NCBI RefSeq assembly: GCF_900105685.1
Contig: NZ_LT629781.1
Coordinates: 1,116,001 to 1,180,000, forward strand
DNA from: Verrucomicrobium sp. GAS474
GTDB lineage: Bacteria > Verrucomicrobiota > Verrucomicrobiia > Methylacidiphilales > GAS474
DNA length: 64,000 nucleotides
Reading direction: 5' to 3'
Below the pieces are notes generated by a model, which made no database searches, had not been told where the DNA came from, and worked only from the letters and a program-made list of their open reading frames with translations. The position numbers and the translations under genes were made by a program. Shown one piece after another: positions 1 to 64,000 of this stretch (the stretch's first letter is position 1; every line of letters begins with the position of its first letter).

Positions 1-1792
1 CACGATAGGGGTTGCCTCCGAAGAGGGTGGTGCCCACCGGAGGCCGGTAGACGTCGTTCCCGTGGGCGTATTTGTAGGGGAGGCTCTTTTGTCCGATGGC
101 GTTTCCCCCGGGAGTGAGGATGAAGCTCGGATAGTTGTCGGAGCTGTATTGGCCGAGGATGTTGGCGGCGATGTTGAAGACCTGGTAGTCGGGCACCTGG
201 TTGTAGGGTTGCGCGGGGACGGCGGTGTCGACCCGGAAGTGGAGGGCGGTGCTGTCGGCCCCCCAGGCGACGGTGATGGCGTTTTTTTCGCCGTCGGAGC
301 AGAGGCCGAGGGAGCCGCTGAGGATGCCCGCCTTGAGGAGCTCGAAGAAGTCGGGCTGCCGTTTCTTCGTCGCGACCTGCTGGAGGGTCAGGATCATGGA
401 GGGGGTGAGGCCGGCGCCGTCGGGCGAGGTGTAGACCCATTGTTCGCCGTGCTCGGTCGTCGGGCTGTAGGCGGTGGTGTCCCAGACGAGGCCGAAGTAT
501 TTCTTGATGTTCGTGTCGGTGCCGGTGGCGTTGTAGAGGGGATCGGCGACGGGGAGATTGGCGCTCGGCCCCTTGAAGGTGAGCCAGGCGAGGCGGTCGA
601 GGTCGAAGCGGCTCTGGATGAGGGCGGTGCCGTCGGTGGCGCGGAGGTTGGCCAGGTCCCGGTTCGCCGCGGAGGAGGTCTCCGCCAGGGAGGCGTAGTC
701 GATCGTGCTGTCGGTGGGTTTGGCCGGTTTCCAGCTCGGGGAGTTTTTCTCGCGGGAGAAGCTGGTGAGGAAGGGAAGCGCGTTGGTGATGCCGTTGGCG
801 ACGGCGTAGTGGATCAGGTCTTGCCGGCTGAGGAAGGCCTGGTTTCCGGGGGCCGGGGTGATGAAGCCGTTCGTCGACCCGAGCTGGATGAGGTAGGAGC
901 TGTAATTGGTGACCACGCCCGAGGTGCGCCACTTCACGAGGGCATCGACCTGGGCCTGCGTCAGGTTGCCGATCCCGACGAGGGGTACCGTGGCGAGGGA
1001 TCCCTTGCGGGCGATGTCGGAGGCGGTGAGCGGGGTTTGGGAGCCGTAGCCCGCCACGTTGGCGTCGAGGAGGCCGCCGATGTCGTAGACGGTGTAGGCG
1101 TAGCGCCCGACGACGTAGCTGGAGTTGCCCGCGGTGCTGTTGGTGAGGGAGCCGAAGGGAACGGCCGGCGCGTTGGTCAACGGTCCCTGGCGGGTGACGG
1201 GAACCCAGTCCGGCGCACGCATGAGGGCGTTTTCCGCGGACGTCAGCAGGGAGGGGCGCTGCCAGCGGGCGAGGGAAATGTAGCGGCCGTTGACGGAGGG
1301 GTTCAGGGAGCTGTCTCCGACGTAGGAGCGGATCGGGCCGGCAAACTGGTAGCGCGCGCCCGACCAGAGGTTGCTTCCGCCGAGGCTTTCCTTGATCAGG
1401 TTGGTGAGGCCGGCCGCGACCACCGCCTGAGGGAGCATGTTCAGGTTGGTCGTCGGGAGATAGACCGGCGTTCCCGCCGTCCCCGCGGTTTCGGTCGATC
1501 CGGCGCGGATCTCGTCCCGAAGGTCGCCGAGGATGGTCTGCAAGGCGGTGACCGCCAGGAGATCGGCCCGTTCCTGTCCCGAGCTGGCGAAGGAAATCTG
1601 GCGATTCGCCGCCGCCTGGCCGAAAAACGACATGATGAGGACCGAGACGAGCGCCAGCAGGGAGAGGACGAGGACGAGCGCCATCGACCGGTCGGCGCGG
1701 CCGCATCGATGCCAAGCCTCCGTCGCCCCGGAACGGGGAGCGGGCCCCGGGTGCCGGAGGGGCCTGCAAGGTCTATTGGGCGAGAGTGACAT
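1..1792 (-). CDS. Verru_Chthon cassette protein A-like, partial (C-terminus off left edge)
   Basis: The minus strand stays open from an ATG at 1792 to the window edge, about 597 residues. After a basic N-terminus there is one hydrophobic segment (about residues 37-58, ALVLVLSLLALVSVLIMSFF) followed by a long Ser/Thr/Asn-rich exported-type region with many tyrosines and short repeats of polar residues. Size, the single N-terminal membrane anchor and position directly after a C-type gene fit protein A of the four-gene Verru_Chthon pilin-like cassette known from Verrucomicrobium and Chthoniobacter. Its start lies inside the end of the C gene (20-base overlap), so the two are probably translationally coupled. 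The role is unknown; a minor component of a type II/IV pilus-like machine is an inference. The C-terminal part is not visible. Confidence 0.7.
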   Translation of the reverse strand, partial: MSLSPNRPCRPLRHPGPAPRSGATEAWHRCGRADRSMALVLVLSLLALVSVLIMSFFGQAAANRQISFASSGQERADLLAVTALQTILGDLRDEIRAGSTETAGTAGTPVYLPTTNLNMLPQAVVAAGLTNLIKESLGGSNLWSGARYQFAGPIRSYVGDSSLNPSVNGRYISLARWQRPSLLTSAENALMRAPDWVPVTRQGPLTNAPAVPFGSLTNSTAGNSSYVVGRYAYTVYDIGGLLDANVAGYGSQTPLTASDIARKGSLATVPLVGIGNLTQAQVDALVKWRTSGVVTNYSSYLIQLGSTNGFITPAPGNQAFLSRQDLIHYAVANGITNALPFLTSFSREKNSPSWKPAKPTDSTIDYASLAETSSAANRDLANLRATDGTALIQSRFDLDRLAWLTFKGPSANLPVADPLYNATGTDTNIKKYFGLVWDTTAYSPTTEHGEQWVYTSPDGAGLTPSMILTLQQVATKKRQPDFFELLKAGILSGSLGLCSDGEKNAITVAWGADSTALHFRVDTAVPAQPYNQVPDYQVFNIAANILGQYSSDNYPSFILTPGGNAIGQKSLPYKYAHGNDVYRPPVGTTLFGGNPYR

Positions 1793-2603
1793 AAAAATAC
1801 CGCTCCGCCACCCGGACCGACTGCGCCAGGAAGAGTGGGATTCCGGCACCCTCGGCGAATCCGGAACGATTCAGGGCCGAATCCCATAGCACCCCGGGGT
1901 CGGGGGCTCCGTCGGTGGGGTCGGGGAGCGCTTTGACGAGGGCCTGGAGCTGGGCGGAGGTGGCCTGCCGCCGCGCGGTGTCGTCGATCACCGCGACGGA
2001 GACGAGGACGGCCGTCAGGTTGGTGAGGGTGGTGACGGGATTCGGGGAGGGATTGGCGAGGAGGCCCGCCTTGCTCGATCCCGGCGGAGAGAGGACGCAG
2101 ATCTCGAAACGGATGACGCCTTGGGCCAGGGCCTGGTAGCGGGTGGCGGGGATGGCGGGAACGGTGGCCAGCGGAAACGAGACGGCGTTGTCCCCCGTCC
2201 AATTGCATCCGTATGCCGCGCGCTCCAGGCGGAAATCGTCATGCGCCTCCGGCACCGACGGATTGACCCGGTAGCCGATCGCCGTCACCTGCCGGGTGCT
2301 GGAGAGGGCCGTGACTTGGCTGAGGAAGGAGATGGCGTCGTTGCCGGGCTGCTTGAGGATGTTCACGGCGACGTCGGGCCGGGCCAGGCGGGCGTTCCAG
2401 TCGAGGCCGAAGAGATCGAGTGCCTGCCGGGCCTGGGAGAGGGCGTCGATGCGGCGGCTGTCGCCGAGCGTCGCCCGGGAGGTCGCCGTCATCACCTGGA
2501 CGGCGAGGAGCATGATCACGACGAGCGCCGAGGTGGCCACCAATACTTCGAGGAGGGTGAACGAGGCCGTCGCCTCCGTGCGGAGAGGTCGCCGTTCCTT
2601 CAT
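1773..2603 (-). CDS. Verru_Chthon cassette protein C-like pseudopilin
   Basis: A 276-residue protein with a class III (prepilin) signal: a basic leader, then SFTLLEVLVATSALVVIMLL, where cleavage is expected before Phe and Glu is the +5 residue. The hydrophobic helix is followed by a globular domain that contains Cys residues and ends with a Tyr-rich strand. This is the layout of Verru_Chthon cassette protein C. The start codon overlaps the stop of the B gene (ATGA, 4 bases) and the gene runs into the A gene, so B-C-A is one transcription unit. Known for the family: prepilin peptidase processing. Inferred: assembly into a pseudopilus-like fibre at the inner membrane. Confidence 0.8.
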   Translation of the reverse strand: MKERRPLRTEATASFTLLEVLVATSALVVIMLLAVQVMTATSRATLGDSRRIDALSQARQALDLFGLDWNARLARPDVAVNILKQPGNDAISFLSQVTALSSTRQVTAIGYRVNPSVPEAHDDFRLERAAYGCNWTGDNAVSFPLATVPAIPATRYQALAQGVIRFEICVLSPPGSSKAGLLANPSPNPVTTLTNLTAVLVSVAVIDDTARRQATSAQLQALVKALPDPTDGAPDPGVLWDSALNRSGFAEGAGIPLFLAQSVRVAERYFYVTLAQ

Positions 2604-3061
2604 CGCGAGGGGAGCGCCGCCGTCGCCTCCACTTTGCCGTTCGGTGTCGCCGCCTGGGCAGGCCAGGAAACCGTCACCGCCACGTAGTAGGGGGCGAACG
2701 AGCTGGAGGACGAGGGCGGGGTGACGCGGTAGGCGACCCGGTAGCGGCTGTCGGCCTTGTTGGCAATGGCTCCGTCGGCCCCGACCCAGAGGACGTCGCT
2801 CACGACCTTGCCCGGGCTAAGGGCGGGGAGCTTGAAAACGGGGGTCTGGTTCGTTGTGAGGCCGACGGCTTTCCAGTCGGCGATCATCGTCCCGATGATG
2901 TTCACCGAAGTCGATTCCTGCCGCGTATCGCTGTTCGTCCTCAAGCCGAGGGGGATGAGTGCGATCAGCATCAGGATCGCGAAAGCGAGGACGCCCAGGG
3001 ACATCATGATCTCGACCATGAAGAAAGCCGGGGCGGAGGAAGGGCGACGGGATGGATTCAT
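2600..3061 (-). CDS. Verru_Chthon cassette protein B-like pseudopilin
   Basis: About 153 residues from the ATG at 3061, chosen because it places a normal short basic leader (MNPSRRPSSAPA) before the prepilin helix FFMVEIMMSLGVLAFAILML. The open frame goes on upstream to 3115, but that extension looks unlike a leader. Ala rather than Gly precedes the cleavage site and Glu is at +5. A small Val/Ser/Pro-rich domain follows. It is the first gene of the B-C-A cassette. The fourth cassette member (D) is not seen upstream, so it is either absent here or lies beyond the left edge. Two palindromes like those before other operons of this region lie 174 and 253 bases upstream. Confidence 0.75.
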   Translation of the reverse strand: MNPSRRPSSAPAFFMVEIMMSLGVLAFAILMLIALIPLGLRTNSDTRQESTSVNIIGTMIADWKAVGLTTNQTPVFKLPALSPGKVVSDVLWVGADGAIANKADSRYRVAYRVTPPSSSSSFAPYYVAVTVSWPAQAATPNGKVEATAALPSR

Positions 3062-3234
3062 GGGAGTTCGACTTGAACCGGAACTCCGGGATGCCTGATC
3101 GCATCGGACGTCCATTGTCCCTCAATGTAGCGTTGAGCGTGTTGACGATCAATCTTTCCGCGCTCGAAAGGCGAGCCAACGGGATTGTGAGGAAAATCTT
3201 TCATTTATCCAAACCAAGCTTATGGCCATCGAAA

Positions 3235-3250
3235 TCTGCATACAAGTATA
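3235..3250. promoter_or_regulatory. Candidate operator, shared palindrome copy 1
   Basis: TCTGCATACAAGTATA matches the working consensus TCTGCTTATAAGCAGA at 12 of 16 positions and the copy at 38879 at 14 of 16. It lies 174 bases upstream of the pilin-like B gene on the minus strand. Confidence 0.4.
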
Positions 3251-3313
3251 TTATAAGAATCGATATTTCTCAAATTTTATCTTTAAATTTTGAAAATCTC
3301 CAAAGTCATAACT

Positions 3314-3329
3314 TCTGCTTATAAGCTAA
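3314..3329. promoter_or_regulatory. Candidate operator, shared palindrome copy 2
   Basis: TCTGCTTATAAGCTAA matches the consensus TCTGCTTATAAGCAGA at 14 of 16 positions. It lies 253 bases upstream of the pilin-like B gene, in the only sizeable gap before the cassette. Confidence 0.55.
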
Positions 3330-3392
3330 ATGATTTCGATCATTCTTCGCAAGCACCCGCTAGACTTCTCCTGAGGCTTCAGAGAAGAGTTC

Positions 3393-3433
3393 GGGAGGGA
3401 CTCCTGTCGCTGCAGGACAGGTCGGTCCCTCCC
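3393..3433 (-). terminator. Hairpin terminator after the beta-propeller gene
   Basis: GGGAGGGAC (3393-3401) pairs with GTCCCTCCC (3425-3433), and inside it CCTGTC (3403-3408) pairs with GACAGG (3416-3421). The hairpin begins about ten bases after the stop codon of the minus-strand gene. There is no long T-run, so it may also act as an mRNA-stabilising structure. Confidence 0.6.
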
Positions 3434-3443
3434 GCAAGCCTCA

Positions 3444-6400
3444 TCAATGCCCCACGATCTGCACGTTGCCGATCGTCGTGGTGGCCACGGCCGAGCTGTT
3501 GCTGTTCGAGGCGACAGGGAAGCCGATGATCGTCTCCGCTCCCATCGGGATCGTCTGGCTGCTCATCAGGGTCCAGGTCGTCCCGTCCGTTCCGCAGGAA
3601 GTGGTGAAGACGTTTCCCGCCCGCACCAGCTTGTACCAGGTCGGCGGTCCGGCGACGAGGGAGTACGTCCCGAGGGCGGCTCCCGTGGCGGTCCGGTATT
3701 GGGCGATGCGCCGATTGTCGAGGAGGGTGGTGCCGACGCCGTCGATGAACATGGCGTTCGTCGCCATGGAATCGCGCATCATGATCCCCGAGTAGGCGTT
3801 CTGGACGCTGCACGTGAGAGTGTTCAATTGCGCGATGAGGGTGCCATCCCCCGTCATCCCCCGGTGGACGTAATAGAAGGCGTCGGCGGTGGTGCGGCAG
3901 CCGAGGCCGGAGCCGGTGAGCGTGAAGGTGCCCGTGGAGGCGTTGTAGCTCGTGGTGCCCGCGACCGGCACCGTCCCCACGGTATCCGCCGTCCAGGGAT
4001 TCCAACGGTAAATGAGGCATTTCTCCTCCTCGTCTTCCTCGACGAAGATGAGGTACTCCCCGTTGGCCCTCTGGTGGACGGTGACGGCGTTATTGATGTC
4101 GATATTGCCCGAGGCGTTGCCGACCTCCGGCCCCGGGGTCAGCACGGCGACGGAGGAGCCCGTCGTGGCGTTGTAGAGGTAGGTCGGATGACTGGCGAGG
4201 GAGCCCCCCCAGACCGTCGCGGCGAGGAGGTTGCCCTTCACGTCGAAGGCCCTTACCCCGTCGCTCGACGCGGTCCCCGCGCCGCCCGGCTGGGGGAAGG
4301 GGAGGACGATCCGGTAGGCGATCGTCCGCGTGGCGCCCCAGTTGTTGTAACGGATGAGTTCCGTCCCGGCGTAGCCCCAGCTCTGGCCGGTGGGCCGGGG
4401 GTGGGTCGTCGTGTAGCCGCCGAGGTACATCGTGTCGGTCGCGGGGACGTAATGGACGCGGAGGACGTAGGGGGCGGTGAATTCGGCGGGGAGGGCGTAT
4501 TGGGTGTTGTTGGCGCTCGACCACGTTGGGTTGCCGTTGGCGTCGAGGGTCATCTTGAAGCGCCAGATCTTGGCCGCCTGCTGCACGCCGCCGACGTTGT
4601 TGTTCTGCCCGCCGATCGTCCAGACGTCGCCGTTGTCGTCGATGCTCCAATCGAAGATCTCCCCGGAGGGGACGCCGAGGGGAAGTCCGGCGGTGTCTTG
4701 GACGTCGCCGGTGTTGGCCTGTCCGTCGAGATTGGAATCGACCCAGATGGAGAGGGTGTTCGGCGTGCCGCCCCGATTGGTCTCCCGGATGAAGGAGGCG
4801 TAAGGCACGGTCACTTCGCTGCCGCTTTGGAAGCGGAAGACGTGGAGTGTCGATCCCTGGGGATCCTCCGAGACGAGGTACTTCTTTCCATTGATGACCC
4901 GCACCGCCGCGCCGCCCAGGGAGCGCGTGCGGGAGAGGCGGGCATCGCCGGGATAGGCGAAGTTGTTGACCAGCGTTCCCTTGAGGGTCCAGCCCAGGCC
5001 CTGGGCCTTGCTGTAGTCCATGGTGTAGTGGTGGTTCTTCGTATAGACGTCGACGCCGTCGGTGGTCGGGTCGGCGGCGGCGCAGTCGACGCCCTCCGTC
5101 CCCAGGCGTTCCCACAGGAGAGTCGCGGCGCTGGCGGTGGTGGTCGAATTGTACTTCCGCAGCACCAGCCCCGAGGATCCGTGGCCGTAGGCATCCGCGT
5201 ACCAGATCGTGTCCGGGCCGTTGCAGGCCACGTAGAGATTGCCGCTGCCGTCGATGGCGATCCCCCTGGGGTGGTCGAGCTTGCCGGGATTGACCTGCCC
5301 GGCGACGGTCCCGTTGACGGTGCTGTAGACCCCGTACTGGGCGCCGAAGCTCCGCAGGAAGGCCCCGCCCGAGGTGAAGACCTGGATCTGCTGGTTCACC
5401 CCGTTGTCGGCCACGTAGATGTTGCCCGAGGGATCGATGGCGATCCCCTTCGGATCGGCCAGGCCGGGATTGCCCGCGCCGGTCAGGGTCAGGTTGCCGA
5501 GGAGGGCTCCGGCCGTGGTGTAGTGGCCGATCCGCGGCGTCGCTCCCGTGAAGACGATCCACAGGTTGCCGGAGGAATCGGCAGCCATGTCGTGGGCCCC
5601 GGCCGGGATATTGAAATTGAGCGCGGGGGTCTCCGTCTTGCTGCTCAGGCTGATGACGTGGACCGTGACCACGCCCGTCGTGGCGTTGAGGGTGTTGACC
5701 GAGTCGATGGCGTAGAGGTTGCCGCCGGAGATGGCCACGCCGGTGATCGTCGGCCCCGTCGTGCTCGTCGTGAGGACGGAGCCGACGAAGGTCCCGTCGG
5801 GCTTGTAGTAGGCCACGCCGCCGCGCCCCGCATTGGTGGAGAAGGGGGCCTGCGCCACCCAGACGTAGCTGTTGGCGCTGTCCCAGACGACGGAGTTGGA
5901 GCCGTTGAAGTGGGACCCGTTCGCCGCCGCCGTCCAATTGCCGTTGGTGTCGTAGAACGTCGTGGCCACGTCCTCGCTCGACCCGTTCACGAAGAGGGCT
6001 CCGGTCGCCGGGTTCACCCCGAGGCCTTCCCCGTGGTATTGGACGCACCGCTGGCCGCCCGCATAGGTGTTGCCGAGCCACGAGGTCTCCGTGCTGATGA
6101 CGAGGGGGGCGAGGGAGACGTTGTCGTAGGTCACCGTGTTGAAGCCGCTGGTGCTGCGGGAGGTCGCCGTGAGGCCGATGCAGACCGTCGCGGCGAGGTT
6201 GGGCAGCGCCCGGTTGCAGCCGATGGCCGGAGTCCAGGTCGCGCCGTCGGTGGAGAAGAAGAGGGCGATCATGTCCCCGTCCCGCTGGAGCTTCAGCCAC
6301 AGGGGATAGCCCGACGGGGAGTAGGCGTTGAGGCGCGACGTCCCCCCTCCCGAGACGACGCGGGACTGGGAGTAGACCGAGGGGCCGCCGGGCTGCACGT

Positions 6401-6746
6401 AGATCATCTCCTCGCGCGCGCCCGCCGTCAGGGCCTCCCGGATCATGATGCCGTCGGGGGCTCCGGTGTTGACGTTCGTTCCGGAGTTCCCCGTGACCCG
6501 GGTGATGAAGGTGAAGTTGCCCGTGACGCTTTGATAGGCGTAATGGAAGGCGTCGGCGTTCCCGTTGATGTCGGCCCCGCTTCCGCTGACGGTGAAGACG
6601 CCGCCGCTGTAGCTGGCGCTTCCCGCCGTGGTCACGGTGCCGATGTCCTGGTCGCTCCACCCGGCGGGCAAGGCCGCCTCCGCTCGCGGAAGAACGACAT
6701 TGAAAAGGGTTACGAGAACGATCAGGGCACGCATGGGAATCTTCAT
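3444..6746 (-). CDS. Exported beta-propeller (NHL-like) protein flanked by two related lectin-like domains
   Basis: 1100 residues from the ATG at 6746, chosen over an upstream in-frame ATG because AAGGAGG lies just before it and a clean signal peptide follows (MKIPMRALIVLVTLFNVVLPRAEA). Residues of about 28-215 resemble a concanavalin-like DUF1349-type domain (ADAFHYAYQSVTGNFTFITR, DGIMIRE). The middle (about 215-900) carries NHL-like repeats such as DPKGIAIDPSGNIYVADNG and HPRGIAIDGSGNLYVACNG, so a propeller is likely. The last about 190 residues repeat the first domain (ADAFYYVHRGMTGDG, YSGIMMRD). No catalytic motif is evident. A role in binding or sensing glycan at the cell surface is an inference. 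A candidate operator lies 50 bases upstream. Confidence 0.8.
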   Translation of the reverse strand: MKIPMRALIVLVTLFNVVLPRAEAALPAGWSDQDIGTVTTAGSASYSGGVFTVSGSGADINGNADAFHYAYQSVTGNFTFITRVTGNSGTNVNTGAPDGIMIREALTAGAREEMIYVQPGGPSVYSQSRVVSGGGTSRLNAYSPSGYPLWLKLQRDGDMIALFFSTDGATWTPAIGCNRALPNLAATVCIGLTATSRSTSGFNTVTYDNVSLAPLVISTETSWLGNTYAGGQRCVQYHGEGLGVNPATGALFVNGSSEDVATTFYDTNGNWTAAANGSHFNGSNSVVWDSANSYVWVAQAPFSTNAGRGGVAYYKPDGTFVGSVLTTSTTGPTITGVAISGGNLYAIDSVNTLNATTGVVTVHVISLSSKTETPALNFNIPAGAHDMAADSSGNLWIVFTGATPRIGHYTTAGALLGNLTLTGAGNPGLADPKGIAIDPSGNIYVADNGVNQQIQVFTSGGAFLRSFGAQYGVYSTVNGTVAGQVNPGKLDHPRGIAIDGSGNLYVACNGPDTIWYADAYGHGSSGLVLRKYNSTTTASAATLLWERLGTEGVDCAAADPTTDGVDVYTKNHHYTMDYSKAQGLGWTLKGTLVNNFAYPGDARLSRTRSLGGAAVRVINGKKYLVSEDPQGSTLHVFRFQSGSEVTVPYASFIRETNRGGTPNTLSIWVDSNLDGQANTGDVQDTAGLPLGVPSGEIFDWSIDDNGDVWTIGGQNNNVGGVQQAAKIWRFKMTLDANGNPTWSSANNTQYALPAEFTAPYVLRVHYVPATDTMYLGGYTTTHPRPTGQSWGYAGTELIRYNNWGATRTIAYRIVLPFPQPGGAGTASSDGVRAFDVKGNLLAATVWGGSLASHPTYLYNATTGSSVAVLTPGPEVGNASGNIDINNAVTVHQRANGEYLIFVEEDEEEKCLIYRWNPWTADTVGTVPVAGTTSYNASTGTFTLTGSGLGCRTTADAFYYVHRGMTGDGTLIAQLNTLTCSVQNAYSGIMMRDSMATNAMFIDGVGTTLLDNRRIAQYRTATGAALGTYSLVAGPPTWYKLVRAGNVFTTSCGTDGTTWTLMSSQTIPMGAETIIGFPVASNSNSSAVATTTIGNVQIVGH

Positions 6747-6795
6747 CTTTCCTCCTTGAAGTGGCTTTTTTATCCGACTCTTCGGTCGTAATAAT

Positions 6796-6811
6796 TGTAC
6801 ATATAAGCAGC
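6796..6811. promoter_or_regulatory. Candidate operator, shared palindrome copy 3
   Basis: TGTACATATAAGCAGC matches the consensus at 12 of 16 positions, with a perfect right half TATAAGCAG. It is centred about 57 bases before the start of the minus-strand propeller gene. A possible -10 box (TACAAT on the minus strand) overlaps it. Confidence 0.45.
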
Positions 6812-6988
6812 AAAAATGAGATTGGATTGCAACAAAAAACATTTAGAGAAATTCTTCAGGGCCTTTTAATTAATCATTCTAATTTCGTCTCTTTAGCGTA
6901 TTATAAGTGAAGATGGGATGCGTTTCCGGCTTTTCACGAAGGCAATCCATCTTCTCGATTTTTTTGTTGATCCGTTGAGAGAAAAAAA

Positions 6989-7004
6989 TCTGCTTATTAT
7001 CATG
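6989..7004. promoter_or_regulatory. Candidate operator, shared palindrome copy 4
   Basis: TCTGCTTATTATCATG has a perfect left half (TCTGCTTAT) and matches 12 of 16 consensus positions. It ends 14 bases before the first gene of the secretin operon. Confidence 0.4.
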
Positions 7005-7018
7005 AAATAAATGCGGGT

Positions 7019-7543
7019 ATGAAACCGAAACCATGCTCTCTTATCTCTATTGTTTGCCTCGTGCTGGGCGGAGCACCCCTCTTCGGGCAGGTCCTCCCGG
7101 ACAGGCAGGTTCTCCCTTCGGCGATCCCGCCTGAAAGATATCAGGCAATCTGGAGGCGCGCCCCCTTTTCCCCCCCTTCCCAACCCCCGGACGAGGGTCC
7201 TTCCTCCGAATGGGCTCTTTCCGGTTATCTGCGAAGCGGCGATCATTCCCTCGTCTTCCTCGTCGATCGGCAGACTCAGAAACACCTCGTCGTTACCGAG
7301 ACGCCGAATAGCGACGGCCTGGCGCTCTGCTCGATCGACGGCGGCCCCGATCTCCTTCATACGAGCGTCCGCGTCAAGGTCGCGGAAGAAATCGTAACCG
7401 TGAAGTTCGACCCCGATGCCGTCCTGGTCGCGGCGTCGGCCGACCCTGCGTCCGCCGCTTCCCCGCCGCCTCCGACCGTCTTCGCCCAGGTCTCCCTCGT
7501 CAGCCCTCCCTTCGTCCCGTCCGGCGACGCCCCTTCCCGATGA
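7019..7543 (+). CDS. Small exported protein preceding the secretin (GspC/PilP HR-like segment)
   Basis: 174 residues with an N-terminal signal (MKPKPCSLISIVCLVLGGAPLFGQ), a proline-rich linker and a segment WALSGYLRSGDHSLVFLVDR followed by a short strand-rich part. That segment recalls the HR/PilP region of GspC or PilP proteins, which bind the periplasmic end of secretins. The likeness is short and the assignment is inferred mainly from position: its stop codon overlaps the start of the secretin gene (ATGA). The C-terminus is rich in Ala, Ser and Pro. It could instead be an unrelated periplasmic partner. Confidence 0.6.
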   Translation: MKPKPCSLISIVCLVLGGAPLFGQVLPDRQVLPSAIPPERYQAIWRRAPFSPPSQPPDEGPSSEWALSGYLRSGDHSLVFLVDRQTQKHLVVTETPNSDGLALCSIDGGPDLLHTSVRVKVAEEIVTVKFDPDAVLVAASADPASAASPPPPTVFAQVSLVSPPFVPSGDAPSR

Positions 7544-9723
7544 AACGCTCCTTTCCCGGCCTCGGCCTGGCGGGGGCTCTCGTGGCCCTCTTCCTCGCCC
7601 CGGCTCTCGCGCCGGGCGCATCGGCCTCGCCGGAGCGCGAAGGCCCGGCCTGGAAGGCCCAGGACGAGGGGGCCGTCGTCGACATCCAGTTGCCCAACGC
7701 GCCGATCAACGACATCCTCTCCACCTATGAGGCCTTGACCGGGAAAACGCTGGTGCGGGATGCGAACCTCTCCGGCCCGAATCTCACGATCACTTCGGGC
7801 AGGAAGCTCACGAAAGGCCAGGCGATCCGCCTCATTGAAAGTGCTCTCCTTCTCAACGGCTACGCGCTCGTTCCCGGAACGGACGGAACCGTGAAAGTCG
7901 TGAACGGCGGAGGCGGAAAATCCCCGCGCAGCGAGGGAATCCCCGTCCTCGCCTCCGCCTCCGACCTGCCCGAGGGGGATCAGGTCGTCAGTCTCTACCT
8001 CCCGCTCCGCTTCGTCACTCCCGCCGACGCCTCCGCCATCCTCCAGGCCCACCTCACGCCCCATTCCTACGGTGCGATCGTCCAGGTGGCCGGTGCCCAG
8101 GCCCTCGTCGTCACCGAGAGCAGCCCGGTTCTCCGCGAGATCCTGAAGCTGAAGGACCTGATCGATGTCCCGCCCATCGAGATCCCCCCGCCGAAACTGA
8201 CCAAGGAATTCGTCCCCCTCCGCCGGGCCGACGCCGAAAAGGTGGCCGACACGCTGAACAAGCTTCTCGAAGCCCAGAAAAAGGCGGCCTCCGCGGCCGG
8301 ATCCCCACCCGCGCAGGGCCAGCCCAATGCCGGCCTTCACGGCGGCAACCTCCTGGTCCTCGGCGATGTCCAGCTCGTCGCCGACGGGCGGACGAACCGC
8401 ATCCTGGTCATCACCCGCCCGGCCAACTTTCCTCTCATCAAGGAGCTCATCGAGCAGTTCGACCAGAGCGTCGAGATCGAAGCTCCCTACATCCGCTCCC
8501 TCAAGTACGTCTCCGCCCTCGATGTCCTGACTGTCCTGCAGCGGTTCCTCGTCGAGTCGAAGGACGAGGTCTCCGGCATCGCCGAGGCCGGGGGCAAGGC
8601 CGCCGGCGCCAAGCCGGTTCCCGGTCCGGCGAGCCGTCCCGGCTCCTCCCCCACCGGCATGCAGGAGCGTCTCGACGAGCAGGCGGACGAGCAGCCCCCG
8701 CAGGAAATCACCGTCGGAAAAACCCGCCTCATCGCCGACAACAAGACCAACACCCTCCTCGTCTTCGGCCCGCCGGACAGCGTCTCTCGCGCGCGCACGA
8801 TCATCGACAACCTCGACATCCGCCCGAGGCAGGTCTATCTCGCCACGGTCGTCGGCAAGCTCAGCCTCACGAATTCCTCCGAGTTGAGCGTCGATCTCCT
8901 GCAGAATTTTCACTCCCTTTCGGGCAACGTGGGCGCCGCCGCTTCGTCGCAAAACAGCACCCTCGCCGCCCGCTCCGATCCCCGGTCCCTCGCCGCGGCC
9001 CTCGCCTTCCCCGCCGGGACGGGGCTCGCTTTCTACGGCGCCGTCGGCAATACGCTCAACGCCTACGTCAAGGCGCTCGAAAGCACCGGCCGCTTCACCA
9101 TCCTCTCCCGTCCCTCCGTCTACACCGCGAACAACAAGAAGGCGTCGATCTCGTCCGGCCAGCAGGTGCCCATTCCGCAAAGCACCCTCAGCTCCCTCGA
9201 CTCGGCCACGGCCAACAACGTCGCGCAGTCCTCGACCATCGAGTACAAGGACGTCGAGCTCCTGCTCGAGGTGATCCCCCTCATCAATTCGGAGCGCGAG
9301 GTGACGCTCCGGATCTCCCAGCAGAACAGCACCATCTCCGGAAGCTCGACGATCTCGGGCAACACGGTCCCGATCATCTCGAAGGACGCCCTCGAGACGA
9401 CCGTGACGACGCCCAACCGGAGTACCGTCATCCTCGGCGGACTGATCAAGGACTCCGACCAGGCGAGCCGCTCGGGCGTCCCGCTGCTGAAGGACATCCC
9501 TTTCCTCGGCGCCCTCTTCCGCAGCGATACCAAGAACCGGGAGCGCGACGAGCTCGTCATCCTCATCCAGCCGACCGTCGTCGAGACCGACGAGGATCTG
9601 GCCCGCGCCCAGGCCGAGGAAAAAAGCCGCGCCACCCTCGGCGAGGCCGCTGAACGTTATGCCGCCAAGCCCGCCTCCGCCGTCACCGGCAAGTCGACCG
9701 CGCTCGAATCCCTCACCCATTGA
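7540..9723 (+). CDS. gspD: Type II secretion/type IV pilus-like secretin
   Basis: 727 residues. A signal peptide is followed by an N0-like domain (VVDIQLPNAPINDILSTYEALTGK), several N1/N2-type repeats (for example LRFVTPADASAILQAHL, FVPLRRADAEKVADTLNKLL, NRILVITRPANFPLIKELIE) and the C-terminal pore domain (from about residue 420) ending in the secretin signature VPLLKDIPFLGALFRS and DELVILIQPTVV. The family forms outer-membrane rings that release folded proteins or pili. Neighbours are a small periplasmic protein (overlapping) and an acetylesterase 12 bases downstream; no ATPase or inner-membrane platform gene is near, so those must be shared from elsewhere. The operon carries the local operator, which suggests substrate-controlled expression. 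Confidence 0.92.
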   Translation: MKRSFPGLGLAGALVALFLAPALAPGASASPEREGPAWKAQDEGAVVDIQLPNAPINDILSTYEALTGKTLVRDANLSGPNLTITSGRKLTKGQAIRLIESALLLNGYALVPGTDGTVKVVNGGGGKSPRSEGIPVLASASDLPEGDQVVSLYLPLRFVTPADASAILQAHLTPHSYGAIVQVAGAQALVVTESSPVLREILKLKDLIDVPPIEIPPPKLTKEFVPLRRADAEKVADTLNKLLEAQKKAASAAGSPPAQGQPNAGLHGGNLLVLGDVQLVADGRTNRILVITRPANFPLIKELIEQFDQSVEIEAPYIRSLKYVSALDVLTVLQRFLVESKDEVSGIAEAGGKAAGAKPVPGPASRPGSSPTGMQERLDEQADEQPPQEITVGKTRLIADNKTNTLLVFGPPDSVSRARTIIDNLDIRPRQVYLATVVGKLSLTNSSELSVDLLQNFHSLSGNVGAAASSQNSTLAARSDPRSLAAALAFPAGTGLAFYGAVGNTLNAYVKALESTGRFTILSRPSVYTANNKKASISSGQQVPIPQSTLSSLDSATANNVAQSSTIEYKDVELLLEVIPLINSEREVTLRISQQNSTISGSSTISGNTVPIISKDALETTVTTPNRSTVILGGLIKDSDQASRSGVPLLKDIPFLGALFRSDTKNRERDELVILIQPTVVETDEDLARAQAEEKSRATLGEAAERYAAKPASAVTGKSTALESLTH

Positions 9724-9735
9724 CCGACACCTCCC

Positions 9736-11484
9736 GTGATCTTTCTCTTCCGCCTTCTCCTCCTCGCCCTCCTGCCGCCCCTTGCCCCCGCCTTCGCCGA
9801 GGTGAGGATGCCCGCGCTCTTTGGCGATCACATGGTCCTCCAGCGCGGGGCGGACGTTCCCGTCTGGGGAACCGCCGAACCGGGCGAGGCCGTCACCGTC
9901 ACCGCCGGAGCGGGCCCTGCCGCCGTCACGGCGCGGGCGACGGCCGGGCCCGACGGGAAGTGGATCGCCACTCTCGACCGGCTTCCCGCCTCGGAGCAGC
10001 CGATCGACCTCGTCGTCGCGGGGGGAAACACCCTCGCCTTCCACGATGTCCTCGTCGGCGACGTCTGGGTCTGTTCCGGCCAATCGAACATGGAATTCGG
10101 CATCACCATGACCCCCGTGCCCGCCGACCTGGCTCCCGCCGCCGATCCCGGACTCCGCCTCTTCTCCGTTCCGAAACGGGTTTCTCCCCAGGTCGAGAGA
10201 GAGATCGGCCCGGCCCCGCCGAACTTCCCCCTCCTGGCGACGTGGCAGGTCTGCACGCCCGAAACACTGGGAAAGACAGGGGAGTGGGGGGGATTCTCGG
10301 CCATCGGCTACTACTTCGGACGGGAACTCCGCGCCTTCACCAGGCAGCCCGTCGGCATCATCGGGACCTATTGGGGCGGGACCCGCATTCAAGCGTGGAC
10401 CAGCCTCGAGATGCTCCAGTCGCTGCCCGAGAAGGCGGGCGCGGCCAAGGCGGGCGCGAACTTCCGGGACAACTACGCCCAGATCAAGGAGGCCTACGAG
10501 ACCGTCGCCCTTCCCGAGTACAAGGCGGCACTTGAAAAATGGACCCAGGAGAACAAGGCGGCCCTCGACGCCTATCCCGAAACGATGCGGCAGTGGCAGG
10601 CCGCGGCGAAGGAGGCCTCCGCCAAGGGGGAACCCGCCCCGCCCCGCCCGATCGAGCCCAAGCCCCCGAAGCCGCCGCGCGACATGGCCCATGACAACAG
10701 CAATTCGAGCGCCCTCTTCAACGGCATGATCGCCCCGCTGATCCCCTGCGCGATCAAGGGGGTCCTCTGGTACCAGGGCGAATCGAACAGCGACGAACCC
10801 CTTCTCTACCGCGTCGAGCTTCCCGCCTTGATCCGCGACTGGCGCGCCCGCTGGGGCGGGGGGGATTTCCCGTTCCTCGTGGTCCAGCTCCCGAACTTCG
10901 ACGCCCGTCCCGCCCAGCCTGCCGACGCGAACTGGGCCGTGATGCGCGAGTCCCAGGCCCATGCCGCCGCCATCCTTCCCTCCGTCGGCTGCGTCGTCAC
11001 CATCGACGTGGGGGACGCGCGGAACCTCCATCCGGGAGACAAGGCCGACGTGGGGAGGCGGGCCGCCGGTCTGGCCCGTCACGTGGCTTACGGGGAGCCG
11101 GAAGGGCCGTACACCGGCCCAGTTTACAGGAATGCGAACGTCGAAGGGAGCGCCATCCGGATCGGGTTCGACAAGGCGAGTCTCGGTGCCGGCCTCGCCC
11201 TCGCCAACCCGCCCGCTCCCTTCTACGCCGCCCAGCGGCAGGCGCCTCCCGCGGTACCGCCGACGGTGCTCAAGGGATTCTCCATCGCGGGTGACGACAA
11301 CCGGTTCGTGGAAGCCTCCGCGAGGATCGACGGCGATACGGTCGTCGTCTCGTCCGACGGCGTTCCGGTTCCCGTCGCGGTCCGCTACGCCTGGGCCAAC
11401 AGTCCGGAGTGCAATCTTTACAACAAGGAGGGTTACCCCGCCGCCCCGTTCCGCACCGACGCGCTCCCGCTTCCCGGCAAATGA
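9736..11484 (+). CDS. Exported sialate O-acetylesterase-like (SASA family) enzyme
   Basis: 582 residues from a GTG start that places a signal peptide first (MIFLFRLLLLALLPPLAPAFA). An N-terminal beta domain (RMPALFGDHMVLQRG, VPVWGTAEPGE) precedes the SGNH-type hydrolase. The nucleophile motif SGQSNMEF lies near residue 116, VLWYQGESNSDE near 345, and the Asp-His pair in DVGDARNLHPGDK near 426. These are the hallmarks of the SASA/DUF303 family, which removes acetyl groups from sugars such as sialic acid or from acetylated xylan; the true substrate cannot be told. It sits in an operon with the secretin, so it may be a secreted substrate or a periplasmic partner. A Lys/Glu/Pro-rich insert lies at about residues 260-315. 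Confidence 0.9.
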   Translation: MIFLFRLLLLALLPPLAPAFAEVRMPALFGDHMVLQRGADVPVWGTAEPGEAVTVTAGAGPAAVTARATAGPDGKWIATLDRLPASEQPIDLVVAGGNTLAFHDVLVGDVWVCSGQSNMEFGITMTPVPADLAPAADPGLRLFSVPKRVSPQVEREIGPAPPNFPLLATWQVCTPETLGKTGEWGGFSAIGYYFGRELRAFTRQPVGIIGTYWGGTRIQAWTSLEMLQSLPEKAGAAKAGANFRDNYAQIKEAYETVALPEYKAALEKWTQENKAALDAYPETMRQWQAAAKEASAKGEPAPPRPIEPKPPKPPRDMAHDNSNSSALFNGMIAPLIPCAIKGVLWYQGESNSDEPLLYRVELPALIRDWRARWGGGDFPFLVVQLPNFDARPAQPADANWAVMRESQAHAAAILPSVGCVVTIDVGDARNLHPGDKADVGRRAAGLARHVAYGEPEGPYTGPVYRNANVEGSAIRIGFDKASLGAGLALANPPAPFYAAQRQAPPAVPPTVLKGFSIAGDDNRFVEASARIDGDTVVVSSDGVPVPVAVRYAWANSPECNLYNKEGYPAAPFRTDALPLPGK

Positions 11485-11495
11485 CCGCGGCGCGC

Positions 11496-11525
11496 GGTTC
11501 GGTTGTTTTCCGGGGAGAACCTTTT
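11496..11525 (+). terminator. Possible terminator between convergent operons
   Basis: GGTTC (11496-11500) pairs with GAACC (11517-11521) and is followed by TTTT. The stem is short. It lies between the acetylesterase stop and the end of the convergent minus-strand gene. Confidence 0.35.
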
Positions 11526-13572
11526 AGAGGCTTTCATCGATGGCGGTCCAGTGTCCCTCCGATCGCGTGCCGCTCCAGACGCGGCCGTCGGAAGTGCGGA
11601 GCCCCTCGAAGGAGGCCTCGCGCCATTCCGGGGGGCAGGCCGCGCCGAATCGGGGGGTGCCGAAGAAATCGCTGACCAGGGCGTCCTGGATCGCCTGGAG
11701 GTAGAGGCCGTGGCTGGTGATGAAGTAGGGCTTGTGCGCCGAGGCGCATTCGTAGATCTGAATCCACTCGGGGTCGATGTTGAGGTCGGACGCCGCGAGC
11801 CGGAGATCGGAAAGGAAACCCGCGCCATCGCCCGCGTGGACGGCGGCCAGGCCGCACGCGTTGACCGTCCATCCCTGCGAGGAGCGGGTGCCGAGGCCGA
11901 CGCAAAGATCGCGCCGCCTCCGGGCCGCGATCCGAGTCGGGCCGTCGACCTCGCCGAGGGGAAGGCAGAAGAGGGGATTCAATTGGACGGGATGCTTCTG
12001 GCGTCCCAGGTGGCTCGCGGCGTCGATGCCCTCCCGCGTGGCGTAGAGCCCGGTGGCGGGATCGAGCAAGCGCGCGAAGGGGAGCCCGTCGGCCAGGATG
12101 CGGCGCCAAAGCCGGATTTCCCCGTCCTCGACTCGAAGGCAGGCGGCGAGGCGCAAGGCGGCCTGGAGCGTGTAGCGGGCGCTGAAGAGGGAGCAGAGGT
12201 AATTCCCTCCGCCCGCGTGATCGAGCTCGTCCTGCCCCATGGAGGGGGTGACGCGGAGATCCCACAGGCCGTCTCCGGCAAGGCGCAGAGCCGAGGCATA
12301 GAAGCGGGCCGATTCCCGCACCACCTCCCAGGCGACCTGCCGGGACCACGCCGGGTCATTCAGGTGAAGCGCGGTTTCGTACGCCATGCGGGCCGGGTAG
12401 GCGGCGTTGTGGATTTCGTATTGGTAGGCGTTGGGGGAGCCGTCGGCCAGGATGCGGGAGGTCTCCCCGATCGGGTATTCCCAGGCCCACATCGCGCCCT
12501 CCGCGCCGTAGATGCGGCGGGTCGCCTCCTGCATCGAGGGAAGGGTGCGGGCGTAGAATTCGACCCAGGCCCGGGCGATGTCGAGGTGGCCGAGGCGGAG
12601 CAGGGCGGGATGGACGTAGGAGAGATCCTGCGGGAAGCCGTACGGCCACGCCGCGCCGGTCCAACCCATCGGAGGGGCGGGAGCGCGGAGGTCGGGGCCG
12701 TAGGAGGAGAGGAGGTAAAAGTGGGAGCGGGCCCAAAGGGCCTGGGCATCGGGATCGGGGACGCGGAGACGCCCGGCTCCCCACCGCTTCAGCCAATGAC
12801 GGGCCGCCTCGGCCCGCCGTTGCTCGGGATCGATCGCGAAGAGCGTCTCCTGCAATGAAGCTCCCCGGTCGACGCCCGCGGCTCCCAGGACGAGGAGGTG
12901 GCGTCCCTTGCGGGAGGAAAAATGAATGCCGACGCCCCGGGAATCGGCCGCCAGGGAAGCGGTCCCCTCGAGATCGAAGAGGCGGAGCGCCACATGGCTC
13001 CGCGCCGTTCCGACCTCAAGCCGGAGGAGATGGAAGTGACTCGCTTCCTCGAGGTGGCGGGCGCTCCCCGAGAGGGGTCCGGCATAGCCGCGCTTCTGCT
13101 CCAGGAGCGGTTCGAAGCGGAGGGAGGGAAATCCGGCGGGAAAATCGTAATCGATCTCGATCGTCAGGAGGTCGGGCTGGCCGGGATCGAAATAGGAGCG
13201 GAGGGTATGGCTTCCCTGGGGTCCCTCGGCATGCGTCGTGAGGCATCCGTCGAGGAGGGAGAGAATCTGTTCGTAGCGCCGGGGGACGGCGGGAGGATTT
13301 CCGGCCCATCCCAGCCAGCCGAGGTGAAGCCAGGCATCGAGGCCGAAGGGTCCTCGATGCCAATAGTCCGCGTGGCTCCAGACGGTCAGCTGCCCGTTCG
13401 GCCTGTCGGGGGGGGCGTCGCCCGGGGAGTCCATCAATCCCCAGGCATTCCAGCAGGCTCCGGAACGGCCGCTCCCTTGATAAAGCGGGAGCCTCTTTTC
13501 CCCCGGGGCGGGCCACGTCGTGCGGCGGATGTCCCCCGCCCGGATGGCGTCGTCCCGATGCGACGTTTCCAT
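11524..13572 (-). CDS. GH65-like (alpha/alpha)6-barrel glycosidase or phosphorylase, divergent
   Basis: 682 residues without a signal peptide, so probably cytoplasmic. An N-terminal beta-sandwich part leads into an (alpha/alpha)6 barrel. The barrel matches, motif by motif, the clearer GH65 protein at 36710-38836: WPYGFPQDLSYVHPALLRLG stands for the family's FWD.D...P stretch, YEIHNAAYPARMAYETALH for the His-rich helix, and SMGQDELDHAGGGNY near residue 445 for the DE(F/Y) catalytic Glu motif. The family hydrolyses or phosphorolyses alpha-glucosides such as maltose, kojibiose or trehalose; related six-hairpin families (GH95, GH63) are alternatives. The stop of the upstream PEP-CTERM gene is only 9 bases away, so the two are one operon. 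Confidence 0.65.
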   Translation of the reverse strand: METSHRDDAIRAGDIRRTTWPAPGEKRLPLYQGSGRSGACWNAWGLMDSPGDAPPDRPNGQLTVWSHADYWHRGPFGLDAWLHLGWLGWAGNPPAVPRRYEQILSLLDGCLTTHAEGPQGSHTLRSYFDPGQPDLLTIEIDYDFPAGFPSLRFEPLLEQKRGYAGPLSGSARHLEEASHFHLLRLEVGTARSHVALRLFDLEGTASLAADSRGVGIHFSSRKGRHLLVLGAAGVDRGASLQETLFAIDPEQRRAEAARHWLKRWGAGRLRVPDPDAQALWARSHFYLLSSYGPDLRAPAPPMGWTGAAWPYGFPQDLSYVHPALLRLGHLDIARAWVEFYARTLPSMQEATRRIYGAEGAMWAWEYPIGETSRILADGSPNAYQYEIHNAAYPARMAYETALHLNDPAWSRQVAWEVVRESARFYASALRLAGDGLWDLRVTPSMGQDELDHAGGGNYLCSLFSARYTLQAALRLAACLRVEDGEIRLWRRILADGLPFARLLDPATGLYATREGIDAASHLGRQKHPVQLNPLFCLPLGEVDGPTRIAARRRRDLCVGLGTRSSQGWTVNACGLAAVHAGDGAGFLSDLRLAASDLNIDPEWIQIYECASAHKPYFITSHGLYLQAIQDALVSDFFGTPRFGAACPPEWREASFEGLRTSDGRVWSGTRSEGHWTAIDESL

Positions 13573-13581
13573 GAACGACGC

Positions 13582-16341
13582 TTAAGCCGTCCGGACCGCG
13601 GCGCGGCGGCGGGCGGCGAGAAGGACGCCGCCGCCGAGGACGAGGAGCCAGAGAAGCGAGGGCTCGGGAACGGCGACCAGGGTCACCAGGAGGTCGGCGT
13701 TGTTGAGGCCGGCGAGCGAAAGCGAGTAGATGTCGCCGTCGGTCGAGTAGAGCAGCATGTTGGAGAGCGAGCCGCTTTCGAGCGTGAAGCCGTTGGTGAT
13801 GAGCCAGGTCTGGCCGACCGTCGGGGTGTAGCCGGTGCCGAGGGTGAGCCGGATCGTGCCGCCGTTGAGGGTGAGGGTATTCGTACCCGAGGCGGCGGCG
13901 ACGATCTGGTCGAAGGTCGTCGCGCTGGAGAGATCGACGGCAAAGGTCGATCCGACGTTGAAGGTGAGGTTGTTCACGTTGGAGCCGAGGGTGAGGGTCC
14001 CGGCCTGGGTCGCCCCGGTCGGGTCGCCCGCGCCGATCAGGCCGCCGCTGTTCACCGTCACGGTGTTGTTCGCGCCGGTGCCGCCGCCGAGGTTGAGCTG
14101 GTTGGCGTTGGAGGCGGTGGCAAACTGGAGGGTGCCGGTGCCGGTGAGGGCCGTCACCTGCGCGGTGATCCCGGCGGCGACGGTGGCGTAGCCGCCGTTG
14201 TCGATGCGGAGGGCGGCGGCGGAGTTGAGGGCGCCGGAGCTGGCGATGACGGCGTTCCCCTGGACGAGGGTGTAGCCGCCGTAGGTGTTCGTGCCGCTGA
14301 GGGTCACGCCGCCGGTGTTCGCCGTCGTGCCGCTGGCCGCGACGATGAGGCCGACCTTGCTCTGGTCGGTGATCGTGTTGGCGATCGTGGAGGCGATCGT
14401 CAGTCCGTTCACGCCGGTGCCGCCGCCGGAGACGATCAGGGCGGCGTTTCCGGTGTTGATCGTGCCGCCGGTGATGGTGGTGGAGTTGTTCCCGGCGTTG
14501 AAGAGGGCGCCGCTCGTGATGTTGAGGGTCGACCCGAAGCCGATCGTGACCGTTTCGCTGTTGCCGATGCGGAGGGCGTTGATCGTCTCGTCCGCGGTGA
14601 CGGTCGCGCTCGAGGTGAGGTTGACGTTGTAGGTCGAGGTGCCGAGGCCGTTGAAGAGGGCCGACGTATTGGCATTGTAGTAATCCCCGGTGGAGGCCGT
14701 CCCGACGCCGGTCCCGACGGTGAGGGTGCGGAAGCCGCCCGCCGTGGTGTAGGTGACGAGTTCCTGGCCGACCCACGCGGTGAGATCGGTGTTCTGGAAG
14801 CCGGAGGAGGACCAGGCCGAGCCGACTGGCGTGCCGCTCGCCCAAGGGACGATGCTGGTGGCGAGCCCGGAGGAGGCGCCGCCTCCGGAGAGGGACGCGA
14901 GGATATTCGCGTCGTTGGCGACGAGGATGTTGTTGCCGCCGCCGAGGGTCATGTTGGTGTAGGCGCTGCCCAAGAGGTTCACCGTGGCGTCGTTCTGGCG
15001 GACGAGGGAGGCGAGCGTGAGGGTGTTGGGGGCGTTGTAGGTGTAATTGCCGATCACGTTGCGCCCGTCGCCCAGGGTGACGACGCCGAGGGATTGGGCG
15101 TATTTGGAGCTGGTGCCGAGCGCGCCTCCGTAGAGGGCGATGGGCGCGGTGCTTTCGATGATGTTGGTCGAATTGATGGTCTGAGAGAGCTCGAGGACCG
15201 AGCCCCGTCCGTAGACGGAATAGGAAACAGGCGTGGCGGTGCCGGAGGAGATGTCGGTGACGCCGACGCCGCTCGTGGTGTTGAGGAGGCGAAGAATGCC
15301 GCCGTTGATCGTGACCGAGCCGGTGACGGTGGCGACCTGGGCCGTCGTCCCCGGGTTGATGATCGCGGTGCCGCCGCCGGTCTTGGTGAGGTTGTGGATG
15401 CCGGTCATCCCGGCCGAGAAGGAGAGAATGTCGATGCTCGCGGCATTGCCGAGCGGGCTCATGCCCGAATCGACCGCGAAGGTGACGTCGCCGTTGCTGC
15501 CCGAACCCGCGAAATTCATCGTGAAGTAGCGGCTTCCCGAGCCAATGGTCAAGCCGCGGCTGACGCCGGTTCCGCCCATGGCGACGCTGATCGTCGGGGT
15601 GGCGGAGGCGAAGGTCCAGGTGAGGTTGCTGTTGGGGACGAAGCCGACGTCGGCGGGATCGGCACTGTTGTAGGTGAAGTTGCCGGGGAGGGTCCGGTTC
15701 GCCGTGATGAGGATTTTCCAGGAGTCGTTCAGGGCGTTGAAGGCGACGCTCGCATTGGTCCCGGCGGCGGTCGTCGCGCCGTTGACGGTGAAGGTGCCGC
15801 CCACCTTGTCGATGGCCGTGATGACGTCGAGGGCGGTGTAGGAGCCGGTGTTGCTGGCACCCGTGGTCGCGGTGCTCAGCGTGACGGTGGTGCCGCTGAT
15901 CGCGGTGATGGTCGTCCCCGACGCGATGCCGGTGCCGGTGATCACCTGGCCGACGGCCATGCCGGTGGTGGAGGTCAGGGCGATGCTTGTCGTCCCCGTC
16001 GTGAAGGCCGAGGCGACGGTGGTGGCGGTCGAGAAGGCGCTGGTCCCGCTGCCGACCGTCTGCCCCACGGCCATGTTGTTCAGGGCGGTCGCCGAGGCGG
16101 TGATCGTGGTGGCCCCGAGCGCGAAGGTGAGGGTCTGCGTGGTCGCCCCCGTGCTCGCCCATCCGGCGGTGCCGAAGGTGTCGTTGATGGCGCCCCCTTG
16201 CCAGTTGGTGGTCGTCTCGTAATTGGTGTTGTTGGCGGTGCCGATCCATTGGGACCAAGCAGGAAGGCCGCTTCCGAGGCAAAGGGCCAGGGTGGCGAAC
16301 GAAAGAAGGTGAGTGCGGCGCAGGGGGCGAGAGATGGACAT
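13582..16341 (-). CDS. PEP-CTERM surface protein with autotransporter-type beta-strand repeats
   Basis: 919 residues from the ATG at 16341. Two in-frame ATGs upstream (16356, 16371) are less likely because they overlap the candidate operator and spoil the signal peptide (RTHLLSFATLALCLGSGLPAWS). The body is an extremely Gly/Thr/Ala/Asn-rich beta solenoid with autotransporter-associated repeat signatures (VTLSGTNTYGGYTLVQGNAV). The C-terminus has a PEP-CTERM sorting signal: VPEPS, a hydrophobic helix and a basic RRR tail. Such proteins are processed by an exosortase, which is not in this window. It shares an operon with the GH65-like gene. A surface adhesin or glycan-binding scaffold is a likely but unproven role. 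Confidence 0.85.
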   Translation of the reverse strand: MSISRPLRRTHLLSFATLALCLGSGLPAWSQWIGTANNTNYETTTNWQGGAINDTFGTAGWASTGATTQTLTFALGATTITASATALNNMAVGQTVGSGTSAFSTATTVASAFTTGTTSIALTSTTGMAVGQVITGTGIASGTTITAISGTTVTLSTATTGASNTGSYTALDVITAIDKVGGTFTVNGATTAAGTNASVAFNALNDSWKILITANRTLPGNFTYNSADPADVGFVPNSNLTWTFASATPTISVAMGGTGVSRGLTIGSGSRYFTMNFAGSGSNGDVTFAVDSGMSPLGNAASIDILSFSAGMTGIHNLTKTGGGTAIINPGTTAQVATVTGSVTINGGILRLLNTTSGVGVTDISSGTATPVSYSVYGRGSVLELSQTINSTNIIESTAPIALYGGALGTSSKYAQSLGVVTLGDGRNVIGNYTYNAPNTLTLASLVRQNDATVNLLGSAYTNMTLGGGNNILVANDANILASLSGGGASSGLATSIVPWASGTPVGSAWSSSGFQNTDLTAWVGQELVTYTTAGGFRTLTVGTGVGTASTGDYYNANTSALFNGLGTSTYNVNLTSSATVTADETINALRIGNSETVTIGFGSTLNITSGALFNAGNNSTTITGGTINTGNAALIVSGGGTGVNGLTIASTIANTITDQSKVGLIVAASGTTANTGGVTLSGTNTYGGYTLVQGNAVIASSGALNSAAALRIDNGGYATVAAGITAQVTALTGTGTLQFATASNANQLNLGGGTGANNTVTVNSGGLIGAGDPTGATQAGTLTLGSNVNNLTFNVGSTFAVDLSSATTFDQIVAAASGTNTLTLNGGTIRLTLGTGYTPTVGQTWLITNGFTLESGSLSNMLLYSTDGDIYSLSLAGLNNADLLVTLVAVPEPSLLWLLVLGGGVLLAARRRAAVRTA

Positions 16342-16356
16342 GCTTGTTCCGTTCAT

Positions 16357-16372
16357 TCTGCTTATACTCATT
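16357..16372. promoter_or_regulatory. Candidate operator, shared palindrome copy 5
   Basis: TCTGCTTATACTCATT has a perfect left half and matches 12 of 16 consensus positions. It lies 16 bases upstream of the chosen start of the PEP-CTERM gene. Confidence 0.4.
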
Positions 16373-16399
16373 AAATCACATTCGCATTTTTCAGTTCTT

Positions 16400-16427
16400 T
16401 TGCAAGTACATTATGAGTAAGTACAAT
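16400..16427 (+). promoter_or_regulatory. Possible promoter of the CBM9/heparinase operon
   Basis: TTGCAA (16400-16405) and TACAAT (16422-16427) are spaced by 16 bases and point to the plus-strand operon. Downstream lie a weak operator-like site (16440-16455) and a clear palindrome (16537-16548). Assignment is by eye only. Confidence 0.3.
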
Positions 16428-16534
16428 GTTTTATAATTTACTTATAATAAGCATTTTATGATCTATTAAAGAGAGAAATAAGCGAGGAATGCCTATTTTT
16501 CCACGATTTTCCGAAGAGCTTGTCTTTTGAAGAA

Positions 16535-16550
16535 AATGCATATATGCAGA
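16535..16550. promoter_or_regulatory. Candidate operator, shared palindrome copy 6
   Basis: The core TGCATATATGCA (16537-16548) is a perfect 12-base palindrome; the 16-base site matches 12 consensus positions. It ends 11 bases before the start of the CBM9-like gene. Confidence 0.5.
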
Positions 16551-16561
16551 TAGGCGAACCG

Positions 16562-17419
16562 ATGAATCGAAGAGACCAGGCGCGGACGATGCAAGGGAGA
16601 GGAGTTCTCCTGAGCCTTGGCGGGATCGCCCTCTTGCTGCTCCTCGCCCTTCCTCTCCGCGCCGAGATCGTCAATGCCGCGCCCCGTCCGCGCATCGGGG
16701 TGCCTCACGCCGCGGCGATTCCCAAGGTCGATGCCGACCCCGCCGATCCCGCCTGGAACGGCGCGGCCTCCATCGTTTCCCTCTCCCCGAGCCTGCGGGA
16801 AGGGAAAGACGCCGCCTTGCCCGTCCCTGCCTCGGCGACGGAGATCCGGCTGCTCTGGGATGCCGAATGGTTGTACGTGAGATTCCTCTGCCGGGGAGGG
16901 ATGCCCTACACGCCGGAACGGGGCCGGAATGCGCTTCTTTACAAGGGCGACGCCGTCGAGATGTTCATCGATCCCGCCGGGGACGCCCGCCAGTGGATCG
17001 AGTTGCAGGCCAACGTGAACAACGATCTCTTCCAGCAGCTCTTCCTCTGCACGGGGGAGCCGCAGTCCGGCCCCACGCTCCGCCTGCGCGACGACCTGTT
17101 CGGGCGCGATGTCTGGATCTTCCGCGGGTGGGAGCTGACCGGATTGCGCAATGCCGCCTCGCGCCGCGACGGGAGCGGAGCCGGGGGGGAGACGGAGTGG
17201 ATCGTCGACCTCGCCCTGCCTGCGGCATCGCTCCTGAAACGGCTCGGAAAGACGAAGTTCGAGCCGATGACGCTCCGCGCCGAGTTCCTCCGCGCCCTTT
17301 GGTCGGCTCCCGGCGCGGAGGGATCGCGCTATCTGGTTTTCCTCGATTGGGCCCCGGTCACCTACGGCAATCCCCACCGCTCCCCCGCCGCCTTCGGCTT
17401 CCTCGATCTTCTTCCCTAA
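16562..17419 (+). CDS. Exported CBM9-like carbohydrate-binding protein
   Basis: 285 residues from the ATG at 16562, chosen because it follows the operator and gives a signal peptide (GVLLSLGGIALLLLLALPLRAE). The rest fits a single CBM9-like (DOMON-type) domain: PKVDADPADPAWNGAA, then EIRLLWDAEWLYVRFLCRG, GDAVEMFIDPAGDARQWIELQ and a final WIVDLALP...MTLRAEFLRA part. Family members bind reducing ends of sugars or occur beside glycosidases. No catalytic domain is attached. It is followed 14 bases later by the heparinase-like gene and is probably co-transcribed with it. Confidence 0.75.
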   Translation: MNRRDQARTMQGRGVLLSLGGIALLLLLALPLRAEIVNAAPRPRIGVPHAAAIPKVDADPADPAWNGAASIVSLSPSLREGKDAALPVPASATEIRLLWDAEWLYVRFLCRGGMPYTPERGRNALLYKGDAVEMFIDPAGDARQWIELQANVNNDLFQQLFLCTGEPQSGPTLRLRDDLFGRDVWIFRGWELTGLRNAASRRDGSGAGGETEWIVDLALPAASLLKRLGKTKFEPMTLRAEFLRALWSAPGAEGSRYLVFLDWAPVTYGNPHRSPAAFGFLDLLP

Positions 17420-17433
17420 TATCTCCTCCTCTC

Positions 17434-20400
17434 ATGACCTCCTCCCTCCCGCTGCTCTCCGTTTACACCTTGCCCTACCGGCTCGTCTTCCGCGAGGAGG
17501 TCGGCATCGCGCACGAGGAGCAGGTGATCGAGGTGCCGATTCCCGACGGCAGCCCGGCGCTCTTTTTCCTGCGCGACGGGGTCACGGGGCGGCTCTTCCC
17601 CGTCCAGGCCTCGCGGCGGGAGGCGGGACGCGGTTACCTTCGCCTGGCGCTCGGCGAGGGGGAGTGTCTCTCCCTGGAAGCGACCGAGGCGGTGGAAGAA
17701 ATCGGCGCGGCGGTCTCCATCGCGGGATGGACGGCGGGGAACGGGCGGTGGGAGATCGAGTTCTCGGGCGGCGAGGCGGGGCCGAGGGAGGCGGGTTCCT
17801 TCGCTCCGGGGCCGGTGGCCCGTGTCCGGCAGGGGGCGGGGGCGTGGCGCGGCAGGACGTTCTTCGACACGGCGCAGCCGCTCGTCGCCGCGCGGGCCGA
17901 GTGGCTGGAGGCCGGGCCGCTGCGCGCGGTCTGCCGCTACCGCGCCGAGTTCGGCGGCGGCGGGGTCTACGAGCTGACGGCGACGGCCGACGCGCCCTCC
18001 GACTTCCTCCGGTTCGACGAGCAGTTCCATGGCGGCGCGGCCGACCAGCTGGTCTGGGACTTTTCCGGGGCCGACCTGCCCGAGCGCCTGAGCCTCCTCG
18101 ACTCGACGGCGGGCGCGACGGTGAAGGAGATCCATTTCCATTACGACCTCCGCCACGCGCGTCTCTGGGCGTGGAACCAGTTCTCTCAGCTCCACGATCT
18201 GTCCGACGGCTTCGCGCTCCACTTCCCGCAGGGCGACGCGCTCGGCTGGGTGACGCTGGAGGGCGGCTCGTGGAACGGCAACGCGCTGAATCACCTCGAG
18301 GCGTGGAGCCGCCGCTGGGAGGCGGACGACGGGGCGACGCGCCGCCTTCCCTTCGATGTGAAGGCCGATTCCTTCCCCGGCCCGGAGCGGATCCCGGCGC
18401 GCGGCGAGAGTGTCTGCGCGCCCCATTTCTCGGTCGAGGGCTGGCTGCGGCGGGGGCGGCGCTCCTTCGCGCTCGTCCCCTCGACGGGGGCGGCGCTGGC
18501 TCCCGGGCGGGAGGGGGCGTCGACGCTGGGGGTGGAGGGGTGTTCCGTGGCCCTCGGCCATTTCGAGGAAGTGCCCGACCGCGCCGCCTATCGCGCCCAG
18601 CAGGGACGCCTGCGCCGGATCCACACGCAATACGGGCTCCTCCCGCTCCAGGCCCAGCTCGGCATGACGTTCGCGTGGCCGGTCGAGGAGGGGTTCTCCT
18701 CCGGTGGGGAACACGAGGGACGGCGGCGCGCCCTCGCCCTCGCCCAGCTCCACCAGCCCCCGGCCCCGGAGGGCGATCCGGAGCGGCTCCGTCAGCTCGA
18801 CGATTACCTCGCGGCCCGCGTCCACGGATTCTGGGAGGGCTCGGGCTCGGCCTATTCGAACTGCGTGGTGGGGCGGAAGATCGGTCCCGAGATGTTCCGC
18901 CTGGAGGACCTCGCCCGGCGCGGCCTCGTCGACGGGGCGACGCTCGCGCGGTGGCGCGCCCGCTTCGCCTTCCTCTCCTACCTCAACGCATCGGAGAATT
19001 ATTACATCGGCCCGGCGACGATGGCCCCGATGGGAGCCCTTGAGACGACCGAGCCGACCCTCGCGGGGATGGCGAACCAGAATTTCTACACTGACGTGAT
19101 CGCCGTCTTCGGCTTCGCGGCCCAGGCCTTCCCCCTCCATCCCGAGGCGGCGGGGTGGCGGGAACGCTTCATCGGCCAGTGGGCGCAGCAACTCCGCTAT
19201 CACCTCTATCCGAAGAGCGGCCTCTGGGAGGAGAGCCACACCTATTACCAGCACGTCCTCCACACGCTTCTCCCCCTCCTGCTGCGGCGGCGGGAGGACG
19301 GCGCGGGCGATTTCTTCGCCGATCCCGCGATGCAGCGGATGGTCGCGGCGGCGCTCGTCCAGGTCACGCCCCGGCATGCCGAGGCGGGCGGGCGGCGCCA
19401 CCTCCTGGCGCTCGGCGACCACGGCGCGGAGCGCGGCCACTACCGCCACGTCTACGCCGAATACGCCCGCGCCCTCCTGCCCCACGCCCCCGGACTGGCG
19501 CGGCAGCTCGCCTGGCTCGCGGTCGAGAACGGGGCCGCGCCCGCCTCGGTCGAGGCGATCGGGACCGAGGCGCCGCCCTGGGGGAACGGCCCGGTCGAGG
19601 GGCTCGGCTACTTCTTCCGGGGGCGGGACGCGGCGGGCGTCGAGACGCTCCTCGCGCTGCGGAGCGGGACGGCGTGGGCCCACCATCACAACGACGAGGG
19701 GAGCCTCCAGTTCTTCGCCAAGGGTCACGCCCTCCTCGTCGACTCGGCCTTCGGCCGCCCGCAGGAGCGGGGCGAGCGGAAGGTCGCGGCGGCGGGCCAC
19801 TCGCGCCCGGTGGCCCAGGGGGTCGATCCCCTGCACTTCCTCTGGCGCTGCAACCGGGGCTGGATCGTGGAGACTGCGGCGGCGGCGGCCCCGTTCCCCT
19901 ACGCCGTGGCGGGCATTCCGCTTCACATGACGTGGCCGTCGAACCTGGGACCCCAGCCGGTCCTCCGGTCGCTGTGGGAGCTTCGGGCGGTGATCGAGCT
20001 GGCGCCCGACACCTACCTGGTCGCCGATTACCTCGATGCGCGGCAGCCGCATGTCCTTCGCTTCCATGTCGCCCTTCCGGAGGTCGGGACCGACGAGGAA
20101 GGCGGCGTGCGCGCCCTCTTCGGCGACGGAGTCGAGTTGCGCCTGATTCCGCTCCTCCCCGTGGCTCCGCCCCAGTGCTCCGGCGATCGTTCGCGCGATC
20201 CCAAGGTAGGCGTCGAGGAGGCGACGACCTCGGTCGACTACGTCGGGGTGACCGGCCCCTGGTCGCTCTTCCTGGTTGCCGCGCGGGCGGCGGGGGAGCC
20301 GCCTCCCGAGATCGAAATCCTCTCCGAAGGGCGGGAGACGCGGATCGGGAAAGCCGTCGTCGCATGGACCGAGGACCGCTTGACGGTCCGGTCTCTCTCG

Positions 20401-20466
20401 GCAGGAGAGGGAGCTCCGGTCGTCCTTGATCCGAGCCGACTGCTGGCTCCGTTAAAGCGGCCGTGA
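17434..20466 (+). CDS. Heparinase II/III-like polysaccharide lyase candidate
   Basis: 1010 residues from the ATG at 17434; the open frame continues upstream but there it overlaps the CBM9-like gene. No signal peptide is seen. A helical toroid in the middle (about residues 440-720, with WEESHTYYQHVLHTLLP) is followed by the heparinase II/III signature AWAHHHNDEGSLQFFAKGHALL near residue 750 and a C-terminal beta-sandwich. In the family, His, Tyr and Asn residues of these segments act on uronic-acid glycans. The first about 400 residues form beta-rich extra domains. Substrate unknown; the lack of a leader suggests action on imported oligosaccharides, or export by another route. Confidence 0.75.
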   Translation: MTSSLPLLSVYTLPYRLVFREEVGIAHEEQVIEVPIPDGSPALFFLRDGVTGRLFPVQASRREAGRGYLRLALGEGECLSLEATEAVEEIGAAVSIAGWTAGNGRWEIEFSGGEAGPREAGSFAPGPVARVRQGAGAWRGRTFFDTAQPLVAARAEWLEAGPLRAVCRYRAEFGGGGVYELTATADAPSDFLRFDEQFHGGAADQLVWDFSGADLPERLSLLDSTAGATVKEIHFHYDLRHARLWAWNQFSQLHDLSDGFALHFPQGDALGWVTLEGGSWNGNALNHLEAWSRRWEADDGATRRLPFDVKADSFPGPERIPARGESVCAPHFSVEGWLRRGRRSFALVPSTGAALAPGREGASTLGVEGCSVALGHFEEVPDRAAYRAQQGRLRRIHTQYGLLPLQAQLGMTFAWPVEEGFSSGGEHEGRRRALALAQLHQPPAPEGDPERLRQLDDYLAARVHGFWEGSGSAYSNCVVGRKIGPEMFRLEDLARRGLVDGATLARWRARFAFLSYLNASENYYIGPATMAPMGALETTEPTLAGMANQNFYTDVIAVFGFAAQAFPLHPEAAGWRERFIGQWAQQLRYHLYPKSGLWEESHTYYQHVLHTLLPLLLRRREDGAGDFFADPAMQRMVAAALVQVTPRHAEAGGRRHLLALGDHGAERGHYRHVYAEYARALLPHAPGLARQLAWLAVENGAAPASVEAIGTEAPPWGNGPVEGLGYFFRGRDAAGVETLLALRSGTAWAHHHNDEGSLQFFAKGHALLVDSAFGRPQERGERKVAAAGHSRPVAQGVDPLHFLWRCNRGWIVETAAAAAPFPYAVAGIPLHMTWPSNLGPQPVLRSLWELRAVIELAPDTYLVADYLDARQPHVLRFHVALPEVGTDEEGGVRALFGDGVELRLIPLLPVAPPQCSGDRSRDPKVGVEEATTSVDYVGVTGPWSLFLVAARAAGEPPPEIEILSEGRETRIGKAVVAWTEDRLTVRSLSAGEGAPVVLDPSRLLAPLKRP

Positions 20467-20497
20467 CGGGTGGGAAGAGGGGCGATTTCAATTAGAC

Positions 20498-20526
20498 TTG
20501 CCATTTGGCAGCAACCCAATTATTTT
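20498..20526 (+). promoter_or_regulatory. Candidate promoter of the dehydrogenase/isomerase operon
   Basis: TTGCCA (20498-20503) and TATTTT (20521-20526) are 17 bases apart. The perfect palindrome 20522-20541 covers the -10 box and the expected start of transcription, a normal geometry for repression. Confidence 0.45.
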
Positions 20527-20541
20527 GCTTATAAGCAAAAT
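20522..20541. promoter_or_regulatory. Candidate operator, shared palindrome copy 7 (perfect)
   Basis: ATTTTGCTTATAAGCAAAAT is a perfect 20-base palindrome and the best-formed copy of the repeated site. A second, half-matching site (20591-20606, TATAAGCA half) lies just before the gene. Confidence 0.65.
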
Positions 20542-20638
20542 GGCTTTCTGGATAGGAATCGAGACTGGTTCTGATTTAAACCGGTATCGCAAGAGATATA
20601 AGCATATGAACACCTTCTCTCCCGCGCCCCCCTCCACC

Positions 20639-21676
20639 ATGACTCATCGGATCGGGATCGTCGGTCTCCGGTTCGGGAGTCACATTCTGCGGTTGATGTC
20701 GGAGGGGGCCACCCAGTCCCGCTTTACTCTTGGAGGGGTCTGCGACGTGAATCCCGCCTTCGCCGCCGAGGAAGGGGCGAAGTGGGGGGTCCCGGCCCAC
20801 ACCTCGCTCGACGCTCTCCTCGAAGACGACGAGATCGGCGTGGTCGGCCTCTTCACGCAGCCTGCGGGGCGGGCGCAGCTGTTGCGGCGCATCATCCGCG
20901 CGGGCAAGGACGTGATGACGACGAAGCCCTTCGAGCTCGACGTCGCCGAGGCGGAGTCGGTCCTGGCCGAGGCCCGGGAGCTGGGACGGGTGATCCACCT
21001 GAATTCCCCCCCCGCCATTCTCCCCGAAGATCTTCGCATCATCGAGCGGTGGCGGGAGGTCCACGATCTGGGCAGGCCGGTCTCGATCCACGCCGCCGTC
21101 TGGGCCAATTACTGCGAGGAGGCCGACGGCTCCTGGATGGACGATCCGGAACTCTGCCCCACGGCGCCCCTCTTCCGCCTCGGGATCTACCTGCTCAACG
21201 ATCTCGGATGCCTCTTCGGCCTGCCCGAGGAAATCCAGGTGATGACCTCCCGCCTCCGCACCGGGAGGCCGACGGCCGACAACGCGCAGATGATGGTCCG
21301 CTACCCGAACCGGGCCCTCGGCCACATCGCGGCCTCGTTCTGCATCGACGACGGCGACCGGTACCAGAACAGCCTCTCCCTCCATTTCGAGAACGGGACG
21401 ATCTACCGGAACGTCGGCGGCCTCCGCCTGCACGAGCCGCGCGGCGAGGGGGCCGAGCTGTGCCTCGTCCAGCGCGGGACCAAGGGGCGGCAGGTGATCG
21501 AAGCGACCCGGGTCGAAGAGATGTCCGGCAGCTATCAATGGGGGGCGCTCGCCGACGCGATCGAGGCCGGACGGGGGATCGACGCCGCCTATGCCGTCCG
21601 CCTCGTCGACAGCGTCCGCATCCTGGACGCCCTCCGTCGCAGCCAGCATGCGGGTGCCGGCGTGATTCGACTTTAG
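20639..21676 (+). CDS. Gfo/Idh/MocA family sugar oxidoreductase
   Basis: 345 residues from the ATG at 20639, which starts right before the first beta strand (THRIGIVGLRFGSHILRL); an ATG at 20606 would add 11 residues. The Rossmann domain (residues about 1-125) has the GLRFGSH loop and MTTKPFELDVAEAE in place of the usual EKP motif. The C-terminal domain has FRLGIYLLNDLGCLFG, matching the family's active-site strand. Family members oxidise or isomerise sugars and polyols with NAD(P). It is followed by a TIM-barrel isomerase-like gene, a common pair in sugar catabolism. Candidate promoter and operator lie upstream. Confidence 0.85.
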   Translation: MTHRIGIVGLRFGSHILRLMSEGATQSRFTLGGVCDVNPAFAAEEGAKWGVPAHTSLDALLEDDEIGVVGLFTQPAGRAQLLRRIIRAGKDVMTTKPFELDVAEAESVLAEARELGRVIHLNSPPAILPEDLRIIERWREVHDLGRPVSIHAAVWANYCEEADGSWMDDPELCPTAPLFRLGIYLLNDLGCLFGLPEEIQVMTSRLRTGRPTADNAQMMVRYPNRALGHIAASFCIDDGDRYQNSLSLHFENGTIYRNVGGLRLHEPRGEGAELCLVQRGTKGRQVIEATRVEEMSGSYQWGALADAIEAGRGIDAAYAVRLVDSVRILDALRRSQHAGAGVIRL

Positions 21677-21706
21677 CCGCGGGAAGAGATCGCCGATCGC
21701 CTCCGC

Positions 21707-22537
21707 ATGCCTCCCCCCCGCATCGACCTCGGTTTCTGCTGGATATTCGGCGAACTTCCTCCCGAGGAGGGGCTTTCCCGGCTCCGGGAAGCCGGCTTCG
21801 ACGGCGTCGAGCTCTGGCCGGAGGCGCTGTGGCGTTGGGGGGCGGAGCGGTGGGCGAAGGCGCTCGCGGCCTCGGGCCTTCGGTGTTTGCAGCTCTGCCC
21901 TTATTTCGATTTCGTCCACGGTGCGGCGGCGCTGGAAAAGAGCCGCCTCGAGCTCGACGCCTTTTCCCGGGCCGCGCGGATCGTCGGCTGTTCCCGGATT
22001 CGCGTCTTCACCGGCCCCCCCTGGGGCGAGGGGGTGGTCGGAGGTGCGGAGGCGAGCCCCGGGCAATGGGAGGCGGCCACGAGCTCTCTCCGTGCGTTTT
22101 GCGACCGGGGCTCGGCCGGGGTTCCTCCTCTCGAATTTTGCCTGGAATGCCATGAAGGAAGTCTGATGGAGGATTCCCCGTCGGCCCGACGGCTCCTCGA
22201 CGGGGTGGCAAGGCCGAATCTGACGATCAACCTCCAGTTGCCGCTCCTCGGCGAGCCGTGGGAGACGAGCCTCGCCGCCCTCGCGCCGATGACGACCCAC
22301 ATTCATATCCACAACTGGACGACGGGGCTCGGCGAGGGGGAACTGACTTTTCTCGATGAAGGGGGATTCGATTGGGAGCCGGTGGTCCGCGCGATCGTGG
22401 AGCGGGGGCGGGGAGATTCCCTCACGCTCTCGGTGGAACATGCCGGACACGGAGGCCGCCATGACCCGTGGGAGACGGCGCGCCGGGATGGGGCGTTCCT
22501 GCGGGAACTCCGCGCCCGCGTGCTGCCGCGATCCTAG
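21707..22537 (+). CDS. Xylose-isomerase-like TIM barrel sugar epimerase/isomerase
   Basis: 276 residues, cytoplasmic. The AP-endonuclease 2 / xylose-isomerase-like fold shows in REAGFDGVELWPEALWRW near the N-terminus, LEFCLECHEGSLMED in the middle (a metal-binding Glu and His), HIHIHNWTTG and the final LTLSVEHAGHGG. Members are divalent-metal sugar or inositol epimerases, isomerases or dehydratases. It begins 30 bases after the Gfo/Idh/MocA gene and is probably in the same operon, so the two may carry out successive steps on the monosaccharide freed by the nearby lyase and glycosidases. The exact substrate is unknown. Confidence 0.8.
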   Translation: MPPPRIDLGFCWIFGELPPEEGLSRLREAGFDGVELWPEALWRWGAERWAKALAASGLRCLQLCPYFDFVHGAAALEKSRLELDAFSRAARIVGCSRIRVFTGPPWGEGVVGGAEASPGQWEAATSSLRAFCDRGSAGVPPLEFCLECHEGSLMEDSPSARRLLDGVARPNLTINLQLPLLGEPWETSLAALAPMTTHIHIHNWTTGLGEGELTFLDEGGFDWEPVVRAIVERGRGDSLTLSVEHAGHGGRHDPWETARRDGAFLRELRARVLPRS

Positions 22538-22570
22538 AGCCGGTTCTGCCCCCCAAGTGAGAACCGTCTC
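22537..22570. terminator. Bidirectional hairpin between convergent genes
   Basis: GAGCCGGTTCT (22537-22547) pairs with AGAACCGTCTC (22560-22570) with one mismatch. It fills the gap between the isomerase-like gene and the convergent regulator gene and may end both transcripts. Confidence 0.65.
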
Positions 22571-23715
22571 TAGCCGCGGGGAGCGGCCGTACTCTCGCGG
22601 ACGACGAGCTTCGGCGTCATGCGCACGTCGACCTTGTCGGCATCGGGCCCCCAAAGCAGGGTGATCGCCTTTTCGATCCGTTCCTGGGGAGAGAAGGTCA
22701 TTTCGGTCAGGGGCACGGGAAGAATGTCGGCGTTCTCGATGGCGTCGAAGGAGAGGAGGGAAATGTCTTCGGGTACCCGGATGCCATGGCGCATCGCGTA
22801 CCGCAGGACGGCCCAGGCCCCGACGCCGGAGAGGGGCGCGACGGCGGTGGGCCATTCGCGGCGGTCGCTGCCCGGGCCGAAGATCTCGTCGGCTTTCCGG
22901 TAGGCGGCATCGTAGGAACTGTCCCAGTTCTGGGTCTGGCACGAGACGACGCGGGCGTGGCGCAGACCCCGTTCTTCGATCTTGCGGTGGACGAGCTGGG
23001 AGCGAAGACTGGTGATGAGAAGGATTTCGGGCTCGTTCACCATGAAGAGAATGCGCTCGTGGCCGAGCCCGGTCAGGTGATCGATCACCTGGTCGACCTC
23101 GGTTTCGTAATCGGGCATGATCGTGCCGCAGGCGAGGCCGGGGATTTTCGGCCCGAGGACGATGTGCTGGTACCCTTCCATGCGGAGGTGGGAGCTGAGG
23201 GCGAGGGTCAGGTCGACCGTGAGGCCGGCGATCAGGAGCCGCTCCTGGCTGGGCGGGTATTTGATCGACCGGATGAGGTCGTTGAGGCGGTCGTTCCGAT
23301 GGAGGTAGTGGGGATCGAGGAGGCATCCCTGCTCCCGGCAGACGGTGTATTCGATGCCCAGGCTGTTGCGGCTCAGCTCGGGGAGGATGAAGCCGACATG
23401 GCGGGTCTCGGTCTTGCGCTGGACGAAGAAGCCGCGGCGGGGTTCGGGCAGGAGGTAGCCCTCGGCCACCAGGTCGTTCAAGGCGCGCCGGATCGTCGGC
23501 TGGGAAACGGCGAGCTTTTCGATCAGCTCCCGTTCCGAGTGGAAACGCTGGCCGTGTTCGAATCCGTTCAGGATTCGCTCGCGCAGAATCTGCCGCACCT
23601 TGGCATGAAGCGGCTGCTTAAGCTCATCTGCCGCCAGAGTAAGATAAGGATTATCAGGGGTTAACATAAAAGCAGCATTCACTTTACCATATCGAAAAGT
23701 GGGAGGAGCGTCCAT
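22570..23715 (-). CDS. GntR-type DNA-binding domain fused to LacI-type sugar sensor (AraR-like architecture)
   Basis: 381 residues. Residues about 35-100 are a GntR winged helix (LHAKVRQILRERILNG, SERELIEKLAVSQPTIRRAL, LVAEGYLLPEPRRGFFV). The rest is a periplasmic-binding-protein-like effector domain of the LacI/GalR type, with HVGFILPEL, AVAPLSGVGAWAVLRYAMRHG and IRVPEDISLLSFDAIENADILP. This layout is that of AraR-like repressors that leave DNA when a sugar binds. A start at 23667 would shorten the N-terminus by 16 residues. A near-perfect copy of the shared palindrome lies 23 bases upstream of its start, suggesting autoregulation. It is the best candidate to control the operators of this region, though binding has not been shown. 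Confidence 0.9.
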   Translation of the reverse strand: MDAPPTFRYGKVNAAFMLTPDNPYLTLAADELKQPLHAKVRQILRERILNGFEHGQRFHSERELIEKLAVSQPTIRRALNDLVAEGYLLPEPRRGFFVQRKTETRHVGFILPELSRNSLGIEYTVCREQGCLLDPHYLHRNDRLNDLIRSIKYPPSQERLLIAGLTVDLTLALSSHLRMEGYQHIVLGPKIPGLACGTIMPDYETEVDQVIDHLTGLGHERILFMVNEPEILLITSLRSQLVHRKIEERGLRHARVVSCQTQNWDSSYDAAYRKADEIFGPGSDRREWPTAVAPLSGVGAWAVLRYAMRHGIRVPEDISLLSFDAIENADILPVPLTEMTFSPQERIEKAITLLWGPDADKVDVRMTPKLVVRESTAAPRG

Positions 23716-23737
23716 TTTTGAAATAGTTTGAATGAGT

Positions 23738-23753
23738 TATGCTTATATGCACA
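23738..23753. promoter_or_regulatory. Candidate operator, shared palindrome copy 8, at the regulator gene
   Basis: TATGCTTATATGCACA matches the consensus at 13 of 16 positions. It lies between the regulator gene (minus strand) and the large exported protein gene (plus strand) and could control both. Confidence 0.55.
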
Positions 23754-23859
23754 TTGCAAAGCGCGTTGATCTAGAGAAGTTTTAGGATTGGAAAGGGGGA
23801 TGAAGATTAGAAAAAGAGTAAAAAAGAGATCGCTTTCATAAAAACTTTCGCGCAATTTC

Positions 23860-23875
23860 TGTGCTTAGTTGCAGA
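23860..23875. promoter_or_regulatory. Candidate operator-like site overlapping a start codon, copy 9
   Basis: TGTGCTTAGTTGCAGA matches the consensus at 12 of 16 positions with both TGC/GCA arms present. It touches the ATG at 23875, an unusual place, so it is weaker evidence than the other copies. Confidence 0.3.
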
Positions 23876-26800
23876 TGAAAAACCCAGGGTTCTTTTTAAT
23901 TCGACCGGCGATGCTGGGTTTGATGCTTTTGATGACCCACCAGGCTCTGGGGGGGGATTCGTTGGCCTTGATCGGGGGAAACCCCGGCCCGGAATTCCTT
24001 CAGGCGCTCCATGCTGCGGGGGCGGTCGGCGGTCCGGCCCGGACCCTCCCGGAGGAGGCCGATATCCTGTTCTATGATCCGGCGGGCAACCCGCTCGCCA
24101 AAGCGGCCCCGGAGACGTTGGAGAAGATGAAGCGCCTGCTGGGGAAAGGCGGCAGTGTCGTCTTTCTGATGTCGGGCCGGACGGGCGATTTGGAGGCGTT
24201 CGAGACGCTGATGCCGGTGACGCTCTGGGCGGCGCAGGCCGAGCGGCACCTCCGCCTCAGCACGGGCGGCACGGTTCCGGCCGGGGCTCCGGCCCGGCTC
24301 GCCTCCGCATTGCGCACTCCCGGCTTCCAGCTCCCGGGGCGCTACGATCTTCACCTCCCCTATTCGACGATGGAGGGGGGGCAGCACCGTTACGAGTGGG
24401 AACGCCTGGGCAAGCCCCTCGTCAATACCGATTGGCGCCTGCTCCTCGCGGGGGACCGGGACGGCCTCCTCCCGCTCCTCGTGGAGGGCCGTTACGGCCC
24501 GGGCCGGGTCTTCGTCTTCGCGGGGGATCTCTACGCGCCCGGCCTCGCGGCGTGGCCGGGCTACGGCGCATTCGTCGGGGCCCTGCTTGACGAGGCGCGG
24601 CCCCGCCCGCTGCCCGCGTCCGCCGCCGAGGCCGACGGGGTGACGGTGGCGATCCCGGCGTGGCAGGCGTCGGGATCCCTGGCCGTGGAAGTGACGAACG
24701 GCACCGCCTCCGCCTTCAACGGGGTCCTTTTCTGCAAGGTCCGCAATTTCTCGCGGGAGCTGATGAACAGTGTCTCGATCGAGGTTTCGGTCCCCGCCGG
24801 GAAGACGGTCCAGGTCGCGGTGCCCGAAAGCGCGGCGGCTCCCGAGCGGGAGATCGCCGCCGCCTCTCCCGCCGCCGACGCGGCTCCGTTTCGCCGGATC
24901 GACGCGGGCCTTTCCGGCCTCGACCGGCAGAAGGTCGTCTCGGTGGTCTCGGGCCTCGTCGATTGCACCCCCGCCCTGACGCTCTCCGTGCAGGGGGAGG
25001 ATGTGCGGGCGTTTCCCGAGAAGGATCACTGGATGGCGGGTGGGAACAATTTCCTTAGCGGGAATGGGATGCCCCTCGGCCGTTCCTTTGCCTTCTGCGG
25101 CGAGAGGCCGAAGCTTTCCATCCGGTTTGGCAACGGCTTTCACAACATCGCCCCGCTGGCCGTGGCGACCGATCTGGCCTGGCCGGAGAATGTCTCCGCG
25201 CAGGGGCTGAACGACGGGAGCTACAGCTACGAGAGCGTGCGGGGAAAACTTCCCGTCACCGGCTATTGGGCGGGCCGCAGCGCGGAGGCCCAGAAGATTC
25301 GCCTGGCCTGGCCCGCGCCGGTGACCGTGGCGCGGCAGGCCCTTTCGGCGCAGACGCCGTACCGCGGTTGGGACCGCGCCAATCCCCCCCGCTACGCCCT
25401 CGCCGCCGAGGTGCCGGGCGGGGAGAAGCTTCTCTCCCTCGCCTCCGTCGATCCCGCGGTCTACGTCTCGGGGCGACGCGAGGACAGCTTCCCTCCCGTC
25501 GTCGCGTCGGCCTGCGTCCTCACCGTTTCCGGGCTCGACGCGAAGGCAAACCTCGAGCCCCGGGCTCTCCAGGGAGGGACGTTCAATTGCGCCCTCGGCG
25601 AATGGGAGCTCTACGGCTGGCCCGACCGGAATCTCCCCCCGTCGGTGAAGGGAAAGCTGACCGTCACCGTCCGCGACCTCTCCGCCGGAACGGTGAAGAC
25701 GCTTCTGGAAAAGACGCTCTTCCTCGACGCCGCGGCGGAAACCGCGCTCACGGTCGAGCTGCCGACCCTCGACCGCTACGGGCAGGTGGCGGTCCACGGG
25801 GAGTTTGTTCCCGACGACGGCGGCGCTCCGGTCGCGACCGATTTCCCCTTCCTCTTCATTCCGCCCGACGTCCCGCATCTCCTCGCCCGCTCCACCCTCG
25901 GCGAAGCGGAGGCGGGGATGCTCTGCTCCCCCGGCTTCCTCGTCGGAGACGAATTCGGCCTCGGCACCCTGGACGACACGCAGGGCTGGGGCGGGCCCGA
26001 CGACCAGCCGTGGGCGTGGCAGAACGATCTGGTGGAGATGGGGTCCCGCCCGCGCGACAGCGCCGGCCGGTTCTTCCTCTCCTCGGCGGGCATCAGCCAC
26101 TACACCGATCCGTGGCGCAGTTTCCCCTCGGGACGCCCCGTCTGGGATTGGATGACCGACGGGCTCCTCGCGAAGTTCGCCTCCGGGCCGTGGAAAGGGA
26201 AGACCTCGATCCACATCGGGCTCTCCGACCGCTGGAACGGCGTCCCGATCGGCGCCGCCTTCTCGTGGGACGACCTCGTCCGCTTCGATCAGTCATTGCG
26301 GGCCGCCGGGAAGCCGGGCCTCCAGGGCCGGACGAAGGCCGAGCTCTGCGACGACGTCACCTCCCATCACGCCGACGCGTTCCAACGTTTCGAGCTGGCG
26401 ACCTACTCCGACGCGCTGCTCCGTTCCCAGGAGCGCTTCGCCCGGGCGGGAATCCGGATGACGACCGAGACCCACGGCAGCTTCCCCCTCGCGGGCGGCG
26501 ACCTCGGCTCCGCGCTCGCCAAGACGGGCAACTCCGTCGGGACCGACTTGTTCTGGGATCTTCACGACGAGGACCTCTACAAGAGCCTCGGCTACCGCTT
26601 CGGCCTCGTCGCGGCGAATCCCGATCTCGAATCGGGAGCCTACGGCCAGTGGGGCTGGATCAGCGGCTCCCTGGCGAACCCGACGTGGTTCGCTCCGAGC
26701 GGCGACGCCGAGCCGTCGCGCCGCCAATGGTATGCCACCTACTGGATGGGGCGGATCACCTCGGACGGAACCTACCGGCCCTACACCGTGTACGGCTTCT

Positions 26801-27726
26801 CCCTCCAGGGCGGCTACGGGGTGAAGAACACGATGGCCGATTGGGACGCGTTCAACCGGGTCGAGAACGAGATGATCTGGACCCGGCCGGAAAAAGCGGT
26901 TGGCTTCGGTCTCGTCGTCTCCTGGCAGTTGCAGGAAAACCGGATGGGGGCGGAGGCGGGGTACCTCGGCTTCGGCCTTTACGCGGCCAAGCAATACGGC
27001 CAGCTCGACGCCACGGCGGGCGAGGCCTATCACCGACTCGTGCGGAACGGGGTTCCCTTCGGCTTCGTCGCCAGCACCCACACGCTGCGGAAATGGAACG
27101 GCACCCAGCCCCTCCTCGTGGTCGACGGCTTCGACACCGATCCGTGGGAGATCGCCGAGCTGGAGCGGCTGAACAAGGCGGGGGCGCCGATCGTCGCCGT
27201 CGGGAGCGAGGGCCGGGCCGGACATCGGGAGGCCGAGGCTTTCTTCGGCGTGAGGCGGACCGAGGGCGGGTGGACGGCGGTGGACGGGACCGAGGTGGTC
27301 CCCGACGCCGCAGGGAGGCCGTTTGCCTACCTGCGCCGCCGGTCGGGTGCCGGTCCGACCCTCTTCTGCCCGAAGCCGGTCGCCTCGATCGACGGGGCCG
27401 AGTCGGCCCTCCTCGCCGCCCTCTGCCTGAAGGCCGCCGACCAGCCGCTCTCCCTCACGCCGGGACTCACCGTCACTCCCTTCGCCGCGAACGGAAGCCT
27501 CTTCCTCCTCCTCGGCAGCCAGCGGGACGATGCGGTCCTCGCCGAGGTGGGCGTTCGTCCGTCCCTCCTCGATCCTTCCTTCAAGGGGACGGCGTTCCGC
27601 GTGATCGACCACGACCGGGGCGTCGTCGTCCCGGCCCAGTGGGACGCCGCGCAGGGCACCCTCCGCTTCCGTGTTCCCTGCGCCGGGAACGACGGGCGGA
27701 TGCTCCAGATCATCCCTTCCTCCTGA
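23875..27726 (+). CDS. Large exported protein with N-terminal amidotransferase-like fold and putative glycosidase region
   Basis: 1283 residues from the ATG at 23875 (an in-frame TTG at 23869 is an unlikely alternative). A signal peptide (LIRPAMLGLMLLMTHQALGG) is followed by a segment like a catalytically dead class I amidotransferase/ThuA fold (LALIGG, EEADILFYDPAG, GGSVVFLMSGR). Beta-rich domains fill about residues 240-660. A later part (about 690-1130) looks like a TIM barrel of the GH42 kind (IRMTTETHGSFPLAGGD, TDLFWDLHDEDLYKSLGYRFG, YWMGRITSDGTY), then another Rossmann-like segment (PLLVVDGFDTDPWEIAEL). I cannot name a family or the catalytic residues. It precedes the GH39-like gene by 23 bases. 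Confidence 0.7.
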   Translation: MKNPGFFLIRPAMLGLMLLMTHQALGGDSLALIGGNPGPEFLQALHAAGAVGGPARTLPEEADILFYDPAGNPLAKAAPETLEKMKRLLGKGGSVVFLMSGRTGDLEAFETLMPVTLWAAQAERHLRLSTGGTVPAGAPARLASALRTPGFQLPGRYDLHLPYSTMEGGQHRYEWERLGKPLVNTDWRLLLAGDRDGLLPLLVEGRYGPGRVFVFAGDLYAPGLAAWPGYGAFVGALLDEARPRPLPASAAEADGVTVAIPAWQASGSLAVEVTNGTASAFNGVLFCKVRNFSRELMNSVSIEVSVPAGKTVQVAVPESAAAPEREIAAASPAADAAPFRRIDAGLSGLDRQKVVSVVSGLVDCTPALTLSVQGEDVRAFPEKDHWMAGGNNFLSGNGMPLGRSFAFCGERPKLSIRFGNGFHNIAPLAVATDLAWPENVSAQGLNDGSYSYESVRGKLPVTGYWAGRSAEAQKIRLAWPAPVTVARQALSAQTPYRGWDRANPPRYALAAEVPGGEKLLSLASVDPAVYVSGRREDSFPPVVASACVLTVSGLDAKANLEPRALQGGTFNCALGEWELYGWPDRNLPPSVKGKLTVTVRDLSAGTVKTLLEKTLFLDAAAETALTVELPTLDRYGQVAVHGEFVPDDGGAPVATDFPFLFIPPDVPHLLARSTLGEAEAGMLCSPGFLVGDEFGLGTLDDTQGWGGPDDQPWAWQNDLVEMGSRPRDSAGRFFLSSAGISHYTDPWRSFPSGRPVWDWMTDGLLAKFASGPWKGKTSIHIGLSDRWNGVPIGAAFSWDDLVRFDQSLRAAGKPGLQGRTKAELCDDVTSHHADAFQRFELATYSDALLRSQERFARAGIRMTTETHGSFPLAGGDLGSALAKTGNSVGTDLFWDLHDEDLYKSLGYRFGLVAANPDLESGAYGQWGWISGSLANPTWFAPSGDAEPSRRQWYATYWMGRITSDGTYRPYTVYGFSLQGGYGVKNTMADWDAFNRVENEMIWTRPEKAVGFGLVVSWQLQENRMGAEAGYLGFGLYAAKQYGQLDATAGEAYHRLVRNGVPFGFVASTHTLRKWNGTQPLLVVDGFDTDPWEIAELERLNKAGAPIVAVGSEGRAGHREAEAFFGVRRTEGGWTAVDGTEVVPDAAGRPFAYLRRRSGAGPTLFCPKPVASIDGAESALLAALCLKAADQPLSLTPGLTVTPFAANGSLFLLLGSQRDDAVLAEVGVRPSLLDPSFKGTAFRVIDHDRGVVVPAQWDAAQGTLRFRVPCAGNDGRMLQIIPSS

Positions 27727-27749
27727 TCTCCCGAATCTTCCCTTTTCTT

Positions 27750-30700
27750 ATGAAAATCCCGAATCGAATTTGCCTGCTCCCCGTCTGTCTCCTCCTTCTC
27801 GGAGTGCTTCCGCTTCCGCTCTCCGCGCAAATGAAATCGGGCGACACGATGCTCCACTATTCCGAGGTCTTCAACGTCGTCGTCAACCAGCGCACCGCCC
27901 CCTATGCCTACGACGTCACCCTCATCGAAAGCGATCCTGACGGGAACATCGTGCCGCCCGGTGTCCAGCCGACGCTCCGATTCCTCTTTTCCAACAACCT
28001 CGACCGGCCCATCGAGGCCGAGGGGAAACTGGACGTCATCGCATACGGAACCCGGAGCATCTCCGGGGACATCTGGCAATCGGACGTCTACAAGATAGCC
28101 GACCTTCCCGCGCTGCCGCTCCGGGTGAGCCTGCCCGCGAAGGGGTCCCAGGTCATCGAGATCCATCCGGCCCTGCCGGAGACCTTCGGCGCCTACGCCT
28201 TCGTCGCCGACCTCGGCACCGCGGGCGGCGGGCGGCGTTTCGCGACCTCCTGCGTCCGCGCCTTCGCCCCCGTTCCCGCGAAGATCCAGTACCCGAAGCT
28301 TTCCCTCGACGACATCGGCATCCCGGTGCTCCACGGCCTCGGCGTGCAGGCGATCCGCATGGGCGTCGCCTACGTCCCGACGAGCGACCCGAACTACCCC
28401 GCCGCGATGGCGAAGCTCGACGCGACCCTCCGCGCCTATGCGGACAAGAACATCACCGTGATGCTCATGTTCTGGTCCGGACCCGCCCTGCAGCCCCTGG
28501 GACGGGGCCGCCCCCACCTCGACGAGAACAACGTCATGCTCGACACGAAACAGGACTACTGCTGGATGCCGCAGGACGACCCCGACTTCCGGAAGTTCGT
28601 CGCCGACATCGGGAAACGGCAGGGCTGGCCGCGGGGGCCGGTGACCTCGATGCTGCTCTGGAACGAGCCGTGGGAGGGGAGCTCGATCTCGGGCTGGGGC
28701 GCCGACACGCTCCGCTACCGGGAGATCTTCACCGCGATGGCCCAGGGCGTCGAGGAGGCGCGCGCCGCCGGTGCCCAGATCCTCATCGCCGGATGCGATT
28801 CCTCCTCGAACACCTTCGACAAGCTCTTCCCCGACGGGACCGACACGATGCTGAAGTGGCTCGACGTCTGCTCGATCCACTACCAGGGCCTCACATCGCC
28901 CTCCCTCTTCCGGAAATGGATCGACCGGAAGAGCCCCAACGGCCGCGTCCGCATCTGGGATACCGAGAGCTGGGTCGCCAACACGCCGGACCGGGTCGCC
29001 GCCGTGATCGCCGCCGACCGGGCTGCCGGGTATGACCGGGCGATGGGCATTTACGGGGGGAACATCACCACGCAGGTGAAAAGGAAAGTGACCCTCCCGG
29101 ACAAGTCGCAGCGCGAGATCGAGACCTACACCGTCTGGCCTCCCGCCGTCGCGGTGGCGGCGGCGCAGCACTTCCTGGGCGAGCGCGATTTCCGGAAGAT
29201 GCTCTTCCAAAACGGGCTTCCCTGGGTGATGGTCTTCGACGGGCTCAAGGAGGGCGACGTCGAGAAGCCCGACGACGGAACCGTCGTCGTCGTCGGGGAC
29301 CTGCGCGAGCAGTTCGGCGACATTCTCGCGAACCGGGGCGCGAAGGGCCTCGCCGAAGTGAGGGAAAAGGAAGCCCTCCGCCAGGCCCTCGCCGCCCTCC
29401 CCGCCGGTTCTCCCGAGCGGGCCGGCCTGGAGAAGAAGCTGGCCGCGCCCGGTCTGCTGAGCGGGGGAACCCTCACGCTCCGCAATCCGGCGAAGGAATT
29501 CGTCCTCTACGATTTCTACGGCAACGTCGTCCCCCCGACGGGCGACGTCCTCATGGTCCCCCTAGATTGGCGGGGCTTCTTCCTCCGGACGACCGGCGCC
29601 GCGGGCTCGTTCGCCCGGCTGACGAAGGCGATCGCCGACGGGCGCGTCGAAGGCTACCAGCCCCTCATAGTCGTCGCCCACGATCTCCTCTCCCGGGTGA
29701 CGGGGAAGGGGACGCTGCGGCTGACCCTGACGAATATCGTGAACCGCCCGATCACGGGAAATCTCGCCGTTTCCCTCGGCGACCTCAAGCTCGACGCCCC
29801 CGCCTCGCTCTCCTTCGGCCCCAACGAGGTGAAAGAGGTCGAGATCCCCGTCCTGCCCGGCGCGGAACGTCCCGACAACACCTATCCCCTCGCCTTCCGC
29901 TTCGACGCGGCCTCGCCCGCCGACGGGTTCGCCGTCCTGCGGGAAAACCTCCACGTGAACCAGTTCGCGAAGCGGACGATCCGCGTCGACGGGAGCCTCG
30001 ACGATTGGAAGGGAGTCCTTCCCGAACCGGTCCAGGCGAAGGGCGATCAGGGGCCCACGCTGATGGAATCGGCATGGCTGCCCTTCGCGAAGTTCGACGT
30101 CTCGCAGAAGTCGGGCTTCGCCACCTCCTACCTCGCCTACGACGAGAAGAACTTCTACTTCGCCGCGAAGATCGCCGACGACAGCCCCTCTTCCGGAGCC
30201 CTCCGTTACGAGAAGCGGAACGACGACGATTACTTCTACCCGGCGGTTTCCCTCGAGTACGACCGGAGCAAGACGCTCCTCAAGAAGGACCAGGAGTGGA
30301 ACGCCCCCACCCGTCTCCCCGCGGCGCTGTTCCTGCCCGACTCGAAGGAAAAGAGTGTCACCGCGTGGTCGAGCGTGGCGGAAGCCTTCGCCGTCGACCT
30401 CGCCGTGCCGGAGGGAACCTTCCGCCGTCTCACGCTCTACTTTGTCGATTCCGACGAATACATGAACGGACGCCGCCGGACCGTCGTCGAGGTCCAGGAC
30501 GCCGCCACGGGCCGGAAGCTTGCCGAGACGACCATCACCGATTCGGGGCCGGGAACCTACGCCACGTTCCGGATTGCGGGCAAGGTCCGCCTCGTCATCC
30601 GGAGCCGGATGAGCTGGCTGCCCGCGACGGTCAGCGGCCTCTTCTTCGATCCGGAGACCGGGGGCGGGATGCCGAAGACGCCGACCGACGCCGAGTTCGT

Positions 30701-31418
30701 CGGGATCGACATCACGAGCGGCGCTTCCTGGCAGGGCCGATATGGACGGGACGGCTTCCAGATCGTCGGCGATCCGAAGGGGCCCCGCTATCCGGATTAC
30801 GCCGTGGTCGCCCTGCCCGAAGTCGTGGCCAAGGTCGAGCACGCCTGGCCCGAGGGCGTCCGCCGTTATTCCTATCGGAAGAATCCCGACCTGCCGTTTG
30901 GCAGCGTGCCGAAGTTCGACAACGTCCAGATCGCTTTCAACGTCGTCCCTGCCGACAAAAAAGAGGCGAACATCGCCGCCGCGCCGGGAGTGCCCGCCGG
31001 ATTCGTTCCCGCGCCCGACACCGACTACGAATACGCCCTCAACCAGGTGGCCGAAAAATACGGCGGCGGCACCGAGGTCTGGCGCTGCCTGGTTCCCGGG
31101 ATGCCGCGGAAGCATTTCTATCCGCGCCAGCCCGCCAGCCCCTTCGACGGGCCGGTGAAGAACGCCCAGCTCCGGATCTGGCGCGACGGCAATTCCCGGT
31201 TCGTCGAGTGCGCAATCCCGTGGAGCGAGATGCCGCTGGTCAAGAAGGCGATCGATGCCGGAAAGACGGCTTGCTTCTCTTACCGGGTCAACGACGACAA
31301 GGGACCGGCGATGGAGCTGGCGATGGATCGGAGCGTCTCCCGCAAGAATGCCTATGCCTTCCATCCCGACTGGGTGGAGCATTGGGCCAACCAGGTGGAG
31401 TTCTCGTTTGAAAAATAA
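27750..31418 (+). CDS. Exported clan GH-A glycosidase (GH39-like) with interrupted CBM9-like module
   Basis: 1222 residues from the ATG at 27750; the open frame reaches far upstream, but only as a shadow of the previous gene. A signal peptide (ICLLPVCLLLLGVLPLPLSAQ) is followed by a beta domain and a TIM barrel with SMLLWNEPWEGS near residue 305 (acid/base Glu) and RIWDTESWV near 405 (likely nucleophile Glu). From about residue 740 a CBM9-like module starts (TIRVDGSLDDWKG, YLAYDEKNFYFAAKIADD); it seems broken by an inserted beta domain (about 870-980) and ends with ECAIPWSEMPL and WVEHWANQVEFSFE. The next gene overlaps its end by 11 bases. Confidence 0.75.
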   Translation: MKIPNRICLLPVCLLLLGVLPLPLSAQMKSGDTMLHYSEVFNVVVNQRTAPYAYDVTLIESDPDGNIVPPGVQPTLRFLFSNNLDRPIEAEGKLDVIAYGTRSISGDIWQSDVYKIADLPALPLRVSLPAKGSQVIEIHPALPETFGAYAFVADLGTAGGGRRFATSCVRAFAPVPAKIQYPKLSLDDIGIPVLHGLGVQAIRMGVAYVPTSDPNYPAAMAKLDATLRAYADKNITVMLMFWSGPALQPLGRGRPHLDENNVMLDTKQDYCWMPQDDPDFRKFVADIGKRQGWPRGPVTSMLLWNEPWEGSSISGWGADTLRYREIFTAMAQGVEEARAAGAQILIAGCDSSSNTFDKLFPDGTDTMLKWLDVCSIHYQGLTSPSLFRKWIDRKSPNGRVRIWDTESWVANTPDRVAAVIAADRAAGYDRAMGIYGGNITTQVKRKVTLPDKSQREIETYTVWPPAVAVAAAQHFLGERDFRKMLFQNGLPWVMVFDGLKEGDVEKPDDGTVVVVGDLREQFGDILANRGAKGLAEVREKEALRQALAALPAGSPERAGLEKKLAAPGLLSGGTLTLRNPAKEFVLYDFYGNVVPPTGDVLMVPLDWRGFFLRTTGAAGSFARLTKAIADGRVEGYQPLIVVAHDLLSRVTGKGTLRLTLTNIVNRPITGNLAVSLGDLKLDAPASLSFGPNEVKEVEIPVLPGAERPDNTYPLAFRFDAASPADGFAVLRENLHVNQFAKRTIRVDGSLDDWKGVLPEPVQAKGDQGPTLMESAWLPFAKFDVSQKSGFATSYLAYDEKNFYFAAKIADDSPSSGALRYEKRNDDDYFYPAVSLEYDRSKTLLKKDQEWNAPTRLPAALFLPDSKEKSVTAWSSVAEAFAVDLAVPEGTFRRLTLYFVDSDEYMNGRRRTVVEVQDAATGRKLAETTITDSGPGTYATFRIAGKVRLVIRSRMSWLPATVSGLFFDPETGGGMPKTPTDAEFVGIDITSGASWQGRYGRDGFQIVGDPKGPRYPDYAVVALPEVVAKVEHAWPEGVRRYSYRKNPDLPFGSVPKFDNVQIAFNVVPADKKEANIAAAPGVPAGFVPAPDTDYEYALNQVAEKYGGGTEVWRCLVPGMPRKHFYPRQPASPFDGPVKNAQLRIWRDGNSRFVECAIPWSEMPLVKKAIDAGKTACFSYRVNDDKGPAMELAMDRSVSRKNAYAFHPDWVEHWANQVEFSFEK

Positions 31419-32502
31419 GCGGCTGGCCTTCTTGCCCTTTTGGCTCCTCGCCGCGGCCTGGCTCACGGCGGGAGGCTGGGCGGCCACGCCCCGGCCGATC
31501 CTCGTCTGCACGGCGGCAGGGGCGACGCCCGCGTTGCAGCGGGCGACGGCCGATTTTATTCCCCGGGCCGGGAAAGCGCCCCTCCTCCAGGCGTTGAAGC
31601 TGGCAGGGGAGGCGGGGGAGATCTCGGCAAAGGGAAGCGAGGAGCTCCTCGTTCCCAAGGCCTACGATACCGCCGCCCACAGCCACCTCGTCGTCATCGG
31701 TCTCCGGTCCCAGGATCCGCTGCTCGAGAAGACCGCGGGCTTCACGGCTTCGCTCGACGAGGGGAAGCGGGAGTTCACCTCCCTCGGCATCGGGACGCTG
31801 AACGGGGACGTGGGCTGGGTCGAGTCCGACCGCAATCCCTTTCTACACAGCCATCGCATCCGCTCCGCGCCGGAGGACACGGTGCTGGTGAAGATCACGG
31901 GGACGAGCGAGGCGGGGGTCCTGGCCGCGCTGGCGGCCTTCGAGCAGGGGATGATCAACGGCGTGGTCGCGGCGGGATCGTTCACCCGCCCCGAGACGAC
32001 GCTGATCGACCGCGATCCCTCGGTCGAGCCCGCCCCCTTCGCCCTGCCGCAGACTCTCGAGGCCGGGAGCGCCGCCGCCTTCCTGGCGGGATGGAACCAG
32101 ATCCCGGAGAATGAATACCGGGCCGTCCTCGCCGTGGGAGGCGCCGCGCCCTCCCGGATGTGGCGCTACAAGTACCTCGCCGCGGGCATCCTTGAGGAAA
32201 AGCCGATCATCCGCTGGTTCGGGGGCGTCCAGCGGAAGGCCTACGGCAATGCCGTCCAGATCCTCGAATTCGGCTCCGCCGAGGAGGCTTCCGCCGCCGC
32301 CAAGCGGATGGCCGAAACCGAAAAAGCCGCCCGCCTGCCGTCCGCCGACGGCGAGGGATGGGAAGTCCCCTGGCCGGTCGACCGGTCGGAGACCGTCGAC
32401 CGTTCCTACGGGAAGACCCTCCTCGTCCCCGCGGGCCGCTACGTGATCGTCTCCAGCCTTCCTCCCGCCGCCACGGCCCAAGTCGCCGCCCTTGCCCATT
32501 GA
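31408..32502 (+). CDS. Exported or membrane-anchored protein of unknown function
   Basis: 364 residues from the TTG at 31408, which overlaps the stop of the previous gene by 11 bases; no ATG lies near, and this start gives a signal peptide (LKNKRLAFLPFWLLAAAW, then TAGGWA). I do not recognise the family. The mature protein is alternating alpha/beta with short conserved-looking stretches (HLVVIGLRSQDPLLEK, VLVKITGTSEAGVLAALAAF, IIRWFGGVQRKAYGN) and no cysteine-rich or repeat regions. Tight coupling to the GH39-like gene and position before a sodium symporter suggest a helper role in glycan handling, which is only an inference. Confidence 0.65.
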   Translation: MKNKRLAFLPFWLLAAAWLTAGGWAATPRPILVCTAAGATPALQRATADFIPRAGKAPLLQALKLAGEAGEISAKGSEELLVPKAYDTAAHSHLVVIGLRSQDPLLEKTAGFTASLDEGKREFTSLGIGTLNGDVGWVESDRNPFLHSHRIRSAPEDTVLVKITGTSEAGVLAALAAFEQGMINGVVAAGSFTRPETTLIDRDPSVEPAPFALPQTLEAGSAAAFLAGWNQIPENEYRAVLAVGGAAPSRMWRYKYLAAGILEEKPIIRWFGGVQRKAYGNAVQILEFGSAEEASAAAKRMAETEKAARLPSADGEGWEVPWPVDRSETVDRSYGKTLLVPAGRYVIVSSLPPAATAQVAALAH

Positions 32503-32534
32503 TGTGTTGAACCTCTCCTATCCGCCCTCTTCCT

Positions 32535-34496
32535 ATGACCCCTCTTGATTGGATCCTGACGTCTTTTCCCATTTTGCTCGTCTTGCTTGTCGGCCTCTAT
32601 TGCCGGAAGCGGGTCCGGGGCGTGGCCGAGTTCATGTCGGGCGGACGGCTGGCCGACCGCTACCTCCTCTCCATCGCAGGCGGGGAGTTGCAGGCCGGAG
32701 CGGTCGTCTTCGTCGCCAGCTTCGAGGTTCTTTCCCATTCGGGCTTCGCGATGGGATGGTGGGGCTGGCTCGCCGGTCCCATCGGGTTGATCGTCGGCAT
32801 CGCCGGGTTCGTCGTCTACCGGTTCCGGGAGACGCGGGCGATGACGCTGGCCCAGTTCTTCGAACTGCGTTACAGCAAGTCGTTCCGTCTCTTCACCGGC
32901 TTCCTCGGCTTCTTCGCGGGGATCCTCAATTTCGGGATCATCCCCGCCGTCGGCGCGCGATGCCTCGCCTACTTTTGGGGCTTCCCGGAGCACGTCCATT
33001 ACCTGTGGATGACGGTGCCGACCTATGTCCTCATCATGGGGCTCTTCCTCTCCATCTCCCTCTTCACGGCCCTCTCCGGGGGGCTGGTCACGGTGCTGAT
33101 GGTGAACTGCCTGGAAGGGATCATCGTGCAGGTCCTTTACATCGTCCTGATCGCGACTCTGCTGGTGACGTTCGATTGGTCCCAGATCCTCACCGTCCTC
33201 CAGGCCCAGCCGCCGGGCCAATCGTTCCTCAACCCGTTCGATTCGAGCGGGGTGAAGGACTTCAACGTCTGGTACGTCCTCATGGGCATGGTCGGCGGCA
33301 TCTACGGGACGATGGCGTGGCAGAATGCGGCGGGCTACCAGGGCGCCGCGCTCTCGCCCCACGAGGCCCGCATGGGAAACCTCCTCGGCTTTTGGCGGGC
33401 GATGGGGAAGGGGGCGGTGATCACGCTTCTCGGAATCTGCGCGATGACCTACCTGGCGCATCCGCACTTCGCCGCGGGGGCCGCCGCAGTCGAGAATGAG
33501 GTCGGGAAGATCTCCGATCCGCACGTCCAAAACCAGATGCGGATGACGATCTCGGTCGCGCATCTTCTTCCCATCGGAATCAAGGGGGTCCTCTGCGCGA
33601 TCTTCCTCATGGGAGTCTTCGGCGGGGACGCCACCCACCTTCACTCCTGGGGCGGGATCTTCGTCCAGGACGTCCTCGTCCCGTTGCGGAAGAAGCCGTT
33701 CGGCCCGAAGCAGCACCTCCGCGCGCTTCGTTGTTCGATCATCGGCGTCGCCCTCTTCGCCTTTCTCTTCGGGGCGTTCTACCGGCAGGTCGATTACATC
33801 GCGATGTGGTGGGCGCTGACTTGCGCGATCTACGTCGGCGGCGTCGGGGCGGCGATCATCGGGGGCCTCTATTGGAAGAAGGGGACGACGGCGGGCGCGT
33901 GGACGGCGCTCTTCGTGGGATCGACCCTCGCGGTTTCCGGGATCGTGTGGCGGCATCTCGACGCCCATTGCCCGCTCAACGGGGCGCAGATTTCGTTCGG
34001 CACCTGCCTCATCGCGATGAGCCTTTACGTCATCGTTTCGCTATTGACCCACCGGGAGGACTTCAACATGGACCGCCTCCTCCATCGCGGTGCCTACGCG
34101 AAGGCGCCGGAGCCCGGCCACGAGATCGTCGCCGTCGCCGCGAGGAAGCCGTTGGGGCTTTCGCGCCTCATCGGCTTCGACGAGAATTTCTCCCTCGGTG
34201 ACAAGTGGATCGCCGGGGCTCTCTTTGCCTGGAGCTCCCTCTTTTCCGTCCTCTTCGTCGTGGGGACGATCTGGAATTACATCGCGCCGTGGCCCGCCGC
34301 GTTCTGGGGTTCCTTCTGGCACGTGGTGGGGCTCGGCTTCCCCATCTTCTTCGCCGTGGTCACCGGCATCTGGTTCACCTGGGGCGGGGTGCGCGGCATC
34401 CGCGATTTCTTCCGGCGCTTCCGGCTCGAGCGGAACAACCCCCTCGACGACGGCACGGTGAAGAATCACCAGAACCTCGACGAACGGGCTGTTTAG
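32535..34496 (+). CDS. Sodium:solute symporter (SSS family)
   Basis: 653 residues with about 13-15 hydrophobic segments. The N-terminus (ILTSFPILLVLLVGLYCRKR, then VAEFMSGGRLADRYLLSIAGG) is the usual first helix and loop of sodium:solute symporters, and SHSGFAMGWWGWLAGP, ARCLAYFWGF and GGIYGTMAWQNAAGYQGAAL fit the core helices of the family. It lies 32 bases after the preceding exported protein. Inferred role: sodium-driven uptake of the monosaccharide or uronate released outside by the glycosidases and lyase of this region. A hydrophilic loop at about residues 505-555 precedes the last helices. Confidence 0.9.
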   Translation: MTPLDWILTSFPILLVLLVGLYCRKRVRGVAEFMSGGRLADRYLLSIAGGELQAGAVVFVASFEVLSHSGFAMGWWGWLAGPIGLIVGIAGFVVYRFRETRAMTLAQFFELRYSKSFRLFTGFLGFFAGILNFGIIPAVGARCLAYFWGFPEHVHYLWMTVPTYVLIMGLFLSISLFTALSGGLVTVLMVNCLEGIIVQVLYIVLIATLLVTFDWSQILTVLQAQPPGQSFLNPFDSSGVKDFNVWYVLMGMVGGIYGTMAWQNAAGYQGAALSPHEARMGNLLGFWRAMGKGAVITLLGICAMTYLAHPHFAAGAAAVENEVGKISDPHVQNQMRMTISVAHLLPIGIKGVLCAIFLMGVFGGDATHLHSWGGIFVQDVLVPLRKKPFGPKQHLRALRCSIIGVALFAFLFGAFYRQVDYIAMWWALTCAIYVGGVGAAIIGGLYWKKGTTAGAWTALFVGSTLAVSGIVWRHLDAHCPLNGAQISFGTCLIAMSLYVIVSLLTHREDFNMDRLLHRGAYAKAPEPGHEIVAVAARKPLGLSRLIGFDENFSLGDKWIAGALFAWSSLFSVLFVVGTIWNYIAPWPAAFWGSFWHVVGLGFPIFFAVVTGIWFTWGGVRGIRDFFRRFRLERNNPLDDGTVKNHQNLDERAV

Positions 34497-34508
34497 GCCG
34501 GGTCGTCG

Positions 34509-36713
34509 CTAGGGAGTCCCGAGAACCTCGACGTTCCGGATGCCGTCGAAGAGGTAGACGCTCCACGCCGCCGCCTCGACCGGCCCCGCTTCCAGCGCGC
34601 GCCCGGTCAGGACTTCTTTCCCGGCGTCGGCCCCGTCCGCTTCCGAGAGGGCGAGCCTTGCGGGGGCGAAGGTCCAGACGACGGTTTTCCCGTCGCCGTG
34701 ATAGACGACGCCGCATTCGTCCCGCAGGACCCGGCGCCGCTCCATGTGGGGTTGGACGACGTTGTAGGCGCGGAGTCGGGCCAGCTGCCCTTCGGTGGGC
34801 GCGTAGGCGGCCTCCCCTGCCTTTCCCTGGATCCAGGTCAAGCGATCGGCCTGCGGATCCCACTGGAGTTTCCACACGACCCGGTAGGCGAGGGCGCGGA
34901 AGAAGAAGCCCTCGGGGTCGGCCCCGAGGCGGGCGATTTCGACGGGATCGAAGTCGGGCAGGCAGTCGACCCACAGGGGAAGGCTGGCGACGAGGTTGGA
35001 GAGGGGACCCGAAGCGCGGTGGACGCCGAAGACGCCGATGTCTTCCCCGCAGTAGACGTATCCCATCCGTTGCATCTCGGCCATGAGGGAGAGGTGGGCG
35101 CGGTATTGGGAGAGGATCGCGGGGAGGGGTTCCCGCTCCGGCCGGGAGTGGCCGAGGAGCTGCGTCTGGTCGGCCGTCGCCCCGTGGCGGGCCGACGCGG
35201 GGCGGGCGATCCAATGGAACTTGTCGCTCGACATGTTGAAGCTGCTGTCGAGGAAGATCCCCCCGAGGCCGAGCCGTTCCCGGGCGTCGCGCCACCGTTC
35301 CAGCCAGACGCGGCGGACGGTCTCGTCGCGGAGGTTCATGACGGCGAAGACCGGTGTGTAGTGATCGGCCTCGATGGCGTTCGAGGGATTGCGCACCCAC
35401 GGATCGGCCGCGTCGTCGAGGGCGTCGAAAAGTGTCGGCCCGGTCCGGGGAAAGCGGAGGCGCTCTTCCCGCCCGTTGCGCGCGTGGGCCATCAGGGCGA
35501 GGGTGGAGAGGGCGGTGTTGCCCCACATCTCGACCGACGCGTCCGCCTCCCGCGCCTCCCGGCAGAAGGCGGCGAGGTTCTCCTCGCCGACGCCGGGGGC
35601 GACCTTCAGGTCGGCGGTGCAGCACATGTTGCTGACGCCGAAGACGTTCATGTTATTCTCGAAATGGTTGGCCAGGAAGATCGTACGGACCCCGGCCTGC
35701 TTCAGCCGGGGCAGGCCCTTGGCGGCGTAATGCCGGAGGTCGGCGTTGCCCCACTCTTCCATGACGCCGTAGCTGGCGGCCCGCTCGATGCGGAGCCCCG
35801 CGTCGGCGTGGAGGGTTTCCGAAACCAGCGCGCGGACGCGTTCGTATAAGTTCAGCTGTTCGACGGGGTTCCTTTTTCCCGGGAACCAGAGGACTTCGAT
35901 CGGAGCCGTGGAGAAGGCGAGGGAGAGGTCGCCGCAAAGCTCGTAAAGATGGGCGAGGTGGCTTGCGCCCCGGGGCTTCTCGAAGAGCGCCCGGACATGG
36001 GACGCGACCGGCACCCAGGTGACGAGGACGCCCTCCTCCCCCGCGGTGAAGGTGAAGCCGCAGAGGGCGGTCTGGAACGGGAGGAATTCAAAGATGTTCG
36101 GGTTGACGGCGGAGGGCAGGAACCACTCGGTGCAGTAGGCGTCCTGGGGGGAATGGAAACGCTGGATCGAGGGGGAGAACGCGTTGCGCAGCCAGAATGC
36201 GTTGCCCTCGATGGCCCCGCCCGGTTCCCAGGTCGCCCGGTCGAGGATTTTGTAGAGGGCGATGGCGTCGCTCTTGTAGTGGTAGCGATAGGAAAAGCCG
36301 ACGCCCCGGTCGCCATCCAGGACGATCTCGGCGGGCCGAAGTTCGAGGTCGAGCGCGGTGTTTTCGGCGCGGCGCGGGGGCTGGGACCAGGCCCCGCGGC
36401 GATAGCGCGGGCGGACGGCGTGGAGCATCCACTCCATGGGGCCGTCGTCCGCGCGGGACGCGCCGAGGCTCAGGCGGAAGCCGCCTTCCTCCGTGGGGCC
36501 GGACGCCTCGACCTGGAAATCTCCGAGGCGGATCGCGTCGGGGCTGCGAAGCTCGGGGAGGATGGGGAGCGCGGGCGAGCGCATGGCGACGCCTTCGATG
36601 GTGACACGGCCCAATCCGAGGAAGCGGCGGCCCTCGCCGAGGAACTCGACGCGGGTGGCGTTGCCGATGGGCTGGAACGTCCCTTCGGGTGCGGGGGAGG
36701 CGGGCGGATTCAT
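34509..36713 (-). CDS. Putative TIM-barrel glycosidase of unrecognised family
   Basis: 734 residues from the ATG at 36713, which overlaps the stop of the GH65 gene (ATGA). No signal peptide. An N-terminal beta-sandwich (about 1-300) leads to an apparent TIM barrel: ASYGVMEEWGNADLRHYAAKG, VRTIFLANHFENN, then RERLGLGGIFLDSSFN (Asp in the place of a barrel nucleophile) and MGYVYCGEDIGVFGVHR (possible acid/base). A short beta domain closes the protein. The shape recalls clan GH-D (GH36/GH27) or GH31 enzymes, but I cannot assign it. Co-expression with GH65 and the ADP-ribosylglycohydrolase-like protein points to intracellular processing of imported oligosaccharides. Confidence 0.65.
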   Translation of the reverse strand: MNPPASPAPEGTFQPIGNATRVEFLGEGRRFLGLGRVTIEGVAMRSPALPILPELRSPDAIRLGDFQVEASGPTEEGGFRLSLGASRADDGPMEWMLHAVRPRYRRGAWSQPPRRAENTALDLELRPAEIVLDGDRGVGFSYRYHYKSDAIALYKILDRATWEPGGAIEGNAFWLRNAFSPSIQRFHSPQDAYCTEWFLPSAVNPNIFEFLPFQTALCGFTFTAGEEGVLVTWVPVASHVRALFEKPRGASHLAHLYELCGDLSLAFSTAPIEVLWFPGKRNPVEQLNLYERVRALVSETLHADAGLRIERAASYGVMEEWGNADLRHYAAKGLPRLKQAGVRTIFLANHFENNMNVFGVSNMCCTADLKVAPGVGEENLAAFCREAREADASVEMWGNTALSTLALMAHARNGREERLRFPRTGPTLFDALDDAADPWVRNPSNAIEADHYTPVFAVMNLRDETVRRVWLERWRDARERLGLGGIFLDSSFNMSSDKFHWIARPASARHGATADQTQLLGHSRPEREPLPAILSQYRAHLSLMAEMQRMGYVYCGEDIGVFGVHRASGPLSNLVASLPLWVDCLPDFDPVEIARLGADPEGFFFRALAYRVVWKLQWDPQADRLTWIQGKAGEAAYAPTEGQLARLRAYNVVQPHMERRRVLRDECGVVYHGDGKTVVWTFAPARLALSEADGADAGKEVLTGRALEAGPVEAAAWSVYLFDGIRNVEVLGTP

Positions 36714-38836
36714 GAGGAGGGCCAGGGGGTCCCGTCGGCCCGCTCGATGCGGAAGGGGGTCTCGATGCCCGGATCGAGGATGCGGACGTGATTGTTTTTC
36801 AGCTCGAGGTCGAGGAAGACCCCGCCGTAGCAGAGGCCCTTCAACCTCATCCAGGGCAGGGCGCGGGGCAGTGCGGGCTCGACCTGCAGGCCGTCCTCCC
36901 GGATGCGGATGCCGCCGAATCCCATCATCACCAACTGGAGCAATCCGCCTAGGCCGGTGGCAAAGGAGAGGACTTCGTTCGAGGGGCTTTCGCTGGCGAG
37001 GAGGTAGGGTTCGCGGAAGTGGGGGAGGAGCTTTTCGAGCGAGGCCCAACCCGATTCGGCCCGGCCCAGCTGACAGTCGACGATGCCGTCGAAGGCCGTG
37101 CCCATCATGATGCTGGCGGGAGGGTATTTCGCCCGATAGTAATCGACGGTGTTCGCCCGGACGGTGTCGGACATCGGCATCTCGTAGGGGTAGATGAGGA
37201 GGGCCGCGTCGGCCTGCTTGATGGTCTGGCCGTCGTAGCCTTCGTATTCGATGTAACGCTGATTCGCGATGTCGAAGGGGATCCACATTTTCGCGATGAT
37301 GCCGCGCCATGACGGCGGGACGGCCTCGCCTCGGGCCGCCAATACGGCGGCGGCCAATTCGAGGGTCTTCACCGCGCTGTAGTTGGTGTAGGCGTTGTTG
37401 TCCTGGATCTCGGCGAATTCGTCGGCGCAGCAGACGCCGCGGATCTCGTAGCGGTCCTTTTCCCGATTGTGGAAAACGCGGTCGGCCCAGAAGCGGGCCG
37501 ATTCGACGACGATCTCGGAACCTTTCCCGCGGAAAAAGGCGTCGTCTCCCGAGATCTTCCAGAACCACCACTGGGCCAGGGCCACGTCGCTGTTCACGTG
37601 GTGCTGGTGATGGTAGACAAGGTGGGGAATGGCCTCGTCGCCGAACTCGGCGCTCTCCCACGCGAACTGGGCTCCGGCGCGGCCATGGGCCCGGGCGTTC
37701 CGGCGGGCGCCGTCGAGGGTGGCGGCGCGATAGGCGGCGAAGCCGCGGGCGAGCTCGGGCTGGAGGAGGCAGAGGCCGGGGAACATCCACAGATCGCTAT
37801 CCCAGAAGGCATGGCCGCCCCAGCAGTTCGCGGAGAGTCCGGTCGGCCCCAGGCTCGCCAGGCCTCCGGCGCGGAGCTGGGCATAGAAGGAGTAGAGGGT
37901 CGCGTTGAGGAGCTTCTGGAGGCCGGGATGGGGGACCTCGATCCGGTGCTCCCACAGCGCGGCCCACGCGGCATCGTGCTCCCGCCGAAGGGTGGGCAGG
38001 TCGGAAAGGGCCCCTTCGGCCAACGCCCAGGCGTGGGGCCATGGCGCGGGAGCCTCGGCATCGGTGACGAGGGCGACGATCTTCGTCACCCGATAAATGC
38101 GACCCGCTTCGACGGGGAAGACGAGCGTCCGCTCGATCGACCTTGCGGTTTGGCGACGTTCCACGGCGAGGGTTTCCGCCGCGATTCCCTCAAGGCTCAA
38201 ACGCGAGAGAACAGCGATCTGTCGATCGCGCGGTCCCATGCGGAGCTGGATCGAGAGCGGCGCGTCCGATGTCTCGCCCGGAGTGAAGCGCCAATCACGG
38301 GCATCGTCGATGAACGTGCCGTCGAGGGCGTCCGTCATCCGGACCGTCCCGCTGTAATTCGTCACGAGGGTTCGCTCAAGGAAGCAGACCTGCGGGCGGG
38401 TCCGGCTGACGTAGGCGGTCGTCGTGATGTGGGTTTCGCGGCCGCCGTTTTTCCAATCGAGTTCTGTCTCGAGGACGCCGGTGCGGAGGTCGAGTCGTTG
38501 TCGGTAATTCTTCCATTCCCCAACGCCGGGAGCGAAGGTGGTCTCGCCTTCTTGGAGGGCGAGGCTGGCCCAGCGGGGCGGGGGCATCAGGGCCAGATCA
38601 TCCCAGAGTCCGTGGATCAGGCATCCCCCGGGAACCGGATAGGGGCCTGAGGCGTTCCGGCTCGCCTCTCCCGACCGGTCGAAGCGTTGCCCGAGAAATC
38701 CGTTGCCGAGGAGAGCGTCTCGATGGCCGGGATCGGTGGGATCAGTCGTCTCCAGAATCCAGGGGTCGCCCGAAGCGGGTTGCTTTTCAAGCCAATCAGC
38801 AGCTAACCGCCCGGGATCGAATTCACGAGAAGACAT
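36710..38836 (-). CDS. GH65 family glycoside hydrolase/phosphorylase
   Basis: 708 residues from the ATG at 38836, just inside a 73-base gap that holds an operator. Layout is typical of GH65: N-terminal beta-sandwich (residues about 20-280, with ALLGNGFLGQRFD), linker, and an (alpha/alpha)6 barrel with GGHAFWDSDLWMFP near residue 347, HHQHHVNSDVALAQWWFW, and CCADEFAEIQDNNAYTNYSA near 470, where Glu of the ADEF motif is the expected catalytic acid. A small C-terminal beta domain ends the protein. Family activities include maltose, kojibiose and trehalose phosphorolysis and glucosyl-galactosyl hydrolysis; the one here cannot be chosen from sequence alone. Cytoplasmic. Confidence 0.85.
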   Translation of the reverse strand: MSSREFDPGRLAADWLEKQPASGDPWILETTDPTDPGHRDALLGNGFLGQRFDRSGEASRNASGPYPVPGGCLIHGLWDDLALMPPPRWASLALQEGETTFAPGVGEWKNYRQRLDLRTGVLETELDWKNGGRETHITTTAYVSRTRPQVCFLERTLVTNYSGTVRMTDALDGTFIDDARDWRFTPGETSDAPLSIQLRMGPRDRQIAVLSRLSLEGIAAETLAVERRQTARSIERTLVFPVEAGRIYRVTKIVALVTDAEAPAPWPHAWALAEGALSDLPTLRREHDAAWAALWEHRIEVPHPGLQKLLNATLYSFYAQLRAGGLASLGPTGLSANCWGGHAFWDSDLWMFPGLCLLQPELARGFAAYRAATLDGARRNARAHGRAGAQFAWESAEFGDEAIPHLVYHHQHHVNSDVALAQWWFWKISGDDAFFRGKGSEIVVESARFWADRVFHNREKDRYEIRGVCCADEFAEIQDNNAYTNYSAVKTLELAAAVLAARGEAVPPSWRGIIAKMWIPFDIANQRYIEYEGYDGQTIKQADAALLIYPYEMPMSDTVRANTVDYYRAKYPPASIMMGTAFDGIVDCQLGRAESGWASLEKLLPHFREPYLLASESPSNEVLSFATGLGGLLQLVMMGFGGIRIREDGLQVEPALPRALPWMRLKGLCYGGVFLDLELKNNHVRILDPGIETPFRIERADGTPWPSS

Positions 38837-38878
38837 AAGAGAACTAGCGGAGCAGCAAATGACTTTGACACAAACCAA

Positions 38879-38894
38879 TCTGCATACAAGCAGA
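38879..38894. promoter_or_regulatory. Candidate operator, shared palindrome copy 10
   Basis: TCTGCATACAAGCAGA matches the consensus at 14 of 16 positions, with perfect TCTGC/GCAGA arms. It is 43 bases upstream of the GH65 start, inside the gap after the ADP-ribosylglycohydrolase-like gene, so the GH65 gene probably has its own promoter. Confidence 0.6.
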
Positions 38895-38909
38895 ATGTGT
38901 TTGAAGGGA

Positions 38910-40328
38910 TCAGCCCAGGAGGTGGACGACGTCGAGGCTGCGTCGGGCGCATTCGGCGATGGAGACCGGGTCGTAGCCGATGATCGCGGAGCGGAGGGTG
39001 TCATTCAGTCGGTCGATCCAGTGCGAAGGAGCCCGGCGGGCCCCGCAGAGCGCCCCCACCACGGAGCCCACAGTGGCCCCGTTGCAATCGGTGTCCCAGC
39101 CGCCCATGACGGCCAGGGTGATGCCCCGGTGGAAATCGCCCCCGCCCAGCAGGAGGGCGACGACGCAGAGGGCCGCATTGTTGTTGGTATGGACGGCATG
39201 GTAGTGGCCCAGCAACGAGTGGACCTCGGCGAAGACCTCCTCGAAACGGGCGAAGTCGTTTCCGTGGCGGTCGCAGATCGCGACGACCTGGAGAAGTTCC
39301 GCGTGGAGGCGGGATGTGCGGGGAATCTCGCCCAGACCCGCCGCGACGATGGCGCGGACGTCGTCGGTGGCGAAGGCGGCGGCGATCATCGCCGCGCAGA
39401 ACATCGCGCCGTAGAGCCCGTTCTTCACGTGGCTGATCCGGGCGTCGCGCCAGGCGAACTCCGCGGCGAGCCGGGGATCGCCCGGGGCGGCGTAGCCGTA
39501 GGAATCGACGCGGATCTGGGCGCCGATCCATTCGCGGTAGGGATTCAGGTGGTGGGCGATCCAGCTCCAGTCGGTTTCGGCATCGAGGATCCGTCCCCGA
39601 GGGATATCGGGGATGTTTCGGAAGGAATCGTAGCGGAGAACCATGTTCCGGTAGGCCTGGGTCTCGGCAGTGCAGACGTGGCTGTAGGGGAGATGGTTGA
39701 GCCAGAAACCGGCGACGTGGGCGGAACCGAAGTCACGCCCCCGTTCCAGCAGAATGCGCTGGCCCAAGACGGTGTAGCGGATGTCGTCGTCCGATTCCAT
39801 GAAGGCGATGTGCTCACGGGTGGAGGGGAGACAGCTGGCTTTCCCGACGGGCGAGCTCGCGGGGAAATAGTCCCGGAGGGGCCATTCGTCGGCAGAAATG
39901 GAGGTCAGGTAGCCCTTGATCCGCTGCCACGATTGAAGTCCGAGATCGGGTTCGCCGCCCGATTCCAATTTCTCACCCAGCCCCAGTATCTCCACCGGCT
40001 TGCCGAGGGCGCAGCCGGCGCACCGGCCGAGCCACGCGCCGTGGAGCTTGTCGAGAAGGACGGCATCGTCGGGAATCGGCGCGAGGCGGGAAACCTCTCC
40101 CGAACGGAGGGCGCGGATCGCCGCGAGGTCGTCCGGTTCGGTGAACGGAAAGTCGGGACGGATCGGGAGGGCGAGGAGGCGGCCGTGAATGGCGCACAGC
40201 GTCTCCTCGTCTTCGGTTTCCTTCCACGCGGCGCGGAGTGCCTCCACCGCCACCCGCTCCTTTCCTTCCTCGAGGGATTGGGAGAATTCTTCTTCGACGA
40301 GTTTTTTGAGGGGGGCCCAGCCGGACAT
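38910..40328 (-). CDS. ADP-ribosylglycohydrolase (DraG-like) family protein
   Basis: 472 residues from the ATG at 40328; an upstream ATG (40400) would overlap the divergent AraC-type gene. The first about 75 residues are a helical extra region. The rest fits the DraG/ADP-ribosylglycohydrolase fold: HGAWLGRCAGCALGKPVE, a metal-binding FMESDDDIRYTVLG, and the C-terminal signature GGWDTDCNGATVGSVVGALC. The known family binds two metal ions and removes ADP-ribose, but many members near sugar operons have no tested activity. Here it lies between an AraC regulator and GH65, so a role in nucleoside or sugar glycoside cleavage is as likely as ADP-ribose removal. Confidence 0.8.
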   Translation of the reverse strand: MSGWAPLKKLVEEEFSQSLEEGKERVAVEALRAAWKETEDEETLCAIHGRLLALPIRPDFPFTEPDDLAAIRALRSGEVSRLAPIPDDAVLLDKLHGAWLGRCAGCALGKPVEILGLGEKLESGGEPDLGLQSWQRIKGYLTSISADEWPLRDYFPASSPVGKASCLPSTREHIAFMESDDDIRYTVLGQRILLERGRDFGSAHVAGFWLNHLPYSHVCTAETQAYRNMVLRYDSFRNIPDIPRGRILDAETDWSWIAHHLNPYREWIGAQIRVDSYGYAAPGDPRLAAEFAWRDARISHVKNGLYGAMFCAAMIAAAFATDDVRAIVAAGLGEIPRTSRLHAELLQVVAICDRHGNDFARFEEVFAEVHSLLGHYHAVHTNNNAALCVVALLLGGGDFHRGITLAVMGGWDTDCNGATVGSVVGALCGARRAPSHWIDRLNDTLRSAIIGYDPVSIAECARRSLDVVHLLG

Positions 40329-40343
40329 GAGTTCGATATTGGG

Positions 40344-40374
40344 GATTGTTGTCGCGTTATTCGTTGCAATAATC
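40344..40374. promoter_or_regulatory. Inverted repeat in the divergent AraC promoter region
   Basis: GATTGTTG (40344-40351) and CAATAATC (40367-40374) form an inverted repeat with one mismatch, in the 53-base gap between two divergent genes. It could bind the AraC-family protein; it differs from the TCTGC-type operator. Confidence 0.3.
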
Positions 40375-40381
40375 GGCAAAA

Positions 40382-41272
40382 ATGAAGCAGAAACGATCAT
40401 TACCGCTTCAGATCGAATTTTTCCCCATTCCCCTCGAGGCGCGGGAGCCGATCCATCTCCACGCCCGGGACGAGCTCAGCGACCGTCCCATCACCTTTCT
40501 CCACTTCCATCGCTGCCTCGAGTTGGGATTCTGCCACTCGGGCCACGGCATTTTCATGATTTCCGACAAGGTCCGGACCTTCGAAGCCGGAGATGCGGTG
40601 GTCATCGCTCCCGGCGAGCCCCATCTGGCGCGGAGCGCGCCGGGGACCCGGAGCCGATGGTCGTGGATCTACCTTGATCCGGCCCGCCTGGCCGCGCCGG
40701 GCTCCGTCGATCCCCTCTGGCTCGATACCGCCGCCTTCCACGGCCCCGATTTTCCCGATGTCTTCTCGGCCCTCCGGCATCCGGAACTCGCGTGCGCGGT
40801 CGATCGTCTGGTGACGGAATTGTCATCCAGGTCGCCGGGCCGGTCGGTTCTCCTGCGCGCGCTTGTGCTGGAGATCCTGGTGCGGGCCGGGCGGCTCGGC
40901 TCTCATTCGCGAGGCGGAGGCAAGCGGGGCCTCGGTCTCCCGCCTGATTATGCGCGCCTCGCCCCCGCCCTGCAGAAGATGGCCTGCGACTACGCCGAGC
41001 CTCTGCGGATGAGCGCCCTGGCGAAGCGTTGCGGTCTGAGCGAGCCGCAGTTTCGCCGCGTCTTCCGGGCGGGGATGGGCTGTTCCCCGCTGGCCTACCT
41101 CCACGACCTCCGTGTCCGGATGGCGGCGGCCCTGCTGCGGGGGACGACGCAGTCGGTCCTCGAAATCAGCCTTGAGACGGGCTTTGAATCGGTATCGAGC
41201 CTTCACCGCGCCTTCCGCGCCCGCCTCGGGACCAGCCCGCGCGTTTGGCGTCGGAAGACGGACGAGCGTTGA
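40382..41272 (+). CDS. AraC family transcriptional regulator
   Basis: 296 residues. An N-terminal cupin-like sensor (FLHFHRCLELGFCHSGHGIFM, FEAGDAVVIAPGEPHLAR) is followed by a C-terminal double helix-turn-helix (residues about 200-290): LRMSALAKRCGLSEPQFRRV and SVLEISLETGFESVSSLHRA, ending in RLGTSPRVWRR. Such proteins mostly activate sugar-use genes when the ligand fills the cupin. It is divergent from the ADP-ribosylglycohydrolase-like gene, its most likely target. It is the last gene of the high-GC catabolic region. Confidence 0.9.
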   Translation: MKQKRSLPLQIEFFPIPLEAREPIHLHARDELSDRPITFLHFHRCLELGFCHSGHGIFMISDKVRTFEAGDAVVIAPGEPHLARSAPGTRSRWSWIYLDPARLAAPGSVDPLWLDTAAFHGPDFPDVFSALRHPELACAVDRLVTELSSRSPGRSVLLRALVLEILVRAGRLGSHSRGGGKRGLGLPPDYARLAPALQKMACDYAEPLRMSALAKRCGLSEPQFRRVFRAGMGCSPLAYLHDLRVRMAAALLRGTTQSVLEISLETGFESVSSLHRAFRARLGTSPRVWRRKTDER

Positions 41273-41406
41273 ATCGGTATCGATTTTTGGGAATCCGCAT
41301 GCTGAGCCTCGCCGAGATGTGAAACAAATCTGAAAGATTTTTGAGAACTCCAGACGACCCGGAAATATCTGCGTCCGAGGAACCCTTGAATATCAATGGT
41401 CGAGAA

Positions 41407-41463
41407 GCCTGGAAAGCGCTGGAGCCACCATTCAAGCGGGTTCGAACCCCTTCACCCGCTCCA
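41407..41463 (+). pseudogene. Likely decayed 3' part of a serine tRNA (GGA) gene
   Basis: GCCTGGAAAGCG is the anticodon arm typical of tRNA-Ser(GGA); it is followed by a long variable-arm-like stretch, then GCGGGTTCGAACCCC (T arm) and an end CACCCGCTCCA. The T stem is imperfect (three G-C pairs, then mismatches) and the 5' half with a matching acceptor strand is missing, so it is not a working gene. Such 3' tRNA pieces often mark old integration sites. Confidence 0.45.
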
Positions 41464-41809
41464 ATTTTCTCTGCCGTCTCCCCTCTTATCCTACTTGGAT
41501 TTCAAGAGGTTACGCATCAGCACCCCAAATGGGTCATGCGTTCCTTTCAAAGGCCATCTTAGCAGCCTTTTACAGAGTACAAGTGGATTTTCGGCGGCTT
41601 TAAATCGTGTTTTAAAAGCTCCATACTCCCGAGCTTCCTGATATCCTAAGCCCTAGAGTCGCATCGAGCTCTAGCTAAAGCGTCATTGCTTCCCGGGTAG
41701 TCAGGCAGTGTTTCAATTTTCTCTGAGAATCGCATTGCGCGTCGTTCGGTTGTTTGCATGTTCCGCTTCTCTGGAGCTGGAAGCGGCATGGCGTCGATCA
41801 GAGCTACGT

Positions 41810-41825
41810 GGCTTCCTAGGAAGCC
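41810..41825. repeat. 16-base perfect palindrome in non-coding junction
   Basis: GGCTTCCTAGGAAGCC is self-complementary. No gene is close enough to give it a clear role. Confidence 0.3.
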
Positions 41826-42241
41826 GGCTCGGACTTCTTCAGCCCGCCAGAATAGAGAGGGGGTCACAACGAGGAGCTCGGGCCAGAAGACATCGAGGAG
41901 GTGAAGAGGTTGGGAGCCGGGAGAAGCTCTCGATCATTTCTTCGTATGTTTGTAGCAAGCCGCATCATCGACATCTTGAAACCGTTCGGCTTACGTTATA
42001 AACGAGAACCCCTTTGGAAGCGGTTTTTGGGGCCTGAAACATCTTCATCATGTTGATCGGGAGGCCCAGTCTTGGATATGCAGCCTACACTTCGCTCCGC
42101 GCTATAGATCTTGACGATCTCTCTGTTAATGCCTCACATCCTTTTTAGTGCGTTAAGTTTGAGGCTAAATATGGATTCTCGACAGTGTGTAGATGCGAAG
42201 ACGCTCAGCAAGGCAGTCATCAAATTAAGGATTTCAAAAAT

Positions 42242-43777
42242 ATGACCATTTATACAGGCATAAGCAGATTCATTTTTTGGATGGTGCCGTCTTTGTTGAC
42301 GCGAAAAATGTCTTGGTCGCTAGGAAAATATTTTCAATCTCATAAGAAATACGACAACGCGATTTGGTTATACAAAAACAGTATTGGAATCGATCCCGAA
42401 TTCTATCCGGCCTATCCGAGGCTGGCGGATTGCCTTACGGCAATTGGGAACAAGAAGGAATCATCAGCGGTAAGAGATCTTTTTCATAAAAAAATAAATT
42501 ATACGCCATCGGAAATTCTTCAGTCCTCCGCATTTCCGTCGCTGCCAGAACTATCCGCTATGGAACTGATCGGTCATATCGAGGCCGAAGCATCGAAATC
42601 ATTTGTTGCGGGGCACATGCAAGAGGCCTCAGCGCAGTGGAAGATCGAGCATCTGATTCGGAGATCGTATGCGAAATATTTCGGGTTGCCTTTAGATGAC
42701 TTGGCAATTCTCGATCATGATTGGACCGTCCGAATCGGACATATCGCCCATATCGATATTTTTGTAAAAGCTAAGATATTGGGATTGTTGCCCGAAAAAA
42801 CACTGGAGATCGTGATCGAGCCGGAAGCTCCCGTCGCGAACAAAGAATTGCTTCGCTACTGGGAGAAATATCTTCCCATGCATGTGCATACGGAAGAAGC
42901 GCGGGAATTTTATTCAAAATACCGTCTCCTCAAGAAGAAACTTGGCCGTCTGGAGTTGACCAACGGCGAAGCCGATACTCCTTTTTTCTTATGCGGCAAG
43001 ATGGAACGAGAATGGCTGGCCAAAGGGCATCCTCCCTTGCTCACACTCAGTTCGGAGCATGAATCAACCGGAAGAGACTACCTTGCGAAAAGCGGGCTTA
43101 AATCCAGCGATTGGTATGTAGCGTTGCATGTGCGCGAGGGCGGATTTCATGGTGATGGAAAAGGAAGGGATGCCCGGAATTCCAATATAGAAACCTATAT
43201 CAAAGCGATTAAAAAGATAACCGAAATGGGGGGCTGGGTCATTCGGTTGGGAGATCCCCTGATGAAACCTTTACCGAGGATGGAAAGGGTCATTGATTAT
43301 GCTTTTTCACCCGATAAATCGCAGGCACTCGATGTATTTCTTCCGGTCAAATCGCGCTTTTTTCTATGCACCAATAGCGGCCCCTGCTGCGTAGCGGCCA
43401 TATTCGGTACGCCAATCCTGGTCACGAACTGCTATCCGCTGACAGTAAGGCCTTGGTACGCCTGCTGTACTTACATGCCGAAATTGATGACAAAACTGAG
43501 CGGAGGACATGTTCCATTAAGTGAAATGATCCGGCCTCCGCTTGCGTATCTCGAGAACACGGCCACTCTTCAGGAGCTTGGCATCCAATTGATCGATAAT
43601 ACGGAGGACGAGATCCTCGATGCCGTATTGGAGATGCTCGATCCATCCTCTGTTCGACAGGATCCCGATTTGCAGCGCCGTTTTAACGAACAAATCGATC
43701 CAAACGGATATTTTGGCTTGGAGAAAGTCTCGACGGCTTTTCTTGAGAGACATCGGCTTCTTGTTAAAAATGGATAG
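42242..43777 (+). CDS. TPR plus TIGR04372-type putative glycosyltransferase, paralog 1
   Basis: 511 residues from the ATG at 42242; the frame is open further upstream but without a plausible start. Residues about 25-75 form TPR-like helices (KYDNAIWLYKNSIGIDPEF). The C-terminal half has the features shared by five proteins of this window: WYVALHVREGGFHG near residue 295, MGGWVIRLGD, VIDYAFSPDKSQALDVFL, RFFLCTNSGP and FGTPILVTNCYP, then DNTEDEILDAVLEMLD. This matches the TIGR04372 family, thought to be GT-B-fold glycosyltransferases; activity is not established. It is the first gene of the lower-GC surface-polysaccharide region and stands alone, 168 bases before the next paralog. Confidence 0.75.
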   Translation: MTIYTGISRFIFWMVPSLLTRKMSWSLGKYFQSHKKYDNAIWLYKNSIGIDPEFYPAYPRLADCLTAIGNKKESSAVRDLFHKKINYTPSEILQSSAFPSLPELSAMELIGHIEAEASKSFVAGHMQEASAQWKIEHLIRRSYAKYFGLPLDDLAILDHDWTVRIGHIAHIDIFVKAKILGLLPEKTLEIVIEPEAPVANKELLRYWEKYLPMHVHTEEAREFYSKYRLLKKKLGRLELTNGEADTPFFLCGKMEREWLAKGHPPLLTLSSEHESTGRDYLAKSGLKSSDWYVALHVREGGFHGDGKGRDARNSNIETYIKAIKKITEMGGWVIRLGDPLMKPLPRMERVIDYAFSPDKSQALDVFLPVKSRFFLCTNSGPCCVAAIFGTPILVTNCYPLTVRPWYACCTYMPKLMTKLSGGHVPLSEMIRPPLAYLENTATLQELGIQLIDNTEDEILDAVLEMLDPSSVRQDPDLQRRFNEQIDPNGYFGLEKVSTAFLERHRLLVKNG

Positions 43778-43945
43778 TGGCAGTCCTTAATGTAGAGACG
43801 AATTGCAATAAAATACTACTCTATATGGCGGGAAGGTTTTGTGGATGTCTCTTGAGCGATATCGTTATTATTGGCCTGTTCAGAAATCCCACGGCATCCA
43901 TGTAGTGCTCAGCCATCTATTCATCGAATTTTTCGTTTTCGACGC

Positions 43946-45643
43946 ATGAACTTGCTACCTCCTTTTTTAAAAAGCGTCTGCTACTGGACTTATATCAAGG
44001 CATGCGGTGTTCTCGCCCCCGGCTTACTGTCGGAAAAAAGCCTCCAGAATCTCGCCAAATATCGTGCCTGGAAAAAGGCGAATCCCGCGCCACGCTTTAT
44101 TTTTCTGAACCTTCTTCTCCGGGCTTTTTATCTACGAAGAAGGTATTATACCTTGTTGGCTAAGTGGGTGCCCTCTTTTCTCTCAGCCCAGGAGTTCCAG
44201 CAGCTTGCTCAGTATCATGTCCGACGCGGCCATTTTCCGGTTGCGGCGCACTACTTCGTAGAGACACTTCGTAAATGGGGTCTTGGCGATTCGCGTTCCG
44301 GAAGCACCCCCTTTTTCGCGGTCGCCCAAGGGATTTCCGCAACCCAATGGGAAGCAATAAAAAGCCGTTGGCTCGCGAAGGAATCTGATTTTCTCTCCCT
44401 GTATAATCAACTCGGCAACGCCTTATATCTCGGTGGAAGCCTCCAAAAAGCAACCGCCTGTTGGGCGACCGGTTTGGCCGTTCAAGGTGCCATCGCTCGT
44501 CACGTGGGTGCCGATAGGCTGGACGTCAAAATTCTTTCCAACAGTCCCTGGGTTCAACGCATTGGGCTCATCGGTTTGTTGGATTCTTACGTCAAGATGG
44601 GATTGCTCGGATTGCGGGACAATCAAAACTCGATTCTTGTTGAACGAGTTCAGGATATCTCGAATCCTCATCTTCTCGGCTATTTTTCAAAACACATCAA
44701 ATGGATTCAAGATCCCCGATCCATACTCTCGCTTCAGGCCCCGAGCCTTCTCCTACGGGAGCCCTTTCACGTCATTGAAACCGGCGGTGAGATCAGATCC
44801 ATCGTTGATGCTGCGGCTCGCGCCCAAATCCTCTGGGAAAAGCAAGGGAACAAACCCCTTCTGCAATTGAGCGAGATGGATCGTGCCATAGGCATCGAAA
44901 AATTGAAGCGGATGGGTCTTCCAGAAAACGCATGGTACGTCTGCCTTCATATTCGCGAGGAGAATTTCCCGAAGGAAGGGGAGGGCGGCTCTCGGAATAA
45001 TGTCGTCCAATCCGATCAAAAAATCATCGATGAGGTGCGGCGACGCGGAGGGTGGATTATTCGGTTCGGGGATTCAAGAATGCCAGCCTACGCGGATTCG
45101 GATCATTTAATAGATTATAATTTTAATCGAGTAAAATCCTCCGAAATGGACGTTTTTCTCTGCGCTCATTGCCGATGCTACATCGGCGGTAATTCCGAAC
45201 TGGGGCTCGCTTCCGCGATTTTTGGCGTCCCCACCGTGCTTGTCGATTGGCACCCCCTTCGAGCCAGACCTTGGTATTCAAACCAGATTTTTATTCCTAA
45301 GCTCATGCGGAACATCAAGGAAAACCGTTTTCTGACACTTGAGGAAATGCTGCAAGAGCCCGTCGATATTCTGGAATCTCCCGCCCATCTTCGTGCGGCG
45401 GATATCGAATTGATGGCCAACTCTTCCGAAGAGATCCTTGAGGTAACGGTGGAGATGCTCGATCTACTCGAAAATTTCGGAGGGACATCCTCAAAAAGGA
45501 CGACTCGGCAGCAAAAATTCCAAGATATTGCTGAAGCCAACGGTAGCATGGGGCTGGGCGTTCTTGGCGACTGCTTCTTGCAAAGGCATCCTCAGATTCT
45601 CGATTTCAGTCAGAAACCGCATCCTTTAAATTTCGACCCATAA
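43946..45643 (+). CDS. TPR plus TIGR04372-type putative glycosyltransferase, paralog 2
   Basis: 565 residues from the ATG at 43946, chosen because the upstream extension lacks likeness to the paralogs. The N-terminal third is helical and basic, with a TPR-like EFQQLAQYHVRRGHFPVAAHY. The common core is present: WYVCLHIREENFPKE, RRGGWIIRFGDS, LIDYNFNRVKSSEMDVFL, CRCYIGGNSELGLAS, FGVPTVLVDWHP, and NSSEEILEVTVEMLD. It differs from the other copies by NSELG in place of the NSG/DSG motif. Probably transfers a sugar to a surface glycan (inference from family and locus). It may be co-transcribed with paralog 1. Confidence 0.75.
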   Translation: MNLLPPFLKSVCYWTYIKACGVLAPGLLSEKSLQNLAKYRAWKKANPAPRFIFLNLLLRAFYLRRRYYTLLAKWVPSFLSAQEFQQLAQYHVRRGHFPVAAHYFVETLRKWGLGDSRSGSTPFFAVAQGISATQWEAIKSRWLAKESDFLSLYNQLGNALYLGGSLQKATACWATGLAVQGAIARHVGADRLDVKILSNSPWVQRIGLIGLLDSYVKMGLLGLRDNQNSILVERVQDISNPHLLGYFSKHIKWIQDPRSILSLQAPSLLLREPFHVIETGGEIRSIVDAAARAQILWEKQGNKPLLQLSEMDRAIGIEKLKRMGLPENAWYVCLHIREENFPKEGEGGSRNNVVQSDQKIIDEVRRRGGWIIRFGDSRMPAYADSDHLIDYNFNRVKSSEMDVFLCAHCRCYIGGNSELGLASAIFGVPTVLVDWHPLRARPWYSNQIFIPKLMRNIKENRFLTLEEMLQEPVDILESPAHLRAADIELMANSSEEILEVTVEMLDLLENFGGTSSKRTTRQQKFQDIAEANGSMGLGVLGDCFLQRHPQILDFSQKPHPLNFDP

Positions 45644-45950
45644 CGCTCTCCCCCCCGACAGTGATGCGATAGCCTACAAAATTCTAAACCGATCGGGAAC
45701 TCTGTGAACGTGTGGGAAACCAAGATTTTTACGGTATGGCGAGACGTTGTGAGCAATTGCTGCCGATCTCGACCGATACTCGGAGGGAGAAAATTCTCTG
45801 TTTGCTATGTTATCAGGCCTGAAGACGATGGCGATTTAGCGTTGGGGTAGTGCCATATGGACATCACAGAAAAAGCTCGGATATTGGGATATTGCAGGCT
45901 AGGAAATACTTACGCTAACCTACCTCAATAGATCCCTATCTATCCTCGTC
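45644..45950. other. Intergenic region with no visible gene
   Basis: About 300 bases of mixed composition before the short-chain dehydrogenase gene. I see no coding frame, hairpin with T-run, or copy of the TCTGC-type operator. It may hold the promoter of the downstream genes. Confidence 0.4.
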
Positions 45951-46769
45951 ATGGCATCCCCCCAGAAACCGACCCTGCTTATCCTGTCCATATCGAGCGA
46001 CATCGGCGCCCAGCTTGCACTGCGTTATCTGGCCGAGGGATGGCGAGTAGTTGGAACCTATCGAGGAAAATCGAATCTCGATCTGTTCAAGGGCCGGAAA
46101 GATGTGGCTCTTTTTCGATGCGATCTCAAATCCAAGCCTTCGATCGCATGTTTTGCCGCTGCTTACAAAGAATTGGGGTGGAAATGGACGACCTTCATCA
46201 GCAGTGCCGGACAGCTCTCCCCGATCGCCCCTTTTTTAAATTCCAATCCCGACGCGTGGGAAGACTCGATTTTGATCAATTCAGTCCGGCAACTGCGCAT
46301 CCTTCACGCGATCTACCCCTTGCGTAAGAAGTCGGAAATCGCCAAAGCCGTATTTTTCGTGGGTGGGGGTATCAATAATGCGTTCACAAACTATTCTTCC
46401 TATTGCGCGGGAAAAATTTTGCTCCTGAAAATGTGCGAGTTGCTGGACGACGAATGTCCCGATCTCCACGTCGCCATCTTCGGAACGGGCTGGGTGAAGA
46501 CAAAAATACATAATCAAACCCTCCATGCCAGGTGTTCTTCGGGGGATAATTATGAGCGGACTCTCCAGTTCCTGCAAAAGGGTGCCAAGGGAACTTCTTT
46601 TGACGATATCCATCAATGCATTAAGTGGGCGCTCTCTCAAAAAAGAGCGCTCACTGGTGGTCGCAATTTTTCTATCGTACATGACGCATGGCGCGATGGT
46701 GGAGACCGGCTGATTTTCGAGCTTTCCCAAGACCTCAATAAATTTAAGTTAAGAAGACACGATGGTTGA
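45951..46769 (+). CDS. Short-chain dehydrogenase/reductase-like protein with degenerate cofactor motif
   Basis: 272 residues. The SDR fold is visible, with a first strand LLILSISSDIGAQLALRYLAEG, FISSAGQLSPIAPF (NNAG position) and SYCAGKILLLK (the Tyr-x-x-x-Lys pair near 155). The glycine motif TGxxxGIG is reduced to LSISSDIG, and the residue expected to be the catalytic Ser lies in FFVGGG instead. It may bind a cofactor weakly or serve a non-redox role; some SDRs of glycan loci show a related GGG strand. Its last 8 bases overlap the next glycosyltransferase-like gene, so the two are co-translated. Confidence 0.75.
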   Translation: MASPQKPTLLILSISSDIGAQLALRYLAEGWRVVGTYRGKSNLDLFKGRKDVALFRCDLKSKPSIACFAAAYKELGWKWTTFISSAGQLSPIAPFLNSNPDAWEDSILINSVRQLRILHAIYPLRKKSEIAKAVFFVGGGINNAFTNYSSYCAGKILLLKMCELLDDECPDLHVAIFGTGWVKTKIHNQTLHARCSSGDNYERTLQFLQKGAKGTSFDDIHQCIKWALSQKRALTGGRNFSIVHDAWRDGGDRLIFELSQDLNKFKLRRHDG

Positions 46770-48387
46770 CCTGTTTTTCAATCAATTGAAGACCTGGATT
46801 GCTTCCTGTTTTCCCAAATTTCGGCGACCTCGACATTCAAGCGTGATTTCTCCACATGAGGCCAAGGCTTTGGGCGATCGTTGCTTGGAGGGCAAGCAGC
46901 TGAAGGAGGCGGAACGATGGTACTCTTACATCCTTGATTCTGAGAGCCCGGGCTTTGATTCACTCTCAAGCGCGATTCTTTTTTTCCTTTCCCAGGACAA
47001 TGCGCCGAAAATCGAGCAGGGCTTGGTGTTGCTCAAGAAGGAATGCGATGAAAATCCACGAGACGACAAGCTAGTCTTCTGCGGCGATATAGCGATTTAC
47101 TTTGGAAGAACCGATGAAATGGAGAAATGCTTTCCTCTGGTTCTTGAAAACAGCCCTTTTAAGGCTCCTCTATATTACAAAATGGGGTGCAACTATTTCA
47201 TGCTCGGCCACTTCTCCAAGGCCCGGGAAGCGTTTCGCAATGCTCAAAAGGAAATGGCACAAAAAAAGGAAGAGCGCCAATTGGATAAGCTCGATCTCAC
47301 TTTCCTTGCTGCCGATCAGTGGGCCACCCGGATCGGTCATCTGGGCTTGCTGGACGGATTGATTAAACTGAGAAAACTCGATTTTATTGAGGATAAAAAC
47401 CATGTCCTGCTGGCATCATCTTCCCAAATAGCCTGTCCCGCGCTCATTCCTTATCTGGAGCCTCACATTTCAGTCGTCACCGATCCTGGCTTTATCAACA
47501 ACCTTAGGGATATTCTTCCTTACACTCAGCAATATGTGAATTTTTTCAGCCTGAAGGACGGTTCTTGCATTTTGCTGCACGAGATGCTTGATCGAGTCAA
47601 TCGGGAATGGGAGGATGCGAAGCTGCCCAGACTCTTTGAATTGGACCACAATCATCAGAGCCGGGGGTGGGATAATTTAGCCTCTTGGGGAATCAAAAAG
47701 GGGGAATCCTGGTTCGTCACATTGCATGTCCGCACGGGTATTTACTATAACGAGCCCGATTCAGTCAGCGTCCGCAACGCCGATATCGAAACGTATGAGA
47801 AAGCCATTCGCCTTATCCGAAGCCGCGGTGGGCATGTCATATGGCTTGGCGACGGAAGGGAGCTTCCGAAAGAGCTCTACGGCTTGATCATTGATTATCC
47901 TCATTCTGGGATGAAATCGGACTGGATGGATCTCTTTCTTTGCGCTGAATGCCGCTTCTTCATGGGGGTCGATTCTGGAATCTCAGTTATTCCAGATCTC
48001 TTCGACGTCCCTTGCGTGCTAACTAATTGGATCCCGTGCGCTATGCGTCCATGGAAAAGCAAAAATCTCTGGATCCCCAAATTAATCCAAAACGAAACCA
48101 CTGGCGAAAATCTGCTTTTTCAAGAGCTTCTCGGACCGCCAGTCGGGTACTGGGAATCGCATCTCCTTTTCAAGAAAAGGGCATATCGCATCATCGACAA
48201 TTCTCCCGAAGAAATCACCGAGGTGGCCGAAGAGATGCTCGATTTCCTGGAAGGCCGTGCTTTTGAGGACACGCAGGCCGATGAACGGCAGCAGCGTTTT
48301 CAAACAATCGCCCGCACCCAACAATCTTATGGAGCCGCCCGCGTCGGCGGAGCATTTTTACGTCGCTACGAATCTCTTTTGCGGTAA
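46762..48387 (+). CDS. TPR plus TIGR04372-type putative glycosyltransferase, paralog 3
   Basis: 541 residues; the start overlaps the preceding SDR gene by 8 bases. TPR-like helices occupy about residues 30-175 (EAKALGDRCLEGKQLKEAER, LYYKMGCNYFMLGHFSKARE). The core domain follows: WFVTLHVRTGIYYNE near residue 315, SRGGHVIWLGDG, LIIDYPHSGMKSDWMDLFL, CRFFMGVDSGISV, CVLTNWIPCAMRPW, and NSPEEITEVAEEMLDFLE. It is close in layout to paralog 4 (KSDWMD and DSGIS are common to both). Predicted cytoplasmic, acting on a lipid-linked or nucleotide-sugar substrate in glycan assembly; this is inferred. Confidence 0.78.
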   Translation: MVDLFFNQLKTWIASCFPKFRRPRHSSVISPHEAKALGDRCLEGKQLKEAERWYSYILDSESPGFDSLSSAILFFLSQDNAPKIEQGLVLLKKECDENPRDDKLVFCGDIAIYFGRTDEMEKCFPLVLENSPFKAPLYYKMGCNYFMLGHFSKAREAFRNAQKEMAQKKEERQLDKLDLTFLAADQWATRIGHLGLLDGLIKLRKLDFIEDKNHVLLASSSQIACPALIPYLEPHISVVTDPGFINNLRDILPYTQQYVNFFSLKDGSCILLHEMLDRVNREWEDAKLPRLFELDHNHQSRGWDNLASWGIKKGESWFVTLHVRTGIYYNEPDSVSVRNADIETYEKAIRLIRSRGGHVIWLGDGRELPKELYGLIIDYPHSGMKSDWMDLFLCAECRFFMGVDSGISVIPDLFDVPCVLTNWIPCAMRPWKSKNLWIPKLIQNETTGENLLFQELLGPPVGYWESHLLFKKRAYRIIDNSPEEITEVAEEMLDFLEGRAFEDTQADERQQRFQTIARTQQSYGAARVGGAFLRRYESLLR

Positions 48388-48425
48388 TCCTTTGCCCAAC
48401 CGAATGCCACGAGACACACACCGAT

Positions 48426-49196
48426 ATGGATCTCAACATCAGACATAAAACCGCATTGATCACCGGAGCAAGCCGCGGTCTCGGAAGAGCCATTGCCTTG
48501 GCCCTGGCCGAGGAGGGAGTCCATGTTGCATTCGTCGCCAGGAGCGCCCAAGACATGGATTCTTTACGCGAAGAACTCCAGCCCTTGGGCGTGCGCCATA
48601 TCGGTCTCGTACAAGATTTGGCTTCCGAAGATAGCATTCCCCGCCTCATTCACAGCCTGAGTTCGGCTGGGTGGCCTGTTTTTGACATCCTGATCCATAA
48701 CGTGGGAGGGACTCTCGATATTACTGATCCCTTCTGTAAGATCGCTGATTGGAAAAAGGTGTTTCGCCTGAATTTCGATGTCTCCATCGAACTCAATCAC
48801 CACTATCTGCCCCTCATGAAGGAACGAAAGTGGGGACGTGTTATTCATGTCTCCTCGATCTCGTCTATGGAAAGTCATGGGCCGATTCCCTATTGCGCCG
48901 CCAAAGCCGCTTTGAACGCCTACACGCGAAGCATGGGTCGAATGGTGGCCAAAGATGGTGTCATCGTGGTGGCTATTTTGCCCGGGGCAGTTTGGACCAA
49001 AAACGGCTACTGGGACACGGTCAATTCTGGACACCTCGAAAAATATCTTGAGCAAAGGATGGCCATCGGCCGTCTTGGCCAACCGGACGAGATCGCCAAA
49101 GCCGTTGCCTTTTTCTGCTCCGAACATGCCTCGTTCTGCGTTGGTTCCATCATCCCCATCGATGGAGGCCAAGGCCGAAGTTATTTTGGCGAGTAG
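48426..49196 (+). CDS. FabG-like short-chain dehydrogenase/reductase
   Basis: 256 residues with all classical SDR signatures: TGASRGLGRAIA near residue 14, HNVGG (NNAG variant), Ser in VIHVSSISSMESHGP, and YCAAKAALNAY (Tyr-x-x-x-Lys). The end DEIAKAVAFFCSEHA and GSIIPIDGGQGR is FabG-like. The locus context (three further SDRs, sugar-export and transferase genes) suggests a nucleotide- or free-sugar oxidoreductase rather than fatty acid synthesis. It starts a tight group: gaps of 12, then overlaps of 4 and 4 bases with the next three genes. Confidence 0.88.
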   Translation: MDLNIRHKTALITGASRGLGRAIALALAEEGVHVAFVARSAQDMDSLREELQPLGVRHIGLVQDLASEDSIPRLIHSLSSAGWPVFDILIHNVGGTLDITDPFCKIADWKKVFRLNFDVSIELNHHYLPLMKERKWGRVIHVSSISSMESHGPIPYCAAKAALNAYTRSMGRMVAKDGVIVVAILPGAVWTKNGYWDTVNSGHLEKYLEQRMAIGRLGQPDEIAKAVAFFCSEHASFCVGSIIPIDGGQGRSYFGE

Positions 49197-49208
49197 AAAG
49201 GATTGATC

Positions 49209-50129
49209 ATGAAGCCTATCTCCGGTTTTTGGAATTTGAATCGCTCGCGATTCTCCCTGGGAGGCGGCCTTCTGTTTCTTCAAGAAACGGTGGCTTTCGC
49301 ACAAAACTGCTCCGCCTCTATTGAGAAAATCGTTTTTCGTGGCAGTAACGAATTTTGGTTGCGAGAAGCCCCCTTGACCTTGGCATGTGGGGAAGCTGGG
49401 GGATTATGCCAGGAAAGCGATTTTCCCTTTGGAAGCCTCCTACGGCTTCCCTTTTATTTTGCTGGATTCGATCGGGTTTGCATTGAAATCACCGAAGAAA
49501 AGGGCTCCCGACCCTTGGATCTGTCGGGTTTCGGATGGCCCTTGGATGATGCCTACCTTGGTGATGGTCGAATTGACTATCTTGCCTCTCTGTTGCCTTC
49601 TCTTTCCACGCCTCCTTGGTTGAATCCGACCCAATTCTGTGCCGGACAAGCTCAAGCCGTGCTCACAAAGCAGGATCGGGATCGTAAAATCATCGCCGTC
49701 CACTTAAAAAATAGTTTTCAAGATCCTCTCAGCAATGCCGATTTCCACGCTTGGGGGGCCTTTTTTCAACGCTATGTAGGGCACCCCTTTTTATTCGTTC
49801 TCGTGGGAAACGAATCCCTTCCCGTCTCGTTTTCGACGCTTTCCAACGTCGTCGTCTTGGCAGAATACGGACTCAATTTGGGAAGAGATCTCGCAGTGAT
49901 TCGAGCGGCTGATGCCTTTTTGGGCATGGCGACGGGACCTTGCAACATGGCTTTATGTGGATCAAAACCCTATCTTATTTTCAAGAATCCCCACCATCAC
50001 GTGGAAGAAATGCTCCGCGAATACAAGCATTTCAATCGTCCCCCCTTCGCCTCCCCTCATCAAAATATGTATCGAGTTTTTGAGGATGCTCACCTCCTCG
50101 AACTCCTCTTTCAAAGTCTGTGGCAATGA
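49209..50129 (+). CDS. Putative glycosyltransferase-like protein, short divergent relative of the TIGR04372 paralogs
   Basis: 306 residues from the ATG at 49209, which has AAAGGA at good distance; the frame opens at a TTG 6 bases earlier. I do not recognise a named family. The C-terminal half resembles the ends of the five TIGR04372-type proteins: KIIAVHLKNSF matches their LHVRE strand, and DAFLGMATGPCNMALCGSKP matches their RFFLGTNSGPSIAAKLFGK segment, with YLIF following. No TPR region is present. A GT-B-like transferase is likely. It lies between two SDR genes and overlaps the next gene start, so it belongs to the same operon. Confidence 0.6.
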   Translation: MKPISGFWNLNRSRFSLGGGLLFLQETVAFAQNCSASIEKIVFRGSNEFWLREAPLTLACGEAGGLCQESDFPFGSLLRLPFYFAGFDRVCIEITEEKGSRPLDLSGFGWPLDDAYLGDGRIDYLASLLPSLSTPPWLNPTQFCAGQAQAVLTKQDRDRKIIAVHLKNSFQDPLSNADFHAWGAFFQRYVGHPFLFVLVGNESLPVSFSTLSNVVVLAEYGLNLGRDLAVIRAADAFLGMATGPCNMALCGSKPYLIFKNPHHHVEEMLREYKHFNRPPFASPHQNMYRVFEDAHLLELLFQSLWQ

Positions 50130-50959
50130 ATCAAAATCCCTCCAAAACCCTCGCGGAAAACGTCGCCGTAGTAACGGGTTCCGCTCGGGGCATTGGCCTG
50201 AATATTGCGCGCTGTCTTGGACGGCACGGTGCCCATGTCGTGATCTGCGATAACAATAGCGAAGCCGCGTTGAATGCGGTGGCGGAACTTGCCGTCCTCG
50301 GCGTCTCCTGTTCCATGATGGAGATCGACCTGAGTCGAAAGGAGTCCCCGATCCAACTCATCGAGGGTGTCTACAAAAACCGGGGACGTCTTGATATTTT
50401 GGTGAACAACGCTCGTGCGGGCAAACGCACTAGCATGCTAACGGAAACGCCTGAAACTTGGGACGAACTTTTTTCCGTTTCTCTGCGCGCCGCTTTTTTT
50501 GTCGCTCAAGAGGCTATTCGCCGCATGCCCGCTCACGGAGGAGGCTCCATCATCAACATTGCCTCTGTAACCGCCATGCTCAGCAGTCACGAAGCCCCGG
50601 CCTATCACATCGCCAAGGCGGGGGTGTTGCAAATGACGCGCTATCTTGCGGTAAATGCCGGCCCTTCCAAAATTCGTGTCAATGCCGTCGCCCCCGGATT
50701 CATCGTTCAAGACGAATACCAAAGCCGCTATGCCGAAGATGGGAACGCTGCTTATCGCGGCATTGCTGAGTTTGCCCATCCCTTGCGGGGAGTGGGGTCT
50801 GCCGATGATGTCGCCCAAGCCGTCCTTTTCCTTGCTTCCCCCCAATCTCGATTTGTCACCGGACAATGCCTCTCTGTGGATGGCGGCTCAAGCCAGGTGG
50901 AGCAATGGGCCCTTCTCCATGCCTATGACGAGCATCGGAATTCCATCCTTGCGTCATGA
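50126..50959 (+). CDS. Short-chain dehydrogenase/reductase
   Basis: 277 residues from the ATG at 50126 (ATGA overlap with the previous stop; a GTG 6 bases earlier is possible). Cofactor motif TGSARGIGLNIA, ILVNNARAG (NNAG variant), catalytic IINIASVTAM with Ser, and AYHIAKAGVLQM (Tyr-x-x-x-Lys). The C-terminus TGQCLSVDGGSSQVEQW is typical of classical SDRs. Its partner is the following SDR gene, again with a 4-base overlap. Probable NAD(P)-dependent step in making a sugar for the surface glycan; substrate unknown. Confidence 0.88.
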   Translation: MNQNPSKTLAENVAVVTGSARGIGLNIARCLGRHGAHVVICDNNSEAALNAVAELAVLGVSCSMMEIDLSRKESPIQLIEGVYKNRGRLDILVNNARAGKRTSMLTETPETWDELFSVSLRAAFFVAQEAIRRMPAHGGGSIINIASVTAMLSSHEAPAYHIAKAGVLQMTRYLAVNAGPSKIRVNAVAPGFIVQDEYQSRYAEDGNAAYRGIAEFAHPLRGVGSADDVAQAVLFLASPQSRFVTGQCLSVDGGSSQVEQWALLHAYDEHRNSILAS

Positions 50960-51756
50960 ATAGATCATACGAAGGCGTCCGCGTCCTCGTTACGGGGGCC
51001 AGCGCCGGAATCGGCCTGGCGATTGCCCGAAAATTCGCATGCCTCGGTGCCGCTGTCGGCCTGAGCGGACGCCGCCAAGGGCTCCTAAATGAAATCATCG
51101 TAGACATTGGCCGAGAAGGAGGCACGGCTTTTGCCCTTCCAGGTGACGCAACCGATGGGGCGTCCGTCCAGCAAATGGTCAGTCACTTCGCCGCTCAGGC
51201 CGGAGGCGTCGATGTCTTGATCAATAATGTTGGCGGTCCGTCGCGTTATGCGAATTTCGAAGAAGCGACGGACGACGATTGGAAAAATACTTTTGAGCTC
51301 AACGTCATGAGCTCCGTCTTTTTCACGCGAGCAGTCCTTCCTCACCTGCGCCAATCGCCACGCCGCAGGATTCTCAACATCTCCTCGATTTCCGCCGTGG
51401 AGCCGGGAGCCTATAATCCTCACTATACGACGACGAAGGCCGCCATGCTCAATTTGACGAAGTATCTCGCCAACTACCTTGCCCCCGAAAAAATCCTGGT
51501 GAACGCCATTTGTCCGGGCACTGTTTACAGCGAGTCTTGGGAGGAAAACATCCGTCGGCTTTCCGAGAGTCGAGGTGTTTCGCTCGAAAAAACCGCCGCC
51601 ATAATCGAACGGCAAGAGATGGCGAAAATCCCCCTGGGACAAATCGGCTCGGGAAATGACATTGCCAATACAGCCGCCTTTCTTGCTTCTGAAGAAGCCT
51701 CATGGATCACGGGGTCGATCTTCCATGTTAATGGTGGAAAAATGCGCTCCTTTTGA
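50956..51756 (+). CDS. Short-chain dehydrogenase/reductase
   Basis: 266 residues. TGASAGIGLAIA near residue 13, LINNVGGPSRY, NISSISAVEPG and HYTTTKAAMLN (Tyr-x-x-x-Lys) give the complete SDR active site. A short insert near the C-terminus (ESWEENIRRLSESRGVSLEK) replaces the usual substrate loop. It is the last of four SDR genes in 5.8 kb and ends this tightly coupled group; about 200 non-coding bases follow. The pair with the preceding SDR suggests either a two-step epimerisation through a keto intermediate or a heteromeric enzyme (inference). Confidence 0.88.
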   Translation: MNRSYEGVRVLVTGASAGIGLAIARKFACLGAAVGLSGRRQGLLNEIIVDIGREGGTAFALPGDATDGASVQQMVSHFAAQAGGVDVLINNVGGPSRYANFEEATDDDWKNTFELNVMSSVFFTRAVLPHLRQSPRRRILNISSISAVEPGAYNPHYTTTKAAMLNLTKYLANYLAPEKILVNAICPGTVYSESWEENIRRLSESRGVSLEKTAAIIERQEMAKIPLGQIGSGNDIANTAAFLASEEASWITGSIFHVNGGKMRSF

Positions 51757-51992
51757 GTTTCCCGCTCATTGGAGCTAGCCGGACGGTTGAAACTTCGGGT
51801 TTTTACGTCAAGAGCTTGAAACCACTCCTCACCTTGGTAGGCTGAATTCTTGATCCGATTCATTTCATGCCAAAGTTACGCACTCTCACCGAGAGAGAGG
51901 TGTATTGAATTGCGCGGCAAGACCTTGGTCCTCACTTTTTCACTCGAAGGAGAATTGCTCTGAAATCCACCCTCTCATTTCGCAGTCGCTAC

Positions 51993-52760
51993 TTGATCCC
52001 GTTTTTCTTGTACCTCAACATCGTCCTTTACAAGACCTACGCCAATCTCAAGTCGGAAATCGACAAGACTTATCTCGGGTGCATTTGGTGGGTTCTCGAA
52101 CCGGTCATCAATACGGCCGTTTTCTACTTCATCTTTGTCTATATTCTCAAGAACAGGACCGAAAATTTCGTCGTTTTCCTGTATATAGGCATGGCCGTTT
52201 ACGGGTGGTTTTCCGGCGGAATCCAGGCGGGGGCCAACAGTATTCTTGCCCATAGCGGACTCATGCAGCAAATATGGCTTCCAAAGGCCCTTTTTCCATT
52301 CATCTCGATCACCAATGTTTCCTGGAAATTCCTCTTCTCCCTTTTGGTTTTGCTGCCCCTGCTCTGGTGGCACCACGCGCCAATTTCTTGGGCCTATCTG
52401 GCATTGCCGTTTCTTTTCCTGATCCAATATACGATCATCGTTTTCGTGAGCATGCCTTTGGCCGGCCTTATTCCCTATTTTCAGGACGGAAAGACGGTTT
52501 TGAGCACGGTCTTGGGGGTCCTAATGTGGTTGTCCGGCGTCTTCTATGGAAGGGAACGCATTCCTGACAGCATCGAGCCGTGGTTCTATCTCAATCCCAT
52601 TGCAGCGATGATTGAAGCGTTTCGCACTATCCTCGTCGACGGCCATTGGCCTCGTTGGGATATTCTCGGCAAAGCCATGATCCTCCCCCTTATCGCGTGT
52701 GTCTTGGGTGTCGCTTTCCTAAAACATGTTGATCGGAAAATTACCAAGCTGCCGATGTAA
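51993..52760 (+). CDS. wzm: ABC-2 type polysaccharide export permease (Wzm-like)
   Basis: 255 residues from a TTG at 51993. Six hydrophobic segments and the N-terminal DKTYLGCIWWVLEPVINTAVF, which matches the conserved first-helix motif of polysaccharide and O-antigen ABC-2 permeases (TYLG.LW....P). A CTG at 51960 preceded by AAGGAG would add MKSTLSFRSRY-type residues and may be the real start. The ATPase gene starts 5 bases after its stop. Together they would move a finished, lipid-linked glycan across the inner membrane. Confidence 0.9.
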   Translation: MIPFFLYLNIVLYKTYANLKSEIDKTYLGCIWWVLEPVINTAVFYFIFVYILKNRTENFVVFLYIGMAVYGWFSGGIQAGANSILAHSGLMQQIWLPKALFPFISITNVSWKFLFSLLVLLPLLWWHHAPISWAYLALPFLFLIQYTIIVFVSMPLAGLIPYFQDGKTVLSTVLGVLMWLSGVFYGRERIPDSIEPWFYLNPIAAMIEAFRTILVDGHWPRWDILGKAMILPLIACVLGVAFLKHVDRKITKLPM

Positions 52761-52765
52761 TCACC

Positions 52766-53503
52766 GTGAATCCTTCTCCCCCCATGTCCGAAGTCCTGAT
52801 TGAATTGGATCACGTTGGGCTCAAGTACAACCTGAAAAGGCCCATTGAGGGCAAACGGGAGCACTGGGCGTTGAAAGATGTTTCGTTTCGCCTCCACAAG
52901 GGACAGACGCTGGGTGTCATCGGATCGAACGGATCGGGTAAAAGCACGCTCATGCGCCTTCTCGCCGGCATCATCGAGCAGGATCGGGGAACGGTCTACC
53001 GCAAGCACGGCATGCGTATCTCTCTCCTCAGCTTGGGTCTGGGTTTTGAAGGCGTCCTGACTGGCAGGGAAAACGCCATCCTGAGCGGCATGCTCTTCGG
53101 GCTGCATCGTCGAACGATCGAAAAGCGAATGGATCGGATCATCGAGTTCTCCGAACTCGGCTCCTTCATCGATCAACCCTTTTATACCTACTCCTCGGGA
53201 ATGGGGGCCCGCCTGGCGTTTGCCACCGCCATGGAAGTCAATCCGGATATCCTCCTTCTCGATGAAGTGATGGGGGTCGGCGATATCCGTTTTGCCGAAA
53301 AATCGTCCAAAATCCTCCTGGATAAAATCCAATCGGACCTCTCCGTCGTCCTGATCTCCCATGATCCCCACATGATTGCGGGATTGGCGACCCACGCTGT
53401 CTGGATCGACCAAGGCGTCTCCGTCATCGAAGGTCCTCCCAAAGTCGTGGCGGCCCACTACGAACACTTCATGCATACCGGCGAAAAGCCGACGGTGGCC
53501 TAA
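52766..53503 (+). CDS. wzt: ABC transporter ATPase for polysaccharide export (Wzt/KpsT-like)
   Basis: 245 residues from a GTG at 52766; an ATG 18 bases later (52784) is an equally good start. Walker A GSNGSGKST near residue 53, signature YSSGMGARLAFA near 142, Walker B ILLLDEVMGVGD, and the switch SHDPHMI. The DEVMGVGD form is typical of the capsule/O-antigen export class. It lacks the extra C-terminal carbohydrate-binding domain of some Wzt proteins, so it is of the short type. Forms the exporter with the permease upstream. Confidence 0.92.
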   Translation: MNPSPPMSEVLIELDHVGLKYNLKRPIEGKREHWALKDVSFRLHKGQTLGVIGSNGSGKSTLMRLLAGIIEQDRGTVYRKHGMRISLLSLGLGFEGVLTGRENAILSGMLFGLHRRTIEKRMDRIIEFSELGSFIDQPFYTYSSGMGARLAFATAMEVNPDILLLDEVMGVGDIRFAEKSSKILLDKIQSDLSVVLISHDPHMIAGLATHAVWIDQGVSVIEGPPKVVAAHYEHFMHTGEKPTVA

Positions 53504-53538
53504 TTCATTCACTATTCAAGCCCCAACGCCTTATTTTC

Positions 53539-54192
53539 ATGGCCGATATCAATCTCCTCGACACCCTGCCCCAAACCAAACGCAATCTCGCCGCCCGTGC
53601 GGAGCAAAAGACGGACGCCGATCGGGAAATAGCCAAGCGTTTCGACCGTAATTTTTTCGACGGCGAACGAAAGCACGGCTATGGCGGGTACCGCTACGAT
53701 GGGCGGTGGCTCCCCGTCGCGCGCCGTATGGTCGATCACTACCATCTCCCCTCGAATGCCCGCATCCTCGACGTTGGCTGCGCCAAGGGCTTTTTGATGA
53801 GCGATTTCAAGCAGGTTCTCTCAGAAGCCACCGTCCGAGGTCTCGACGTTTCCGTCTACGCGAAGGAAAACGCCCACGACGGCATGGGCGAATTCATCGA
53901 CATCGGCTCCGCTGAAAACCTCCCCTACGCGGACAATTCCTTTGATCTCGTGGTCTCCATCAACTCGATCCATAATCTGCCTCTGGAAAAGTGCAAGCAA
54001 TCGCTCCGAGAAATCGAGCGTGTGAGTCGTGGCCACGCCTACATCACCGTCGATGCCTGGAATACTGAAGAAGAGCATCAACGTCTCCTCGATTGGATTT
54101 TGACGGCCGAAACCTATATGTCCGTTTCCGATTGGCACGCGCTCTTCGCCGAAGTCGGCTACACCGGAGACAGCGGGTGGTTCATGGCCTAG
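53539..54192 (+). CDS. Class I SAM-dependent methyltransferase
   Basis: 217 residues. The SAM-binding strand and loop ARILDVGCAKGFLMSDF lie near residue 75, then VRGLDVSVYAKENA (acidic strand 2 end), IDIGSAENLPYADNSFDLVVS and the post-motif HNLPLEKCKQSLREIERV. This is the methyltransf_11 type of small-molecule methylase. In a polysaccharide locus it probably methylates a sugar or ends the chain. It is 35 bases after the ABC ATPase gene. Confidence 0.85.
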   Translation: MADINLLDTLPQTKRNLAARAEQKTDADREIAKRFDRNFFDGERKHGYGGYRYDGRWLPVARRMVDHYHLPSNARILDVGCAKGFLMSDFKQVLSEATVRGLDVSVYAKENAHDGMGEFIDIGSAENLPYADNSFDLVVSINSIHNLPLEKCKQSLREIERVSRGHAYITVDAWNTEEEHQRLLDWILTAETYMSVSDWHALFAEVGYTGDSGWFMA

Positions 54193-54195
54193 GGG

Positions 54196-54223
54196 GGGCG
54201 GACGAAATCACGGTCTCCCTTTT
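54196..54223 (+). terminator. Possible weak terminator after the methyltransferase gene
   Basis: GGG..GAC (54196-54203) can pair with GTC.CCC (54213-54219), followed by TTTT. The stem has internal mismatches. Confidence 0.3.
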
Positions 54224-54293
54224 CTCTGTCTCCTTTGCACCCTTTCCGAACTAATTTTGAAGCGACCTCAAAAACACCCCTTCTTCATGTTCC

Positions 54294-55328
54294 ATGAAAA
54301 CGCCTGCCGCCATTCTCGTTGAGCAGCAAAAACCTCTCATCCTCGACGAAGTTACGCTTCCTTCCCTCAGTTACGGACATGTTTTGGTCGAGCTCAAGGT
54401 CAGCCGCATTTGCGGCTCCCAAATAGGCGAAATCGACGGAGTCAAAGGTCCTGACCGTTACCTGCCCCATCTCCTTGGGCACGAGGGCGGAGGCGTCGTC
54501 CTCGAAATCGGGCCGGAGGTGACGCATGTGAAACCTGGCGATCACGTTGTCCTCCATTGGCGGGAGGGCGTCGGTATCCAATCTCGCGCCCCTGTCTACG
54601 ACTGGAACGGTGTCAAGACCAACGGCGGCTATGTCACTACCTTCAACCGCTACGCCGTCGTTTCGGAAAACCGCCTCACCCCGATTCCTTCCTGGGTTTC
54701 CTTCGATATCGCGGCGCTCCTGGCCGATACGCTCACCACCGGCTTCGGCGTGGTGACGAATGATGCCCAGGTCAAAATCGGCGAATCGGTTGTCATTGTC
54801 GGTGCCGGTGGCATCGGGCTGGGTGCCATCCTCGGTGCCAAGCTGGCCGGGGCCTATCCCATCGTCGCGGTCGATCTCCACGCGCACAAGCTGGAGGTCG
54901 CCCACCGCTATGGAGCCACTCACGTGATCGATGTTTCCGGCGGAATTGATTTCACGGCGGCCGTTCGGGAAATCCTCAAAGGCCGCTCTCCCGACGTCGT
55001 CATCGACGGAACAGGCAATCCCGAGGTGCTCGAGAAGGCATTTGGTCTCACTGCCTCCAAGGGCCGTTGCGTCATTTTCGGCGTCATGCGCTTTGATCGA
55101 AAGCTCGCCTTGAATACCCTTCCTCTCCATTTTGGCAAGCTCTTGACTGGTTCTCACGGCGGTGCCAGCCAGCCCTCGATCGACATTCCCCGCTACCTGC
55201 GGATGATCGAAGGCGGGATCTTCGATCCTTCCGGTTTTGTCTCCCATCGCTTTCGCCTCGAAGAAGTCAACGAAGGCATCGCCCGCATGCGCTCCGGCGA
55301 GGTTATCCATGCGATGATCGATTTTTAG
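54294..55328 (+). CDS. Zinc-type medium-chain alcohol/sugar dehydrogenase
   Basis: 344 residues. GroES-like domain with ICGSQIGEIDG near residue 40 (Cys zinc ligand) and LLGHEGGGVVLEIG near 62 (His-Glu). The Rossmann domain has VVIVGAGGIGLGAILGAKL near 168 and an acidic VDLHAHKLEVA (NAD preference). The four-cysteine structural zinc loop of classical enzymes is missing. Members act on alcohols, polyols and sugar phosphates. In this locus it may oxidise or reduce a sugar precursor; a similar role has been proposed for such enzymes beside SIS isomerases and TPP enzymes. Confidence 0.88.
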   Translation: MKTPAAILVEQQKPLILDEVTLPSLSYGHVLVELKVSRICGSQIGEIDGVKGPDRYLPHLLGHEGGGVVLEIGPEVTHVKPGDHVVLHWREGVGIQSRAPVYDWNGVKTNGGYVTTFNRYAVVSENRLTPIPSWVSFDIAALLADTLTTGFGVVTNDAQVKIGESVVIVGAGGIGLGAILGAKLAGAYPIVAVDLHAHKLEVAHRYGATHVIDVSGGIDFTAAVREILKGRSPDVVIDGTGNPEVLEKAFGLTASKGRCVIFGVMRFDRKLALNTLPLHFGKLLTGSHGGASQPSIDIPRYLRMIEGGIFDPSGFVSHRFRLEEVNEGIARMRSGEVIHAMIDF

Positions 55329-55365
55329 TACTCTGCCTCACGCGATTCTCCCTCTATCTCGAAGA

Positions 55366-57072
55366 ATGTTTTATTGGATCAAGTATCTAGTCCATGGACG
55401 ATGGCGGAGAAAAAAGCCGTTCTTCGTTTCCGCGTATCGATATCATTGCGCAGCCAATCAAAGCGTCAAAGAAGGTGACGTTTTCATCGCCCTCAGACAG
55501 TTTCGCATCGCTGCGGCACTCCAGCCGCGATGGGTCGAGCCTCTTCGCAAAATTGCCGCTCTCCATCTCCAAAATGGAAACTTTGCCCAGGCGCTTTCCT
55601 ACACTCGCAAGGCACTCCGACTCACTCCCAGTTATGCTCCCCTGGTGTTGTTTCTTTTTGAAATCTGGCACAGTCATCCCGAGTTGCCTCCCGATTTGGA
55701 GCAGGAACTGACCCTCGCCTTCAAATCCTGCACCCCCATGACTCTGGGGGCATCGCGGCATGCCGGCATCCTTCGCCTCATGGAGGTGTCCCTGCCCCGC
55801 TTTATAACGCGATTTTTCTGCCGACAACGGGCAACCCGATTCATCGCTGCTTTGGAGAACAAGGCGCATGAATTCGTCTTGGAATGCCACCGCGATGAGG
55901 CTTTGGCATTTTGTTTGAAAATCGAGCAAACCAAGGAAAAATTTCGCCAATGTCTTTATGGCAAAAGGCACTTCATCAGGTACTTGGGTGTCGATTGGGT
56001 GCGCAATATAGGTCATATCACTTTCATCGACAATTATCTCAAGCTCCAAAAAATCGGTTGCATCCAGAATACGATCAAACCGGTCCTTCTTCTGAAAGAT
56101 GTTTCCGCCGTTTCAAATCCTTGCTTTCTCGATTACTGGCGTGATCACATCGATGTTATTATCGATGAATCCGAATTCCGGCGCAGAAAGAGCGCCTTCA
56201 GCCTCCTCGAACTTTCCATCATGGGCACATCCCTGCTTGATGGCAGCGTGCTGTCTTACTCCCATGCTCGAGCCCTTGCACACGAGGAATGGAAAAAACG
56301 GGGTCTCCTCTCTCTCTTGAAGCTTAAGGACAATCATGTCCGCAAGGGATGGGCTGCGCTCGAAAAAATCGGCATGCCAAGGAACGCGTGGTTTGTCGCC
56401 CTTCACATCCGCCAAGCAGGATTTCGGAGCGAGGACACCCTCCAGACCCGATCCCTGAGGAATAGCGATCCTGCGCACTATCTTCTAGCGATGCAGGCAA
56501 TCATCGACCGCGGAGGCTGGATCGTGCGCCTGGGCAATTCGACGATGACCCCCCTTCCCCCCATGCGTGGAGTCATTGATTATGCCCTATCGGACATGAA
56601 AAGCGACTGGATGGATGTGTTCCTTCTCGGAGCTGGTCGTTTCTTTGTTGGATCCGATTCGGGCATATCTTGCGTCCCCCCCATTTTCGGGGTTCCGTGT
56701 GTCTATGTGAATTGGAGTCCCTATGGAGAAAGGCCGGGAAACGATAATAATTTGATCTGTTTCAAAATTTTAAAGGACAAGGCATCCCGCCAAAAAATCC
56801 CGTTCTCCCGTGTCCTGCGCTACCCCCTTGGGCATATGGAATCGGAGTACGCCCTGCAAAAGAATGATCTCTCTATCGAAGAAAATACTCCCGAAGAAAT
56901 TCGAGAAATTACCGAAGAGATGCTCGATCGCCTCGATGGGAAATGGGTTGAAGACGAGGCAGACGAAAGACGTTTTGCCCGTTTTGTCGAAATAAGCCTC
57001 TCTCAAGGCGGCTATCAAGGCCCTCGTATTGGCAGAGCATTTCTTGAGCGCCACTGCGATTTGCTTCAGTAA
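55366..57072 (+). CDS. TPR plus TIGR04372-type putative glycosyltransferase, paralog 4
   Basis: 568 residues. TPR-like helices at about residues 30-100 (ALRQFRIAAALQPRWVEPLR, LHLQNGNFAQALSYTRKALR). Core: WFVALHIRQAGFRSE near residue 345, DRGGWIVRLGNS, PPMRGVIDYALSDMKSDWMD, RFFVGSDSGISCVPP, FGVPCVYVNWSPYGERPG, then NTPEEIREITEEMLDRLDG. Very like paralog 3 in the KSDWMD and DSGIS motifs, so these two may be a recent duplicate pair. The family 2 glycosyltransferase gene starts 20 bases downstream, probably in the same operon. Confidence 0.78.
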   Translation: MFYWIKYLVHGRWRRKKPFFVSAYRYHCAANQSVKEGDVFIALRQFRIAAALQPRWVEPLRKIAALHLQNGNFAQALSYTRKALRLTPSYAPLVLFLFEIWHSHPELPPDLEQELTLAFKSCTPMTLGASRHAGILRLMEVSLPRFITRFFCRQRATRFIAALENKAHEFVLECHRDEALAFCLKIEQTKEKFRQCLYGKRHFIRYLGVDWVRNIGHITFIDNYLKLQKIGCIQNTIKPVLLLKDVSAVSNPCFLDYWRDHIDVIIDESEFRRRKSAFSLLELSIMGTSLLDGSVLSYSHARALAHEEWKKRGLLSLLKLKDNHVRKGWAALEKIGMPRNAWFVALHIRQAGFRSEDTLQTRSLRNSDPAHYLLAMQAIIDRGGWIVRLGNSTMTPLPPMRGVIDYALSDMKSDWMDVFLLGAGRFFVGSDSGISCVPPIFGVPCVYVNWSPYGERPGNDNNLICFKILKDKASRQKIPFSRVLRYPLGHMESEYALQKNDLSIEENTPEEIREITEEMLDRLDGKWVEDEADERRFARFVEISLSQGGYQGPRIGRAFLERHCDLLQ

Positions 57073-57092
57073 TCCTTCACAGCCCGATAGAC

Positions 57093-58076
57093 ATGTCATC
57101 CCTCTCCGTTCTCACTCCGGTCTATAACCATGCCCGATATCTAGAGGCTATGGTCGAGGCTATTCTTACCCAATCCCGCCTTCCCGACGAGTTTCTTCTC
57201 GTCGACGACGCCTCCAGCGATGGTACGTGGCCGTTAATCGAAGCTCTTCGGCAACGCTATCCCCTGATCCAGGGTTCGAGGAATCCAACGAATCGGGGGG
57301 TGCTGGCCAACGCCACTTCGCTCTTAAGCCAAACGCGGAGCGATTACCTCTACAGTGCGTCGAGCGACGATCTCGTCCTTCCGGGATTCTTTGAGCAAGC
57401 AATGTCTCTTCTGGAAGCCCATCCCTATGCCCCTCTTTGTTGCGGTCAAGCCGTTTGGTGGGACGAGGAGACCGAGGAACAATACGTGGGGGGACTCCAG
57501 ATGCCGCAACACAACACCTATCTCTCTCCCGAAGAGTGCCTCGTCTACGCTCGGCGGGGATGCCTCGATCTCGCCGGGCATGCGAGCCTCTTTCGGACTG
57601 ACGCTCTTCTTAAGATTGGCGGGTATCGGGAAAAACTGCGGTGGCACTGCGATTGGCTCGCCCTTTATGAATTGGCATTCCGTCATGGGATTTGCTGGGT
57701 GGCGCAACCGCTTGCCGTCATGCGGACGCACGCCAGTTCTTATTCCGGAACCGGCACTCGTCAGAAAGCACAACACGATGAGTCCCTCGTCGCCTTGATC
57801 GATTACCTCCTTCTTCCTTCTTCGCGTCCGGTACGGGAGGCGTTCGCCCAAAGCGGTCTCCTTGCGCTTCTCGGCTATCCCATGGCTCGACATCTCCTGA
57901 CCGACCCGCGGCGGTGGCGCCTGTTAAGCGGCCGCTACTTGGGTTTCCTCTTGGAACCTCTCCTACGCACTTTCAAGATGGGGCGTGGAATAGTCCGCAC
58001 CCTAAGAGAAGGCGGGGCTCCTCGCACCGCACCCTCGGCTTTCGATCTCTCCCGGATGCGTCCGAAAAAGAAATAA
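57093..58076 (+). CDS. Family 2 (GT-A) glycosyltransferase
   Basis: 327 residues. LSVLTPVYNHARYLEAMVEA at the N-terminus, EFLLVDDASSDGTW, a YSASSDDLVLPGF segment as the metal-binding DxD equivalent, then HASLFRTDALLKIGGY and WHCDWLALYELAFRHG as the acceptor side and catalytic Asp region. All fit inverting GT2 transferases that use nucleotide sugars in the cytoplasm. The C-terminal about 60 residues are basic and helical and may touch the membrane. It is the last gene of the plus-strand group and converges on an FkbM methyltransferase 13 bases away. Confidence 0.92.
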   Translation: MSSLSVLTPVYNHARYLEAMVEAILTQSRLPDEFLLVDDASSDGTWPLIEALRQRYPLIQGSRNPTNRGVLANATSLLSQTRSDYLYSASSDDLVLPGFFEQAMSLLEAHPYAPLCCGQAVWWDEETEEQYVGGLQMPQHNTYLSPEECLVYARRGCLDLAGHASLFRTDALLKIGGYREKLRWHCDWLALYELAFRHGICWVAQPLAVMRTHASSYSGTGTRQKAQHDESLVALIDYLLLPSSRPVREAFAQSGLLALLGYPMARHLLTDPRRWRLLSGRYLGFLLEPLLRTFKMGRGIVRTLREGGAPRTAPSAFDLSRMRPKKK

Positions 58077-58089
58077 CCTCGACTCCCGA

Positions 58090-58950
58090 TTACTCCCAGT
58101 TCAAGTGGGGTTTGCGCGTGATGCAGAGAGTGCCGCCGCGATGGCCAATCGGCATCTCTGCGGCAGTGGTTACGGGAGCCCAGTTCAATTTTTGGGCGAA
58201 CAGGTGGACTCCCAGCCGTTGGAAATGGTCAAATACCGCATGGGCATTTGCCACGTCGTTGATTTCGACCAGCGCGTCAAGACGGTCCCAAGCCGCTGGG
58301 GGGATGCCGAGGAGGATTTCTTTTTCGTGTCCCTCGGCATCCATCTTGATCAGGTCGATCCCTTCGATGATCGCGGCGATAGCCTCGATCTTCACCGGGA
58401 AACGATCCAGTTCGCCATAGGGATTTTCTTTCGCGCCGGCAATGTGGCTGCTGGTGGTGTTCCCTTTCACGCGGATGAATTCAGTCTCTCCCGATTGCGT
58501 CGATATAGCCTTTTCGATAGGCGTCACCTGCGTCGCCTGATTCAACTTCAAATTGGAAATCAGTTTCTTGAAGTGAATCGGATCGGGCTCGAATGCCGTC
58601 GTCGCAATGCCGCAACGATCGAGAAGGATCGAGTGGAGCCCCATGTTGGCCCCGATATCGAGAGCCTTTTTGTAGCGGGCGCGATTAGCCCAGTAGTAGG
58701 CGAAGATGATCAGTTCATCGAGACCGAAGAGATCGACTGTGTCAATAGCCCCCATTTTGAAATAGGGTAGGAAAATCTCTCCAAAAGGTCCAAAAGAGAC
58801 CGACTCCGATTGACCTTCGCTAAACAGAGGTTTTGTCTCGGCCAGTGCGACCGTCTTATAGAAAGAGTAAAGTGGCGTGGTGGAGGCATGAAAAGCGGGA
58901 ACCGTCTGCAAGCTATTGAGCAAGGCATCGAGCGCAGGGGATTGTTTCAT
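58090..58950 (-). CDS. FkbM family methyltransferase
   Basis: 286 residues. ALDIGANMGLHSILLDRCG near residue 95 (SAM motif), TAFEPDPIHFKKLISNLKLN, and LIKMDAEGHEKEILLG are the FkbM signatures. These enzymes O-methylate sugar or polyketide hydroxyls, and in polysaccharide loci often methylate the sugar. It stands on the minus strand in front of a TPP-enzyme gene on the same strand (73-base gap). Confidence 0.9.
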   Translation of the reverse strand: MKQSPALDALLNSLQTVPAFHASTTPLYSFYKTVALAETKPLFSEGQSESVSFGPFGEIFLPYFKMGAIDTVDLFGLDELIIFAYYWANRARYKKALDIGANMGLHSILLDRCGIATTAFEPDPIHFKKLISNLKLNQATQVTPIEKAISTQSGETEFIRVKGNTTSSHIAGAKENPYGELDRFPVKIEAIAAIIEGIDLIKMDAEGHEKEILLGIPPAAWDRLDALVEINDVANAHAVFDHFQRLGVHLFAQKLNWAPVTTAAEMPIGHRGGTLCITRKPHLNWE

Positions 58951-59015
58951 ACAAGATAAGTAAAGAGGAGAAGGTAAGTAGGACTATTGACTTGTAGCAA
59001 GAAGAAACACCCGCT

Positions 59016-59031
59016 GGGTCTAACTAGACCC
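59016..59031 (-). terminator. Possible hairpin at the end of the TPP-enzyme gene
   Basis: GGGTCT (59016-59021) and AGACCC (59026-59031) pair around the stop codon; on the minus strand a T-rich stretch follows after ten bases. Weak evidence. Confidence 0.3.
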
Positions 59032-60832
59032 CCGGTGTCCCCGTACTGTGAGGTTGGCTGGCAATTCTATTGGGAGGAAGGATCATCTCGTTCGCGATCG
59101 CTTCAGGGCTCATTGCGGGAAGCTGATTTTCGAGCGCGGCGCCGAACTTCAAGACCGGGTAAAGTTTTTGACTCGGATTGATCTCGACGTTGATGAAAAC
59201 CGGTCCCTTCGTGGCATACGCCCCACGAAGTTGCTCCTCCATGTCGATCGAGTCGGAGATGGTCACGACCTGGAAGCCAAAGGCCTTGGCTACCTCGGGG
59301 AATTCGGGGAACGCGAGTCCCGATTCGGGGTGCACTCCCTCATAACGCCCTTCGAGCCACGTCTCCAGCGTCTGTTTTTGGATGCCATGCCCGTGATTAT
59401 TGAAAAGAATGACGCGAATCGGCAGACGATGCTTCACCACGGTCGCCAGTTCGCCGAGACAGATCATCAATCCGCCGTCACCGATGATGCATGTCACGGG
59501 ACGCGTGGGATCGAAAGCCGCCGCTCCGATGGCTGCGGGAAGGGAGTACCCCATCGGCGTATTATTCCACGCCGAAATGAGCCGCTGCCCGGAACGCACC
59601 TCAAACCCGTTGCAGGTCCACGTCAGGTTTCCCCCCGTGTCGACGAAAAGGGCTTCCCCTTCGGGAACGACGGAGGAAAGCGACTCAATAAAGCGATAGG
59701 CGTCAACATATCCCGTCCCAGAGGCCGGAGGCGCGGGACGATCGTGTGGCAAGACTTGTCGCCAATGGACGATTTTTTCCCGCCAGGCATTCCAGCCGGG
59801 CGACGACCATGCCTTGAAAAAGGTCCCGGCATCGCGCAGGAAATCTCCGGCTCTGGCCTGGATGCGCTGGGAGATCACGATGCCTCGGCCGTCGAATTTA
59901 TCCATTTCCCCGGCATCGGCATCGACCATGGTGATTTTCGCCCCGGGCGCGAACGCCGAAAGAATGCCTCCTGTCACGTTCTGCGAGAGGCGGGTGCCGA
60001 TCGCGAGAAGGAAGTCGGCATTCTGCACCGCGTAATTTCCCACCCTGGGGGCATAAACCCCGAACGGCCCCACCCACAACGGATGTGCGCGGGGAATGAG
60101 GTCGAGCCCCGCCCAAGTCACCAGCACCGGCACGCCGATCCGTTCGATGAGCTGAAGTAATTCCGGACCGACTCTCGGTGTTGAAAGGCCGCCCCCCAGG
60201 ATAAGGAGGGGGCGTTCCGCTTTTTCCAGATCGCTCCGCAGTTCCTCCAAATCTTTGCTCGAAACGGCCAAAAACGTCTCGGGCGGAGTAAAACCTTCGA
60301 GGGTTTCGGGATCGACTTCGGCCCGTTGGAGATCGTCAGGAAGATCGATCAAGACAGGCCCCGGTCTTCCCTCGAAGGCCGTGTAGTAGGCTTTTTCCAA
60401 ATGATAACGGATCGTTTTCGGATCGCGGATCTGAACGGCGAGCTTGGTTACCGTTCCGAAGATCGAGAGGATGTCCGTTTCCTGGAAACCAAACTGTCGA
60501 ATGGGTCGATTTCCCTTGAGCCGGTGGGTGGCCACCTGTCCCGTGAGCATGAGGGTCGGCACCGAGTCGTAGTAGGAGCAGCATGTTCCAGTCAGAAGAT
60601 TCGTCGCCCCGGGGCCGCTCGTTGTCATCGCGACGCCGAGTCGTCCCGTCACGCGGGCATAGCCATCGGCCGACATTGCGGCACTCTGCTCATGCTGGGA
60701 GCAGACATAATCGATGCCCTCTCGTCGTGCCGTGGAATCAAAGAGATGCACCAATGCTCCTCCCGACATTCCAAAAACCAGCGTCACCCCTTTGCGAGCT
60801 AGGAAATCAACGACATAATCGGAAAGTTTCAT
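59024..60832 (-). CDS. Thiamine-diphosphate-dependent enzyme (acetolactate synthase-like)
   Basis: 602 residues in the three-domain order of acetohydroxyacid-synthase-like enzymes. The N-terminal PYR domain has VCSQHEQSAAMSADGYARVT, whose Glu activates the cofactor (near 48), then TSGPGATNLLTG. The central domain has LILGGGLSTPRVGPELLQLIE. The PP domain has the metal-binding GDGGLMICLGELATVV near 455 ending in ILFNNHGHG. Known family members make branched amino acid precursors or, in glycan loci, add two-carbon units to keto-sugars. No regulatory subunit gene lies beside it, so the second kind is more likely here (inference). Confidence 0.85.
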   Translation of the reverse strand: MKLSDYVVDFLARKGVTLVFGMSGGALVHLFDSTARREGIDYVCSQHEQSAAMSADGYARVTGRLGVAMTTSGPGATNLLTGTCCSYYDSVPTLMLTGQVATHRLKGNRPIRQFGFQETDILSIFGTVTKLAVQIRDPKTIRYHLEKAYYTAFEGRPGPVLIDLPDDLQRAEVDPETLEGFTPPETFLAVSSKDLEELRSDLEKAERPLLILGGGLSTPRVGPELLQLIERIGVPVLVTWAGLDLIPRAHPLWVGPFGVYAPRVGNYAVQNADFLLAIGTRLSQNVTGGILSAFAPGAKITMVDADAGEMDKFDGRGIVISQRIQARAGDFLRDAGTFFKAWSSPGWNAWREKIVHWRQVLPHDRPAPPASGTGYVDAYRFIESLSSVVPEGEALFVDTGGNLTWTCNGFEVRSGQRLISAWNNTPMGYSLPAAIGAAAFDPTRPVTCIIGDGGLMICLGELATVVKHRLPIRVILFNNHGHGIQKQTLETWLEGRYEGVHPESGLAFPEFPEVAKAFGFQVVTISDSIDMEEQLRGAYATKGPVFINVEINPSQKLYPVLKFGAALENQLPAMSPEAIANEMILPPNRIASQPHSTGTPGV

Positions 60833-60903
60833 CGAACGATTTTTCGTTAAGAGTAAGTTTCCTCTCTAAAAAAGAGAAAGGGAAGATGGGCAGGCTCCAT
60901 TCA

Positions 60904-62457
60904 TTAGTCCAACCATTTTGCGTGCCGCGCAAGAAATCGTGAGGAGGGAGGAGCGTGGAGGTTGATTCCCAGCTCGCGGCACAGAGCATCAAATCGAATC
61001 CTTTCGGAAAGCCCGACCGAAAAAGTTTCCTGTTCGCTCTCCAAAACACCAAACATTTCGACGACCGCGTCGAAGATCTCTTCGGGAGTATTGGGAACAA
61101 CTTCAACGGAATATCCGGGAATGGCAGCTGGATATTCTGCGTAGACCAAGGGGGAGTGGGCCATCTCGCGCAACGTCAGGAGGCGTTGATCTTTTGTGTC
61201 TCGAAAAAGAATGGGAATCCACGTATCGGGCGTTCCAAAGGCATTGCAGAAGAGTGGCGCAAAATTGGTGAACACAATCCTCTTCCCGAAAAGCTTGGCT
61301 GCAATAGACGGCCCCGAATTCGTTCCCAGGAAAAAACGACATGCACCCAAAAGGAAAATATCGAGGCTGTCCGATTTGCGGGTATCGTGAGCGTAATCCA
61401 ACACTTGTTCCATCGGCGGCAAGGGAGTCATGGTTCGATCTCCCATCCGGATGACCCATCCCCCCCGCCGGGTGATCTCCCGAATGGCCGGCAGATAATC
61501 GGCGACCTTCGCATTGCGGACTTCCCCCAGCCGTGTTTCCCTCACATGGAGAACGACGAACCAAGCGCCTTCCGGAAGCCCCATTTCCCTCAGCCGCTTT
61601 TCCCCGTCCTTCGTATGTTCTTCACGCAGGGTTAGGAAGGGGCCATTCCCTCGCCTTTCCCACTCCCTGCCTATTTGCGGTAAGCCATCATAGAAAAAAT
61701 CCCAACGATTCCCGCCGCCGTGCAAGAGCAGGTGCGGATCTTCCAGGGCGGCGATCACCTCCTGCAACTCCGTTTCCTCCTCGGTAACGAGATCGAAAAA
61801 GGGCTCCACGTAACTGAGCAAGCATGCGTTCGCGACGCGCTTCGGGTCAATCGCAAGCCGATTTCGTCTTCCTTCGGGGCCTTGAAGTTCTTGCTGCTGG
61901 GCATAGAAACCCAAAAGAGCAATGTGTCCGATCGCCAGAGTGTAGAACGATCCGAAATAACGAGTCCGTTCCGTATCGTACCCAAGGCGGCCTGCCAGGT
62001 GATCGCGGAGCAAACGTTGCTCTGTTACGACGGCAATCGCGCCGGGGACATCCCCCAACCGGAAATGGACGCCGGCAAGCTCTCGCCTTGCCCACATGCA
62101 TTCCGGTTCCCTCTTCAGACGATCCCGATACAAATCCTCAATTGCGCACAGGGATCGAACGCCGCGATAATGGACGCTCAGATGCTCGTAGAGATAGGCC
62201 AACTCGACCTCTCCGAGCAATCCTTTGAAGTTTTTTTCGATTTTCTTTAGCTGCCCCTTCGCCCGCTTCAAGGCTCCCATCTCGACAAGTTTCAGGAAAA
62301 TGCCCTTCGCATGTCCGTAATTTCTGGGAAAAAAGAGGAAAGCGTGGCTTTTCATGGCCACTAGCGCTTCATCCTGGCTCTCGTAGAGAGATTCGTAAAT
62401 CCAGCGGCGCATCCGCTTCAGGACCGGAATGTAAAGAGGTGGTAAGGGGATGCGCAT
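60904..62457 (-). CDS. TPR plus TIGR04372-type putative glycosyltransferase, paralog 5
   Basis: 517 residues from the ATG at 62457; the frame is open to 62547 with possible GTG or TTG starts that would add a basic stretch. TPR-like helices lie at about residues 50-180 (AIEDLYRDRLKREPECMWAR, ELAGVHFRLGDVPGAIAVV). Core: WFVVLHVRETRLGE, TRRGGWVIRMGDRTM, VLDYAHDTRKSDSLDIFL, CRFFLGTNSGPSIAAK, NTPEEIFDAVVEMFG. It is transcribed opposite to the other four paralogs and is the most compact. It lies upstream of the TPP-enzyme gene and may be co-transcribed with it (71-base gap). Confidence 0.77.
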   Translation of the reverse strand: MRIPLPPLYIPVLKRMRRWIYESLYESQDEALVAMKSHAFLFFPRNYGHAKGIFLKLVEMGALKRAKGQLKKIEKNFKGLLGEVELAYLYEHLSVHYRGVRSLCAIEDLYRDRLKREPECMWARRELAGVHFRLGDVPGAIAVVTEQRLLRDHLAGRLGYDTERTRYFGSFYTLAIGHIALLGFYAQQQELQGPEGRRNRLAIDPKRVANACLLSYVEPFFDLVTEEETELQEVIAALEDPHLLLHGGGNRWDFFYDGLPQIGREWERRGNGPFLTLREEHTKDGEKRLREMGLPEGAWFVVLHVRETRLGEVRNAKVADYLPAIREITRRGGWVIRMGDRTMTPLPPMEQVLDYAHDTRKSDSLDIFLLGACRFFLGTNSGPSIAAKLFGKRIVFTNFAPLFCNAFGTPDTWIPILFRDTKDQRLLTLREMAHSPLVYAEYPAAIPGYSVEVVPNTPEEIFDAVVEMFGVLESEQETFSVGLSERIRFDALCRELGINLHAPPSSRFLARHAKWLD

Positions 62458-62609
62458 GAAGCTAGGCAAGAGCCGGGTAAATCTGTATTTCACCGGGATC
62501 GTTTTTATTGACGATTCCGAAAAACAGTCTTTACCTGCCACCCTCAAAATTGAAATAGTTCAGTTTTTTTGTTGTTTAAAGGATTTTAGACATATAGCCA
62601 TGTAGACGG

Positions 62610-63200
62610 ATGTCAGACAATACCTCATTTCTCGGCCCCCTTTCTTCCTATGGAGCCCGTTTGAGCGTCGCGCTGGGGGCGTTCGATTGGGAGCCTGTCT
62701 CTCAAATGGCCTCCGATTTTCATGCTGCATGGCAGGAGGATCGCCAGATTTTCATCTGTGGCAATGGCGGCAGCGCGGCCAATGCCGTCCATTGGGGAAA
62801 CGATTTCCTCTATCCTATCGCCAAAAAGGGGACGGCCCGCGGCATCCGCATTCATTCCCTCAACGGTAATGAAGCCGTCACCACCTGCCTGGCCAACGAC
62901 ATCGGCTACGATCAAATTTTCTCCCATCAGCTGGCAACGTTCGCCCGCCGGGGAGATCTTCTCGTGACCCTTTCCGGGAGCGGCAATTCCTCCAATATCC
63001 TCGCCGTCCTCGATTCTGCCAAATCCTTGGGTCTCAAAAGCTACGCCATCGTCGGGTTCGACGGGGGCAAGGCGAAGGCCTTGGCCGATCTTCCCATCCA
63101 CATCGCGGTTCATGACATGCAGATAGCTGAAGACTTTCAGATGATCGTTTGCCACGCTCTCGTCCAATCCCTTCTCGCACACCCCGTTCCTTCTTTATGA
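62610..63200 (+). CDS. SIS-domain sugar isomerase (GmhA-like)
   Basis: 196 residues. ICGNGGSAANAVHWGNDF near residue 50 and VTLSGSGNSSNILAVLD near 117 are the phosphate-binding loops of the GmhA/DiaA type of SIS proteins. GmhA turns sedoheptulose 7-phosphate into D-glycero-heptose 7-phosphate. The family keeps the GNGGSA.DA.H motif seen here, so a heptose or related ketose-phosphate isomerase is plausible. It is coupled to the next gene (ATGA overlap) and diverges from the paralog-5 gene; the 152-base gap between them holds both promoters. Confidence 0.82.
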   Translation: MSDNTSFLGPLSSYGARLSVALGAFDWEPVSQMASDFHAAWQEDRQIFICGNGGSAANAVHWGNDFLYPIAKKGTARGIRIHSLNGNEAVTTCLANDIGYDQIFSHQLATFARRGDLLVTLSGSGNSSNILAVLDSAKSLGLKSYAIVGFDGGKAKALADLPIHIAVHDMQIAEDFQMIVCHALVQSLLAHPVPSL

Positions 63201-64000
63201 CCCCCCCTCCCGTCGTCGTCATCGGCAGCAACTCGATTTCCGGCGCCAGTTTTGTCGATTACCTTCTGAAAAAGGGCGAGTCCGTCATCGGTATGAGCCG
63301 TTCCCCCGAGCCCGTCGAGGCGCTCCTTCCTTACAAGATGTCGGGCCGTGCCGTTTCGGAAGCGTTCCGTTTCCTCCAGCTCGACCTCAACCACGATGTT
63401 GACCGGATCGCCGCCGAAATCAAAGCCGTCGAGGCTGCCTATGTGGTGAACTTCGCCGCGCAAAGCATGGTGGCCGAAAGCTGGCTTCATCCCGACCATT
63501 GGTACCAGACCAATGTTGTCGCGAACGTTCGACTGCACGAGAAATTGCGGCGTTTCGATTTCCTCAAGAAATACGTCCATATCTCGACTCCTGAAGTCTA
63601 CGGCTCCTGCAGCGGCAACGTGACGGAGGATGCCCCCTTCAATCCAAGCACGCCTTACGCCGCCTCCCGCGCCGCATGCGACCTGCACCTGCAGACCTTT
63701 TTCAAGAACTACAGATTCCCCGTCGTTTACACTCGCGCCGCAAACGTTTACGGTCCTGGCCAACAGCTCTACCGCATCATCCCCCGCACGATGCTCTTCA
63801 TCCGCCTCGGGCGGAAGTTGCAACTCCACGGCGGCGGACACTCGGTACGCTCCTTCATCCATCTGCGCGACGTCTCCGAAGGGACCTACCGGGTCCTGGC
63901 AGACGGCATTCCCGGCCAGTCCTATCACCTTTCCACCAAACGCTTCATCTCCATCCGCGACCTCGTCGCCCTCATTTGCCAAAGAATGGGGACGACGTTC
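63197..64000 (+). CDS. NAD-dependent nucleotide-sugar epimerase/dehydratase, partial (right edge)
   Basis: 268 residues visible from the ATG at 63197, overlapping the GmhA-like stop. It has the extended-SDR layout: VVVIGSNSISGASFVDYLL at the N-terminus, VVNFAAQSMVAESW, HISTPEVYGSC, TPYAASRAACDLHL, TRAANVYGPGQQLYRIIPR and SVRSFIHLRDVSEGTYRV. Two oddities: the dinucleotide loop is GSNSISG rather than GxxGxxG, and the active-site Lys of YxxxK is Arg. The remaining motifs resemble dTDP-glucose 4,6-dehydratase and GDP-mannose 4,6-dehydratase relatives. Likely makes a deoxy- or epimerised nucleotide sugar for the surface glycan. Confidence 0.85.
   Translation, partial: MTPPPVVVIGSNSISGASFVDYLLKKGESVIGMSRSPEPVEALLPYKMSGRAVSEAFRFLQLDLNHDVDRIAAEIKAVEAAYVVNFAAQSMVAESWLHPDHWYQTNVVANVRLHEKLRRFDFLKKYVHISTPEVYGSCSGNVTEDAPFNPSTPYAASRAACDLHLQTFFKNYRFPVVYTRAANVYGPGQQLYRIIPRTMLFIRLGRKLQLHGGGHSVRSFIHLRDVSEGTYRVLADGIPGQSYHLSTKRFISIRDLVALICQRMGTTF

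Follow-up and report, generated by a model that had tools for sequence, protein, structure and literature searches.

The stretch of DNA analyzed here (the window; 64,000 nt of Verrucomicrobium sp. GAS474 contig NZ_LT629781.1, positions 1,116,001-1,180,000; coordinates below are window-based unless stated) contains three consecutive forward-strand ORFs, the first two overlapping by 4 bases and the last two separated by a 12-base gap, which encode a GspC-like protein, a secretin, and an esterase (Table 1). The esterase matches PF03629 (SASA) and, as read by eye, has a signal-peptide-like N terminus and the motifs GQSNM and DARNLHP. No GspE or GspF was found near the window, matches to PF00437 and PF00482 above the curated cut-off occurring in the genome only at 1.70, 2.09, and 3.07 Mb, and the set of GspE, GspF, GspL, and GspM in one locus by which a complete type II secretion system (T2SS) is recognized is absent from the window.

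Table 1. Coordinates of the secretin operon, the operator sites, and neighboring features in the window
Feature	Position	Strand	Remarks
Pseudopilin-like, giant GspK-like protein, N-terminal part, Verru_Chthon A-related	2-1684	-	full 1074 aa, extends left past the window edge (L050:4461-7685)
Pseudopilin-like, Verru_Chthon C-related	1773-2603	-	
Pseudopilin-like, Verru_Chthon B-related	2600-3115	-	start may be 3019
Operator 5' of pseudopilin cassette	3237-3248	.	3 mismatches; overlaps predicted -10
Operator 5' of pseudopilin cassette	3316-3327	.	1 mismatch
Exported NHL-repeat/DUF1349 protein, divergent from secretin operon	3444-6746	-	profile matches
Operator TACATATAAGCA, 5' of divergent NHL gene	6798-6809	.	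2 mismatches
Promoter-like TTGAGA-17-TATCAT, 5' of GspC-like ORF	6975-7003	+	consensus match only; -10 overlaps operator
Operator TGCTTATTATCA of secretin operon	6991-7002	.	2 mismatches to TGCTTATAAGCA
GspC-like protein	7019-7543	+	174 aa; ORF call, alignment, predicted fold
GspD secretin, full length, duplicate of T2SS GspD	7540-9723	+	727 aa; profile matches, tree
Exported SASA-type acetylesterase, final operon gene	9736-11484	+	582 aa; PF03629 match
Terminator-like hairpin 3' of esterase	11483-11499	+	pattern only; hairpin number not above chance
Operators between PEP-CTERM protein gene and CBM9-like gene	16359-16370, 16537-16548	.	
Perfect operator TGCTTATAAGCA, 5' of oxidoreductase-like gene	20526-20537	.	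sole exact genome copy
GntR HTH + periplasmic-binding-like regulator	22570-23598	-	candidate operator reader
Operator between regulator gene and divergent 23932-27726 gene (1264 aa)	23740-23751	.	1 mismatch
Operator 5' of GH65-family gene (36710-38587, -)	38881-38892	.	

The 174-aa protein gave no sequence-family matches in Pfam or NCBIfam, and the GspC-like family, when compared by sequence with solved structures, returned no match, leaving fold comparison as the only informative approach. Its features are an N-terminal hydrophobic segment, an RYQAIWRRAPF motif, an HR-like domain, and a Pro-rich tail. The HR-like domain was predicted at residues about 62-140 with a pLDDT around 90. In fold comparison, the model (residues 60-137) best matched PilP and the GspC HR domain, the latter in the E. 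coli GspC-GspD complex (3oss_C; Foldseek probability 1.00; VIA Z 6.6); the Z-score is moderate, but the top nine fold rows comprise only GspC and PilP and lie above an unrelated remainder. Further, a protein with an RYxxLWxxSPF motif directly precedes gspD in the T2SS clusters of relatives, and the window gene occupies the same position. Gene order and predicted fold together indicate that the 174-aa protein is a GspC. We note that the window GspC, unlike most T2SS GspC-like copies, has no basic RR(R) motif at its C terminus, and docking to the same partners may therefore fail.

The secretin matches PF21305 (GspD N0), PF03958 (two stretches), and PF00263, and its closest solved relatives are GspDs. 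The match to TIGR02517 covers residues 51-688 and, at 324.6 bits, does not reach the curated cut-off of 351.35 bits; because the in-cluster T2SS GspD of the same genome (306.4 bits) also falls below it, this cut-off does not tell members apart in this lineage. A tree of 27 GspD sequences places the window GspD as sister to those of the T2SS in its own genome and in one same-genus genome with support of 100/100, and its end branch measures 0.51 compared with 0.56+0.19 on the sister side. It retains 55 of the 57 columns that are invariant in all other rows, and the C-terminal tails of the two copies are similar (KSTALESLTH and KATVLESITH). The tree indicates that the window GspD is an old duplication of the T2SS GspD in this genus lineage, without accelerated evolution, and, to judge from the conserved columns, it is not decaying. 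When 60 relatives were searched (46 with any match), a second GspD of the window type was seen only in this genome. A survey of 189 genomes of the class, in which at most 5 candidates per genome were scored so that rare similar arrangements may be missed, yielded second strong GspDs in six other genomes, none resembling the window arrangement: the second GspD lies in a further T2SS cluster or beside GspE/GspF (G068 and G070), is accompanied by GspL/M/C (G189), or occurs alone, with no GspC-like gene (G148, G152, and G164). The window gspC-gspD pair was seen in a single genome, from which its tie to a glycan locus is drawn, the family f1 being represented here by only three genomes. In one genus (g69), a GspD-like secretin that is syntenic among the genomes and has no GspC-like gene beside it (L134:9220-11433, L135:8889-11084, and L136:2749-5004) adjoins an unknown 446-471-aa protein and a HAD-like hydrolase.

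Palindromes resembling TGCTTATAAGCA with up to 2 mismatches occur 22 times in the genome, and the reversed control occurs 20 times. Eight of the 22, among them the sole exact match and the two with 1 mismatch, fall within 3.3-38.9 kb of the window, a 36-kb stretch for which about 0.2 matches would be expected by proportion; shuffles gave an expectation of 0.32 for the window. All of these sites are intergenic, and the housekeeping T2SS region at 2.087-2.100 Mb contains none of the 22. We scored nine sites, i.e. these eight and the 3-mismatch site at 3237, in a held-out test that is only partly independent because the motif was learned from the window and the sites were chosen by their likeness to one consensus; the site at 6991, when withheld from the matrix, outscored all 202,784 background positions of the same genome, as did the other held-out sites, that at 6991 having the lowest score of the nine. 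The secretin operon and the pseudopilin cassette each have an operator that overlaps the predicted -10, which is the pattern expected for repression. These counts and scores indicate that the operator is real. An earlier note on this DNA had described a single unit of a small GspC/PilP-like protein, a complete secretin, and an exported esterase that is preceded by an operator of the glycan region and has no ATPase or platform genes beside it; the ORF spacing, profiles, and HR fold bear out the unit, the match upstream of the GspC-like ORF and the clustering of its kind in the window bear out the operator, for which the case is stronger than the note could tell, and the absence of PF00437 and PF00482 matches in or near the window agrees with the missing machine.

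The pseudopilin-like genes to the left of the operon resemble the Verru_Chthon cassettes (TIGR02596, TIGR02598, TIGR02599, and TIGR02600) in their B-C-A order and prepilin-like N termini, and cassettes of this kind are, like that of the window, frequent in the glycan loci of this genome. The window cassette differs in that all its scores are below the TIGRFAM cut-offs (bits/cut-off: B, 26.5/51.4; C, 25.3/256.5; A, 14/332.3), in that it has no D (none was called in the 3020-3443 gap), and in that it alone among the cassettes read is accompanied by a secretin. Eight other pseudopilin places were read in the genome, and seven of them are cassettes, most of which adjoin regulators and sugar-degradation-like genes; none of the eight holds a secretin. 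The cassettes (L138 and L140-L145) are arranged B-C-A or D-B-C-A and come in two flavors, true Verru_Chthon-scoring and diverged, the latter being the kind found in the window; L138 passes the Verru_Chthon cut-offs for A, B, and D. The predicted structure of the giant cassette protein A had a mean pLDDT of 30 and was uninformative. In two same-genus genomes, SASA esterases are found near such cassettes. This implies that cassette and esterase are both usual components of the glycan loci of this lineage and that gspC-gspD is the unusual addition.

The genome is a single 3.76-Mb contig (99.9% complete). About 0.97 Mb from the window, at 2.087-2.100 Mb (L046), it contains a full T2SS cluster that comprises GspF, GspE, G, H, I, J, K, and GspM together with a GspC-like protein and a GspD of its own; by position, it probably also holds GspL. 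The order of the GspC-like protein and GspD and the protein families are the same in L046 and the window, and the proteins are closest relatives, but L046 has GspE, F, G-K, L, and M, and the basic motif is retained at the C terminus of its GspC. The type IV pilus genes lie in two places, 2.34 Mb, where two tandem pilus-type secretins are encoded (L047:5357-11068), and 3.07 Mb, where two tandem PilB-like ATPases and one PilC (the platform) are found (L048:6971-11623). A further stretch (L049:2300-6631; G000:C1 about 2872.3-2876.6 kb) has a lower GC content, a small exported coat-like protein, a weak PF00263 match, and, as read by eye, a Zot/gpI-like ATPase ORF, and resembles the prophage of a filamentous phage that carries a secretin of its own.

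Because a full T2SS, complete with a secretin, is encoded elsewhere in the genome, the window pair is most likely accessory to that T2SS and not a stand-alone gate. Overall, we think it probable that the window encodes an accessory GspC-GspD pair for the general T2SS that was duplicated in the genus lineage and lies in a glycan locus under the operator of that locus. Gene content, duplication, conservation, and operator sharing are read in the sequence itself; the identity of the regulator, the induction, the assembly with the core, and the export of the esterase and other enzymes of the locus are what we infer. In the mechanism we propose, an inducing sugar would release the GntR/periplasmic-binding-like regulator from the palindromes, and derepression would lead to joint production of the secretin pair, the local pseudopilins (B, C, and A), and the glycan genes. 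The new secretin would then be placed in the outer membrane, and its GspC, via an N0-HR contact, would join the housekeeping GspE/F/L/M (and GspG). By analogy with the Pseudomonas aeruginosa pair discussed below, the window pair would most likely take the place of the housekeeping GspC-GspD on the common ATPase and platform when the sugar regulon is on, and the hybrid machine, possibly with the local pseudopilins, may export the enzymes of the locus. The pair may thus be a dedicated export gate that is installed only when the sugar is present. The earlier note had suggested a substrate-induced gate for the glycan-degrading enzymes, and this idea stands insofar as a GspC-GspD pair with no machine of its own lies in a glycan locus and has its operator in common with the cassette and the glycan genes; the notion of a self-sufficient gate has to be corrected in view of the T2SS at L046 and its secretin. 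That note had held that its proposal would fail if a full type II cluster elsewhere had its own secretin, which L046 does, and if the window secretin were not induced with the glycan genes, which is not what the sequence suggests.

The most literal form of that proposal would be a substrate-induced outer-membrane gate that functions with no inner-membrane motor. The locus has no motor genes, and the operator is common with the glycan locus, as such a gate would have it, but the secretin has retained its N0 domain and a GspC partner, which is what docking to a platform in the inner membrane would call for, and the genome encodes the full T2SS core. From established T2SS biology, the pair should not work alone without the core ATPase and platform. 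Secretins are gated pores, and motor-free export of folded enzymes through them is not known; we therefore regard a stand-alone gate as highly improbable. A motor could also be borrowed from the type IV pilus, so that the pair, the pilus ATPase and platform at 3.07 Mb, and the local pseudopilins would form a pilus-like secretion or surface-fiber device that does not use the T2SS core. PilB-like ATPases and a PilC are indeed present in the genome, and one same-genus genome (G001) with no GspD or GspE orthologue retains one pseudopilin cassette, a complete D-B-C-A set in a glycan-type locus (L162:7556-12960), which suggests that cassettes may not need a T2SS and argues against a simple T2SS role for each of them. 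We nevertheless consider this device improbable because the window secretin and its GspC are of the T2SS GspC-GspD lineage and the pilus locus encodes secretins itself.

Somewhat less improbable, although still unlikely in our judgment, is that a redundant T2SS paralogue landed in the glycan locus and is co-transcribed with the esterase with no dedicated role, only raising the number of secretins in the cell. This would be consistent with the absence of a dedicated ATPase nearby and with the secretin copies that other Verrucomicrobiota also have outside the main cluster, in other contexts; the long retention of the pair, its normal constraint, its deep divergence from the sister copy, and its place under a local operator speak against it.

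The accessory pair that we favor has a counterpart in XphA/XqhA of P. aeruginosa, which, as far as it is described in PMC6567927 (citing Michel et al. 2007), is a GspCD pair encoded away from xcp, regulated by conditions, and used by the Xcp system in a hybrid machine. As in the window, a gspC-gspD pair lies apart from the full T2SS cluster with no other machine genes, and control apart from the core and a hybrid machine, as in that description, would be expected of the window pair, which is a C-D pair outside the T2SS cluster of a genome with a full T2SS. The two differ in that the window pair is of a separate lineage and belongs to a glycan regulon with an esterase, an adjoining pseudopilin cassette, and a local sugar-type operator. 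In Verruconatronum alginivorum, which like this genome has many pseudopilin paralogues and one T2SS, a pseudopilin is raised on alginate together with polysaccharide-degradation genes according to the account available to us in PMC13274419, and this makes glycan-induced pseudopilins credible; that account, unlike the window, reports no separate secretin pair. Searches of the literature on the Verru_Chthon cassette found nothing, and those on orphan secretins found only an unrelated neuropeptide paper. Some Verrucomicrobiota have tens of pseudopilin genes, many of them in sugar loci, for which there is no clear explanation, and a sugar locus that includes a secretin and a GspC, both under the operator of the locus, links such pseudopilins to type II secretion. 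More tentatively, and with rather less than even confidence, we propose that the T2SS of this bacterium could be modular and substrate-inducible: one housekeeping ATPase and platform would serve the separate pseudopilin cassettes of many sugar loci, and at least in the present locus the GspC-GspD gate would also be swapped under a common sugar-responsive repressor, changing both tip and gate to match the glycan. The locus allows a simple test of such per-substrate retooling of a secretion machine.

With respect to the wider surroundings, a xylose-isomerase-like barrel protein and an FGGY sugar kinase are encoded to the left of the window (L050). An orthologue of the neighboring 1264-aa glycan protein was not found in two same-genus genomes, to which we attach little weight. 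The right third of the window (41300-64000) falls to a GC content of ~50% and contains what look like surface-polysaccharide synthesis genes, forming a block distinct from the glycan locus.
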